Shown: positions 1-44,520 of the stretch, piece by piece | Numbering within the stretch: the first letter of the stretch is position 1 | How the letters are laid out: every line of letters starts with the position of its first letter | NCBI GenBank assembly: GCA_027061805.1 | Contig: JAMOWA010000037.1 | Coordinates: 1 to 44,520 of the forward strand | Direction: 5' to 3' | Length of the DNA stretch: 44,520 nucleotides | Origin: Thermoanaerobaculia bacterium | Lineage (GTDB): Bacteria > Acidobacteriota > Thermoanaerobaculia > Thermoanaerobaculales > Sulfomarinibacteraceae | Notes under the pieces: generated by a model | What the model saw: only the letters and a program-made list of their open reading frames with translations | What the model was told of the DNA's origin: nothing | Databases searched by the model: none | Program-made: the position numbers and the translations under genes

Positions 1-52
1 TCCGTACGGCGTAGCGGGCCTGGTTCTCTCTCACGAACTCGAAGACTCCGGA
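1..52 (-). CDS. IS3-family transposase OrfB, N-terminal fragment (partial)
   Basis: In the -1 frame relative to orfA, the minus strand encodes VFEFVRENQARYAVR, which matches the usual OrfB beginning (a short helix with the FVxENxARY pattern preceding the HTH_21/integrase region). It runs off the left edge, so the DDE catalytic core is not visible. Given the overlap, expression is probably as an OrfAB fusion through programmed -1 frameshifting; I did not locate a convincing A-rich slippery site. Confidence 0.65.
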
Positions 53-345
53 GGGATCGAGCCGGTCTCCCGAGCGAACCAGGCCGCGGCTTTTGCCAGG
101 ATCTCCCGCTCTTCCTTGAGGCGGCGGACTTCCCGTCGAAGCTTCCGCAGCTCAGCCTTCTCTGACGACGTGAGGCCATCCTTGCGGCGGCCCTCGTCCA
201 GGTCCGCCTGGCGGACCCAGTTCCGGATGGCCTGGGCGGAAGGCTCGAACTCCCGGGCGAGCTCTTCCGGAGTCCTTCCAGAATGGACGAGCTCCACCAT
301 CTTCATCCGGAACTCGGCAGGGTACGGTGGTCGTGACCGTGGCAT
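31..345 (-). CDS. IS3-family transposase OrfA (helix-turn-helix subunit)
   Basis: This is a 104-residue protein starting at the ATG whose complement is 343-345; longer readings run into the IS leader. Residues about 8-50 form the HTH_Tnp_1 domain of IS3/IS911 OrfA (PYPAEFRMKMVELV, then the recognition segment SAQAIRNWVRQ). Residues about 58-90 form the usual leucine-zipper coiled coil ending in KAAAWFARE, the canonical OrfA tail. In this family OrfA binds the IS ends and is also made as an OrfAB fusion by -1 frameshifting; the orfB frame overlaps its end as expected. The upstream leader holds a strong hairpin (375-429). Confidence 0.9.
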   Translation of the reverse strand: MPRSRPPYPAEFRMKMVELVHSGRTPEELAREFEPSAQAIRNWVRQADLDEGRRKDGLTSSEKAELRKLRREVRRLKEEREILAKAAAWFARETGSIPPESSSS

Positions 346-374
346 CTGAGACTCCTTTCGCTTTCGGTGGCCGG

Positions 375-429
375 CCTGTGGGGTTGTGGAAAACGGGGCC
401 CCTTCCCCGTTTCCCACAGCCCCCACAGG
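375..429. repeat. Strong hairpin in the IS3 leader
   Basis: Arms 375-398 and 405-429 are near-perfect reverse complements (CCTGTGGGG...AAACGGGG against CCCCGTTT...CCCCACAGG) with a six-base loop. The hairpin lies between the IS end and the orfA start at 345, so it would form in the orfA 5' leader. Such leader structures can shield IS genes from read-through transcription; that role is inferred. Confidence 0.6.
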
Positions 430-479
430 CTCGACGACGACGAAAGCATCATAGTGTCCACCGAACCGGGGCAGGTCCA

Positions 480-931
480 GGTGAAGGCGTTTGCCATCGA
501 GCGGGTGCTGATCGCCTACGACCGTGACGAGGCGGGGGACCGGGCGGCGAGGGCGCTTTCGGAGAGGCTGGCGGCGGAGGGGGTCGCGAGCTACCGGGTG
601 CTCTTCCCCAAGGGGATGGACGCCAACGAGTACGCGGTGAAGGTGAAGCCGGCGGAGCAGTCGCTGGCGGTGTTGCTGAGGAGCGCGGAGCACATGGCCG
701 GCCCGATGGTCACGGTGGTCAACGTGCCGGAGGGCACTTCTTCTTTAGCTGCTGAAGAGGCAGCGGCCAAGGGGGAAGCCGGGGACGGCGAGAGCGCCGG
801 GGATGGCCGGAGCGTCCCGGTCTCCGGGGCGGCCGGCCCAGAGACTCCCGACTCCCGTCCCTCCCTCCCGGACTCCCGTCTCGATCTCGGATCACGAGAT
901 CGTCATCACCCTGGGGGATCGCCGCTGGCCC
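480..931 (+). pseudogene. Toprim-domain (primase-like) protein, 3' remnant truncated by IS3
   Basis: From 480 the frame encodes a Toprim half-domain: VLIAYDRDEAGDRAA (the DxD-type metal-binding motif) and LFPKGMDANEYAV, as in DnaG-like or CHC2/Toprim proteins of plasmids and integrative elements. The 5' part is missing, apparently displaced by the IS3 insertion. After an acidic and Pro/Ser-rich linker, the segment EIVITLGDRRW (about 895-928), which looks like the family's next conserved strand, is encoded in a different frame and quickly meets a stop. The gene is therefore broken at both ends. A long open frame (367-1206) joins the remnant to istB sequence but begins inside the IS. Confidence 0.6.
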
Positions 932-1206
932 GGGTGATCGAGCGGGTGTGCGAGGCGGAGGCGGGTTTCCGGGAGGAGCGGCGGGTGCGGACCGCGTTGA
1001 AGCTCAGCGGCCTCCAGGGAGGGAAGACTCTGGTGGACAGCTTCGACTTCAGCTTTCAGCGAGGAGTGGACCGGCGGCAGATCGAGCTGCTGGCCACCGC
1101 GATCCTCGACCGCCTGCTGCACCACTGCCACGTGGTCCAGATCGACGGCGAGAGCTACCGCCTCAAGGACCTCGAACGCAGACTCGGCTCCGGAAACAAC
1201 GGATGA
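928..1206 (+). pseudogene. IS21-family istB, internally deleted
   Basis: The translation contains the IstB N-terminal signature (ERRVRTALKLSGL, KTLVDSFDFSF, DRRQIELLAT) joined directly to the IstB C-terminal signature (AILDRLLHHCHVVQI, GESYRLKD). The whole AAA+ ATPase core with Walker A and B, about 150 residues in intact IstB, is missing. The frame stays open across the deletion, so a short chimeric protein could be made, but it cannot act as the IstB helper ATPase. The IS21-like terminal repeats at 1335-1384 lie downstream as expected. Confidence 0.75.
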
Positions 1207-1241
1207 GACCCGCAAGAAGACCACGACTCATTCGCGGCGGC

Positions 1242-1263
1242 CCTGCCCCCCTCGGGGGGCAGG
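1242..1263. terminator. GC hairpin downstream of istB remnant
   Basis: Ten-base arms CCTGCCCCCC (1242-1251) and GGGGGGCAGG (1254-1263) are perfectly complementary, with only TC between them. There is no U-tract, so intrinsic termination is uncertain; it may be a cruciform or part of the IS21 end. Confidence 0.4.
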
Positions 1264-1275
1264 CTGTCCCCTTCC

Positions 1276-1289
1276 AAAGGAGGTGATCC
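1276..1289 (+). promoter_or_regulatory. Perfect extended Shine-Dalgarno sequence (14 nt)
   Basis: AAAGGAGGTGATCC is the exact complement of the conserved 16S rRNA 3' end. A GTG follows at 1294, but the frame it opens runs through the IS21 terminal repeats and antisense to the GMC oxidoreductase gene, so no credible product is attached. It may be an IS leftover or an antisense relic. Confidence 0.35.
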
Positions 1290-1334
1290 CCCCGTGTCCC
1301 GCCCCAGGCCGACCGACACCCCCCTGGGATCCAT

Positions 1335-1384
1335 GCGGGAATCTGGGTGTCCCCCAACTGCGGGATCCTGGGTGTCCCTTGACA
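1335..1384. repeat. IS21-type terminal direct repeats and element end
   Basis: Two copies of GCGGGA(A/T)(T/C)CTGGGTGTCCC occur at 1335-1354 and 1360-1379 with a 25-bp period. The outer one is followed by TTGACA, so the minus strand starts TGTCAAGGGACACC at 1384. Multiple repeats inside a TG-starting end are typical of IS21-family termini, and this lies just beyond the istB remnant. The opposite end is not present. Confidence 0.6.
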
Positions 1385-1479
1385 GCTGGCGGAGGCATAG
1401 ACGATGCGCCAGTGGTGGAGGCGATCTCTGTCCCGGACCCTGTGCGGCCCCCGAACCCCGTCGCCGACCTCCGCCGTCG

Positions 1480-3090
1480 CTACGCTCCCACCGGCGGGAA
1501 CCTGCTGTTCACCCACTCCGCCAGGGCGGTGATGGTGAGCGAGGGGTTCACTCCCAGGTTGGCGCCGATCATGGACCCGTCGATCACGTGGAGGCCGGGG
1601 TGGCCGAAGACCTCGGCGTTCACGTCGATGACGCCCTCCTCGGGCGTGCCGGCCATGGCGCAGCCACCCAGGATGTGGGCGGTGGTGGAGGTGTCCAGGA
1701 GCACCTCGTTGAGGGTGCTGGAGGGGATGCCGTCCACCTCCCGGGCCAGCTCCCGCGCCACCTGGTTGGCCAGGGGGATGTAGGAGGGGATGCCGGGCTG
1801 GCCGGGGTCGGGCCGGGAGGTGACGGTCCTCGCGAAGGGCCAGAGGACCAGGCGGCGCTTCACCAGCCGCGTGTGGTTGTCCAGGGTCTGCATCACCAGC
1901 AGCACGAAGGAACTCTCCGCCTTGCCCCAGGGCTTGTGGATCCGGAGGAACTGGAGGGGGTGCCGCAGCACGTTGCCCAGCCAGCGGAGCTGGCGCGGCA
2001 TGCCGGGGCCGCCGTCGGTGAGGAGGGTGCCCAGGAGGAGCATCACGTCCGAGCCCCTGGGGAAGCGGACGGGCTCCATGTGGGTGACGTCGTCCATCTC
2101 GGCCTTGGAGGCGATGGCGATGCCCTTCCAGAGGTCCTTCTGGGAGCGCGAGGTGATCCCCAGCAGGGCCTCGGAGTTGGTGCGGACGTAGTTGCCGATC
2201 TGGTCGGAGACGTGGGGCAGCGCGCCGGTCTCCCTGCACTTCATGAGCAGCGGCACCGTGCCCAGCACTCCCGCCGAGAGGACGACCCTGCGGGCCGTGA
2301 GCGCGCCGCGCTCGGCACCGATCCGCCTCGTGGAGCGCTTCCAGATCAGGCGGTACCCGCCTCCGGGGAGGGGCTCGATGAGGTCGACCCGGGTCTCGGG
2401 CACGATCCGGGCGCCGCGCTTCTCCGCCAGGAAGAGGTAGTTCGTGTCCAGGGTGTTCTTGCCGCCGTCGCGGCAGCCCACCATGCAGGCTCCGCAGAGG
2501 GTGCAGCCCACCCGGGGAGGGCCCTCGCCTCCGAAGTAGGGATCGGGGGACTCCTCGCCCGGCTCCCCGAAGAAGATGCCCACCGGGGTCTTCTCGAAGG
2601 TGTGGCCCCGCCCGTGGGCCTCGGCCACGCGGCGGAGGGCCTCGTCGGCCTGCCAGGTGGAGTGCTCCCGGGTGGTCCCCAGCATCCGGCGGGCCTCGGC
2701 GAAGTGGCGCGGCATCTCCGAGCGCCAGTCGGCGAGCTCCTTCCAGAGCGGATCGTCCCAGACCACGTCGGGCGGGTGGTAGTGGGTGTTGGCGTAGAGC
2801 AGGCTGCCGCCCCCCACGCCGATGCCGTGCATCACCAGCACCTCCCTGAGGAGGTGGAGCCGCCAGGTGCCGTAGCAGCCCAGCCAGGGGAGCCAGAACT
2901 GCCTGCGGATGTTCCAGTTGGTGGTGGGGAAGTCCTCGGGCTGCCAGCGCCTGCCCTTCTCGAGCACGGTGACCCGGTAGCCCTTCTCGGTCAGGCGCAG
3001 TGCGGTGACCGCACCACCGAAGCCGGATCCGACGATGGCCACGTCCGTGTCGAAGGTGCTGGAACGATTCGACATCTGCTCATCCATCAC
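1480..3090 (-). CDS. GMC-family FAD oxidoreductase (cholesterol-oxidase-like)
   Basis: This 536-residue protein has an N-terminal Rossmann FAD motif (VAIVGSGFGG, residues about 18-27), a GGGSLLYANT flavin-contact segment near 93-102 and a C-terminal GMC domain with GGCAMAGTPEEGVID and the closing NPSLTITALAEW. Cys196, Cys199, Cys202 and Cys206 (CTLCGACMVGC) form the Cys-rich insertion seen in the ChoD/cholesterol-oxidase-like branch. The family oxidises alcohols, including sterols, with FAD; the substrate here is unknown. It has no obvious signal peptide. It stands alone, divergent from the gene at 3192. Confidence 0.85.
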   Translation of the reverse strand: MMDEQMSNRSSTFDTDVAIVGSGFGGAVTALRLTEKGYRVTVLEKGRRWQPEDFPTTNWNIRRQFWLPWLGCYGTWRLHLLREVLVMHGIGVGGGSLLYANTHYHPPDVVWDDPLWKELADWRSEMPRHFAEARRMLGTTREHSTWQADEALRRVAEAHGRGHTFEKTPVGIFFGEPGEESPDPYFGGEGPPRVGCTLCGACMVGCRDGGKNTLDTNYLFLAEKRGARIVPETRVDLIEPLPGGGYRLIWKRSTRRIGAERGALTARRVVLSAGVLGTVPLLMKCRETGALPHVSDQIGNYVRTNSEALLGITSRSQKDLWKGIAIASKAEMDDVTHMEPVRFPRGSDVMLLLGTLLTDGGPGMPRQLRWLGNVLRHPLQFLRIHKPWGKAESSFVLLVMQTLDNHTRLVKRRLVLWPFARTVTSRPDPGQPGIPSYIPLANQVARELAREVDGIPSSTLNEVLLDTSTTAHILGGCAMAGTPEEGVIDVNAEVFGHPGLHVIDGSMIGANLGVNPSLTITALAEWVNSRFPPVGA

Positions 3091-3191
3091 GAGGTCCTCC
3101 CCGTCCGGGCCCGGTCGAGTCTACCAGGGTTGCCGCGGTGTGGCGAGCCTCTTGGAACGGTGCGGCACGATGCGGAGGGTATACTCGGGCC

Positions 3192-3656
3192 ATGAAGGTG
3201 CAGACGGTCGCGCTGGTGGCGCTTCTGGGTGTCGTGGGGACCGGTGCCGGGTGGTCCCAGGCCCCCTCGCAGGTGGAGCTCGAGCTGGTTCACCCCGACG
3301 GCACGCCGGTGGCCTGGGACCGGTGGATCGCCGCCAACGGTCCCGTGGCCCTGGTGGTGTGGGCCTCGTGGGCCCCCCGTTCGGGAGAGGTTCTCGAGGA
3401 GCTCGGGGAGCTCCGGCGCGTGGCCGCCGGGAAGGGGCTGTCGCTGGCCCTGGTGGCGGTCCAGGAGGAGGCGGCGGACTCCCGGAAGGCACTGGAGGGC
3501 CACGACGTGACCTGGTTCCACGACGGGAGGGGCACCGTTCTCAAGCGCTTCCGCGTGGTCCGGGTTCCTTCGGTGGTGATCCTGGACGCGGCGGGCCGGG
3601 TGGAGGGCCGCCTGGATGCCTCGGCCGGAGCGCTGGACTCGTGGGAGCCGCGGTGA
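3192..3656 (+). CDS. Secreted thioredoxin-fold protein lacking the CxxC motif
   Basis: This 154-residue protein has a signal peptide (MKVQTVALVALLGVVGTGAG, cleavage probably after GWSQA). The rest follows a TlpA/redoxin layout: a strand leading to WASWAPRSG where TlpA proteins have WASWCxxC, and the cis-proline segment RVPSVVIL near 120. Both redox cysteines are replaced (Ala61, Ser64), so it should not be a dithiol oxidoreductase; a binding or scaffold role is possible. The ATG at 3192 is chosen because it starts the signal peptide. The stop overlaps the next start (GTGA), which suggests co-translation with the M23 lipoprotein. Confidence 0.65.
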   Translation: MKVQTVALVALLGVVGTGAGWSQAPSQVELELVHPDGTPVAWDRWIAANGPVALVVWASWAPRSGEVLEELGELRRVAAGKGLSLALVAVQEEAADSRKALEGHDVTWFHDGRGTVLKRFRVVRVPSVVILDAAGRVEGRLDASAGALDSWEPR

Positions 3657-4876
3657 GGCGTCTCGCCGTCACCGGGCTCGTCCCGGTGCTCGTGGTGCTC
3701 GCCGCCTGTGGCGGACCCGCCGTGGCGGGGCGGGTGCACCGCCCGGACGCCTTCGTGGAGGTGGAGCCCCTGCGGCTGAGCGGATCGCGGGCCACGGCCC
3801 GGGTGGGTCCCGGCGACACCCTGGAGAGCCTCTGCCGCACGGTGGCCGGCGACGCCTGGCACCCGTGGAGCTCCAGCCTGGCGGAGATCGTGGACCCCCG
3901 GAGCCTGCGGCCCGGGATGGTGCTGGAGGGCTACCGTGACCCTGCCGGCAGCCTCCAGGGGATGACGCTCACCCTGGATCGCCGGACCACCGTGCACGTG
4001 CGTCGCGAGGAGGACGGCACCCTCCGGTCGTGGCGCGAGGAGATCCCGCTCGGCCGCGACCTGGTCCGTCTGGAGGGCGTGGTGGAGAGCTCGCTCTTCG
4101 AGGCGGTGGAGCGGTCCGGCGGGGACGCGGAGCTGGCGGTCCGGCTGGCCCGGATCTTCCAGTGGGACGTGGACTTCTTCAGGGACCTCCGGAAGGGGGA
4201 CCGCTTCGTGGTGGTGGCGGACCGTCTCACCGTGGAGGGCCAGCCCTTCGGGTGGGGCACCATCTTCGCGGCCCGTTTCGTCAACGACGGACGCGTGCTG
4301 AACGCCGTGGCCTACCCCGACGGCAAGGGACGGCTCAACTACTTCGACCTGGAGGGGCGCCCGCTGCGCAAGCAGTTCCTCAAGGCTCCCCTGGAGTTCT
4401 CCAGGATCACCTCCGGCTTCTCCCTGAAACGGTTCCACCCCGTGCTCAAGCGGCGCATGCCCCACTACGGCGTGGACTACGGGGCCCCGGTGGGGACCCC
4501 GGTCCACGTGACCGCCGACGGCGTGGTGCGCTTCGTGGGCCGCAAGGGCGGCGCCGGCAAGATGATCTCGGTGCGGCACGCCAACGGCTACGAGACCAAC
4601 TACCTCCACCTGAGCCGCTACGCGAAGGGGATCCGCAAGGGCGTCCGTGTCCACCAGGGCCAGGTGATCGGCTACGTGGGCAAGACGGGCTGGGCCACCG
4701 GGCCGCACCTGGACTACCGTGTCCGGCTCAACGGGAAGTGGATCAACCCGCTCCGGATCGCCTCCCCGCCGGCGAAGCCCATCGAGGCGGGGCGGCTGCG
4801 CCGCTTCCTGTCGCACGCCATCGCCGTCCAGGCCCTGCTGGACGGCAAGGAGCCACCCGCCGGTGCCGCCTGTTGA
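3653..4876 (+). CDS. M23-family (LytM-type) lipoprotein with variant metal site
   Basis: This 407-residue protein starts at a GTG overlapping the previous stop. A lipobox (VVLAAC, Cys19) predicts a lipoprotein. Residues about 48-92 resemble the LysM-like/OapA region found before M23 domains. The M23 fold has HYGVD (His271, Asp275) and YLHL (His319). The family's final HxH reads HLD (His352-Leu-Asp354), so the usual third zinc ligand is replaced by Asp. This could mean altered metal binding or a non-catalytic LytM factor acting in cell-wall remodelling. I recall this HLD form from other M23 proteins, so it may be a subgroup rather than decay. Confidence 0.8.
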   Translation: MRRLAVTGLVPVLVVLAACGGPAVAGRVHRPDAFVEVEPLRLSGSRATARVGPGDTLESLCRTVAGDAWHPWSSSLAEIVDPRSLRPGMVLEGYRDPAGSLQGMTLTLDRRTTVHVRREEDGTLRSWREEIPLGRDLVRLEGVVESSLFEAVERSGGDAELAVRLARIFQWDVDFFRDLRKGDRFVVVADRLTVEGQPFGWGTIFAARFVNDGRVLNAVAYPDGKGRLNYFDLEGRPLRKQFLKAPLEFSRITSGFSLKRFHPVLKRRMPHYGVDYGAPVGTPVHVTADGVVRFVGRKGGAGKMISVRHANGYETNYLHLSRYAKGIRKGVRVHQGQVIGYVGKTGWATGPHLDYRVRLNGKWINPLRIASPPAKPIEAGRLRRFLSHAIAVQALLDGKEPPAGAAC

Positions 4877-5861
4877 GGCCTTTGCGCCGTGCCGTGCCGA
4901 CCTGGCCGGTGGGACGCTGGACATCTGGCCCCTGGGGATCCTCCACCCCGGCTCCCTGACGGTGAACGCGGCGTTGCCGCTGGGTGTCCGCCTGATCGTC
5001 GAGCCCGGCGGTGCGCCGGAGGGGGCCGTGCTCCACTCGGTCGGGGGGGGGAAGGAACGGCTCCTCGGCCCCGCAGAGGCCGCCACCGACCTCACCGCCG
5101 CCGTGGTGTTCCACCTCCGGCCCGCTGCGGGCGTGGCCGTCAGGGTGCTGGAGCAGGCCCCGGTGGGCTCGGGGCTGGGCGGCTCCTCGGCCTACGGCAT
5201 GGCGCTGGCCAGCGCGCTGCTGGCCCTGGAGGGGAGGACCGTGGAGGCCGCCCGGCTGGTGGCGGTGGTGCGGGACCTCGAGGCCAGGGTGCTCGGGGCC
5301 CCGGCGGGGTGCCAGGATCACTGGGCCGCCGTGAAGGGCGGCGTGCTCGCCGTGCACCTGGAACCCGGCGGCGAGAGGGTCGAGCGTCTCGCGGTCGATC
5401 CCGCGTGGCTGGCGGAGCGGCTCACGGTCTTCTACACCGGGATCACCCACCACTCCGGGATGGTCAACTGGGAGGTGATCCGGAGGCGCCTGGAAGGCGA
5501 CCCGGCCACGACAGCCGCCCTCGAGGCCATCGCCGCCGCGGCCCGGGACTGCCGGGCGGCGCTGCTGGCGGAGGACGAGGCGGGTGTGGGAGCCGCCATC
5601 GTGGCGGAGTGGACGGCCCGGAGGACGCTGGCCCCCGAGGTCAGCCCCCCGGAGCTGGAGCGGGTGGTGGAGGCGGGCCTGGGCGCGGGCGCCCTGGCGG
5701 TGAAGGCCTGCGGGGCGGGTGGTGGCGGGAGCGTGCTGCTGTGGCACGGTCCCGGCCTTCGTGAAACCCTGGCAACGGCGCTGGCGGTCGCCGCGCCGGG
5801 AGGTGGGGTGCTCGCCTCGGGGGTCTCGGAACGGGGCGTCGTGGTCACGCCCCTGGGCTGA
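4863..5861 (+). CDS. GHMP-family sugar kinase
   Basis: This 332-residue protein starts at a GTG preceded by AAGGAG about ten bases upstream; the start lies inside the end of the M23 gene (14-base overlap). The GHMP ATP-binding motif PVGSGLGGSSA is at residues 100-110. The N-terminal substrate strand (APCRADLAGGTLDIWPL) and the C-terminal glycine-rich KACGAGGGGSVLL complete the family pattern. It most resembles the galactokinase / D-glycero-D-manno-heptose 7-phosphate kinase side of the superfamily rather than mevalonate kinase. The exact sugar cannot be told. The tight overlaps place it in the unit with the two envelope proteins. Confidence 0.8.
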   Translation: MPPVEAFAPCRADLAGGTLDIWPLGILHPGSLTVNAALPLGVRLIVEPGGAPEGAVLHSVGGGKERLLGPAEAATDLTAAVVFHLRPAAGVAVRVLEQAPVGSGLGGSSAYGMALASALLALEGRTVEAARLVAVVRDLEARVLGAPAGCQDHWAAVKGGVLAVHLEPGGERVERLAVDPAWLAERLTVFYTGITHHSGMVNWEVIRRRLEGDPATTAALEAIAAAARDCRAALLAEDEAGVGAAIVAEWTARRTLAPEVSPPELERVVEAGLGAGALAVKACGAGGGGSVLLWHGPGLRETLATALAVAAPGGGVLASGVSERGVVVTPLG

Positions 5862-5867
5862 TCGCCC

Positions 5868-6062
5868 TCAGAACATCCCGCCGGCTGCGGAGGGGCGGGC
5901 GGCGGCGCGGGCCGCGGAGCGGCGGCGCTCGTCCGAGGCCAGGTGGCAGTGCTTGTACTTCCTGCCACTGCCACACCAGCAGATGTCGTTCCTGCCGAGC
6001 TCCACGTCGGGGGGCGGGGTGGGGCGGGCCAGCAGCTTCTTGACGGCTCCGAGTACGCTCAT
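5868..6062 (-). CDS. SEC-C zinc-binding mini-protein
   Basis: This 64-residue protein has a central SEC-C motif: [18 protein letters not shown], with CxC followed by a Cys-His pair that binds zinc. In SecA the same motif binds SecB and ribosomes; free-standing SEC-C proteins are common and mostly uncharacterised. The tail is Ala/Arg-rich. It converges with the GHMP kinase gene six bases away. Confidence 0.75.
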
Positions 6063-6295
6063 GGTCGGGGGTCTCCTGGTGGATTCTGCGGCCCTGGGGC
6101 GCAGGATTCGGCCGGGATCCTACTGGATCGGGACGATTCAGTCAACAGGGGGAGGTGAGGACGTGAGGGGGTGAAGACGTGAGGACGTCATGAGGTGAAG
6201 AGTGAAGGTGAAGCAGGAATGGCAGCGTTCTACCTCACGTCGGGCGGAATCCCTGTCCGCGGCCCCGACCGTGCCCCTGCCCCTGACCCTGTCCG
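6063..6295. repeat. Intergenic degenerate repeats (GTGAGGACGTGAGG type)
   Basis: No gene is seen. The left half (about 6154-6215) is built of imperfect GTGAGGACG/GTGAAG units. The right half (about 6255-6320) is made of C-rich hexamer-like units (ACCGTGCCCCTGCCC), whose reverse complement resembles the G-rich tract near 28.92-28.98 kb. The downstream MFS gene appears to run its C-terminus into this tract. Confidence 0.55.
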
Positions 6296-7597
6296 TTACC
6301 GTGACCGTGCCCGTGTCGGATTCTCCCCAGCGCCACCGCGCCCCTGCTCCCCATTGGGTGGGTGGGGGACCTCCTCACCTCCCAACCTCCCCCCTCCCGG
6401 CCTCCCGAAGGCCGGCGCCAGCAGCTGGAACCCGGCCAGGAGCACGAGGCCCACGAGGCCCGCCGCGGTCCAGAGAGCCGCGGGCCCGAGACGGGAGTAG
6501 ATGGCCCCGCCCAGGATGGGGGCCACCACGAAGGCCGAGGAGAAGGTCAGCGCGTAGGCGCCCATGTAGCGGCCGGCGGCCTCCCGGGGCGCCCGGCGGG
6601 CCACGATGGAGTTGGCAAGGGGGAGGCTGAGCATCTCCCCCAGGGACCAGACGGCGGTGGAGAGCAGCGCGAGCCCCATGCCGCGGCCCAGGGGCAGGAT
6701 GGCGAACCCGGCGCAGACCAGGAAGGACCCCAGGCCCGCGAGGCGCACGGGGTCCAGATGCTCCACCGAACGGAGCAGCAGCATCTCGAAGACCACGATG
6801 AGCCCGGCATTGAAGGCGAGGACCAGGCCGATGGAGCTCTCCGGCAGACCGTAGGCCTCCCGCAGGAAGGGCGGGAAGGTGGTGAAGACCTGGAAGAAGA
6901 CCAGCGCCAGCAGGAAGACGAGGCCGAGGAACAGGAGGAAGGGGCCGTCGGTCCACGGGGGGCGTGCGGGCGCCGCATCGCGGCGGGGTGCGGGGGTGCC
7001 GAGGGCCTCCCGGGGGAGCGTGGCGAGGAGCAGGAGCGCGGCGGCCCAGCACGTGAGCCCGTCCCCCAGGAAGAGCCAGCGGTAGTGGCTGGTGGCCAGG
7101 AAGCCGCCCACGGCCGGGCCGATCCCCATGCCCAGGTTCACGGCGAGGCGGACCAGGGCGAAGGCCCGCGCCTGGACCTCCGGGGGGGAGGCCAGGGCCA
7201 CGGCGGTCATGAGCGCAGGGCGGAAGGACTCGGCCACGGTGCTGACGAGGAAGATGGCGGGCAGCAGCGCCCGGAAGGTGGTGAGAGAGGGCAGGGCCAT
7301 GAGCCCGGCCCCGGCCAGGAGCAGGGAGAGCAGGAGGACGCGGACCGGGCCGATCCGGTCGGACAGCCAGCCGCCGGAGAAGGACCCGGCCACCGAGCCG
7401 GCACCGTACATGGCCAGCACCGTGGCCGCCCGCTCCACGGAAAAGCCGAGCTCCCGGGTGAGGTAGAGGGAGAGGAAGGGGAGCACCATGGTGCCGGCCC
7501 GGTTCACCAGCAGGCCCCCCGCGAGGATCCACACCCTCGTGGGGAGCCCGGAGAAGGCCCGCCGGTAGGCGCCCAGGACCGTCGCGAGACCGCTCAC
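6296..7597 (-). CDS. MFS transporter
   Basis: This 433-residue integral membrane protein has about 12 hydrophobic segments. The MFS loop 2-3 motif GGWLSDRIGPVRV lies around residue 75-90. The first half begins after a short cytoplasmic N-terminus (VWILAGGLLVNRAG). The last 35-40 residues are Gly/Pro/Arg-rich and are encoded by intergenic-type repeat sequence, so the stop has probably moved and the functional protein likely ends near residue 395. The start is 33 bases after the btuC stop, so it may be the last gene of the B12-controlled operon. The substrate is unknown. Confidence 0.8.
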   Translation of the reverse strand: MSGLATVLGAYRRAFSGLPTRVWILAGGLLVNRAGTMVLPFLSLYLTRELGFSVERAATVLAMYGAGSVAGSFSGGWLSDRIGPVRVLLLSLLLAGAGLMALPSLTTFRALLPAIFLVSTVAESFRPALMTAVALASPPEVQARAFALVRLAVNLGMGIGPAVGGFLATSHYRWLFLGDGLTCWAAALLLLATLPREALGTPAPRRDAAPARPPWTDGPFLLFLGLVFLLALVFFQVFTTFPPFLREAYGLPESSIGLVLAFNAGLIVVFEMLLLRSVEHLDPVRLAGLGSFLVCAGFAILPLGRGMGLALLSTAVWSLGEMLSLPLANSIVARRAPREAAGRYMGAYALTFSSAFVVAPILGGAIYSRLGPAALWTAAGLVGLVLLAGFQLLAPAFGRPGGGRLGGEEVPHPPNGEQGRGGAGENPTRARSR

Positions 7598-7630
7598 GGG
7601 GCCGACCGTACTCCATCGGGGGCGCCGGCG

Positions 7631-8644
7631 CTACCGGCGGCGCCCGTTCCTCCCGGTGAGCAGCAGCAGGAAGACGGGGCCGCCCACCAGGGCGGTGAGC
7701 ACGCCCACGGGCAGCTCGGCGCCCCGGCCCAGCAGCGGGATGGTGCGGGCGGCGGCGTCGCAGGCCACCAGGAAGGCGCCGCCGGTGACCACCGCGGCCG
7801 GCAGGCCCAGCCGGTGCCCGGGTCCCATCACCAGGCGGACGCCGTGGGGCACCAGCAGGCCCACGAAGGCGATGGGGCCGGTCCAGGCCACACAGGCCGC
7901 GGTGACCCAGGCGCCCGCCAGCAGGGCCGCCGCCCGGACCCGCACCACGTTCACCCCCCGTCCGTGGGCCACCGCGTCGCCGAAGGCCAGCTGGTCCAGG
8001 GCGGGCGCCGAGAGCAGCAGCACGGCCACGGCGGGGAGCCCCATGCCGGCGGCCCATGCCGGGGCCGTCCAGCCGACCACGTCCAGGCCGCCCAGCAGCC
8101 AGCGGTCCATGGAGTGGAGGCGGAAGGGGTCGGCCAGGAGGCGCAGCATCACGGTGGCGGCGGCGAAGACGAAGTTCAGCGTCACCCCTGCGAGGATCAA
8201 CCCCGGCGCCCCCCAGCGTGCACGGCGCGCCAGCAGCGTGAGCAGCCCCGCCTCCAGCCCGCACCAGACGAGGGCCTGGGCGGGCACCGAGCCCAGGGGG
8301 CCCAGCGCAACGGTGAGGGAGGTGGCCAGGGAGAGGAAGGCGCCGAAGGAGCCCGCGGCGGCCAGGCCCAGGGTGTAGGGGGTGGCCAGGGGATTGGCCA
8401 GGAGCGTCTGGAACGCCGAGCCCGCCACGGCGAGGCCGCCGCCCACCAGGAAACCGAGAACCACGCGGGCCAGGCGGAGCCGGACGATCTGGACGGTGAC
8501 AGGGTCGGCGGCCTCCGGCCGGAACAGGGCGCGGAGCACCTCGGCCGGGGCGAGGGGCACGGCACCCACCGCCGGGGCGAGCACCACCACGGCGGCCGCC
8601 AGGAGCACCAGCAGGCCAAGGGTCACCGGACCGCGGCGGCTCAC
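7631..8644 (-). CDS. btuC: FecCD-type ABC permease, vitamin B12 importer
   Basis: This 337-residue protein has about 9-10 transmembrane segments and BtuC/FecCD signatures: RLARVVLGFLVGGGLAVAG, the LANPLATPYTLG stretch, and GPIAFVGLLVPHGVRLVMG, which contacts the ATPase. Its start overlaps the ATPase stop by four bases. It is the third gene of the btuF-btuD-btuC set, and cobalamin specificity rests on the riboswitch ahead of btuF. The family forms a homodimeric channel in the inner membrane. Confidence 0.85.
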   Translation of the reverse strand: MSRRGPVTLGLLVLLAAAVVVLAPAVGAVPLAPAEVLRALFRPEAADPVTVQIVRLRLARVVLGFLVGGGLAVAGSAFQTLLANPLATPYTLGLAAAGSFGAFLSLATSLTVALGPLGSVPAQALVWCGLEAGLLTLLARRARWGAPGLILAGVTLNFVFAAATVMLRLLADPFRLHSMDRWLLGGLDVVGWTAPAWAAGMGLPAVAVLLLSAPALDQLAFGDAVAHGRGVNVVRVRAAALLAGAWVTAACVAWTGPIAFVGLLVPHGVRLVMGPGHRLGLPAAVVTGGAFLVACDAAARTIPLLGRGAELPVGVLTALVGGPVFLLLLTGRNGRRR

Positions 8645-9429
8645 GGGGGCCCCTCCGGTGCGGGAAGGACCGCAGGCCGGTCCGCCGTGGGGTGGGGCAC
8701 CACGGCCAGGTCGGCGCCGTAGACCGGGCGGAGCGTGGCGGCCGTCAGCACCTCGCCGGGCGGGCCCTCGCGGACCGCCCGGCCCCGGTCCATGAGCAGG
8801 ATGCGGTCGGCGAAGAGCGCCGCCAGGTTCAGGTCGTGGGTGACGGCCAGGATGCCGGTGCCCTCCCGGGCCGCGCGGGCCAGGTGGCGGAAGACCTCGA
8901 CGCCGTGGTGGAGGTCCAGTGAGGCCGTGGGCTCGTCCAGCAGCAGCACCGCGGGTTCCTGGGCCAGCACCGAGGCCAGCAGCACCCGCTGCCGCTCCCC
9001 GCCGGACAGCGTGGCGAAGGGCCGGTCCCGGAGGTCCGAGGTGTCCGTGGCCGCGAGGACGGCGGCGATCACCCGCCGGTCACGGGCGTCCAGGGGCGCC
9101 CAGGCGCCCCGGTGGGGGTGGCGCCCCATGGCCACCACCTCACGCACCGTCAGGTCGTACAGCGGCGCCGCGTCCTGGGGCAGCAGGGCCAGCCGCCGGG
9201 CCCGATCCCGGGCAGGCCAGCGCGCCAGCGGGCGGCCCTCCAGCTCCACCGAGCCGGCCGCGGGCCGGAGCCAGCCGGAGAGCAGGCCCAGCAGCGTGGA
9301 CTTGCCGGCACCGTTGGGGCCCACCACCGCCACCAGCTCGCCGGGTCCCACCCGGAGGTCCACACCCGCCACGGCCGGCGGGGCGCCCCGGTGCCAGGCG
9401 AAGGTGAGGCCACGGGCACGGAGCGTCAC
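8641..9429 (-). CDS. btuD: ABC transporter ATPase, vitamin B12 importer
   Basis: This 262-residue ATPase starts at a GTG overlapping the btuF stop (GTGA); the longer open frame upstream is a shadow of btuF and the leader. Walker A GPNGAGKST is at residues 37-45, the signature is LSGGERQ, Walker B is LLLDEPTASLD and the switch His lies in VTHDLN. The sequence is of the FepC/BtuD iron-siderophore/B12 class. It powers the BtuC channel. Some of its C-terminus (about 25 residues, Pro-rich) overlaps the btuC start. Confidence 0.87.
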   Translation of the reverse strand: MTLRARGLTFAWHRGAPPAVAGVDLRVGPGELVAVVGPNGAGKSTLLGLLSGWLRPAAGSVELEGRPLARWPARDRARRLALLPQDAAPLYDLTVREVVAMGRHPHRGAWAPLDARDRRVIAAVLAATDTSDLRDRPFATLSGGERQRVLLASVLAQEPAVLLLDEPTASLDLHHGVEVFRHLARAAREGTGILAVTHDLNLAALFADRILLMDRGRAVREGPPGEVLTAATLRPVYGADLAVVPHPTADRPAVLPAPEGPP

Positions 9430-10301
9430 GGGGCGAGCTCCAGCCCCGGGTGGAGGGCGCGGGCCAGGGCGGCGGCCCCCTCCACCAGCCGTGGGCCCGG
9501 CACCACCACGGCCTGGGTGGTGAGCACCCGCACCGTGGGGGTGCGCCCGGTCCCGAAGAGCTCCGCCCAGGCCCGGCGGGCCCGGAGCTCCAGTGTCCCG
9601 GGGTCCGGGGCGCCGGCCCGGAGCTCCAGGATCACGTCGGGCCGCCGTCGCAGGACCTCCTCCAGGGAGGGCGTGAAGTAGCGCCTCGCGGCGTCCGGGA
9701 AGGCGTTGTGGCCTCCCGCGATCCCCAGGAGCTCGTCCAGGAAGGTGCCGGGCCCGGCCACCACCACCTGCTGGAGCGCCCCGGTCTCGGGCCGGTCCAC
9801 CACCAGCAGCACCGTGGGGCGGGGGAGGCCGGCGGTGGCCGCCCGGACGCGGTCGAGGCCGCGGTCGAGCTCCGCCACGAGCTCCCGCCCGCGTTCCTCC
9901 CGGCCCAGCAGCGCGGCCAGCCGCAGCAGGCCGTCCCTGACCTGGTGCAGGTCCTCCATGGGGACCCGGAACACCGGAATCCCCGCCCCGGCACAGGCGG
10001 CCTCGAGCCGCGGGATGGGGGAGGGGATCAGCACGAGGTCGGGATGGAGGCCCAGGAGGCGCTCCACGTTGGGGTTCATGAGTCCGCCCACACGGGGAAG
10101 GGAGCTCACCTCCGGGGGCCAGGTGGCGTAGTCGCCCACCCCCACCACGCGATCCCCCGCGCCCAGGGCGAAGACCGCCTCGGTGAGGGACGGGGCCAGG
10201 GTCACGATGCGCCGGCGTTCCATGGACCCGGCGGTGACCGCCGCGAGCAGCATGCACGCGGTGGCGGTGGCGAGCAGGGCGTGTCGCAGGCGCGGTCCCA
10301 T
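9426..10301 (-). CDS. btuF: Periplasmic cobalamin-binding protein
   Basis: This 291-residue protein has an N-terminal signal peptide (ALLATATACMLLAAVTAG). It is followed by the class III binding-protein fold of the BtuF/FhuD family: RIVTLAPSLTEAVFALGAGDRVVGV, NPNVERLLGLHPDLVL and a long linking helix near the middle. It delivers cobalamin to BtuCD. It is the first gene after the riboswitch. A purine-rich ribosome site (GGGAGGAGG) lies about ten bases before the ATG at 10299-10301. Confidence 0.87.
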   Translation of the reverse strand: MGPRLRHALLATATACMLLAAVTAGSMERRRIVTLAPSLTEAVFALGAGDRVVGVGDYATWPPEVSSLPRVGGLMNPNVERLLGLHPDLVLIPSPIPRLEAACAGAGIPVFRVPMEDLHQVRDGLLRLAALLGREERGRELVAELDRGLDRVRAATAGLPRPTVLLVVDRPETGALQQVVVAGPGTFLDELLGIAGGHNAFPDAARRYFTPSLEEVLRRRPDVILELRAGAPDPGTLELRARRAWAELFGTGRTPTVRVLTTQAVVVPGPRLVEGAAALARALHPGLELAP

Positions 10302-10329
10302 GGCGCGAGGACCTCCTCCCGTCCCACCG

Positions 10330-10515
10330 GCCCGGCGGGTCTTCTGGCTCGGGCGGCGGCGGGACCACGGGTCCCACGGCCGGGGGGCCTTCCCGGGTCG
10401 CCCCAGTGGCTGCCTCCCCCGGTGCCGGCGTCTCCGGCACCTCCCTCACAGCGGCGCGTCCGCCCCGGTCTTCCACCGGGTTCCCGCGCCGGACCGGCCC
10501 GGACGAGAGTAGCGC
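10330..10515 (-). promoter_or_regulatory. Cobalamin riboswitch
   Basis: Reading on the minus strand, the leader shows the conserved order of a B12 riboswitch: GGGAACCCGGTGGAAGACCGGG near the 5' end, then GCCGCTGTGA, then GGCAGCCACTGGGG (complement of 10401-10414), then CCCGGGAAGGC, and finally the B12 box GAGCCAGAAGACCCGCC (complement of 10334-10350). The box ends about 33 bases from the btuF ATG, close to the ribosome site, so translational control is likely. Cobalamin binding is expected to switch the btuFDC (and perhaps MFS) operon off. Confidence 0.93.
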
Positions 10516-10538
10516 GGCGGGGATGGGGAGGTCAAAGG

Positions 10539-10576
10539 GGGCAGGAGAGCAGGGGAGAGGGGGAGCTCTCCTGCCC
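10539..10576 (-). terminator. Terminator hairpin after yhaN-like gene
   Basis: Twelve-base perfect arms GGGCAGGAGAGC (10539-10550) and GCTCTCCTGCCC (10565-10576) flank a purine-rich 14-base loop. On the minus strand the hairpin is followed by CCTTTGACC. It sits 30 bases past the stop of the ATPase gene and just ahead of the B12 riboswitch, so it separates the two operons. Confidence 0.65.
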
Positions 10577-10605
10577 GGATGTCGTGATCTTCCGGCGAAG
10601 CTGAA

Positions 10606-13600
10606 TCAGCTCCGAGACAGGTTGAGAATGGAGCGGACGAAGGCAACGGCTTCCGCGGGGTCGATTTGGGCGGCCTCGAGGACGTCGCGGCAGCGCTGGG
10701 CGGCCCGGCCGGCGACCAGCTCGTCGGGAAGTGGTTCGCCGGAGGGCAGGATGCCGGTGGCCTCCAGGTGGGCCTCGAGCTGATCGAGCTTGGCGCGGCG
10801 AAAGCCGCGGAGCGCGCCCACGGCGTCGAGGAAGGCGCGGGGGTTGCGCCCCTCGGCCTCCACGAGCCCTTTGACGGCCTCCTCGAACGTGGGGCTGACG
10901 GCCCCGCTGGCCTCCACGTCCTCCCACGTGACCGGACGGCCGCGGCCCTCGTTCCGGAGCTCGAGGGCCGCTTCCAGGAGACAGGTCCTGGCGCGGAGGA
11001 GGGCTCGCCCGGCGGGATCGAGGATGCCGTCCAGCCCCCCGGCGCCGAGGGCCTCCTGCAGCGGTCCGGTCCTTTCGAAACCGAGCTGCAGCAGGTCGTA
11101 CACCAGCGGAAGCCGGTCGGGCAGCAGGTGGAGCACGTGCCAGTCGCCGGAGGGCCGCCACGGGTCGGGCGCCGGGACGCCGAGCTGCCTGGCCCAGGCG
11201 ACAGTATCGAGGCCGTCGGGTGGCGGCACATCGGGGATGGTGCCGGCGTCGAGGCGCTCCACGCCGGCCCAGCCGGCGGCAGCCTCGGGTGGCGGCCCCA
11301 GGGTCAGCGGCTCCGGCACGGGGACTCCCGCCTGCTCGCACGCCCGGCGCCACTGGGCCACCTCGTCGGGGTCTGCGGTCAGGTAGAGGATCTGCCGGCC
11401 GTTCCGGATCAGCTCGAGCAGGGCTCCGGCGATCTCGCCGAAGCGTCCGGGGTCGGTGGTGGACAGCGCCTCATCCAGGACGAGGGGCAGGGGACCGGCG
11501 GCGCCCTCGGTCTCCTCGATGGCAGCCAGCCGGGCCGCCAGCAGCAGGTGGATCCGCGTGCCGTCGGAGAGCTGGTCCAGGGATCGCCGCTGGCCGGTGC
11601 TCGTGTCGATGGCCGAGAACGCGCCCTCGCTGCCGACCTCCAGGCGGAAGCTCCCCCGTGTGAAGGCGGTGAACCAGGACTGCGCCCGTTGGAGGACCCT
11701 GGGTGCGTGGTCGCGGCGTTGCGCCTCGCGTGCCCGCTCCACGAGGAGGCGGGCCAGGACGGTCTCCATGGCGCGGTCGCGGTGCTCGGCAATGGCCTGC
11801 GCGGCCTCGGCCACACGGGCACGGGCCTCCTCCAGCGAGCTGCCGCTCTCGGCCTGCCGGACGGCGGCCTCGATTTCCTTGATCTCGGCCACGATCTCCT
11901 CGTAGCGGGATCCCTCCTCGGCGTGGCGTCCGGCCAGCTCGCGCGCCTGCTCTTCGGTGAAGGTCTCGCGATCGAGGCCGAGGCGCTCCCACGCCCCTTC
12001 CCCGTCGAGCCCGGCCTCGGTGCTGGCGGCGACGGCGAGCCGGTCCCTGAGCTCGCGATCGAGCTTCCCGTGTTCCGGGAGCAGCCCGAGGCGGCGGCGG
12101 AGCTCCAGGGTGTCCCCGGGATCGATCCCCGCGCGCTCCCAGAAGGCGTCCAGGGCCTGCCTCGCGGTGTTCTCATCCCGGGAGGCGTCCCGGAGGTCGT
12201 CCTCCCGCTGGGCGAGCTCCTGCGTCAGCCGTTCGAAATCCTTGAGGCGTCCGGCGAGCTCGTCCACCAGGGCGGTGGCGGCCGCGGCGTCGGCGGCGGG
12301 TTCCAGGCCCAGCTCGCCGAGCCACCGGCCCAGCTCCTCGAGCCCGACCCGCAGCGTGGCGCCGGCCTCGTCGAGGCGGCCCTCGAGCCCGGCGAGCTCG
12401 TCGTGGGCCTCGATCCAGGACCGGATCCGGCCGGCGGCCTCCGCCAGCGCCAGGTCGGGCAGGTCCGGGGCCAGCCCGAGGGAGGCCGCCAGGTCGCGGA
12501 GCTCGTTCCCGGCGGTCTCGAGCTCCTCCTGCCTCTGCGCAAGTTCCCTGCGGGCATCGGCGCCCCGCCGTGCGGCCTCCTCGTCCTGGAGGCGGCGTGC
12601 GCGCTCCGTCTCGGCCTCCCGCAGTCTGTCGAGGACGGCGGGCTGCTCCCACGAGTCCGGCTCGAGCCCGGCTTCGGCGGCGCGCCGGCGGGCCTCGGCC
12701 GTGCCGCCGGCCACCCGCCGGACGAGTGTCAGGGCCGTGAGATAGCCGGCACCGAGGCCGAGCACGAGGAGCCCCGCCGTCGCCAGCCACGCCATGGGCC
12801 CCGGCGGCAGGGGAGGGGGTGGCGGAAGGGTGCGCAGCGCCGCCATGATGCCGCCGGCTGCCACGGCCAGCCAGCCGGGCCAGCGGGGGATGCGCTCCAC
12901 GGGGGCGGCCCGCAGCCAGCTGCGCAGGGCGTCGAGCCCGGTCTCGAGGCGGTCCGCACCGGTGGCCTCGTCGTTGCCGGCCTGAGCGCTCCACAGCGCC
13001 ACGGCGGCCTCGAGCTCGTGGACCCGGGCACGAAGGGACTCGCGCCGTCCCAGTGCCGCTTCCAGGGTGGACAGCGCATCGGTGTCGAGCCGCTGGGGCG
13101 GCGGATCCCAGGTGCCCAGGCCCCGTGCCGCGGCCTCGAGGCGACCCCGTGCCTCGGCCGCCCGCTCGCGGCGATCGTCGAGTGTGCGGGAGATCTTGCC
13201 GAGCTCGCGGACCCGCTCCCGCCAGGCAGTGAGCTCGTGGGATTCGGGTTGGCGTTTGGGCAGGCGCAACGAATCGGCCTGTTCACGGGCGTGCCGACGC
13301 CGTTCGGTCAGCTCGGCGACGCGGGCCCGGGCACTCTCGAGCGCCGTTTCGAGCCGTTCGAGTTCCTCGGCCTCGTCACCCTGGAGGCGGTCGAGCCCCG
13401 GGGGCAGTGCGTCCCGTCGCGCTCGCAGCGCGTCGATCTCGGCGCGGATTGCGGCCAGCCGGGTGGCGTCTTCGGCCAGCTGGGCCAGCGTGACGGCCTG
13501 CTTGGCCTCGCGTTGCCGCTGCCGGAGCGTGTTGAGCTCCTCTTCCTGGCGGGCCAGGTCCTCGGCCTTGTGCTCCAGGCGGCGGAGCTCCGTCCGAGCA

Positions 13601-14058
13601 TCATTGAGCCTCTTCTGGAGCGGGCCCTTTCGTGGAGTGGGCGCCTCCAGGCTGGCCAGGGCCGCGTCGAGGTCGTAGCCGGCCATGAGCTCCACGGTCA
13701 CCCGACGGGAGAAACCCGCGTCGGCAGTGCTCTCCTTGAGTAGAGAGCGGAGGTCCAGGGCCAGGAGGGAACGGATCTCGGCCGGCGGCAGGGCGGGTGG
13801 GTCGGGCTCCCAGCGGACGCTGCCGAAACGCAGGACGGCCCGGAGCTCCCGTCCGTCCTCGTCCAGCACGACCTCGGCGAGGACATTGCCAAGGGTGGGG
13901 TCGGGCCACAGCGTGCCGAGGAGCACCCGGGCGAGGGTGGACTTGCCCGAGGCGTTGGGACCCCAGACGAGGTTGAGGCCGGGATCGAGGGAGGAAAGGG
14001 CCACGCCATCCGGCAGGCCGGGTGCCTCGCGGATGGTCAGCTCGCGGAGGCGGATCAT
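10606..14058 (-). CDS. yhaN: YhaN-type AAA/SMC-like ATPase with membrane segments and C-terminal extension
   Basis: This 1150-residue protein is built like SbcC/Rad50. Walker A GPNASGKST is at 33-41. Long coiled coils (about 145-380 and 450-790) are separated by two hydrophobic segments (about 396-412 and 421-446) in place of a zinc hook. The signature LSDGT is at 830-834 and Walker B LPLVLDEALSTTD near 857-869. B. subtilis YhaN-like proteins share this layout. Residues about 940-1150 form an extra helical region I do not recognise. It overlaps the nuclease gene upstream by ATGA, and the pair likely forms a membrane-tethered DNA-end processing complex. Confidence 0.8.
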   Translation of the reverse strand: MIRLRELTIREAPGLPDGVALSSLDPGLNLVWGPNASGKSTLARVLLGTLWPDPTLGNVLAEVVLDEDGRELRAVLRFGSVRWEPDPPALPPAEIRSLLALDLRSLLKESTADAGFSRRVTVELMAGYDLDAALASLEAPTPRKGPLQKRLNDARTELRRLEHKAEDLARQEEELNTLRQRQREAKQAVTLAQLAEDATRLAAIRAEIDALRARRDALPPGLDRLQGDEAEELERLETALESARARVAELTERRRHAREQADSLRLPKRQPESHELTAWRERVRELGKISRTLDDRRERAAEARGRLEAAARGLGTWDPPPQRLDTDALSTLEAALGRRESLRARVHELEAAVALWSAQAGNDEATGADRLETGLDALRSWLRAAPVERIPRWPGWLAVAAGGIMAALRTLPPPPPLPPGPMAWLATAGLLVLGLGAGYLTALTLVRRVAGGTAEARRRAAEAGLEPDSWEQPAVLDRLREAETERARRLQDEEAARRGADARRELAQRQEELETAGNELRDLAASLGLAPDLPDLALAEAAGRIRSWIEAHDELAGLEGRLDEAGATLRVGLEELGRWLGELGLEPAADAAAATALVDELAGRLKDFERLTQELAQREDDLRDASRDENTARQALDAFWERAGIDPGDTLELRRRLGLLPEHGKLDRELRDRLAVAASTEAGLDGEGAWERLGLDRETFTEEQARELAGRHAEEGSRYEEIVAEIKEIEAAVRQAESGSSLEEARARVAEAAQAIAEHRDRAMETVLARLLVERAREAQRRDHAPRVLQRAQSWFTAFTRGSFRLEVGSEGAFSAIDTSTGQRRSLDQLSDGTRIHLLLAARLAAIEETEGAAGPLPLVLDEALSTTDPGRFGEIAGALLELIRNGRQILYLTADPDEVAQWRRACEQAGVPVPEPLTLGPPPEAAAGWAGVERLDAGTIPDVPPPDGLDTVAWARQLGVPAPDPWRPSGDWHVLHLLPDRLPLVYDLLQLGFERTGPLQEALGAGGLDGILDPAGRALLRARTCLLEAALELRNEGRGRPVTWEDVEASGAVSPTFEEAVKGLVEAEGRNPRAFLDAVGALRGFRRAKLDQLEAHLEATGILPSGEPLPDELVAGRAAQRCRDVLEAAQIDPAEAVAFVRSILNLSRS

Positions 14059-15353
14059 GGCTCTTCCTCGTCGCGCCGGCCGTCCAGCACGGCCAGCAGG
14101 GCGCGCCGGGCGGCGGTCCGGAGGAGCTCCACCGTCTCTGGTGGTGGCGGGATCTCTCCGCCGGTCCAGCCGGAGCCCTTCCAGCCCCCGATCGACCGCT
14201 CGGCCGCCTCGAGCAGCTCGCGCGGTGGATCGTGCTCCAGGGCCTGAAGGAGTCGTGCCAGCTCACCGGCCGGGGTGGTCGCCGCCGCCAGCTCCTCGAG
14301 ATCGATGGCGGGTCGCGTCCGGTCGGTGATCCGGGAAATGACCATCGGCGGGTCCTCGCCGGGGAAGAGCCGTTCCAGGGGTTCGAGCCGGACGATCTCG
14401 TCCACGGCCCGGCGTGCCTGCGGCCGGCCGGTCAGGGTCAGACGCACGGCGAGCAGCCTGGGGTGGCCCCCCGCCGTCACCAGCGAGGGGCCGAGCCGTT
14501 CGCGAATGGTCCCTTCCAGGCTGGCCAGGAGGGCGTCCGGCTCTGCCGGCGCGTGGTCGCCGAGCTCGATCTCCACGTTCTCGAAGCGCACGGGAGAGAG
14601 AGGGATCTGCCGGACGGCCACGCCGCCGTCGAGCTCGAGCTCCCAGGGGCCGTGGACGCCGGTCTCGCCGGGGTCCAGGGCTCCGACGGATCCCAGGTAG
14701 CCCAGGGGCCTCGGGCCATCCAGCGTTCCCGGGACATGGATGTGGCCGAGGAACCAGGCGTCCACCGATGCCCCCGCCAGCCGGTGCCGGGAGAGCGGGG
14801 CGTGGCGGGAGCCCGGAGCGTCCAGGTCCCCGTGGACGACGCCGATCAGCCGGGCGCTCTCCCGCCGTCGGTCCAGGGCCTCTTCGAAGCTCGGGTCCTC
14901 CGTGGGGTCGTTCCGGACGGTCGGCGCGGGGAAGGACCAGCCCAGCAGGTCCACGGGCGGCTCGCCGTCGCGGCCGGGGATGGGGACGATCTCCCACCGG
15001 CCGCCCCGCCCCACGAGGATCACCTCCGGAACGCGGTCGGCCAGGCGCGGGAGGGCCTCCCCGTCGTGGTTGCCGGCCACGGCGAGGAGTGGAATCCCCG
15101 CGTCGGCCAGCCGTTTCGTCCCGCGCGCCAGGTGGGTGAAGGCCTCGAAACGGTCCCGGAGCCCCTCCACCACGTCGCCTGCCAGGACCACCGCCCGGAT
15201 CTCCCGGCGGATTGCCCAGTCCACCGTTGCCTCCCACGCTGCCACTGCCGAGAGCTCGCGCGGTTCGAGCCCCAGCTCCGGCAGGACCTCTCCGAGCCCG
15301 GGTGGCCTCCGCCCCAGGTGGAGATCGCCCACGAGGAGGAGGGGCCGGTTCAC
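14055..15353 (-). CDS. yhaO: YhaO/SbcD-type calcineurin-like DNA exonuclease
   Basis: This 432-residue protein starts at a GTG (complement of 15351-15353) with GGAGGG five bases upstream; the longer frame enters a dispersed intergenic repeat. It has the metallophosphoesterase motifs in order: GDLHLG (Asp10, His12), VLAGDVVEG, AGNHDG, VVHGDLD and FLGHIHVPG. The C-terminal half is the capping region typical of SbcD/Mre11/YhaO. With the ATPase encoded next it should cut DNA ends in a Mn-dependent way. It is the first gene of the two-gene unit. Confidence 0.85.
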   Translation of the reverse strand: MNRPLLLVGDLHLGRRPPGLGEVLPELGLEPRELSAVAAWEATVDWAIRREIRAVVLAGDVVEGLRDRFEAFTHLARGTKRLADAGIPLLAVAGNHDGEALPRLADRVPEVILVGRGGRWEIVPIPGRDGEPPVDLLGWSFPAPTVRNDPTEDPSFEEALDRRRESARLIGVVHGDLDAPGSRHAPLSRHRLAGASVDAWFLGHIHVPGTLDGPRPLGYLGSVGALDPGETGVHGPWELELDGGVAVRQIPLSPVRFENVEIELGDHAPAEPDALLASLEGTIRERLGPSLVTAGGHPRLLAVRLTLTGRPQARRAVDEIVRLEPLERLFPGEDPPMVISRITDRTRPAIDLEELAAATTPAGELARLLQALEHDPPRELLEAAERSIGGWKGSGWTGGEIPPPPETVELLRTAARRALLAVLDGRRDEEEP

Positions 15354-15807
15354 GATCCCTCCCGGAGCGTCACACGGCGAACCCATCTCATGGTGTCCAA
15401 CATAACGCGGATCGAGGCCCCGGGTCCATGGGGATCCGGCGCAACGATCTGTTCGCCGTCTTCGCCGGGGGAGAGGAGGGCATGGACGGCTCCTGAGCTC
15501 GGCATCACCGTCCTGGTCCCGACCTTGCTGCGCCCGGTCGGGTGGACGGTCACGGACCCCAACCCTGTCACTGTCACGAATCCGCCTGCGGGCACGGGCC
15601 CGGATCCGAGGTCGGGGGTCCGTCCGTGCGGTGGAGGTCGATCCTGGAAGCGCGGACTTCAGACCGCAGGGACCATCATCCGTCCCCGTCCTCGTGCAAC
15701 GCGGGGAAATGCGGGCTGAAACCCGCGCTCCGTGGATCCCGGCCCGAAGGCTGCGAACAGCACAATGCCCCCGGACCCCACCAGGACCCGACATCCCGGA
15801 CGGTTGC
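15354..15807. other. Intergenic region with dispersed-repeat copy 1
   Basis: Between the yhaO start and the MFS stop there is no credible gene. The promoter of yhaO-yhaN should lie near 15354-15450. Short CACGG/GTCACTGTCACG-type repeats occupy about 15535-15600, and the rest is the 175-bp repeat listed separately (15608-15782). Confidence 0.5.
15608..15782 (+). repeat. Dispersed repeat, copy 1 (MITE/BIME-like)
   Basis: This segment aligns end to end, with few indels, to the reverse complement of 27314-27495. Its core (15646-15731) is bounded by an inverted repeat, GGAAGCGCGG and CCGCGCTCC. It holds two small hairpins: GCGGAC-TTCA-GACCGC (one mismatch) and GCGGG-CTGAAA-CCCGC. The conserved internal stretch CAGGGACCATCATCCGTCCCC is also shared. 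It codes for no convincing protein. Confidence 0.75.
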
Positions 15808-16968
15808 TCACGTCGTCATCTTTCCCCGTGTGGGCACCAGCGCGATGGCACCCAGGGCAGCGATGGCGGCGAGGATGAGCCAGGTGACGGGCCACCCGCG
15901 GCCCGCGTCGAGGAGGGCGCCGGCGGCCGCCGGGCCCGCGAGGGTCCCCAGGTTGGAGAAGGCGGTGATGAACCCGAAGGCGAAGCCCACCTGGGTCGCG
16001 GGGACGAGGCGGGCGGGCAGGGAGTAGGCGGCCGTGGGAACGGAGGCCGCGGCAAGGCCCACCAGGAGCATGGCGGGCAGCGGCGGGAGCCATCCCAGGG
16101 CCATGCCGGCCAGGGCGGCGGCCAGGATGAGCTGGCCGGTCACGCCCCAGGCGGTGGGGTTGCCGGTGCGGTCGATGAGGTGCCCGACGGCGGGGTTCAG
16201 GAGCAGGGACATCCAGGTCACCGCCGTGACCACGAGGAGCCCCCGGGAACCGCCTCCCGCCCACTGGGGCGCGAAGGTGAACACCGAGGCGAAGGCGCCG
16301 AAGAAGAGCATCCAGGAGACCGCCAGGGCCACCAGGGGGAGCGTGGGACGAGGGAGAGGCGGAGCGGGGCCCGTCCGTGCGGGGCGGTGATCGTTCGCCG
16401 GGGGCACCGCGGCCAGGTGGAGTGGGATGGCGAGAGCCACGAGCCCCGCAAGGGCCACCAGCTCGTTCCGCCATCCCAGGTGGGCCAGGAGCCAGGGGTG
16501 GAGGGTGAAGACCGCGATCATGCTGGCCGGGTACACGGCGTTGAAGATGCCCATGGCCAGGGAGAGCTCCCTCCCGTGGAAGGCCTCGCTGATGAGACGG
16601 GCCAGCAGGAGGTTCATCATGAGCCCGCCCACCCCGAAGACCAGCCGGGCCACGAGCAGCACGGAATACGAGGGCGCCACGGCGAAGGCCAGTGCCCCGG
16701 CCCCCATCAGGAGGAGCCCGGCGAGGCCCGAGGCGCGGGGGCGCCAGCGGTCCACGCCCAGCCCGAGGGGGATGGACAGGAGGATGGCCGGTGCCGAGAT
16801 GGCCCCCATGAGCAGGCCCACCCGGAACTGGGAGAGGCCGTAGCGGAGGACCAGCTCGGGCACCAGCGGGGGAATGGCGAAGAAGGTGGCCCCCACGGCG
16901 AAGAAGCTCACCACCGACGAGGCCAGGATCGTCCACCGTCGCGCGGTGAGGCCGGATGATGCGTCCAT
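15808..16968 (-). CDS. MFS transporter (second, unrelated to 6296-7597)
   Basis: This 386-residue protein has 12 predicted membrane helices with no extra domains. The start MDASSGLTARRW is followed by helix 1 (WTILASSVVSFFAVGATFFAI). The loop 2-3 motif appears as LGLGVDRWRPRASG. The layout resembles compact CynX/NimT-like or general MFS_1 carriers, but the substrate cannot be inferred. It is monocistronic, with a dispersed repeat just downstream. Confidence 0.82.
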   Translation of the reverse strand: MDASSGLTARRWTILASSVVSFFAVGATFFAIPPLVPELVLRYGLSQFRVGLLMGAISAPAILLSIPLGLGVDRWRPRASGLAGLLLMGAGALAFAVAPSYSVLLVARLVFGVGGLMMNLLLARLISEAFHGRELSLAMGIFNAVYPASMIAVFTLHPWLLAHLGWRNELVALAGLVALAIPLHLAAVPPANDHRPARTGPAPPLPRPTLPLVALAVSWMLFFGAFASVFTFAPQWAGGGSRGLLVVTAVTWMSLLLNPAVGHLIDRTGNPTAWGVTGQLILAAALAGMALGWLPPLPAMLLVGLAAASVPTAAYSLPARLVPATQVGFAFGFITAFSNLGTLAGPAAAGALLDAGRGWPVTWLILAAIAALGAIALVPTRGKMTT

Positions 16969-17177
16969 CGGACGATTCTAGCCCGGACGGCCCGGCGCGG
17001 ATTGCTCGGGATACCTCGACTGCGCGGCGGGGCCCAACGCACCGTCCAGCGCCTCGCACCGCTCGCTCCGAACCCTCGTGAACAATCCGGGGTGAGCTGG
17101 AGCCGGAGAACCCGGAACGGTCCGGTTGCGTTGAGGAAGATGAGTGGCCGTGATGCCACGCGAGCGGGAGGGACCAC

Positions 17178-18140
17178 ATGGAGATCCAGTTCAGCGAACC
17201 GTTGCGAGTTGCCTGGGATCGGACCAGGCAGATGCTCTTCCACCCCTTCGACCTGGGCAAGTGGCTGGTGCTCGGCTTCACGGCGTGGCTGGCCTACATG
17301 TTCCACAACGGTGGGTACAGGTTCCAGAAGAACCTCGGGCACAGTGGGGCGCCGGGCGACATGGTCAGGGAGGTGGGCGAGGGCATGGGCCGGGCCTGGG
17401 ACAGGCTGGTGGGGGAGCCGGTGACCTTCGTCCTGATCGTCCTCGGTCTGTTGCTTGCGATGGCACTGCTCCTGGCCCTGCTGTGGGTGAGCTCCAGGAT
17501 GAAGCTCGTCTTCCTGGACAACGTGGTTCGCGACAGGGCGGAGGTCGTGGAGCCGTGGAAGCGCCTGGGATCTCTGGGGGATTCACTGTTCCTCTGGCGC
17601 CTCGGGTTCGGTCTCGTGGCCATGGTGGTGGTGGGCGGCCTGGCGGCTGCCCTGGTGGGGCTGATGGTCCTGTTCGCCGCGGGAACCAGCGTCACGGCGG
17701 TCCTCGGCGTCATGGGGGCCGTGCTCTCCGGCCTGGCGGTCATGGCGGCCGCGGTGGTCACGGTGCTCGTGGCGCTGTGGACCGAGAACTTCGTGGTTCC
17801 CATCATGTACCGGTTCAACCTGGGGGTGCTGGAGGCGTGGAAGGCCTTCCTGCCGTGGCTCCAGACCTACCTGGGGAGCTTCGTGGTCTGGGTCCTGTTC
17901 CTGGTGGTGGTGGCCCTGGGCCTGGGCGTGGTGATCCTCGTGGCAGGGCTCCTGACCTGCTGCATCGGCCTCCTGATCCTCGCGCTGCCGTACGTGGGGA
18001 CGGTGCTGCTGCTGCCCGTGTGGGTGACCTACCGGCTCGCGGGTCCCATCTTCCTGGCCCAGTTCTCGCCCGAGTTCGACCTGTTCGCCGCTGTGGCCGT
18101 GCCGGAGGAGCCTGCCGGGGACTGCATCCAGCCCGAATAG
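17178..18140 (+). CDS. Multi-pass membrane protein of unknown function
   Basis: This 320-residue protein starts at the ATG at 17178 behind GGGAGGG. An amphipathic N-terminus (FSEPLRVAWDRTRQMLFHPFDLGKWLVLGF) is followed by six or seven hydrophobic segments with Gly/Val/Leu-rich helices, and a short acidic C-terminus. The EPLRVAWxRTxxxLFxPFDLGKW opening is typical of a widespread uncharacterised membrane family; I assign no function. It is monocistronic and convergent with murA. Confidence 0.75.
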   Translation: MEIQFSEPLRVAWDRTRQMLFHPFDLGKWLVLGFTAWLAYMFHNGGYRFQKNLGHSGAPGDMVREVGEGMGRAWDRLVGEPVTFVLIVLGLLLAMALLLALLWVSSRMKLVFLDNVVRDRAEVVEPWKRLGSLGDSLFLWRLGFGLVAMVVVGGLAAALVGLMVLFAAGTSVTAVLGVMGAVLSGLAVMAAAVVTVLVALWTENFVVPIMYRFNLGVLEAWKAFLPWLQTYLGSFVVWVLFLVVVALGLGVVILVAGLLTCCIGLLILALPYVGTVLLLPVWVTYRLAGPIFLAQFSPEFDLFAAVAVPEEPAGDCIQPE

Positions 18141-18155
18141 GATCCCGTTCTCCCC

Positions 18156-18186
18156 GCCCCCCTCGCCCCTCGCCGGGCAGGGGGGC
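18156..18186. terminator. Bidirectional hairpin between convergent genes
   Basis: Perfect arms GCCCCCCT (18156-18163) and AGGGGGGC (18179-18186) enclose a 15-base loop exactly between the stops of the membrane protein (18140) and murA (18187). No U-tract follows, so termination may depend on structure only. Confidence 0.5.
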
Positions 18187-19494
18187 TCATCCCTCCCGGA
18201 CGATGTCGGCCCCCAGTGCCTGGAGGCGTCCCGGGAGGTCCTCGTAGCCGCGCTCGATCTGGTGGACGTTCTGGATGACGCTCTCGCCCTCCGCACACAG
18301 GGCGGCGATCACCAGGGCCATGCCGGCCCTGATGTCGGGGCTCGAGAGGGTCTGGCCCCAGAGCCTGGAGGGGCCGATGACCACGGCGCGATGGGGGTCG
18401 CACAGCACGATGTTGGCGCCCATGGCGATGAGCCTGTCCACCCAGAAGAGACGGCTCTCGAACATCTTCTCGTGGATCAGCACGGTGCCCCGCGCCTGGG
18501 TGGCGAGCACCACCGCGATGGAGGTGAGATCGGGCGGAAAGGCCGGCCACGGCCCGTCGTCGATCTTGGGGACGCCGCCCTGCAGGTCGCCGCGGATCAC
18601 CAGGTCCTGGCCGGACGGCACCAGGATGTCGTCGCCGTGCTCCGTCCACTCGATGCCGAGCCTGCCGAAGGCGATCCGGGTGGCGGGAAGGCACACGGAG
18701 GGCCGGGCCCCCGTGATGAGCATCTCGCCGCCGGTGGCGGCCGCGAGCCCGATGAAGCTGCCGATCTCGATGTGGTCGGGGCCCACCGTGGCGTCGGTAC
18801 CGTGGAGGCGGTCCCTGCCCTCGATGACGAGGACGTTGGTCCCGATACCGTCCACCGAACCGCCCATGGCGTTGATGAGGTGGCACAGCTCCTGGACGTG
18901 GGGTTCCGAGGCGGCGTTCCGGATGATGGTGGTCCCCCGGGCCAGTGAGGCCGCCATGACGGCGTTCTCGGTGGCCATGACGCTCATCTCGGTGAGGAAG
19001 AGCTCCCGGCCGGTCAGGCCAGCGGCGGCCTCCAGGTGGTAGCTGTCCGGCCGGGGTTCGGCCGTGGCCCCGAGGTCCTCGAAGGCGTGGATGTGGGTGT
19101 CGAGGGGGCGGCGCCCGATCCTGTCGCCGCCCGGCCGCGGGAGGGTGGCCGCGCCCATCCGGGCCAGGAGGGGGCCGGCGAGCAGGAACGAGGCCCGGAT
19201 CTCACCGGCCAGCTCCCGTGGGGGCACCGTGGTGCCGAGCTCCCGGGCGGTGATCGTCCAGCAGCCGTGCTCCTCGCGCAGGATCTCCACCCCGAGGTGT
19301 TCCAGGAGTTGCAACATGGTGAGCACGTCGCGGATCTCCGGCACGTTGCGGAGCCGGACGGGCTCCTCCGTGAGCAGCGCCGCGGCGATCATGGGGAGTG
19401 CGGCGTTCTTGTTGCCCTTGGGAACGATGGTTCCGGCCAGCGGCGCACCGCCGCGGATCCTGTAGTAGCTCGTTGGCGTTCCCGTCGGGTGCAT
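18187..19494 (-). CDS. murA: UDP-N-acetylglucosamine 1-carboxyvinyltransferase, Asp-type
   Basis: This 435-residue protein starts at the ATG complement of 19492-19494. It catalyses the first committed step of peptidoglycan synthesis, adding enolpyruvate from PEP to UDP-GlcNAc. KGNKNAALP holds Lys29 and Asn30, the counterparts of E. coli Lys22 and Asn23. The active-site loop reads PGGDRIGRRPLD, with Asp124 where E. coli MurA has Cys115 (GGCTIGARP). Asp at this position is known from mycobacterial and chlamydial MurA and gives natural insensitivity to fosfomycin. The gene is monocistronic. Confidence 0.93.
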   Translation of the reverse strand: MHPTGTPTSYYRIRGGAPLAGTIVPKGNKNAALPMIAAALLTEEPVRLRNVPEIRDVLTMLQLLEHLGVEILREEHGCWTITARELGTTVPPRELAGEIRASFLLAGPLLARMGAATLPRPGGDRIGRRPLDTHIHAFEDLGATAEPRPDSYHLEAAAGLTGRELFLTEMSVMATENAVMAASLARGTTIIRNAASEPHVQELCHLINAMGGSVDGIGTNVLVIEGRDRLHGTDATVGPDHIEIGSFIGLAAATGGEMLITGARPSVCLPATRIAFGRLGIEWTEHGDDILVPSGQDLVIRGDLQGGVPKIDDGPWPAFPPDLTSIAVVLATQARGTVLIHEKMFESRLFWVDRLIAMGANIVLCDPHRAVVIGPSRLWGQTLSSPDIRAGMALVIAALCAEGESVIQNVHQIERGYEDLPGRLQALGADIVREG

Positions 19495-19593
19495 CTCGTC
19501 TCCCCTGGTTGCGCCCCGGCTCCTCTCCGGGGCTCGATGCGAACATACCATCACCCCGCCCGGTTCGCCCCCTCCCCGTGCTAGACTCCGGCC

Positions 19594-19998
19594 GTGCTGC
19601 CGCGTCTGCATCTCCACGATCTCCCGGGGCCCAAGCGGGCGGGCCGGCTGTCCCAGGTGGTGGAGGACCTGTACTCGAAGGGTGAGCGGGTGATCGTCTG
19701 GGTCCGGGACGAGGGCCGGCGCCAGATTCTCGACGGTTACCTCTGGACGTTCCGGAAGCTCTCCTTCGTTCCCCACTGCAACTGGACGCCGGCCCTCGGC
19801 ACGGAGGTGGTGGAACCGGTGGTGCTGGTGGGCGAGCCCGTGAACCCCAATGGTGCCTCGGTGCTCGTGGTGGGGGACGATCTCCCTCCCATGGACTGGG
19901 TGGGAACCTTCGAGGCCGTGCACGACTTCATCGCACCGGACGAGGAGGGCGAGAGCAGGGCGGCCGCCTGGGCCGAGGCGGGCCTGGTCCCGTCCTGA
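19594..19998 (+). CDS. holC: DNA polymerase III chi subunit-like protein
   Basis: This 134-residue protein starts at a GTG. It follows the HolC pattern: RAGRLSQVVEDLYSKGERVIVWV, an early helix and strand; a middle DGYLWTFRKLSFVPHCNW, matching the LWTFxxxSFIPH signature of chi; then VVLVGEP. Chi links the clamp loader to SSB in proteobacteria. The match is by pattern only. It diverges from murA with about 100 bases between starts, so the two likely share a promoter region. Confidence 0.7.
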   Translation: MLPRLHLHDLPGPKRAGRLSQVVEDLYSKGERVIVWVRDEGRRQILDGYLWTFRKLSFVPHCNWTPALGTEVVEPVVLVGEPVNPNGASVLVVGDDLPPMDWVGTFEAVHDFIAPDEEGESRAAAWAEAGLVPS

Positions 19999-20051
19999 GG
20001 CGGGGGGAATGCCCGGACCTGCCGGGCGTGGGGAAACGTGGGGGACGAACG

Positions 20052-20420
20052 ATGTCACTGCTCGGAAACATCATCTGGCTGATCTTCGGGGGACTCCTCA
20101 CGGGGCTGGGTTACATCCTCGGCGGCGCTCTCCTGTGCCTGACCATCGTGGGCATACCCTTCGGCCTCCAGTGCATCCGGCTGGGGAAGGCCACGCTGGC
20201 ACCGTTCGGCAAGGATGTGGTGGCGGCCGGGGAGAGCTATGGCCCGCTGAAGATCATCTTCGATGTCCTCTGGATCGTGCTCTTCGGGTGGGAGATCGCC
20301 GTGGCGCACCTGGTCCACGCGGGAATCCTGGCGATCACCATCATCGGGATACCCTTCGCGGTGCAGCACATCAAGCTGATCCCGGTGGCCCTCATGCCCT
20401 TCCGTCACGACCTCAGGTAG
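20052..20420 (+). CDS. yccF: YccF-domain inner-membrane protein
   Basis: This 122-residue protein contains two copies of the YccF unit: LGNIIWLIFGGLLTGLGYILGG...CLTIVGIPFGLQCIRLGKATLAPFGK and AVAHLVHAGILAITIIGIPFAVQHIKLIPVALMPF. Each has a hydrophobic helix followed by the GIPFxxQxxKL motif. The family is membrane-bound with no assigned activity. The start at 20052 is preferred because the protein begins directly with the first repeat; an upstream start at 20028 would add eight residues. Confidence 0.82.
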   Translation: MSLLGNIIWLIFGGLLTGLGYILGGALLCLTIVGIPFGLQCIRLGKATLAPFGKDVVAAGESYGPLKIIFDVLWIVLFGWEIAVAHLVHAGILAITIIGIPFAVQHIKLIPVALMPFRHDLR

Positions 20421-20431
20421 CGGGGCGCAGC

Positions 20432-20448
20432 CGGCCCCGGCGGGGCCG
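20432..20448. terminator. GC hairpin between convergent genes
   Basis: CGGCCCC (20432-20438) pairs with GGGGCCG (20442-20448) across a three-base loop between the yccF stop and the stop of the FAD protein at 20490. It lacks a U-tract. Confidence 0.4.
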
Positions 20449-20489
20449 CGCGGCGGCCGGAGGCCGGGGAAGAGGCGGGGTGATCCGGG

Positions 20490-21797
20490 TCAGGGGAGGT
20501 CCTCGAGCATGGTGCGGGCCACCCGCTGACCGTACTCCACGGCGTAGTTCTGGCCACGGTCCTCGGGGTAGATCTGGGCCATGGAGCAGAGGTAGAGCCC
20601 CGGGACGGGAGCGCGGAAGTCCGGGATGAGCTTGCGGTAACCCGGCAGGACGATGGGCTGGGCGTAGTGGGCCCTGAAGTGGTGGAGGCCGGTGATCCAG
20701 TTCCTGTCGAAGTCGGGATTGATCCGCTGCAGCGCCGGGAGGTAGAGCTCCAGGACGGAGTCGGCGGAGGCCTCCATGAGGGGATCCTCCGGGAGCAGGT
20801 AGTTCGAGATGTAGAGGATCCTCGTCCCCCCGTAGCGTTCCCGTGGGATGTAGTTCGTGTGCTCGATGAGGCCCCCGAAGGGCATCTCCGGGTCGGCCAC
20901 GTTCAGCCAGTAGTACGGGGTGAGGGACCTGTCCATCTCGAGGATCGTGCACAGGGCGCCCGTGGCCCTGAGTTGGCGCAACTTTTCCAGCTCCCCGGGG
21001 GGAAGGAGATGCCCCGCGACCTCCAGGTAGTCGGGCACGGGGAGGGCGCACAGGACCCGGCCGGCCCGGTGCTCCCCGCCCCGGGTCACGACCCTGAACC
21101 CGTCGTCGTCCCTCTCGATCCTCCGGACGGGGTCACCCAGCCGGATGGTCCCTCCCAGGGACTCCACGCGCGAGGCCAGCTCCAGGGTGAAGCGGGCGAA
21201 GGAGCCCTCCATGTACCCCAGGCGTTCCCCCATGCCCGACCTGGTCCGGGACCGGCCGCGCAGGTAGAGCTTCCGCCAGAGCCAGACCATGGCCACCCGA
21301 TCCGCGTGGTCGGCGAACTTCTGGTGGAAGAGGGGCCCCCAGACGGTCTCCCAGACGCGCTTGCCCTGATGCCTCTGGAGCCACTCCGACGCGGGGACGT
21401 CCTCGAAGGGATCGGGTTTCCGGGCCCTCTGGAGCAGCAGCGTGGACAGGACGAATCGGACCTTGTCGAGTGGTCCGAGGGGCCTGAACCGGAGCAGGGA
21501 CGCCGGCGTCCCGAAGTCCCAGAGGCGCCCCCGGGTCCAGATCCCCATCCTGGAGGGCAGCCACTGGATCGCGTTCGCCAGGCCCAGCTCCTCCGCCAGC
21601 TCCACGTAGGCCGTGTCGGAGGTGAACAGGTGGTGGTAGAAGACCTCGAGGGGCTCGCCACCCACGGTGAAGACCCGTGCAAGCCCGCCGGGGTGGGGGT
21701 GGCGCTCGTGGACCCGGACCGGATATCCTGCCTCGGCGAGGCGGAGGGCCGCCGTCAGCCCGGCGAGCCCCGCGCCGACCACCGTGATCTCGATCAT
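20490..21797 (-). CDS. FAD-dependent amine-oxidase-like protein (NAD(P)-binding Rossmann)
   Basis: This 435-residue protein opens with the dinucleotide motif ITVVGAGLAGLTAALRLAEAGYPVRVHERHPHPGGLARVF, typical of protoporphyrinogen oxidase/amine oxidase flavoproteins, and closes with the matching FAD-contact segment VPGLYLCSMAQIYPEDRGQNYAVEYG. The central part (YHHLFTSD, WGPLFHQKFADHADRVAMVWLW) matches a group often annotated as oxidoreductases near glycan or lipid genes. The substrate is unknown. The ATG shares bases with the opposite-strand ATG of the MFS remnant, so its promoter lies inside that remnant. Confidence 0.8.
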   Translation of the reverse strand: MIEITVVGAGLAGLTAALRLAEAGYPVRVHERHPHPGGLARVFTVGGEPLEVFYHHLFTSDTAYVELAEELGLANAIQWLPSRMGIWTRGRLWDFGTPASLLRFRPLGPLDKVRFVLSTLLLQRARKPDPFEDVPASEWLQRHQGKRVWETVWGPLFHQKFADHADRVAMVWLWRKLYLRGRSRTRSGMGERLGYMEGSFARFTLELASRVESLGGTIRLGDPVRRIERDDDGFRVVTRGGEHRAGRVLCALPVPDYLEVAGHLLPPGELEKLRQLRATGALCTILEMDRSLTPYYWLNVADPEMPFGGLIEHTNYIPRERYGGTRILYISNYLLPEDPLMEASADSVLELYLPALQRINPDFDRNWITGLHHFRAHYAQPIVLPGYRKLIPDFRAPVPGLYLCSMAQIYPEDRGQNYAVEYGQRVARTMLEDLP

Positions 21798-22230
21798 GGA
21801 TTCAGGCTATCGAAGCTGGAGCTTCTCGTCAAAGCAGGCCTCGGCGTTCTACGCCGCGTATATTGGCGTCCTCGGGGTGCTGCTGCCCTTCCTGGGACCC
21901 TGCTTCCACCTCCCTGCCGGTTCTCGTGGTGGCCCGGGACATGCCCTGACCTTCGCGGCGGCCCACCTCGTCGGCATCCAGCTGGTCCAGAGGGCGACCC
22001 CGCCGGCGAGCCGGCGGCGTGCCCGGGCGCTGTACCCGGGGCTGACCTTCGGCCTCGGGATCGTGGTGGGCTTCGCCTTGCCGGGCCCCTGTTCCGGCGG
22101 GTCGGAGGCAGCGGCTCCTTCGCGGTGACGGCGGTCTTCTCCGCGCTGCTGTTCCCGCTGTGGCTGCCGCTGGCCCCGTGGCCGGGGCCGGAGCGGGAAC
22201 GGGACCAGGCACGTTGCCGCGACCGGAGAG
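21796..22230 (+). pseudogene. Decayed MFS transporter remnant
   Basis: The first frame (21796-22128) encodes SSKQASAFYAAYIGVLGVLLPFLG, an MFS helix 1, then jumps to AAHLVGIQLVQRATPP and GLTFGLGIVVGFALPG, which look like helices 10-11. The last helix continues in the next frame (LFRRVGGSGSFAVTAVFSALLFPLWLP, about 22086-22170). About two thirds of the usual 400 residues are missing and at least one frameshift is needed. The remnant starts on the same bases as the divergent FAD gene, consistent with a deletion junction. Confidence 0.6.
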
Positions 22231-22236
22231 CGCCCC

Positions 22237-23028
22237 TCAGAAGATCACGTGGGTCACGTAGAACTGCTCGGGCGAGACCTTGCCGGACCTGAGCTCCTCG
22301 GCCTGCTCCGCGGTCAGGCGGAAGGTGCCGGCCGGCTTGTTGGAGGTCGTGATCATCTCGAGCTCCACCGCGGCCGGTGCGATCTCCGGATGGAGCTCCG
22401 CGATCATGGCGAAGGCCTCGGCCACCACCTTGAGGGTGTGGAAGACCTCCTTTTCCGAGTCGGTGATCGCCTGGACGAAGAAGTAGCCAGGCCTCGTGCC
22501 CACGCTGGTCCGGAAGAGGTAGAGCTTGCGGTTGTCGAAGATGGTACGGAACGCCTTGTCCACCTTCGGGTCGGGGTAGGGGACGTCCTGGAGCTTGATC
22601 CCGGGGGTGGGGGTGGGAGTGGGAGTGGTGGTTGTTCCGAGAACCGGCTGCCGCCCGGCATCCAGCCTCACGATGGACCCCAGGGGCACCTTGGGCGTGG
22701 GCGTGGCGATGGGCGCGGGGTTGATATCCAGCTCATCGATGGTCAGGGCGCTTCCCAGGCCCAGCTTGTTGTACCGCTGGGTGGCGATGATGTCCACCAT
22801 CGTGAGCGGGACGGCGGTCACGGTCCCGGTCATCAGGGTGACGAACACCTGCTGGCCCATGATCTTCATGGGTTCCCGGGCAGGGATTCTCTGGCCGTTC
22901 TTGAGGATCACCACGTACCCCCTCGGGTGTGCCTGTTCCCCCTCGTTGCCCGCGGACACGAGGACGGCGGAGACCAGGATCGCGAGAAGGACCAGCGCCA
23001 TCAGGGGACGAACATCATGTCTTGTCAT
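22237..23028 (-). CDS. Secreted protein of unknown function with Pro-Thr linker
   Basis: This 263-residue protein has a signal peptide (LMALVLLAILVSAVLVSAG). Residues about 36-85 form a small beta-rich domain (YVVILKNGQRIPAREPMKIMGQQVFVTL) of the kind seen in envelope proteins that start with a 'lysine-asparagine-glycine' hairpin. A Pro-Thr repeat (TTTTPTPTPTPG) near 135-147 links to a C-terminal domain containing AITDSEKEVFHTLKVVAEAF. I recognise no enzyme motif. The ATG overlaps the stop of the nucleotidase gene upstream, so the two are co-transcribed. Confidence 0.6.
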   Translation of the reverse strand: MTRHDVRPLMALVLLAILVSAVLVSAGNEGEQAHPRGYVVILKNGQRIPAREPMKIMGQQVFVTLMTGTVTAVPLTMVDIIATQRYNKLGLGSALTIDELDINPAPIATPTPKVPLGSIVRLDAGRQPVLGTTTTPTPTPTPGIKLQDVPYPDPKVDKAFRTIFDNRKLYLFRTSVGTRPGYFFVQAITDSEKEVFHTLKVVAEAFAMIAELHPEIAPAAVELEMITTSNKPAGTFRLTAEQAEELRSGKVSPEQFYVTHVIF

Positions 23029-24062
23029 GGAACGACCTCCACAGCGGAACCAGTATACCCTCTGCCATCCGCCAGCACCTCCCGGACGGCGCGAAGCACC
23101 TCGTCGTGGATGCGGCCGTTGCTCACGACGATGCCGGTGGCGTCGGGAAGGGTCCGGCCGGCAGAGACGTCGAGCTCCTTCCCGTCCACGTGGGTGACCC
23201 GTCCGCCGGCCTCGTGGACGATACAGCTGCCCGCGGCGTGGTCCCAGACCTTTTCCCTGTAGTCCGGGCGGCTCGGGAGCCGGAGGTAGAGCGAGGCCTC
23301 CCCCCGGGCCACGATGGCGTACTTGGTCTGGCCATCCACGCGGTACGGTGGGGCGGTGATGCCCAGGCGCGTGGCCACTCGGGCCGTCGCGCCGTGGGAG
23401 GAGTGGGCCCTTTCCACCGACTCACAGAATGAACCCCGGGAGGACGTGCTGACACCGTCCACATGGATCGGCCGGTGTTCCAGCCCCCGGGAGTCCAGCT
23501 GGAAGGCGCCCCCGCCACGGGAGGCCGCGAAGAGGCATCCCCTCGGGGATCCGGGATCCCCGGGTGTCACCGGGAGGTTGGGACATCCGACCACGCCGAG
23601 CTCCACGCGGCCCCCCACCACGAGTGCCAGCGCGATGGCGTACTGCTCGCCCCGCAGGAACCCCTTGGTGCCGTCCACCGGATCCATGACCCAGAAGCGT
23701 CCGTCCGGTCCCCCGGGGTGGGCGCCCCGCTCGAGGAGGGCACTGAGCCCTCTGCCGTCCAGGCCCGGAAGGCTGCCTTCGACCAGCTCGAGGACCCGGA
23801 CCTCCAGGCCCGGGCCGTCGGATCCTTCCAGCGGCGAGGCGTCCTCTTCCGCCATGATCGTGTCACCAGGGAAGGCCTCCTGGAGGCGGGCGGTCATGAT
23901 GGCCTGGGCGGCCAGGTCGGCCACGGTCACGGGCGAGCGGTCGGCCTTGAGGACCCGGTCGCGGGAGACCACGAGCGCGGTCTGTGCGGTCCGGGTCACC
24001 CGGCCGGCCTCCACCACGGCCCGGATGGCCACGTCGAGCTCGGGGGAGAGATTTCTGTCCAT
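23025..24062 (-). CDS. cysQ: 3'(2'),5'-bisphosphate nucleotidase (Hal2/CysQ type)
   Basis: This 345-residue protein starts at the ATG complement of 24060-24062; the frame extends upstream without a better start. It has the lithium-sensitive phosphatase motifs: EED near 72-74, DPVDGTKGFLRG at 127-138 (metal-binding DPxDGT, with the KGFLRG continuation typical of yeast/plant Hal2) and WDHAAGSCIVHEAGG near 270. It should convert PAP to AMP, clearing the by-product of sulfate activation. It is longer than E. coli CysQ because of an insert at about 85-115. Confidence 0.85.
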   Translation of the reverse strand: MDRNLSPELDVAIRAVVEAGRVTRTAQTALVVSRDRVLKADRSPVTVADLAAQAIMTARLQEAFPGDTIMAEEDASPLEGSDGPGLEVRVLELVEGSLPGLDGRGLSALLERGAHPGGPDGRFWVMDPVDGTKGFLRGEQYAIALALVVGGRVELGVVGCPNLPVTPGDPGSPRGCLFAASRGGGAFQLDSRGLEHRPIHVDGVSTSSRGSFCESVERAHSSHGATARVATRLGITAPPYRVDGQTKYAIVARGEASLYLRLPSRPDYREKVWDHAAGSCIVHEAGGRVTHVDGKELDVSAGRTLPDATGIVVSNGRIHDEVLRAVREVLADGRGYTGSAVEVVP

Positions 24063-24129
24063 CCGGGGAAGTGTAGCAGCGACATCCGGTGGTCCGTGTG
24101 ACAATGGGCAAGACCGCCCTGGAGGTCCC

Positions 24130-24831
24130 ATGCAGCTCGATCAGTTCCTGGATCTCGCACGAACACGGCGAGCCGTCCGCCACTTCCGTCCGGATCCGGT
24201 GCCCTCCGAGATCCTGGAAGCCGTCCTGGAGGCCGCCCGGTGGGCACCGAGTGGCTACAACCTCCAGCCCACGTCGTTCGTCGTGGTGACCGATGCCGAC
24301 ACCAGGGAGCGTCTCTGTGAGGCCTGTCTGGGTCAGAAGCAGGTCCGCGAGGCTCCCGTGGTGATCGTCCTGGCTGCGGACACGAGGGCGGACCGGAACA
24401 ACCTGGATGCGGTGCTCGGGCAGGACCTGGCAGCAGGCGCCATCGACGATGGGTACGCGGCGATGGTCCGGAAGGGGGTGAAGCTGGTGTTTGCCAGGGG
24501 GCCATTCGGCCTGGGCAGCATCCTGGCGAGGGTGGTGCTCCCCCTGATCCGGCTGTTCCGTCCCGTCCCGTCCTTTCCCTCCGTGGAGGGGAGGGTCTGG
24601 GCCGCCCGTCAGGCCATGCTGCCGGCCATGAATCTCATGCTGGCGGCCCATGCCGCGGGCCTGGCCACGGTTCCCATGGAGGGCTTCGACGAGGCGCGGG
24701 TGCGCGATATCCTGGGGATTCCGCGGGCCCGGACGGTACCCCTCCTGATGCCCCTGGGGTATGCGGCACCCGACGAGCTGGTCAGGACCAGGCTGCCCAT
24801 GGACCGCCTGGTCCATCCCGAGCGCTGGTGA
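24130..24831 (+). CDS. Nitroreductase-family FMN oxidoreductase
   Basis: This 233-residue protein begins with LDLARTRRAVRHFRPDPVPSEILEAVLEAARWAPSGYNLQPTSFVVV, the N-terminal FMN-phosphate binding signature (RRAVRxF, APSGxNxQP). A later segment, AGLATVPMEGFDEARVRDILGIP, carries the second FMN-contact motif. The C-terminal LLMPLGYAAPDE closes the fold. The family uses FMN and NAD(P)H on nitro or quinone compounds and also includes unrelated dehydrogenases; the substrate is not evident. It is divergent from cysQ with 67 bases between starts. Confidence 0.83.
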   Translation: MQLDQFLDLARTRRAVRHFRPDPVPSEILEAVLEAARWAPSGYNLQPTSFVVVTDADTRERLCEACLGQKQVREAPVVIVLAADTRADRNNLDAVLGQDLAAGAIDDGYAAMVRKGVKLVFARGPFGLGSILARVVLPLIRLFRPVPSFPSVEGRVWAARQAMLPAMNLMLAAHAAGLATVPMEGFDEARVRDILGIPRARTVPLLMPLGYAAPDELVRTRLPMDRLVHPERW

Positions 24832-24919
24832 GGTGCCAGGCATCCACGGGTGGAGTATCCTGGGGCAGTGCATGTGGTGCGGCACCGACCCTGCCGGGGT
24901 CGCTGTACGGGGAGGCAAC

Positions 24920-25735
24920 ATGGATTCTCGGTCTCGTCTCTGGGCTTTCGTGGTGGGCGTCCTGGTGGTCGTCGCGCTCGTGGTGGGGTTCTTCATGCTT
25001 CGGGGCATGGGAGCGAGGCGACCAACGGTACCTGAGGCCCCGGCAGTTGCCCGGCCAACCCCCGAGACCGCACCGACATCCGCCCGGACGCTGGTTCCAC
25101 CCCTGCCCGAGGGGGTGTCGCTGGATGACAGCGACGGCCCGGTCCGGGTCGTGGTGGGTGTCCTGTCGTCCAACCCGGTCTGGATGAAGTGGCTGGCCAG
25201 CGAGGACCTCGTCCGGCGGTTTGTTGCCTCGGTGGACAACGTGGCCCATGGCAGGAGCCCGCGGTCCCACCTGGACTTCGCTCGCCCCGGCGGGAGGTTC
25301 TCGGTTGTCGAGAGGGGCGGCGTCCTCGTGACCGATCCGAAGAGCTTCCGCAGGTACGACCTCGCCACCGAGGTGTTCACGTCGCTGGATACTGCCGGTA
25401 CGGTGGCAGCGTTCGGGGAGCTCGAGCCCCTGATGGACCAGGCCCACGCGGAGATCGGGAAGCCGGGGACCACGTTCAGGGAGACCCTGTGGAAGGCCAT
25501 GGCCGAGCTCCTCTCGGCCCCGGTGGTCCCGGCGGGTGTTCCGCTGGAGGAGAAGGTGGTCACCTACCGGTACGCCGATCCTCGCCTGGAGGAGCTCAGC
25601 GACGCCCAGAGGCACCTGCTCCGCATGGGGCCGAGGAACGTCCAGCGGATCCAGGCCAGGCTCCGGGAGCTGGCCCATGCCCTCGGGATGCCGGAGGCGA
25701 TGATCCCGCCGCCCTCCGTCTACGAGCCCTCGTGA
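24920..25735 (+). CDS. DUF3014-like membrane-anchored protein
   Basis: This 271-residue protein follows GGAGG at 24911. It has a single N-terminal membrane anchor (LWAFVVGVLVVVALVVGFFML), then a Pro/Ala-rich stretch, and a globular part with LASEDLVRRFVASVDNVAHGRSPRSHLDFARP, which I recognise as the DUF3014 signature. The later EEKVVTYRYADPRLEELSDAQRHLLRMGPRN matches the same family. The function is unknown; topology predicts the domain outside the cytoplasm. Confidence 0.75.
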   Translation: MDSRSRLWAFVVGVLVVVALVVGFFMLRGMGARRPTVPEAPAVARPTPETAPTSARTLVPPLPEGVSLDDSDGPVRVVVGVLSSNPVWMKWLASEDLVRRFVASVDNVAHGRSPRSHLDFARPGGRFSVVERGGVLVTDPKSFRRYDLATEVFTSLDTAGTVAAFGELEPLMDQAHAEIGKPGTTFRETLWKAMAELLSAPVVPAGVPLEEKVVTYRYADPRLEELSDAQRHLLRMGPRNVQRIQARLRELAHALGMPEAMIPPPSVYEPS

Positions 25736-25811
25736 TGAACCCGGGCCGGGGGGGCGGTCACCTCGGCGATCCCCCACGATGTTCCCCTCACGATCGTGGC
25801 TCCGGGGGCAC

Positions 25812-26120
25812 TCAGTCCGTGGACGACAGCTTCGCCTCGACGCTCGCGGTCTTCTCGTCCATGGTCTGGGACCTGTCCACGCGGGTGCCGCACCGGAGGT
25901 TCGTGGAGACCCTGGGGACACCCATCTCGTGAAGCGCCTCGTGGCACCGCTTGAGTGCCCCGAACACCTGCTCCCAGTCGCCCTCAACGTTGGTACCGTA
26001 GGCGTGGAGGCGGGGAGACAGGCCGGCCTCCACCAGGATCCTCTCGCAGACCGCCACGTACCGTGAGAGCGAGGTCCCCACGCCGATGGGAACGATGCTC
26101 AGATCGGCGATCACGTGCAT
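25812..26120 (-). CDS. DUF77/MTH1187-type thiamine-binding-like protein
   Basis: This 102-residue protein matches the whole DUF77 (thiamine-binding) family: IADLSIVPIGVGTSLSRYVAVCERILVEAGL, HAYGTNVEGDWEQVFGALKRCHEALHEMGVPRVSTNLRCGTRVDR and the closing KTASVEAKL. Members are ferredoxin-like folds that can bind thiamine or its precursors. Its start lies one base before the stop of the FHA gene, so it is the second gene of that unit. Confidence 0.8.
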   Translation of the reverse strand: MHVIADLSIVPIGVGTSLSRYVAVCERILVEAGLSPRLHAYGTNVEGDWEQVFGALKRCHEALHEMGVPRVSTNLRCGTRVDRSQTMDEKTASVEAKLSSTD

Positions 26121-27215
26121 TCAGGTCTCCATGAAGACGAGGACCACGTCGCCCAGCTGGACGCTGTCCCCGTTGGAGAGCTTCCACTCGGTCACCTGGA
26201 CCCCGTTGACGAGCGTTCCCACGGTCGAGCCCAGGTCACGGATCACGTAACCGTCCTCGGCGAGGACCACCTCGGCGTGACGCCGGGAGACCTTCTTCCC
26301 CGAGAGCACGATGTCATTCTCGGGATCCCGTCCCAGGGAGGTGGTCGAACCCGCAACCGGGTACTCCACGGTGGATCCGTCCTCCGCCTGCCCGATCAGC
26401 TTGGGCCAGGAGATCAGCATGGTGGAACCCCCGGCGAACTCCTGCGCGTCCTCACCACCGCCCGCCAGCATCTCCGGGGGCACCGGGATGGCGGCAGTGG
26501 CGTCGGGAACCACGTCCGCCTCCGGGTTCGCGGAGCCCGTCTCCCCGTTGTCCCGCAGCATGGCGTCCACCTCGGGGACGAAGGGCTCCTCTTCCGGGAC
26601 CCGGGACCCTGCCGCAGTCGCCTTTTCCTGGAAGGGGGCCTCCTCGTCCGTGTCCGGCGATCCGACCTCCTGCGTGTCCGCCTCCGGTTCCTCACCGGCA
26701 AGCTCGAGCGGAGGGGAGGGTTCCCCGGCGAGTTCCGCCCCCGGAGCCGTGGGCGGCGGCACCTCGAGCTCCTCCGGAGCCAGGAAGGCCGACTGGAAGC
26801 GCTTCTGGAGCTCCTCCGCCTCGGTCAGCTGCTCCTGGTGCTCGCGAATCCTGGCCTCGTGCTCCTCCACGAGCCCGTCGTACTTCTCCTGACTGAACTC
26901 GCCCAGCTCGTGGCGCAGCTCGAGCTCCTCGCGGTCCAGCTGGGCTGTCCGGACCGCCGCCCCGATCTCGTCGAGCAGCTGCTTGAGGCGCGCGTACTCG
27001 GTACGGGCCGCCTCCTTCAGAGGGGCCGCCTCCTGCTCGAGGGCGTGCATCCGGGTCTCGTAGTCCTGACGGACCCGCATGAACACCTCCTCCGAGACCT
27101 TGCCCTTCTTCTCCTCCATCTTCGTGAGCCTGTCGGAGAGGATCTCCTGTTCACCCTTGATCCGTTGCAGCTCCTCGATGGCCGACGTGTCGATGGCTTT
27201 CAGGTCGTCCAGCAT
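26121..27215 (-). CDS. Coiled-coil protein with C-terminal FHA domain
   Basis: This 364-residue protein has an N-terminal coiled coil (about 12-160, with heptads such as LKQLLDEIGAAVRTAQLDREELELRHELG), an acidic Pro/Glu-rich middle (about 165-280) and a C-terminal FHA domain (about 285-355). The FHA residues are SLGRDPENDIVLSG, KKVSRRHAEVV and STVGTLVNG, which bind phosphothreonine. It is a likely signalling adaptor for a Ser/Thr kinase not present here. A second FHA domain is fused to the exporter at 29127-32621. Confidence 0.83.
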   Translation of the reverse strand: MLDDLKAIDTSAIEELQRIKGEQEILSDRLTKMEEKKGKVSEEVFMRVRQDYETRMHALEQEAAPLKEAARTEYARLKQLLDEIGAAVRTAQLDREELELRHELGEFSQEKYDGLVEEHEARIREHQEQLTEAEELQKRFQSAFLAPEELEVPPPTAPGAELAGEPSPPLELAGEEPEADTQEVGSPDTDEEAPFQEKATAAGSRVPEEEPFVPEVDAMLRDNGETGSANPEADVVPDATAAIPVPPEMLAGGGEDAQEFAGGSTMLISWPKLIGQAEDGSTVEYPVAGSTTSLGRDPENDIVLSGKKVSRRHAEVVLAEDGYVIRDLGSTVGTLVNGVQVTEWKLSNGDSVQLGDVVLVFMET

Positions 27216-27621
27216 TCCAACCTCCCGGGCACATCACCGTGCCTGCTCGCGTGACCGCTGGCAGGGGCGCCTCGATTCACCCCAGTCTAGCAGGACTTCT
27301 CCGGCTCTTGCGTGGTGGGTCGGGCCGGAGGTCGTTGCGCCGGTGCGCCGCCTTCGGGCCGGGACCCGTGGAGCGCGGGGTTCAGCCTGCATTTCCCGGA
27401 GTCGCGGGGGGATGGGGACGGATGATGGGCCCTGCGGACAGAGGTCCGCGCTCCAGGGATCGGTCTCCGCGGCGCGGACGGACCTCCGACCTCGAGGCAA
27501 GGCAATCGTCGATGCCATCGCGTCTCCCATGCCCACATGCGTCGGAAACAGCGCAACATCCCTGGCCGGGAGCGGTATGCTGGGGGCCGGAACACACCAG
27601 CAGGACCGGAGGGAGGCCGGC
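27216..27621. other. Intergenic region with dispersed-repeat copy 2
   Basis: This is the divergent gap between the FHA gene and the HExxH gene. It holds the minus-oriented dispersed repeat (27314-27495) and must contain both promoters. No credible gene is seen; the long open frames crossing it are translations of the repeat. Confidence 0.5.
27314..27495 (-). repeat. Dispersed repeat, copy 2 (MITE/BIME-like)
   Basis: This is the inverted copy of 15608-15782. Here the core ends are a perfect nine-base inverted repeat, GGAGCGCGG (27370-27378) and CCGCGCTCC (27446-27454). One internal hairpin is perfect (GCGGAC-CTCT-GTCCGC on the minus strand) where copy 1 has a mismatch, while the second hairpin is better preserved in copy 1. 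Confidence 0.75.
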
Positions 27622-28767
27622 ATGGCGACCGGAGATGGAGGCGGCACTCATGGCGGATCCACCGGACGTTCCGGGACGAATCGGGAGCTGGCGTGCCGGC
27701 TCAAGGGCCCGGGATGGTGGGGTGGGGGGGTGGAGGAGCTTCCAGGGCTGCCGCTCGACGACGAGGTTCACGTGGAAGCGTGGCGTCAGTATGCCGCCGA
27801 GGCGGAGCGGCGCGGAACGTGGTCCGTACTTCGTGAGCGCCTGGTGCAGCTGGCCTTCCCGGTGCGGGAGGGGCAGAGCACGGACGAGGCCTACCGTGCG
27901 GCCACGCTCCGCGGCGTGGAGCCCCCCGGGGGTCCCGGACTCGGCCTCGAACGGCCGGACGAGCTGCGGATCCTGCTGCACGGCACACCGGCCGGCACGG
28001 TTCCGATCCTCGTGGCGGGCTGCCGGGAGGATTTCGTGGCCCTGGTCCGGGCCCTGGTCGGGCGCAACGAGCCCGTGGAGGTGCCGCCGTCCATGGGAGC
28101 CGCGCTGATCAACGGCTACAACAACTGGGACCGCATCCGGGAGCACCGCAGGGCGTGGGAGGCGGCTGATCCGGCCCACCGCGAGCCCGGTGCCTGGGAG
28201 GAGGAGTTCCGCCGGATCGTGCCGCGGAGGGAGCTCTACCGGGACCGGTTCGTCATCCTGAGCCGCGGGCCCTACAGCGGTGTCGCCGCCGCCGACGTGG
28301 GCCTCCACGAGGACGAGTGGCTCGAGGCATCCCTCTCCATCCGCCTGGAGCACGAGTGCACCCACTACCTGGCGTTGCGCGTCTTCGGTGCGCTTCGACA
28401 CGACATCCTGGAGGAGCTCGTGGCCGACTTCGTCGGGATCGTCCGGACCTTCGGTGGGTTCATGCCGGACCTGGCGCGGCTCTTCCTCGGTCTCGAGGCG
28501 TACCCGGAGTTCCGCCCGGGGGGCCGGCTGGAGGTCTACGGGGGAAGTCCGCCCCTGTCCGAAGAGGCCTTCGAGGCCCTCCAGCGCCTGGCGTGGGAGG
28601 GGATCGAGGTTCTGGACACCGTGGCACGGCGGCATCCCGGGTGGCTGGAGTCACCCCTGGAGCTGGGACGCCTTGTTGTGGCGCTCACCACCCTCGGCGC
28701 AGACGAGCTCTCGTTGCCCGGCGGGCCTGCCAGGGTGGAGGAGGCCGTGGAGAGGGTGGGGACGTGA
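27622..28767 (+). CDS. Putative HExxH metallopeptidase-like protein, family not recognised
   Basis: This 381-residue protein is taken from the ATG at 27622 behind GGGAGG; the frame is open further upstream through a dispersed repeat. It has no signal peptide. Residues 244-248 are HECTH inside IRLEHECTHYLALRVFG, a zincin-type HExxH on a helix. ILEELVADFVG about 18 residues later offers Glu264/Glu265 and Asp269 as possible third ligands, as in gluzincins. SMGAALINGYNNWDRI near 157-172 is a striking conserved-looking block. It is convergent with the RiPP export operon; a link to that cluster is unproven. Confidence 0.6.
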   Translation: MATGDGGGTHGGSTGRSGTNRELACRLKGPGWWGGGVEELPGLPLDDEVHVEAWRQYAAEAERRGTWSVLRERLVQLAFPVREGQSTDEAYRAATLRGVEPPGGPGLGLERPDELRILLHGTPAGTVPILVAGCREDFVALVRALVGRNEPVEVPPSMGAALINGYNNWDRIREHRRAWEAADPAHREPGAWEEEFRRIVPRRELYRDRFVILSRGPYSGVAAADVGLHEDEWLEASLSIRLEHECTHYLALRVFGALRHDILEELVADFVGIVRTFGGFMPDLARLFLGLEAYPEFRPGGRLEVYGGSPPLSEEAFEALQRLAWEGIEVLDTVARRHPGWLESPLELGRLVVALTTLGADELSLPGGPARVEEAVERVGT

Positions 28768-29126
28768 GGGTGGGAGGGCGTGAGGGCGTGAGGGCGTGAG
28801 GACGTGAGGACGTGAGGGTGGGAGGGCGTCCACCCGCCAGCCCGGTGGGGAGCGGAGGAACAGGGGAGCAGGGGCGAGGGGGAGCACCGTCAAGGGAGGT
28901 CGGAGAGGCCGGGAACGAACAGAGACAGGGCCGGTGGCAGGGACATGAACGGGGCCGGGGGCAGGGGCAGGGCTGGGATCGGAGGCTTGGGCGAGGGGGA
29001 GCGGCGGGACCACTGCTCTCCATTCCGCCGCACCCCCCCTTGACACCCACACTGGAAGTGGCTCATTCGTCTCACGTTTCACGTTTCACGTTTCACGTTT
29101 CACGTTTCACGTTTCACGTTTCACGC
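28764..29126. repeat. Repeat-filled gap between convergent genes
   Basis: There is no gene. About 28764-28830 is an array of imperfect CGTGAGGG/CGTGAGGA octamers that already begins in the stop codon of the HExxH gene. About 28850-29010 is a G-rich tract of GGCAGGGGCAGGG-like units. The right end is the TTTCACG heptamer array listed separately. Confidence 0.6.
29077..29125. repeat. Seven-copy TTTCACG heptamer array
   Basis: Seven perfect consecutive TTTCACG units lie at 29077-29125 after a variant CTCACG. They end one base before the stop codon of the FHA-ABC exporter, so on the transcribed strand the array reads (CGTGAAA)7 immediately after the RiPP operon. Confidence 0.9.
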
Positions 29127-32100
29127 CTACGCCATCTGGCGGCGTGCCAGGGCCGCGAAGAGGCCATCGAGCTCCATGAGCTCCTCGAAGGTGCCGGACT
29201 CCACCAGGCGGCCCTGGTCCAGGTAGCAGATGCGGTCGGCGTTGGCGATGGTGCTGAGCCTGTGGGCGATGACGATGCGGGTGGCGAAGAGCCGTTCCAT
29301 GGACTCGGTGACGATGGCCTGGGAGCGGTTGTCCAGCGCGCTGGTGGCCTCGTCGAAGAAGAGGATCCGCGGCTTGCGCACCAGGGCGCGGGCGATGAGG
29401 AGTCGCTGGAGCTGCCCGCCGGAGAAGCCGCCGCCACCCTCGCTGACGTAGGTGTGCATGCCCATGGGCAGCTCCTTGATGTCGTCGGCGAGTCCGGCCA
29501 TCCGGGCGGCCTCCCACGCATCCTCGATGGTGAGGTCCGAGGCGCCCACGATGTTCCGGAAGATGTCGGCCGGCAGAACCTTGGCATCCTGGAGGACCAC
29601 GCCGAGTTGCTGGCGGACCTCACGGACGTCCAGGCTTGCCAGGTCCTGACCGTCGTAATAGATGGCGCCACGAGCGGGTGTCTCGAAGCCCAGCATGACC
29701 CGCATGAGCGTGGACTTCCCGGACCCCGAGCTCCCCACGAACGCCACGAACTCGCCCGGCTTGATCTCGAGGGAGATGCCCTGGAGGATCCACGGTCCGT
29801 CCTCGGAGTACCGGAAGTGAACGTTGGCGATCTCGATGGCGCCCCTGAGCGTGCCGGGGTAGGCCTTGGACTCGTCCACCTCCGGCTCGGTGATGATGAT
29901 GGGCTTGAGGCGCTCGAAGACGGGGACGATGCGGAGCAGGTTGAGGGAGGCCTCGCCCAGGGCCTGGATGGCGGAGGAGAAGGCCCCGTACGCCGCGGTG
30001 AACGCGATGAATTCGCCGGTGCTCATGCCGCCGGGACCGCCGCCCCCTCCGGCTTCGGCCGCATGTCGCAGGGCCACCAGGACGTAGAAGATCGCCATGG
30101 ATGACAGGACCGGGAAGCCCGAGACGAACACCGAGACGGCGTTCTGGATCCGGCCGATGGCGAACTCCAGCTTGCGTTGCCGGGAGAACTCCCGGGCCCA
30201 GACCCGGAAGGCGTGGTTTTCCGCCCCCGCGACCCTCAGCTTCGACACGCCTGAGATGAACTGGAGCACCATGCCCGTGATCCGGCCCCTCAGCTGCATG
30301 TGATCCCTCTGGAGGCGGAGCTGGAGGTAGTTGGCGGTGGTGGTGAACCCCACGAAGGCCAGCGTGAGGCCCATGGCCAGCAAGGCCAGGGGTGCGCTGT
30401 ACTTGAACATCAGGAAGACGTAGAAGATCGAGCTCATGGAGCCGAGGATGGCCGAGATGCCCGCCCCGGCGATCAGGTCTCGGATCCGGGCGATGCCACC
30501 GGCACGGTCCGCCAGGTCGCCAGCGGAGAACTGACGGAAGAACGTGGAGGGGAGGTCGAGGAGGCGGTCCCAGAGCGCCGCCTGGATGGAGTAGTCCATC
30601 CGCCCCTGGATCCTGAGGACGGCGATGCTCTGGGTGATCTTGAAGGCGGCGGAGATGAGCGCTGCCAGGAAGAGGCCGGTGGTGTACTGGAGGAGCAGGC
30701 TCCGGTCCGCCTGGGGAATGGCCGTGTCGAAGAGCTTGCCCGTGAAGATGGGTGTCAGTGTGCCAAGGACTCCGAGGGCGATGCCCATGAACATGAGTGT
30801 GACCACGTCGTGCTTGAGGCCGCGGATCCCGAATCGCATCAGGTCCCAGGCCGTCAGCTTGCCTTCGGGGAATGGCCTGTAGAAGGTGACCCCGAAGGGG
30901 GCCAGGGAGGCGACGAGCTCGTCGGTGACGGGCTCCCGCGTCCCGGCCTTCGGGTCCACGCACTCGTAGGAGGTGGGACCGGTGGGGAGAAGGGCCACGG
31001 GGTTGCCGCTGTCGGCACGCCGGCCCAGGAGTGGGCCGGCGTCCAGGTGCCACCACTCCTCCCTCAGGGCGACGGCACGGGTCCGGAAGCGGGAGGCCTT
31101 GGCGATGGCCGCCACCATCCCCTCGAAGGTCCGTTCCCGGGCGCCCTCGGGGTGCTTCCGGGCGGTGATCCCCGTGGCCTCGGCCACCAGGCGGACGGCC
31201 TCGAAGACGGCGTCGTCGGTCCCCGGGACCTGGCGTGCTCCCTGCTTCTCCTTCCCGGCGAGGACGCTGGCCAGGTCCCGGATGGCCTGCAGGCGGGCCG
31301 CGCGGGCGTACTCGGCCTTGGAACGGAGTCGGTTGAGCTCGTCCACGGCCGACAGGCGCTTGTTGATGAACTCGCACCTGCACAGCACATGGTGGAACAC
31401 GTCGAGACCGCGCCAGAAGGCCTCCCGGTCCACCACCTCGCCGGAGGGATGGGGGAGGACGGTGGCACCCTCCCCCCGCGGATCGACCGCGGAGATCCAG
31501 GTGTGGGTGGAGACCGGGAAGAGCACGCGTTCGCCCCGGGCCCGCCGGACCAGGTCACCCAGGCCCATGGCTCCCGTTCCCGGTTGTCCCCCGCCGGCGA
31601 GCTCTTCCAGGTCCAGCTCCTCCATGTCGATGAACAGGAGCTCGCCGGCCTGCGCCTCGATCCAGAGCACCCCCCGGCCGGACAGCGCCCGCTGGCTGGG
31701 AAGCAAGCGTGCGGATTCCGACGGCAGCAGCGAGATCTCCTCCATGGGAGGGGGCACGATGTCCTCGGTGAGGCCGGAGGACAGGGCCGCCACCCAGCGG
31801 TCCACCAGCTCACCGACCTCGGAGGCCAGCCCGGGATACCCGGCCAGTTCCCTGAGTCTCGCGCTGGGAAGTCTCTGCAGCGTGGTCCCGATGCTGCCGA
31901 CGGCCAGGAAACCGGAGCCGCCGGCGAAGAGAGCGGGGTCCATCCCCACCAGGAGTCCCCCCTGCTCCACGGTGACGAAGTGATTCCTGGCCCCCCGGGG
32001 CTCGCCGTCCTCCACGGCCACCGTGAACACCTCCACCTTGCCGCTGGCCACGTACCACACGGAGGTGGGATCCCCCAGCAGGAAGGGACGGTTCCCCGTG

Positions 32101-32621
32101 GCCTCGAAGGCCTCTCCCTCTCGTTCGAAGGCCTCCAGCACCGATCCGGGAGGGGGGCCGGCCGGACGTCGCGGTTCCGGCGGGGCGGCTGGCCTGGGAG
32201 GGGCGGGAGGAGCAGCGGGCGGCGCCGCGGGCCGTCGGGGCCCGGAAGGCCGGCCCGGGGCTGCCGGCTCGCGCTCCCCTGCACCGGAGGGCCGCTGCGG
32301 GGTGGGAAGGCTGAACCTGAACCTGGCGGTGCCCAGGCGGAATTCCTGTCCGTCCTCGAGCATGTGGCGCTCGATCCGGCGATCCCCGATCCAGGTGCCG
32401 TTGGAACTGCCCAGGTCGCGGAGCTCCCACCCCCCCTCCACCTGGCGGATCTCCGCGTGCCGGCGGGAGACGGAGGGATCCCCGAGGACCACGTCGCAGT
32501 CCGGCGAACGTCCGATGACGATGCCACCCGGGTCGAGGGCGAGGACATCGCCCACCCGGGCCGCGTCGGCCGTGGCCAGAACGTGGAGCCGGGGGCGGTC
32601 GGGGGGGGTGTGGCCTTCCAT
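29127..32621 (-). CDS. NHLM-type bacteriocin ABC exporter with fused FHA domain
   Basis: This 1164-residue protein has four parts. An N-terminal FHA domain (about 13-105) carries VIGRSPDCDVVL, VSRRHAEI and SSNGTWIGD. A Pro/Ala/Arg-rich linker (108-160) precedes a cNMP-like beta-barrel and accessory region (about 165-590), as in the ATP-binding component of NHLM bacteriocin systems. An ABC exporter core follows: six helices (about 600-895), Walker A GSSGSGKST at 964-972, FSGGQ at 1067-1071 and Walker B ILFFDEATSALD at 1087-1098. There is no C39 peptidase. It probably works beside or with the peptidase-exporter encoded four bases upstream. The FHA fusion implies control by phosphothreonine binding. 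Confidence 0.88.
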   Translation of the reverse strand: MEGHTPPDRPRLHVLATADAARVGDVLALDPGGIVIGRSPDCDVVLGDPSVSRRHAEIRQVEGGWELRDLGSSNGTWIGDRRIERHMLEDGQEFRLGTARFRFSLPTPQRPSGAGEREPAAPGRPSGPRRPAAPPAAPPAPPRPAAPPEPRRPAGPPPGSVLEAFEREGEAFEATGNRPFLLGDPTSVWYVASGKVEVFTVAVEDGEPRGARNHFVTVEQGGLLVGMDPALFAGGSGFLAVGSIGTTLQRLPSARLRELAGYPGLASEVGELVDRWVAALSSGLTEDIVPPPMEEISLLPSESARLLPSQRALSGRGVLWIEAQAGELLFIDMEELDLEELAGGGQPGTGAMGLGDLVRRARGERVLFPVSTHTWISAVDPRGEGATVLPHPSGEVVDREAFWRGLDVFHHVLCRCEFINKRLSAVDELNRLRSKAEYARAARLQAIRDLASVLAGKEKQGARQVPGTDDAVFEAVRLVAEATGITARKHPEGARERTFEGMVAAIAKASRFRTRAVALREEWWHLDAGPLLGRRADSGNPVALLPTGPTSYECVDPKAGTREPVTDELVASLAPFGVTFYRPFPEGKLTAWDLMRFGIRGLKHDVVTLMFMGIALGVLGTLTPIFTGKLFDTAIPQADRSLLLQYTTGLFLAALISAAFKITQSIAVLRIQGRMDYSIQAALWDRLLDLPSTFFRQFSAGDLADRAGGIARIRDLIAGAGISAILGSMSSIFYVFLMFKYSAPLALLAMGLTLAFVGFTTTANYLQLRLQRDHMQLRGRITGMVLQFISGVSKLRVAGAENHAFRVWAREFSRQRKLEFAIGRIQNAVSVFVSGFPVLSSMAIFYVLVALRHAAEAGGGGGPGGMSTGEFIAFTAAYGAFSSAIQALGEASLNLLRIVPVFERLKPIIITEPEVDESKAYPGTLRGAIEIANVHFRYSEDGPWILQGISLEIKPGEFVAFVGSSGSGKSTLMRVMLGFETPARGAIYYDGQDLASLDVREVRQQLGVVLQDAKVLPADIFRNIVGASDLTIEDAWEAARMAGLADDIKELPMGMHTYVSEGGGGFSGGQLQRLLIARALVRKPRILFFDEATSALDNRSQAIVTESMERLFATRIVIAHRLSTIANADRICYLDQGRLVESGTFEELMELDGLFAALARRQMA

Positions 32622-32625
32622 GCCC

Positions 32626-34851
32626 TCACACCTTGATGAGCTCGGCGTAGGGGCCGGGCACGTCCTTCATCTCGTCGTGGGTGCCGCGCTGCACGATCTT
32701 GCCGCGGTCCAGCACGATGATCTCGTCGGCGTCACGGATGGTGCTGAGCCGGTGGGCCACGATGATGCACGTGCAGCCCCGCCGCCTCAGGCTGTCGTCC
32801 ACCCAGCGCTCGGTGGTGGGGTCCAGGGCGCTGGTGGCCTCATCCAGGATGACGATGGTGGGGTTGCCCACCAGGGCCCTGGCGATCTCCAGCCGCTGGC
32901 GCTGGCCTCCACTGAAGTTGGTCCCGTTCTCGTTGACCTCCGAGTGGTACTTGCCCGTACGGGACTGGACGTCGTCGTCGATGGCGGCATCCCGGCAGGC
33001 CGAGGTCACGGCCTTGATGGGGATGGTGGAATCCCACATGGTGATGTTCTCGTAGATGGTTCCGGCGAAGAGGAAGATCTCCTGGTCCACCACGGCCAGG
33101 GAGTTCCGGATGAGGCTGGCCGGGAGCTCTTCCCGGGGGATGTCGTCGAAGAGGATCTGGCCGCTCCAGGGCCTGTGGAGGCCGGCCACCATGCGGGCGA
33201 TGGTGGACTTGCCGCTCCCGCTCCGTCCCACCAGCGCCACACGCTGGCCCGGCTGGATCACGAGGTTGAAGTCCTCGATGAGCGGCTTGCCCAGCGGGTT
33301 GAAGCCGAAGCAGACGTTCCGGAGCTCCACCTTGCCCGAGAGCTTGAGCTGGCCGTCCGGCCCCGTGGTGATGGAGGGGGCCGAGACCTCGGTGACCTCC
33401 CGGGTGTACTCCTCGTCCATGGGGTACTCGAGGACGTCGTCCAGGCGGTTCATGTCGGCCTCGAGCTCCTGGAGGGTGGCCCCGAAGCTCACGAAGGTGT
33501 TGAGGGGTTTGGTGAAGCTGGCCATGAGGCTCTGGTAGGCCACCAGCATGCCCACGGTGAGCTGCCCGTCCATGACCTTGAGGGAACCCAGGAGGAGGAT
33601 GGTGGCGGTGGTGAGCGTGCTCACCAGGGGCGGCACGGCGTTGACCAGCTGGGTCCACAGGCCCAGCTCCTGCTCGGCCTTGAGGGACTTGGCCTGGTAC
33701 CCGGCCCACCGCGAGAAGAACTCCGATTCCGAGCCCGAGGCCTTCAGGGTGTCGATGATCCTGAGGCCGTTCATGGCGGTTCCGGTGAGCTTCCCGGCCT
33801 CCTGGAGGAGCCTCCGGCTGGCGTCCACGCGCTTGCGCGCCACCAGCTTCACCGCCACGATGTTGGCCATGGCGATGACGATGCAGACCAGCGTCAACCC
33901 GATGTCGTAGAGGAACATGAGCAGCGCGTAGAAGACCACGAGGACGCAGTCGAGGATGGTCGTGGCCAGCTTGCCCGAGACGATCTGGGCCACCTTGTTG
34001 TTGATCTGGACGCGGGAGCCGATCTCCCCGGCGTAGCGCTGGGAGAAGTAGGAGACGGGAAGCCGGAGGATGTGGTTGAAGAAGTCGCTGGACGTGATGA
34101 TGGCCAGCTTGGTCTCCATGCGGAGCAGGTAGTACTCCTGGAGCCAGGTGAGCCCCATCCGGACGAGGGCGGTGAGGCCCATCCCGAAGAGGAGGGGGCG
34201 GATGAAGGACTCGCGTCCCGCCACGAGGTACTCATCGATGAAGACCCGCGAGAAGGTGGGGACGACGAGCCCGGGGATCACCAGGAACAGGCCACACAGC
34301 ACGATGAACAGGAGGGCGGTCTCGTGTCCCTCCAGTCGCCGCTTGAGGGCCGGGATGATGGTGCGTTTCTGTCCACCCTTGACGAAATCGGGACCGGGCT
34401 TGAAGGTGAGCACCACTCCCGAGAAGGAGGCGTCCAGCTCCTCCAGCGTGATGACGCGCGGACCCGTGGCGGGATCGTTGAGGTAGGCCTTGCCGTTCTT
34501 GAACCCCTCCAGCACCAGGAAGTGGTTGAAGTTCCAGAACAGGATGACGGGCAGCTCGATGTCCCAGAGCCGATCCAGGTCGTACTTGTAGCCCTTGGCC
34601 TCGAGCCCGTACTTCCGGGCCGCCTTGAGCACGTTGGAGGCCTTGCTCCCATCGCGGGAGACCCCGCACTCCACCCTGAGCTCCTCCAGGGGAACCCACC
34701 GCCCCCAGTAGGCGAGGATCATGGCCAGGGCGGCGGCGCCGCATTCCACGGCCTCCATCTGGAGGATGGTGGGCACCTTGGCCCGGCGGTTCTTCACCTT
34801 CGGGTAGGTGGTGGGTTCGAGCGCCTGATCCTGATCGTTGGCCATCGTCAC
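32626..34851 (-). CDS. NHLM-type peptidase-containing ABC exporter (C39)
   Basis: This 741-residue protein cuts double-glycine leaders and exports the product. The C39 peptidase (about 20-150) has Cys37 in EAVECGAAAL, His110 in NFNHFLVLEG and Asp126 in YLNDPATGP, the complete catalytic set. Six membrane helices (about 175-440) and the ATPase follow, with GRSGSGKST near 541-549, FSGGQ near 645-649 and VILDEATSALD. The start is either the GTG at 34851, directly after the HlyD stop, or the ATG six bases on. The expected substrate is the GG precursor at the window's right end. Confidence 0.93.
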   Translation of the reverse strand: MTMANDQDQALEPTTYPKVKNRRAKVPTILQMEAVECGAAALAMILAYWGRWVPLEELRVECGVSRDGSKASNVLKAARKYGLEAKGYKYDLDRLWDIELPVILFWNFNHFLVLEGFKNGKAYLNDPATGPRVITLEELDASFSGVVLTFKPGPDFVKGGQKRTIIPALKRRLEGHETALLFIVLCGLFLVIPGLVVPTFSRVFIDEYLVAGRESFIRPLLFGMGLTALVRMGLTWLQEYYLLRMETKLAIITSSDFFNHILRLPVSYFSQRYAGEIGSRVQINNKVAQIVSGKLATTILDCVLVVFYALLMFLYDIGLTLVCIVIAMANIVAVKLVARKRVDASRRLLQEAGKLTGTAMNGLRIIDTLKASGSESEFFSRWAGYQAKSLKAEQELGLWTQLVNAVPPLVSTLTTATILLLGSLKVMDGQLTVGMLVAYQSLMASFTKPLNTFVSFGATLQELEADMNRLDDVLEYPMDEEYTREVTEVSAPSITTGPDGQLKLSGKVELRNVCFGFNPLGKPLIEDFNLVIQPGQRVALVGRSGSGKSTIARMVAGLHRPWSGQILFDDIPREELPASLIRNSLAVVDQEIFLFAGTIYENITMWDSTIPIKAVTSACRDAAIDDDVQSRTGKYHSEVNENGTNFSGGQRQRLEIARALVGNPTIVILDEATSALDPTTERWVDDSLRRRGCTCIIVAHRLSTIRDADEIIVLDRGKIVQRGTHDEMKDVPGPYAELIKV

Positions 34852-36000
34852 CTAGCTCAGTCCGAGGGTTCTACGGAAGATCGGGAGCACGTACGAGATG
34901 GGCCGTTTCTTCTCCACGGTCACGTTCCCCGTGCAGATGGTTCCGCTGAAGACCTTCATGGGTGGTCCCTTGGAGGAGGACCACGCGAAACCGCTGGGGG
35001 TGGTGGGATCCAGGAGGAGCTCCACCGCCACCTCGATGGGAGCGGTCTTGCCCGTCAGCTCCTGGATGAGCTTCTCGTTGCGGAGCACGCGGCGCAGGCC
35101 CTCGGGGGTGACGGGGTAGTCCGAGACCGTCTCGACCCTGCCGAGCATGAAGCCGTACTCCTCCGGCCGCACGGTGGTGGGGGAGACGTAGACCTCCATG
35201 CCGGGCCGGACCTTCTTCCCCTCGGCAGCGGGGATGTAGATGATGGCCTTGATGGGCTTCTCGGCGGATTCCAGCGTCACGAGACGGCTGCCTGCGCGGA
35301 CCTGGTCCCCGGCCTCCACGGCGACCTCCACCACGCGTCCCGAGAAGGGGCTGACGATGTTGGAGGTGGCCTCCAGCTCGTTCTCCAGCTCCTTGAGCTG
35401 CTGGCGCACGTCCTCGACGCGGTTGCCCACCCCTGCCTGCTGGGCCTGGAGCTGGGCGATGTTCTGTTCCACGGCGGTGAGCTCCGCCCGCGTTCGCATG
35501 AGCGTGGTGTTGGTGAGCAGACCCTTGGCCACCATCTCCTCCTGGGTGGCGATCTTCCTGCGGAGCTCCGTGGCCTGGGACCGGTACCGGGAGAGGAGGC
35601 GCCGCTGGGCCGAGGTCTGGCGGCTTCCCTGGCTCTCCAGCCGGGCGAGGTCGTCGCGGGTGTTCTGGATCTTCAGGCGGAGGGCGGGACGGTCGAGACG
35701 AGCGATGACGGTACCCTTCTCGATGAAGTCCCCGGGACGGACGAGGACCTCGGAGAGCCGCCCGCTGGTGGTGCTCGTGATGTCCAGCACCGACTCGCCG
35801 CGGATCAGCATGCCCTTCCCCGTGACCTTGATGGAGATGGTTCCCACCACGCTCCAGACGATGATCGCGAGGAGGAGGCAGCCGATGGCGCCCAGCGCCA
35901 GCCACCCCGCGGGGGAGGTGATGTGCATGAGCTCGTCGAGTCGCTCCGGTGAGGAGAGTTTCTCGAGCGCCGCCTTGCGGAAGAGCTTGCTGGGATCCAT
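34852..36000 (-). CDS. HlyD-family periplasmic adaptor of the NHLM export system
   Basis: This 382-residue protein is started here at MDPSKLFRKAAL (ATG complement of 35998-36000); an upstream frame would overlap the TolC gene. A short cytoplasmic part is followed by one membrane helix (GWLALGAIGCLLLAIIVWSVVG). Next come a lipoyl/barrel half (GESVLDITSTTSGRLSEVLVRPGDFIEKG), a long alpha-hairpin (about 125-220), the second lipoyl half (VSPFSGRVVEVAVEAGDQVRAG) and a beta-barrel. It should bridge the inner-membrane exporters to the TolC proteins. It is adjacent to, and stops on, the C39 exporter start. Confidence 0.88.
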   Translation of the reverse strand: MDPSKLFRKAALEKLSSPERLDELMHITSPAGWLALGAIGCLLLAIIVWSVVGTISIKVTGKGMLIRGESVLDITSTTSGRLSEVLVRPGDFIEKGTVIARLDRPALRLKIQNTRDDLARLESQGSRQTSAQRRLLSRYRSQATELRRKIATQEEMVAKGLLTNTTLMRTRAELTAVEQNIAQLQAQQAGVGNRVEDVRQQLKELENELEATSNIVSPFSGRVVEVAVEAGDQVRAGSRLVTLESAEKPIKAIIYIPAAEGKKVRPGMEVYVSPTTVRPEEYGFMLGRVETVSDYPVTPEGLRRVLRNEKLIQELTGKTAPIEVAVELLLDPTTPSGFAWSSSKGPPMKVFSGTICTGNVTVEKKRPISYVLPIFRRTLGLS

Positions 36001-36031
36001 GAGTAGTTTTCCCCGGCCTGTCAGCCTGTGC

Positions 36032-38029
36032 TCATGATGTGACCCCCCCGGCCACATCGAGGTCCGAGAGGTGGAGCCCCTCCACGATCACGTGCCCCTC
36101 GTCGATCCGGAGATCGACCAGCGTTCCGGTCTCGAAGCGGAGCCGTGTCAGCAGGGATGCCATGTTCTGGCGTGCGCCCACCAGGAGGATTTCCTGCTGA
36201 ACCTGTTGCTCCTGGGTCAGGATGAGGTCGATGGCGGTGCTTTCACCCGCCTCGAACCTCTGGATCTCGGCATCGAGCGCGGCGTTCTGCCGTTCCAGAC
36301 CCCGGGCCCTCTTGAGGACCTCGGCCATGGCCTTCTGGAGCGAGACGGCCAGGTCCTCCACGGTGTTGAGGATGGTCCTCTCCAGATCGCGCCGCTGGAT
36401 CCGCCCCTGTTCCTCCAGGGACCGGGCCTGCATGAAGCGGCCCTGTGCCACCCTGTTGGCGAAGGGGAGCTCGAAGTCCAGCACCACGCGGAAGCTCGGC
36501 CCCGCTGCGAAGTCGGTGATGGCGTTGCCCCAGCCCTTGAAGAAATCGGTGGCCTGGGTGATGTCGCCCCCCTCCTCGAGGCCGGCGTACGCGAAACCGA
36601 GCTGGAGATCCACCCGCCGCTTGAGGTCGAAGCGGGCGGCCTCCGACAGGATCCTCGAGGCCTCCAGACGGTCGGCGGCCGCTGCGAGGTCGTAGCGGCG
36701 TTCCAGGGCCATCCGCCCGAGCTCGCCGGGGTCCCAGGCCGGGATCTCGAAGTCCGGCGGGAGCATGGGGAGAGCGTCGGCCGCCAGCGGCGCCTGTTCG
36801 ATGTCGGAGACCTCGACGCCCATGGCGTCGGCCAGGGACACGCGGGCGCTGATCACGCCCTGCCGTGCCGCGGCCACGGAGCCGCGGGTCCGCTCGAGCC
36901 TGGCCCTCACGAAGTCGAGGTCGGCTCTCGGGAGCTCGTCCGCGGCCACCAGGGACTTCGCCATCTCCAGCAACCGTTGCTCCAGGGCCTCGGACGCCTC
37001 GAGGAGGTGGAGGCGTTCCTGGGCCGCCGCGAGGCTCCAGTAGGCGAGGGCGACGGCCTGGACCTGTGCAGCGATGGTGTGGGCCTCGCTCTCGAGGGCT
37101 GCCCTGGCGCTCGCCTGCGCCGCCCGCTCGGGGGCTCCGGTGGACACGGTGCCCCGCCCCTTGCCCAGGGGAATATCGAGGGTGAGCCCGAGGACCGACC
37201 GGACCGTGTCGGGGATCCCCTTGCCCCCGTAGCTGGGACTCCGGGGCTTGCCGTGGTAGTTGTCCTGGACCGAGGTCAGCATGACGGTGGGCTGCAGGAG
37301 CATGCCGTTGCGGAAGAGCTTGGCCAGCCGGAGGTCGAGGGAGACCGTCAGGGTGTCGTTGAGGGTGGGGATCATCCCCATCTTCCGGAGGTTCTCCCGC
37401 TGGGTGTAGGCGGTGATGTTGAGGATGTCCACGATGTTGGCGGCCTCCCGGCGGTTGGCTTCGACGAGGGCGGCCGCGATGTCCTCGGCTCCGGAGGCCT
37501 CGGCGAGGGACAGGAACAGCTCCATGTTGGCCTGCTGTCTGGCGGAGATGCAGATGGGCCGGTTCCCGATGGTGAGGTCGAATCCCCGTCCGCAGTCGGC
37601 GAAGACGAAGCCCTCCTCGCTCTCGTTCAGCTGGCGCTCCAGGTCATCGGCCACGCTCTGGAGGTTCTCGGCGAGGATCCGGAACAGGTCCCTCTTCTGC
37701 TTCTCGGCGTCGAGCTGGGCCTGGGTGAGGTGGATCCGGTTGTACTCGGCGGAGAAGATCATGCCCAGGCCGAGGTCGAAGGGGCCCGTGTTCTGCCGGA
37801 GCAGGCCCTCGGAGGCCAGGGTGTTCTCGCGGGCCAGCTGGATGGTGGGGTTCCGGGAGAGCGCGATGCGGGCCGCGTCCGGGAGTGCGATGGCCCCGCC
37901 GGATGCGGCCTGTTCCTGTCGGGCCGGCTCGGCTTCCTGAGCGGCTGGTGTGGCGATCGGCGTCAGGACCAGACCCGCCGCGAGGAGGCCCGCCGGCAGG
38001 CAACGGAGCGGTGGAGGCATGGTGCGCAT
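36032..38029 (-). CDS. TolC-family outer-membrane factor, copy 1
   Basis: This 665-residue protein has a signal peptide (PPPLRCLPAGLLAAGLVLTPIATPAAQ). Two outer-membrane-efflux repeats follow, with typical long helices (ALAYWSLAAAQERLHLLEASEALEQRLLEMAKSLVAADELPRADLDFVRARLERTRG; second half EQGRIQRRDLERTILNTVEDLAVSLQ). It is longer than E. coli TolC (about 490) because of an insert at roughly residues 90-230. It lies between the second TolC and the HlyD adaptor, so it is the likely outer-membrane channel of the RiPP exporter. Confidence 0.85.
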   Translation of the reverse strand: MRTMPPPLRCLPAGLLAAGLVLTPIATPAAQEAEPARQEQAASGGAIALPDAARIALSRNPTIQLARENTLASEGLLRQNTGPFDLGLGMIFSAEYNRIHLTQAQLDAEKQKRDLFRILAENLQSVADDLERQLNESEEGFVFADCGRGFDLTIGNRPICISARQQANMELFLSLAEASGAEDIAAALVEANRREAANIVDILNITAYTQRENLRKMGMIPTLNDTLTVSLDLRLAKLFRNGMLLQPTVMLTSVQDNYHGKPRSPSYGGKGIPDTVRSVLGLTLDIPLGKGRGTVSTGAPERAAQASARAALESEAHTIAAQVQAVALAYWSLAAAQERLHLLEASEALEQRLLEMAKSLVAADELPRADLDFVRARLERTRGSVAAARQGVISARVSLADAMGVEVSDIEQAPLAADALPMLPPDFEIPAWDPGELGRMALERRYDLAAAADRLEASRILSEAARFDLKRRVDLQLGFAYAGLEEGGDITQATDFFKGWGNAITDFAAGPSFRVVLDFELPFANRVAQGRFMQARSLEEQGRIQRRDLERTILNTVEDLAVSLQKAMAEVLKRARGLERQNAALDAEIQRFEAGESTAIDLILTQEQQVQQEILLVGARQNMASLLTRLRFETGTLVDLRIDEGHVIVEGLHLSDLDVAGGVTS

Positions 38030-38042
38030 GGTCCACCTCCCC

Positions 38043-40016
38043 TCAATCCACCCGGGGCGGCGTGACGAGGTCGGCAGCGGCGATGGAACCGCTTCCTCCC
38101 GCCTCGGTGAGCAGCGTGCCCGTCTCGTAGCGGAGACGTGCCAGGAGCCTGGCGTAGGTCGCCTCGGCAGCCACGAGGGACAGCTGGGCCGTGAGCTGGC
38201 GCTGCTCGGTGGTGATCGTGTCGATCACCGTCGAGGCCGAGAGACGCAGACGCTCCATCTCGGTCTCCACGGCGCGTCCGTAGGCTTCCACGGCGGCCCT
38301 GTAGCGCGCCACCTGACGGGCCGCCTCGCCGAGAGTGCGGGCCGCCTCCACGACATTGAGCCCGATGAGCCGTTCCAGGTTGGCGTTGGAGATCCGGGCC
38401 TGTCGGTAGAGGGCCTCCTGCTGGGCGAGGCGGCCCTCCTGGATGTTGTTGGCGAAGGGGTAGTCCACGTTGAGGGCGATCCGGCCGCTGGGTCCCGCCC
38501 AGTCCCCGGTCAGCGAGTCCTTGATGCCGGTGCCGGCGGCGTAGCTCTCGCCCAGACCGCTGGCCGAGACCTCCAGCTCCAGGTCGAACACCCGCCTGAG
38601 ATCCAGGAGGGCCGCACGGCTGAGCACCTTCCCGGAGCTCTCGAGGAGCCGGGATGCCCTCAGGTCGAGGCGGCGCTCCAGGGCCACGGAAACCAGGGGC
38701 TGCGGGGAGAGTGACCGCAAGAGGTCGTCGCCGGGAAGAGCGGGGAAGCCGTCGGAGGCCAGCGGGGCGATCCCCTCGCCCCGAAGCTCGAGGCCGATGG
38801 CGTTGGCCAGCGCGATCCGGGCCGTCTGCAGACGCCGCCTGGCCGCCTCCACACCGGCCTCGACCTCGGCGACCCGGGCCTCGGTGCGGGCCAGCTCCGA
38901 CCTCGGGATCTCGTCGGCGTCGATGAGCGTCCGGGTGGTCTCGAGGATCTTCCGGTTCAGCTCGAGCGAGGTCTCCAGCACCTGGAGGCTCTCCTGGGCG
39001 GCCACCACGTCCCAGTACGCCAGCAGCGTGGTGTAGGCGTTGAAGGACACGGCGTGGGCGAGGGCCGCCTCGCTGGCCTCGTGGTCGATCTGTGCCGCAC
39101 GCTCCCTCGCGCCGGTGGACTCCACGCCCCGTCCGCGGCCGAGGGGGATGAGGACCCGGAAGCCCAGGGTGGAGGTGTAGGCATCGATCACCCCCATCCC
39201 CCCGTCGTCCACGTCATGTTTCTTGCCCTTGTAGTTGGCGCCGGTGCCCGTGAGATCGTAGAAGGCCGAGATCGAGATGCCACTCCGGAACTGCCTGTCG
39301 AGACTCAGGTTGAAGTTGGCGTTGAAGCTCTGGATCACGTCGGGCACGTCGCCGAGCCGGTCCAGCTTGCCGGAGAGATCACTCTCGGTCTCCAGTGCCT
39401 GGGCAAGCCCCTCCTCGACGGCCTGGGCCTGCCTGTCGAGGAACTCGAGGATGGCGTCGCGGAAGGCGTCCTTCTGGTCCTCCGGTGCTGTCTCGTACAT
39501 CTGGATGAGGAGCTCGTACTGTGCCTGGGCGATGGGATCCGTGAAGCCCACGGAGCCGGGGTCGCCGCCGGATTCCCAGACGTCCCGGACGTCGTTGAGC
39601 TCGCCGAGGCTCCTCTGGTACTCCTCGATGGCGTTGCGCGCGGTGTCGAGCCGATCGGCGAGGTCGTCCCTCCGCTTCTGCTCCGCCTTCTTCTCCTTGG
39701 CGGTGAGCCGGCTCTGGGTGTACTCGTAGGAGAGCCCGCCGTAGAGGGTGGTGTCGAACTGGCCGGTGGCCTCGGTGGCGAGTCCCAGCCTGAACATCGT
39801 GTTCTCCTCCTGGAGCCGGATGTTGGGCTGGTGTTCCAGGGTCATCTTCACGGCGTCCAGGGCCGAGATGGTCCCCGTGGTGACGATCCCGGGCTCCCAG
39901 ACCCGGGCCTGTCCGGTGACGGGAGTGCTCTCCCCGGCCACCAGGGGCATGGCAAGCCCGAACAGAGTCACTGCGAACGCTGCCAATACGATGGTGATCG
40001 TCGTGCCTGGCTTCAT
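38043..40016 (-). CDS. TolC-family outer-membrane factor, copy 2
   Basis: This 657-residue protein has a signal peptide (ITIVLAAFAVTLFGLAMPLVAG). It shares the architecture of copy 1, including matching segments such as TLEHQPNIRLQEENTMFRLGL against LSRNPTIQLARENTLASEGLL, GRGRGVESTGARERAAQ against GKGRGTVSTGAPERAAQ, and LIDADEIPRSELARTEARVAE. It has a similar mid insert rich in Lys/Glu/Arg. It overlaps the GNAT gene by ATGA. The paralogues are clearly diverged, which suggests two roles (for example a mixed trimer or two exporters) rather than a recent duplication. Confidence 0.85.
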   Translation of the reverse strand: MKPGTTITIVLAAFAVTLFGLAMPLVAGESTPVTGQARVWEPGIVTTGTISALDAVKMTLEHQPNIRLQEENTMFRLGLATEATGQFDTTLYGGLSYEYTQSRLTAKEKKAEQKRRDDLADRLDTARNAIEEYQRSLGELNDVRDVWESGGDPGSVGFTDPIAQAQYELLIQMYETAPEDQKDAFRDAILEFLDRQAQAVEEGLAQALETESDLSGKLDRLGDVPDVIQSFNANFNLSLDRQFRSGISISAFYDLTGTGANYKGKKHDVDDGGMGVIDAYTSTLGFRVLIPLGRGRGVESTGARERAAQIDHEASEAALAHAVSFNAYTTLLAYWDVVAAQESLQVLETSLELNRKILETTRTLIDADEIPRSELARTEARVAEVEAGVEAARRRLQTARIALANAIGLELRGEGIAPLASDGFPALPGDDLLRSLSPQPLVSVALERRLDLRASRLLESSGKVLSRAALLDLRRVFDLELEVSASGLGESYAAGTGIKDSLTGDWAGPSGRIALNVDYPFANNIQEGRLAQQEALYRQARISNANLERLIGLNVVEAARTLGEAARQVARYRAAVEAYGRAVETEMERLRLSASTVIDTITTEQRQLTAQLSLVAAEATYARLLARLRYETGTLLTEAGGSGSIAAADLVTPPRVD

Positions 40017-41074
40017 GGCTCCTCCTCCTTCGGATCGGCCCCTGCCGGTGTTCCCTGCCCGTGGCCAGCGGAACCCTGGTGGTCCCCGTCATCTCGCTGG
40101 CCGGTTCCGGACCGGGAGTGATCGTGGTCCTCACTCCCCACCTGGGGGAGGGTCAGTTTCTTCGAGGTGCCCCGCGTCTCGGCCGTGAGACCCACGTGGG
40201 GCGCGCACCTCCGGCGCACGAAGGCCACCATGGCCGGATGGTGGGCGGGGGCGACCAGCGTGCCGGTGGTGAAGGACGTACCCTTCATGCGGCGCAGGGA
40301 CTCGGCGTACAGGGTGATGAGCAGGCCCCTCCGCCCGAGCTCGGGGTGGATGAAGCTGCAGGTGTAGCGCAGGAAGTGGGGCCCCAGGGCGTGGTTGATG
40401 ATCCAGCCCACGATGGCGCCGTGCCTCCGGAGGGCCATGCTCGTCACGGGCTCGAAGCCGTCCGCCTCGAAGTCCCACGGCCGCAGGTCCTCCGCGATCC
40501 AGCCGGTGACCGCGTCCGAGGCCTTCAGAGCGGCCTTCTCGGTGTCGGTCACCTCCGCCCATGGGATCGCCTCGAAACCGGGACGGACCCTGAGGCGCAT
40601 CCAGGGAATCCGGTCCAGGTCCTCCACCGAGAAGCGGACCAGCACCGTCCGTAGGGTGGGCTGATCCCAGCCCAGCCGGGTGAAGATCCGTTCCACAGCC
40701 GTGGTGGAGGCCTTGCCCGTGGTGTACACGGCCCTGATCCGCTCGAAGCCGCGCCGTGCCACCTCGCGCTCGGTGGCGGCGGTGAGGAGTGTGCCGAGGC
40801 CCTGGCCGCGAAGGGAGGGCGACACCCACAGGGACAGGAGCTCCGGATCACGGCCCGACTCGACCGGAAGCTCCGACAGGGCCAGGCCAGCCGGTCGATC
40901 CCCCACGAAGAGGCCGATGGCCAGGGGTTGGATCCGGGGAGCGTTCCGTGCGTCTTCGTGCCGGGTCGTCGGGGTGAGCGCGAGGAGATGGCGGTAGGCC
41001 GGGAAGGTCATCTCCCTGAAGGGCTCGCCCTCTCCGGGCTCCAGGACACCGAGCTGGGGATCCACGGGGCTCAT
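40013..41074 (-). CDS. Two-domain GNAT acyltransferase of the RiPP cluster
   Basis: This 353-residue protein has an N-terminal GNAT domain with the acyl-CoA pyrophosphate loop VSPSLRGQGLGTLL (about 84-97) and the characteristic YTTGKASTTAVERIFTRLGW. The second half (about 195-300) reads as a GNAT too (IHPELGRRGLLITLYAESL). Residues 311-353 are a His/Asp/Gly-rich tail. GNAT enzymes of this look occur in NHLP/Nif11 RiPP clusters; in selidamide pathways such enzymes attach fatty acyl groups to Lys or Orn side chains. Acylation of the core here (Lys1 or Lys12) is an inference. Overlaps on both sides fix it in the operon. Confidence 0.78.
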   Translation of the reverse strand: MSPVDPQLGVLEPGEGEPFREMTFPAYRHLLALTPTTRHEDARNAPRIQPLAIGLFVGDRPAGLALSELPVESGRDPELLSLWVSPSLRGQGLGTLLTAATEREVARRGFERIRAVYTTGKASTTAVERIFTRLGWDQPTLRTVLVRFSVEDLDRIPWMRLRVRPGFEAIPWAEVTDTEKAALKASDAVTGWIAEDLRPWDFEADGFEPVTSMALRRHGAIVGWIINHALGPHFLRYTCSFIHPELGRRGLLITLYAESLRRMKGTSFTTGTLVAPAHHPAMVAFVRRRCAPHVGLTAETRGTSKKLTLPQVGSEDHDHSRSGTGQRDDGDHQGSAGHGQGTPAGADPKEEEP

Positions 41075-44000
41075 GCGGGCCTCCGTCGGGTCGGGGGGCG
41101 GAAGGACAGGACCGACGGAAGCTCTCCGGGCCTGGCCATCCGGAGGCAGGCGTGGCCGATGCCTGCAAGGCCCTGGAAGAATCCGGGTGGCTCGGACGAG
41201 GCACCTCCCCCTCGTCCCAGTGCGAAGCGACCCCGTTCAAGGTTCTGCCGCATCACCCCTCCCATCATCGCCTCCGCTGCCGCGATCAACTCCGGGCGGT
41301 GGCGGAGGAGGCCTGCTTCCAGCACGATATCTGTGCGCCCGAGGGTACCACAACAGAGGTGGTGGGGACCACTGGAAGGCGTCCCGAGTGTTGTCTCCAA
41401 CGCGACCTCGAGCTCCCGGGCCACGTGCTCTCCGGATTCGATGGCCATGAGCTCCAGCCGGGCGAGGGCGATGCCGGGGGCGCCGTGACACCACGCCGTC
41501 ATGGGGATCCTTCGTGGTGGCTCGCCGGTTTCCGTGTCCACGACGAGGGGCCAGTTGCGGGATTCCGGGTCGAAGACCGTCCGCTCGAAGGCCAGACCCT
41601 CCCGGATCGACTCCAGGAGCCGCCGGTCCGGTCTGTGCCGCTGAAGGCGTGCCAGCGCCGTGACGATGCCGCTGGCGCCGTGGGCGAATCCGGCGACGGG
41701 GCGATCGTGGATCGTGGGCCAGCCACCGGCCTCCTCGCCCGAATGGACCTGCCGCTGCACGAGGTGCTCTGCGCAGATGCCAGCCCGGTCGAGGAGCCAC
41801 TCCTCCCCGGTGAGCTCGTGGAGACCGGCCAGGGCCAGGAGGGCACCGGCCGAACCGGCGACCACGTCGAGCCTCCGGTCCTCCCGGATCCTGCCGGGCT
41901 CCAGCAGGCGGGCCACCCGGGAGGCCTTCTCCACGAGTGCCGGTTCACCGAGGAGATGGCCCGCCAGGCCCAGCGTGTGGACGAGGCCCCCGAGGCCGCT
42001 GCAGATGCCGATGGTCTCGTTCTCGAGAAAGGACCGGTACCGTGGCTTCTCCAGAAGGGGCCCCACGAAGTCCAGGCTCCGGTGTGCCAGCTCCTTCCAG
42101 CGGTCCTCCCCGGTGACCCGGGCCAGGGAGGCGAACAGGAGTGCGGGGCCACACGCCCCGTCGTAGAGCGCATGGGGGATGCCGCCGGTCTCCAGGACGC
42201 GCCCCGGCACCAGCCAGGTCAGTGCACCGTCCTTCCCCACGACGGCCAGCTCTTCGAGCCGGGAACCGATGCTGCACGCGACCTCGAGCAGCACGGTCGG
42301 GGACACGCCGGGGGAGGGGGTGGGGGAGTCCGTTGCGGGGGCGGGGGCTTCCTCCGGGACCGCGTGACCGGGCGGCTCCAGGATCATCTCGAGGATGCGG
42401 ACCTGCCGGTCCAGGTCGCGGTCGTCCAGGGCGGCCAGACGGTGACGGAAGGCCTCCATGCCGGAGAGGTCCAGGGTGCCGTCCAGGGGCCGTCCCCCAC
42501 CGTCCGGGATCGCCTCCGCCTCCACAGGCACGGTGAACCGCGGCAGGTCCAGCCCCTCCAGTGCCCGGCGTTCCACGGAGACCAGGGGCCAGACGGGCGG
42601 CGGATCCGGGAGACGAAGTAGGGGGCGGTTCAGCGACTCCAGCAGCAGGCTGGCTGCGAGGGAATCCTTCTGGTACCGGGGTTGGAGCATGCTGCGCAGC
42701 ACGAGGACGTAGAGATGGCTGGGCCGGAACACGACGCGCGTGGAGAGGCCCTCCAGGGCGGGCACGAAGCCACCACCCTCCAGGAGTTCGTCCCGGGAGC
42801 GCATGAAGATCCGGTAGGCGGCCTCGAAGCCATCGCGGAGTGCTTCCACGTGGCCGGAGGGATCCACCGGCTCGCCATCGACGCAGAGAACGTTGGCGCC
42901 CCGGGGAGCGACGGCGTTCTCCTCCCTGACATCGAGCCGGTCCGTCCCGATGCCGGTCCACCTGCGGCGTCCGGTGGCGAGGCGGTACCCCCCCCGGCCC
43001 AGGATTCCCCCGATCTCCACCGGCGTGCTGCCGGGTCTCTCCTGCCGGAAGCTCAGAAGGCCCGTGGCCAGGAATGAACGCTGGAGCGCCGACCGGAACG
43101 GGTCGTCCTCCCGGGACGTTCCGGTTCCTGCGGCGGGGTGCCGCAGCGCCGGCTGGAGCAGGGTCTCGAGGTCCACCACCACCGGCCCCTCCCCGGTGGC
43201 GACGACGTTGTCCATGTGGAGGTCCGTGGCACCGAGGACATGGGTCACGCAGAGGAGTGCCCCGGCCCGACGGAACCACCGGTCGAGGGACTCCCGGTCC
43301 CCGGGCTCCCCGGGCCGGACGTACTCCATCCAGCCGTACGACCCCCGCGGGAGGGCCCGTACCGCACGGGGCACCGGGTCCAGCCCGTGGGTCTCGAGCC
43401 AGGCCAGGACCTGCGGCAGTGCGGCCTCCGCGTCCACGGCCCGTGGCTTGTAGACCACCCGGAGACCCGATTCGAACTCCAGGATGGCGACCCGCCGGCC
43501 GCCGGCGTGACGGTCGGACAGGCCGGCCTCCACGTGGCGGATCCTGCCGGGAGTGTGGCCGTCCGAGAGCTCGCGGGCCAAGAGCTCCCTGTCGGCATGG
43601 ATCCTCTCGAGCATCTCGGCCGTGGAGGCGATCCAGGTGTCCAGCACCCTGCACAGCTGGCGCGCGAGGGCGGGGTACTCCTCGAAGAGTGGGAGCAGCC
43701 CGCGGCGCAGCTGGTGCTCCACGAAGGCACCATAGGCTCCGTTCCGGCTTCCACCCGTTCCTCCACGGAACTGCTCGAAAGCGGCCATCGCGCACAGATC
43801 GGAGACCTGGTGCACAAGGTGCCGCGCGAGATCCCCCATGGCCGCTCGCGCGAGCAGGGGAAAACCGCTGGTACAGGCCTTTCCGAGTCCCTCCAGGGCG
43901 AAGGTGGCCACTCTGGCCCAGATCTCGAAGAATGGCAGCTCACGTTCCAGGCCCAGCTCCTGGACCACCGGGGACGTCACTGTCGACGGATCCCCCACGA

Positions 44001-44388
44001 ATGTCACGAGAGCCTCGAGCCGCTCCAGCCATTCCATGCCCGGAGCACCCCGGGGCGCGTCGGTACCGAGCGAGGTCGCCAGGACCTCCCGGGTGTCCTC
44101 CGGTGTCAACCCGTCCCAGGCCAGGCGCCGTCCGAGCGCGACTGATCCTCCCACTGCCTTCTGCCACCGCTCGAGGAGCCCGAGCGTCCGATCGGTATCG
44201 GGACGGGGGTGCCCGGACCGGTCACCTCCAGGGGCGAGGTGCTCGGCCAGGGTCCTGGCCCTCGATACGACGCCACGGAGGGGGTGCTCAGCCGGGCGGG
44301 GCCCGTTTCCGGAGGGGGAACCATGGCCACCCGCCCCCGGTGGACGGGTGGCCCGGACGTGCGAACCGAGTTTGGTGCGTTCTGGCAC
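41071..44388 (-). CDS. lanM: Class II lanthipeptide synthetase LanM, CCG type
   Basis: This 1105-residue bifunctional enzyme starts at a GTG (complement of 44386-44388), 15 bases after the precursor stop. The dehydratase (DUF4135) region, about 190-600, shows VYKPR (312-316), ATDLHMDN (387-394) and VVDLETL (404-410), the kinase-like sites for phosphorylating Ser/Thr. The LanC-like cyclase, about 730-1090, has GFAHGASG (His903), WCHGAPG (Cys967) and LCCG (Cys1012, Cys1013). The last makes a three-Cys zinc site as in ProcM rather than the usual Cys-His. It should install dehydro-residues and thioether rings on the adjacent peptide. Confidence 0.93.
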   Translation of the reverse strand: MPERTKLGSHVRATRPPGAGGHGSPSGNGPRPAEHPLRGVVSRARTLAEHLAPGGDRSGHPRPDTDRTLGLLERWQKAVGGSVALGRRLAWDGLTPEDTREVLATSLGTDAPRGAPGMEWLERLEALVTFVGDPSTVTSPVVQELGLERELPFFEIWARVATFALEGLGKACTSGFPLLARAAMGDLARHLVHQVSDLCAMAAFEQFRGGTGGSRNGAYGAFVEHQLRRGLLPLFEEYPALARQLCRVLDTWIASTAEMLERIHADRELLARELSDGHTPGRIRHVEAGLSDRHAGGRRVAILEFESGLRVVYKPRAVDAEAALPQVLAWLETHGLDPVPRAVRALPRGSYGWMEYVRPGEPGDRESLDRWFRRAGALLCVTHVLGATDLHMDNVVATGEGPVVVDLETLLQPALRHPAAGTGTSREDDPFRSALQRSFLATGLLSFRQERPGSTPVEIGGILGRGGYRLATGRRRWTGIGTDRLDVREENAVAPRGANVLCVDGEPVDPSGHVEALRDGFEAAYRIFMRSRDELLEGGGFVPALEGLSTRVVFRPSHLYVLVLRSMLQPRYQKDSLAASLLLESLNRPLLRLPDPPPVWPLVSVERRALEGLDLPRFTVPVEAEAIPDGGGRPLDGTLDLSGMEAFRHRLAALDDRDLDRQVRILEMILEPPGHAVPEEAPAPATDSPTPSPGVSPTVLLEVACSIGSRLEELAVVGKDGALTWLVPGRVLETGGIPHALYDGACGPALLFASLARVTGEDRWKELAHRSLDFVGPLLEKPRYRSFLENETIGICSGLGGLVHTLGLAGHLLGEPALVEKASRVARLLEPGRIREDRRLDVVAGSAGALLALAGLHELTGEEWLLDRAGICAEHLVQRQVHSGEEAGGWPTIHDRPVAGFAHGASGIVTALARLQRHRPDRRLLESIREGLAFERTVFDPESRNWPLVVDTETGEPPRRIPMTAWCHGAPGIALARLELMAIESGEHVARELEVALETTLGTPSSGPHHLCCGTLGRTDIVLEAGLLRHRPELIAAAEAMMGGVMRQNLERGRFALGRGGGASSEPPGFFQGLAGIGHACLRMARPGELPSVLSFRPPTRRRPA

Positions 44389-44403
44389 GGGTTTCAGCAG
44401 GAG

Positions 44404-44520
44404 TCAGAAGACACCCATGTCGGTTGTGATCTCCACGTGGGTGCCGATGCCCTTGATGTCGTTGCAGGTGTACTCGGTCTCGCCCTTGCCGCCGGCGACC
44501 ATCTCGAGGTCGGCGTCGGA
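44404..44520 (-). CDS. Lanthipeptide precursor with NHLP-like double-glycine leader (3' part only)
   Basis: This frame is visible only as 38 C-terminal residues ending at the TGA (complement of 44404-44406); the start lies beyond the window. The leader end SDADLEMVAGG matches the LExVAGG cleavage site of nitrile-hydratase-type and Nif11-type leaders. The remaining core is 27 residues (KGETEYTCNDIKGIG... ending TTDMGVF) with one Cys (position 8), five Thr (4, 7, 16, 21, 22) and no Ser. At most one methyllanthionine ring can form. It is 15 bases upstream of lanM, in the same operon, with the C39 exporter as the obvious protease. Confidence 0.85.
   Translation of the reverse strand, partial: SDADLEMVAGGKGETEYTCNDIKGIGTHVEITTDMGVF

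Follow-up and report, generated by a model that had tools for sequence, protein, structure and literature searches.

A conserved operon of Thermoanaerobaculia predicted to make and secrete a lipidated, single-ring class II lanthipeptide

The operon described here makes and secretes, in our reading (to which we give a probability of roughly 0.6), a class II lanthipeptide of the selidamide/nostolysamide type, with a single ring and a lipid chain; it lies at one end of a 44,520-nucleotide stretch of DNA (‘the window’). The window corresponds to the whole of contig C37 in a draft genome of 3.1 Mb and 96.9% completeness. Working from promoter to export, the locus's own sigma-54 activator would fire a sigma-54 promoter before each precursor gene, with a neighbouring cNMP-FHA protein possibly exerting some influence; LanM would bind the nitrile-hydratase-like leader, Thr16 of the core being dehydrated and Cys8 then added to it, giving one methyllanthionine ring; a tandem GNAT would acylate the side chain of Lys1, most likely with a long chain; the C39 domain of the first ABC exporter (ABC1) would cleave after Gly-Gly; and the product would cross both membranes via ABC1 and a second exporter (ABC2), HlyD and a pair of TolC proteins. 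In the same scheme, the FHA domain of ABC2 would couple export to a phospho-threonine signal, and a DUF7005 protein would act as an accessory, metallopeptidase-like component of the export module.

All of the operon genes lie on the minus strand. Starting at the contig end, we see the C-terminal 38 residues of a precursor with an NHLP leader (44407–44520; the end of the leader, GG and the core), whose gene is cut by that end, and then a run of seven consecutive genes (29127–44388) that overlap by 4–26 nt or are separated by gaps of 0–13 nt: LanM, the class II lanthipeptide synthetase (41071–44388); a predicted tandem-GNAT acyltransferase (40013–41074); a conserved pair of TolC-like outer-membrane channels, TolC1 (38043–40016) and TolC2 (36032–38029); an NHLM HlyD-type periplasmic adaptor (34852–36057); NHLM ABC1, a C39 peptidase-ABC exporter expected to cut after GG (32626–34851); and NHLM ABC2, with its N-terminal FHA domain (29127–32621). 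The gene for the DUF7005 protein (27616–28767, plus strand) is convergent to the operon. Curated models score above cut-off for LanM (TIGR03897, 685.2 bits), HlyD (TIGR03794, 361.7), ABC1 (TIGR03796, 1120.8) and ABC2 (TIGR03797, 914.6), with Pfam matches to FHA, to C39, to OEP in both TolCs and to Acetyltransf_1 in the GNAT, such that the names given to the parts in the original prediction stand; so too do its argument for co-expression from gene overlaps and near contacts, and its proposal of a diderm route from modification to outer-membrane exit. An uninterrupted minus-strand operon, as it was then described, is what we find for the seven touching genes from LanM to ABC2, but the precursor is present only as its C-terminal residues; nor is the operon ‘complete’, as the window is a whole contig and the leader and a second precursor sit at the start of another, C12. 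The arrangement is conserved in Thermoanaerobaculia (149 genomes of the class) and its gene order, repeated in many of them, is beyond chance; single contigs of relatives carry sigma-54 activator, precursor, LanM, GNAT, TolC, TolC, HlyD, ABC1 and ABC2. Elsewhere in the window, an open frame of 1150 residues (10606–14058, minus strand), with no Pfam match, adjoins an ABC ATPase (8641–10476) and a metallophosphatase (14055–15794).

The remnant on C37 reads SDADLEMVAGG followed by KGETEYTCNDIKGIGTHVEITTDMGVF. At the start of C12 (C12:1–1018; locus L005) there are two NHLP precursors, one of them truncated and the other complete, scoring 72.0 and 71.9 bits against TIGR03793 (cut-off 50.9), each with a nitrile-hydratase-like leader ending in GG; on the strength of that leader, the earlier label of ‘NHLM-type lanthipeptide’ was correct. 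The ends of C37 and C12 have 91 identical bases in common and C12 opens within a 127-base exact repeat, which indicates that the assembly broke where near-identical precursor genes lie; we infer that the two contigs adjoin, with support from relatives that have this order of genes on one contig, and the locus likely holds two or more precursors. An RNA hairpin between the precursor stop and LanM was no more stable than shuffled sequences (z -0.81) and we therefore make no claim for an attenuator. In a further locus (L099, 17367–18964, minus strand), a LanM is accompanied by a tandem of three precursors whose long cores are rich in Gly (FLGGILGGGFLPGG...), and a GNAT was not found within the locus.

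Upstream of the precursors on C12 lies the gene for a sigma-54 activator (L005, 1237–2553, minus strand), with that for a cNMP-FHA protein divergent from it (L005, 2445–3329, plus strand); rpoN is present in the genome, and near-consensus TGGCAC-N5-TTGC sites are found 92 nt ahead of both precursor starts. A scan of 26 loci, some of them redundant, returned 15 matches to the sigma-54-type pattern in 636 kb (counting both strands), 14 of which fall 67–130 nt ahead of the start of a precursor; no match to the pattern used was seen in several loci (e.g. L072, L091, L093 and L098–L100) or in some families of the class.

LanM is the only such protein in the genome. It combines a DUF4135 dehydratase with a LANC_like cyclase (Pfam), its zinc motif is of the CCG-type (WCHGAPG ... 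LCCG) and the conserved dehydratase motifs are kept. Cleavage of its predicted substrate after GG would release the core KGETEYTCNDIKGIGTHVEITTDMGVL/F. In an alignment of 20 cores (precursor-like matches in L095, with odd frames after the leader, being left out), every one has exactly one Cys, and every one an aligned Ser/Thr, mostly Thr, located 7–12 residues after it and often then followed by x-V/I-E and ASLF. Ser/Thr residues also precede the Cys in most cores, which is the classical ring geometry of lanthipeptides and would allow an otherwise unchanged pathway to close a conventional ring from Thr4 or Thr7 to Cys8, with the conserved downstream Thr just dehydrated, or retained otherwise. 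These preceding residues, however, occupy no fixed position, whereas the downstream one is aligned throughout; moreover, in the core of G134 the single Ser/Thr in all is a Thr after the Cys, hence any LanM ring there must be Cys-first. NpuM, a ProcM-clade enzyme and so of related type, makes Cys-first rings, for example Cys5–Thr9 (PMC13060382). Taking the aligned downstream residue, the G134 core and the NpuM precedent together, we predict that the core carries one ‘reverse’ thioether ring, a Cys8–Thr16 methyllanthionine with Cys upstream of Thr, and regard the conventional ring as doubtful, even if Thr4 or Thr7 could be the partner in this species.

The GNAT-family maturase is encoded with the precursor and conserved beside LanM, a feature of selidamide genes. 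Homologues are found in 10/37 genomes of the order and 22/149 of the class; a LanM match accompanies them in all but one of these 22, the exception (G069) being a fragmented draft. Our model of the protein is a tandem GNAT (mean pLDDT 84.9), with the tandem GNATs 2wpw and 5kf2 as its best neighbours in the PDB (Z about 18, rmsd 4.6–4.8, about 278 residues); searching PDB sequences with a profile of the GNAT gave generic GNATs only. The P-loop, RGQGLG, is found in the N-terminal domain only, which is also where NpuN is reported to have it; in the alignment, D196 and H279 fall on the residues proposed to be catalytic in that enzyme (numbering uncertain by one). By sequence, the protein is homologous to cyanobacterial GNATs adjoining NpuA-like precursors (35% to that of Nostoc FACHB-152); in the Nostoc NpuA-like core, Ser4, Cys5, Thr9, Thr12, Cys14, Ser18, Cys20, Ser23 and Cys25 match the positions given in the nostolysamide paper. 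The acidobacterial GNATs nevertheless form their own clade (100/99), one member of which is labelled Deltaproteobacteria, apart from those of the cyanobacterial nostolysamide-type.

The predicted core starts with Lys1, as in nostolysamide, where NpuN acylates this residue (PMC13060382). Lys occurs within core positions 1–5 in 18 of 19 cores from GNAT genomes and in none of the 6 that have no linked GNAT, although the corresponding Fisher test (p = 4e-5) is overstated, as related genomes do not supply independent cores. Since the sequences are related and in some draft genomes the precursor and the GNAT sit on separate contigs, we treat the apparent tracking of GNAT by a Lys close to the core N-terminus as supportive of acylation at this site rather than as proof. 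We rejected a strict requirement for Lys1, as the Lys is at positions 2–4 in several GNAT loci and is absent from 1–5 in one (G023, core FLDTYKC). The GNAT might instead only acetylate, adding a protection or self-immunity tag and no fatty acyl chain; the tandem GNATs closest to it in fold (2wpw, 5kf2 and MshD) are known acetyltransferases, and NpuN also accepts acetyl-CoA in vitro (PMC13060382). By sequence, on the other hand, the GNAT is related to selidamide-type enzymes, which attach long chains in cells, and we therefore consider acetylation alone unlikely and long-chain acylation the probable activity.

Genera g13 and g16 of the class encode short, divergent LanMs of about 930–970 aa (L056 4206–7004; L057 4464–7274; L059 12632–15433; L060 12145–15054), in which part of the dehydratase domain is missing and the zinc ligands are kept; these possibly represent a separate LanM sub-type. 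Such short proteins, together with the presence of just one Cys in the core, might suggest that the operon has stopped making a lanthipeptide, with LanM or the GNAT vestigial and the exporter serving an NHLP peptide that is unmodified or carries other modifications, but this is highly improbable given that even alongside divergent LanMs the single Cys persists, as do zinc ligands and conserved dehydratase motifs, and that the reading frames of the window are intact.

Turning to the export module of the preferred, lipidated-lanthipeptide pathway, the FHA domain occupies residues 34–97 of ABC2 (Pfam), and the middle region of the same protein looks, by eye, like degenerate cNMP-type domains; the C39 and ABC ATPase catalytic motifs, similarly read by eye, are intact. 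The TolC pair is conserved with the operon, set against one TolC in the other NHLM loci of the class that were read. In one relative (G036; L057 8213–10177, plus strand), the first TolC is split into two frames of 307 and 347 aa, through either a frameshift or an assembly error. Fusion of an FHA domain to ABC2 is not unique to the source genome, a possibility we rejected on finding it in a sub-clade of exporters within the class and in 4/18 further loci sampled across the phylum, one of those four from the same order. An FHA-ABC exporter is also known elsewhere, in the form of Rv1747 from Mycobacterium. Downstream of the operon, the window encodes a further FHA protein near the FHA-ABC exporter: a coiled-coil-like protein with the FHA domain at its C-terminus (26121–27215, minus strand).

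The DUF7005 protein scores 391 bits against PF22541; it has no NCBIfam name, and we found no paper under the name DUF7005. The family is present in nine genomes of the order, all GNAT-positive, and across the class in 32/35 genomes with an NHLM ABC2 above cut-off, as against 5/114 without, some of these five being drafts in which a contig stops within the operon. In 12 genomes ABC2 is followed, on the same strand and within 225 nt, by DUF7005 as the next match, and the family is also found in three cyanobacterial GNAT loci (L078, L084 and L086). As judged from this co-occurrence, DUF7005 belongs to the operon's system; it also appears alongside exporters in genomes lacking a LanM match (G096, G097 and G144), which ties it to export rather than to LanM. 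An HExxH motif, and a Glu 17 residues past its second His, are invariant in 33 sequences (H244, E245, H248 and E265, in the numbering of the 381-residue protein). The model is confident (pLDDT 93.4), yet Foldseek returned no match for it at E<=0.001, and the best rows from VIA-align, to M36 and M3-type peptidases, are weak (Z no higher than 4.4; rmsd 4.7 over 179 aligned positions). In peptide pathways, a protein with HExxH can also turn out to be an alpha-ketoglutarate-dependent oxygenase (PMC12636437), and a peptidase is for this reason a lead and not a result. Our tentative proposal, to which we would give somewhat less than even odds, is that DUF7005 represents an unrecognised family of HExxH metalloenzymes, either second-step leader peptidases or peptide-tailoring enzymes, forming a general extra of NHLM export in Acidobacteriota and Cyanobacteria, and that the FHA-ABC2 makes secretion of the lipidated lanthipeptide responsive to threonine phosphorylation. 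DUF7005 is a concrete candidate for a missing step of a widespread export system.

The original prediction held this combination of genes not to be known as a described system. For its core this no longer applies: LanM, an acyl-GNAT, an NHLP/Nif11 precursor and a C39 exporter have been described together for the selidamides and nostolysamides (PMC13060382, PMC9505594), and the core combination is therefore not new. We did not, however, find a description in the literature of the acidobacterial package: control by sigma-54, the TolC pair, an ABC2 fused to FHA, cores with one Cys, and DUF7005. HlyD, C39-ABC and a second ABC (TIGR03794/03796/03797) are those of the NHLM export system (Haft 2010, PMC2887384), the text of that paper being without FHA or TolC, whereas here an FHA domain on ABC2 and two TolCs are part of the operon. 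The tha and the clusters, from the same bacterial class, are likewise class II LanM clusters, but differ in a core rich in Cys (ThaA) and in a GMC oxidoreductase that forms thiazoles, with no GNAT in the text (PMC13083261). For phaeornamide, a selidamide, the pha cluster shares an NHLP precursor, LanM, GNAT and three transporter genes, and the product has one MeLan ring; it differs in having a peptide arginase and a hydroxylase, with acylation on hydroxyornithine (PMC9505594). Genes for these two enzymes are absent from the operon's seven and from the neighbouring C12 genes that we examined.

With the nostolysamides (npu cluster, Nostoc punctiforme; PMC13060382) the operon has in common the GG leader end, a CCG/ProcM-type LanM, the C39 exporter, Lys1 of the core and a clearly homologous tandem GNAT with its P-loop in the N-terminal domain. 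The predicted product is nonetheless not a nostolysamide proper: in place of a Nif11 leader and a multi-Cys core with four rings, we see an NHLP leader and one Cys, hence one predicted ring, and to this the operon adds the twin TolC, FHA-ABC2 and sigma-54 activator, with its GNAT in the separate acidobacterial clade. Lipidated ribosomal peptides are few, and nostolysamide, which kills yeasts and bacteria, is the one relative to have been well studied; the much smaller, one-ring acidobacterial cores would offer a minimal system in which to ask what the lipid does.

Follow-up and report, generated by a model that had tools for sequence, protein, structure and literature searches.

A sigma-54-associated cassette in Thermoanaerobaculia that probably encodes a single-ring, lysine-acylated class II lanthipeptide with a nitrile-hydratase-like leader

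Does the broken end of this contig encode a peptide and, if so, what might its neighbouring genes make of it? The question arises at positions 44404-44520 of the window, the whole 44,520-nucleotide stretch analysed, which is one contig (C37) of the 68 that make up the 3.1 Mb genome of a Thermoanaerobaculia bacterium. Translated on the reverse strand, these positions read SDADLEMVAGG-KGETEYTCNDIKGIGTHVEITTDMGVF-stop, the last 38 codons of a gene that is interrupted at the contig end. The core contains one cysteine (position 8), five threonines (4, 7, 16, 21 and 22), no serine, and lysines at positions 1 and 12. An earlier sequence-only reading had described this composition behind LEMVAGG in the same terms, all of which the translation confirms. 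It had also assigned the frame to a class II lanthipeptide precursor with a GG leader and recommended reading past 44520 for the leader and any further precursor genes. Contig C12 of the same genome starts with the final 91 bases of the window, an exact overlap, and joining the two contigs produces an open reading frame of 111 aa (P1), with an AAAGGAG ribosome site 5' of its ATG. The full leader is thereby recovered and the frame is that of a peptide gene. This leader scores 71.7 bits against the NHLP (nitrile-hydratase-like) family TIGR03793 (cut-off 50.9) and 30.5 bits against PF02979, and terminates in VAGG; it has both the likeness to the nitrile hydratase alpha subunit and the Gly-Gly end of an NHLP (proteusin-type) leader. 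That the frame might not be a gene at all is ruled out by the joined open reading frame, the TIGR03793 score and homologues in about 20 other genomes that share its core motif.

44404..44520, reverse strand: 3' part of precursor gene P1 (translation; 91-base exact overlap with C12; joined 111-aa frame; NHLP leader TIGR03793)
44488-44520, reverse strand: last 11 leader residues of P1, SDADLEMVAGG
44407-44487, reverse strand: P1 core, 27 aa
44404-44406, reverse strand: P1 stop codon
L004:92-310, reverse strand: remainder of P1, on contig C12
L004:671-1006, reverse strand: second precursor copy P2, outside the window and upstream of P1

One further precursor gene lies past 44520, as the sequence-only reading had allowed for. 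P2 is 94% identical to P1, their cores are equal save for the last residue (L for F), and both are preceded by an AAAGGAG-type ribosome site; no other NHLP precursor in the genome scores above the cut-off. The two genes share an exact stretch of 147 bases, which takes in the leader's end and most of the core, and because this repeat is longer than the 91-base overlap an extra precursor copy is possibly hidden at the C37-C12 join. Unbroken relatives nevertheless have their genes in the order of the joined sequence (activator, P2, P1, LanM, GNAT, exporters). An exact -24/-12 site, TGGCACATCCCTTGCT, is located 76 bases 5' of the start codon of both P1 and P2; no other exact site of this type occurs in that contig, where 0.01 would be expected by chance. 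Most relatives carry a match of 9-11 of 11 before the first precursor, whilst second and third tandem copies often have none. The gene adjoining the precursors is a sigma-54 activator, and rpoN is encoded in the genome. A literature search for RiPP production under sigma-54 control returned nothing relevant. A resemblance of the C-terminal ...V-E-I-x-A-S-L-F of the core to an outer-membrane beta-signal was also considered, and the claim of mimicry was dropped.

Downstream of P1, the window holds a run of modification and export genes:

41071..44388, reverse strand: LanM, class II lanthipeptide synthetase (dehydratase and LanC-like cyclase) with a three-Cys (CCG) zinc site (TIGR03897, 685 bits; DUF4135, LANC_like)
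40013..41074, reverse strand: tandem GNAT acyltransferase with its P-loop (RGQGLG) confined to the N-terminal domain (PF00583; AF2 model; P-loop scan)
38043..40016, reverse strand: TolC-family outer membrane protein 1 (TIGR01844, 47 bits, under the curated cut-off; conserved cassette position)
36032..38029, reverse strand: TolC-family outer membrane protein 2 (TIGR01844, 68 bits, under the curated cut-off; conserved cassette position)
34852..36057, reverse strand: HlyD-type NHLP secretion protein (TIGR03794, 361.7 bits)
32626..34851, reverse strand: NHLP exporter with C39 peptidase, predicted to remove the leader after GG (TIGR03796, 1120.8 bits; PF03412)
29127..32621, reverse strand: second NHLP ABC exporter subunit with an N-terminal FHA domain (TIGR03797, 914.6 bits; PF00498)

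The NCBIfam matches of LanM, the HlyD-type protein and both exporters (TIGR03794, TIGR03796 and TIGR03797) are all over cut-off. LanM, the only one in the genome, has LicM2 as its nearest solved relative by sequence. Its kinase-like residues K, D-x-H-x-x-N and D (YKPR, DLHxxN, VVDxE) are kept in 16 homologues, and the zinc cysteines at WCHG and LCCG are present in 16/16 (C967, C1012 and C1013 being invariant). A LanM with both DUF4135 and a LanC-like cyclase domain thus adjoins a precursor with an NHLP leader, the gene arrangement of class II lanthipeptides, and the assignment made by the sequence-only reading is supported by these domain matches. By the criterion of three cysteine ligands (PMC13060382), the enzyme would also fall with the ProcM clade. 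In the exporter, the Cys, His and Asp motifs of the C39 peptidase are all there (QMEAVECG, NHFLVL and NDP). The FHA domain of the second subunit (PF00498, 78 bits, residues 34-97) has counterparts in a further FHA protein at L004:2445-3329 and, by eye, in the FHA-like tail of an open reading frame at 26121-27215 of the window; FHA domains at the exporter and nearby genes suggest phospho-threonine control of export.

Precursor homologues occur in 21/99 near genomes, and a looser reach brings matches in 31/148 genomes of the class, remote NHLP proteins included; within the genome sample searched, the only close homologue beyond the class is in G483. The cassette itself was found again in one genome outside the class and in about 20 within it. 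Around close homologues the order is activator, precursor(s), LanM, GNAT, TolC, TolC, HlyD, ABC, ABC, usually accompanied by a cNMP/FHA protein and a STAS protein, and precursors stand in tandem in four relatives (G065, G097, G107 and G140). A LanM search of genome contigs returned only distant LanM loci (27-31% identity).

The GNAT offers a first test of what the cassette may do to its peptide. Its AF2 model contains two GNAT domains (pLDDT 84), with the tandem GNATs 2wpw, 5kgh, 7q3a and VipF as best PDB matches. In nostolysamide biosynthesis, the tandem GNAT NpuN, with a P-loop in its N-terminal domain only, acylates Lys1 of NpuA (PMC13060382). Across the genomes compared, those with a lysine within core positions 1-6 all carry a GNAT (20/20), and those without such a lysine carry none (0/3; Fisher p = 5.6e-4, a value that ignores shared ancestry). 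These three genomes (G056, G140 and G483) belong to different families (f10, f7 and f68), and whole-genome searches of each with the GNAT profile found no GNAT of the cassette family. Since the GNAT covaries with the early lysine and NpuN acylates Lys1, Lys1, which the sequence-only reading had already put forward, is the likely acylation site, and where a GNAT partner is present the product probably bears a fatty chain near its start. Could the GNAT instead be a resistance or otherwise unrelated enzyme, the product then being an unlipidated monocyclic peptide? Resistance enzymes are common amongst GNATs, three of the cassettes have no GNAT, and the activity of nostolysamides did not need lipidation (PMC13060382). 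We nevertheless regard this alternative as unlikely, given the perfect co-occurrence with the early core lysine, a tandem fold like that described for NpuN and the fixed position of the gene between LanM and TolC. The cores without a GNAT (G056, G140 and G483; L049, L096 and L106) open with FL or FF, as though a hydrophobic beginning took the place of lipidation, and those of G140 have a long Gly-rich stretch before the cysteine.

With a single cysteine, at most one thioether ring is possible, as the sequence-only reading had stated, and of the two pairings it offered, Thr4-Cys8 and Cys8-Thr16, conservation favours the second. Core statistics were drawn from 27 readable cores, excluding those of G090, G105, G106 and G016 (run-on, cut or masked), the remote NHLP homologues L056-L059, which have other cores and no cassette, and L055, which has a Cys-free core and a LanM without cyclase. 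Exactly one cysteine is present in 27/27, and the single-Cys design is a conserved trait of the precursor family. A [ST]-x-[VIL]-x-[ILVFM] motif begins 7-13 residues after the cysteine in 27/27, whereas a Ser/Thr two or more residues ahead of the cysteine is found in 21/27 and the upstream Thr is not conserved; these cores, being homologous, are not independent, and the argument for the ring lies in what is kept versus lost. In an alignment of 15 precursors the cysteine is the only invariant core column, and the column of Thr16 (T100) holds Thr in 14 and Ser in one. The core of G012 is nearly identical around the cysteine (YTCNDIKGIGTHV) yet lacks Thr4, and that of G056 (FLDHNCNKAQGGINTHVEIKLV) has one cysteine (Cys6), one threonine (Thr15) and no serine. 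As the downstream Thr/Ser is kept, Thr4 is missing from some cores and G056 has but a single Thr, Thr16 emerges as the conserved partner of Cys8, and the ring is most likely Cys8-Thr16. Ring closure in either direction has been reported for three-Cys LanM enzymes of the ProcM clade (PMC13060382). A five-residue Thr4-Cys8 ring in the usual orientation, formed by the same pathway while Thr16 stays unmodified or as Dhb, would suit the direction closed by most LanM enzymes (PMC13060382), and the core does have Thr4 and Thr7 before Cys8, with Ser/Thr at -3 to -6 from the cysteine in several relatives. This pairing is improbable, however, as Thr4 is missing from G012, G007, G056, G483 and G097a and all 27 readable cores retain the downstream Thr/Ser. 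Less probable still is a LanM that only dehydrates, leaving Cys8 free or in an intermolecular disulfide: ring-free products may exist nearby, in that a G012 locus pairs a Cys-free core with a cyclase-less LanM, but the cyclase domain and three zinc cysteines are intact in 16/16 cassette homologues and the single cysteine is invariant.

The feature is best read as a core peptide within a class II lanthipeptide precursor that has an NHLP leader; this core probably, taking the sequence evidence together, acquires a Cys8-Thr16 ring and an acylated Lys1 and is exported, as follows. The sigma-54 activator would switch on both tandem precursor genes. LanM would bind the leader, dehydrate Thr16 and perhaps other threonines, and close a single (methyl)lanthionine ring by adding Cys8 to Dhb16, the cysteine lying on the N-terminal side of the ring; the tandem GNAT would attach an acyl group to the Lys1 side chain. 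Cleavage after AGG would then fall to the ABC exporter's C39 domain, with HlyD and TolC carrying the product out of the cell.

The nearest described system is the phaeornamide pathway of the selidamides (phaA, phaM, phaN and phaT1-T3 of Pseudophaeobacter arcticus; PMC9505594), followed by the nostolysamides. In common with phaeornamide, the cassette has an NHLP precursor, a class II LanM, a GNAT acyltransferase and NHLP exporters cutting at Gly-Gly. The phaeornamide product contains a MeLan ring and a side-chain amine acylated via the GNAT (PMC9505594), and with the GNAT at 40013-41074 beside an NHLP precursor and LanM, the genes expected of a selidamide, membership in the selidamides is likely. 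Phaeornamide differs in its acylated residue, (hydroxy)ornithine as opposed to a predicted Lys here, and, unlike its pathway, the cassette genes examined include no arginase or hydroxylase. Two TolC genes, the sigma-54 activator and promoters, an FHA-fused exporter and a class-wide conserved core further distinguish the present cassette. The nostolysamide system (NpuA, NpuM and NpuN of Nostoc punctiforme; PMC13060382) shares a three-Cys zinc LanM, a Lys1 directly after GG and, going by the description of NpuN, a tandem GNAT with an N-terminal P-loop. NpuA, however, has a Nif11 leader, four cysteines and four rings, in contrast to the NHLP leader and one cysteine here. The prochlorosins and SyncA peptides (ProcM/SyncM) likewise depend on three-Cys LanM enzymes, with rings in either direction and single-ring members. 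In those systems a single enzyme serves many scattered precursors with Nif11 leaders and hypervariable cores, whereas the cores described here are conserved and cassette-bound. An exception is G132, with scattered copies: three near-identical single-Cys precursors lie on separate contigs (L090, L091 and L092; C1353, C1349 and C5), none with a LanM found beside it, and LanM and GNAT matches fall on other contigs of that genome, making a one-enzyme, many-substrates layout possible.

The sequence-only reading called the architecture minimal and unusual, which is fair, although phaeornamide (PMC9505594) and single-ring SyncA peptides (PMC9872173) are precedents. A survey found single-cysteine lanthipeptides to be often predicted and essentially never demonstrated (PMC11251773). 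Its 179 peptides, a mixed prediction list, have a single Cys near a lanthionine cyclase gene, as here. New in the present case are a cassette with conserved single-Cys cores, a predicted ring from Cys to a downstream Thr, the GNAT/Lys co-occurrence and putative sigma-54 control, by which the cassette links RiPP production to that regulon type. Given a core motif that is kept throughout the class and not diversified, a conserved secreted lipopeptide, signal or surface-active, seems slightly likelier than a diversifying bacteriocin. A wider proposal, possible but doubtful as a whole, is that these lanthipeptides form a family of their own, under sigma-54 control, with one ring and in most cases a lipid, the conserved core reflecting action on the producer's own population or envelope as a signal or surface factor and not as a bacteriocin, with some lineages having dropped lipidation for an FL/FF start. 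The family provides a clean test case: one cysteine, one conserved partner, homologues without other Ser/Thr, and GNAT-plus and GNAT-minus members. With native substrates, it would allow a test of reverse-direction ring closure and of what lipidation does for a RiPP, a role described as unclear in the nostolysamides (PMC13060382).

Some related loci depart from the common pattern. The related precursors of G090 (two copies) and G105 have the core GDINVKLGGEVSC, with no conserved Thr readable past the cysteine. These lie on the forward strand at 8540 and 10387 of L054 (G090) and at 3184 of L095 (G105), the core being followed by a run-on frame or the contig end, and may represent a frameshift, a pseudogene or another core type. 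At L055 (G012:C340), a LanM-like protein of 658 aa (6133-8109, reverse strand) stops after the dehydratase domain (DUF4135, no LANC_like) and adjoins an NHLP precursor (8137-8535, reverse strand) with the Cys-free core SGVVTVTMEGLTHTRGGFGELSLITVTMPGFRGR, possibly specifying a ring-free dehydrated peptide or else marking a decayed locus. Finally, the G033 precursor (L050:9540-9917, reverse strand) carries a duplication of the leader segment HLVMPYVPKEGE, amounting to a 12-residue insertion.
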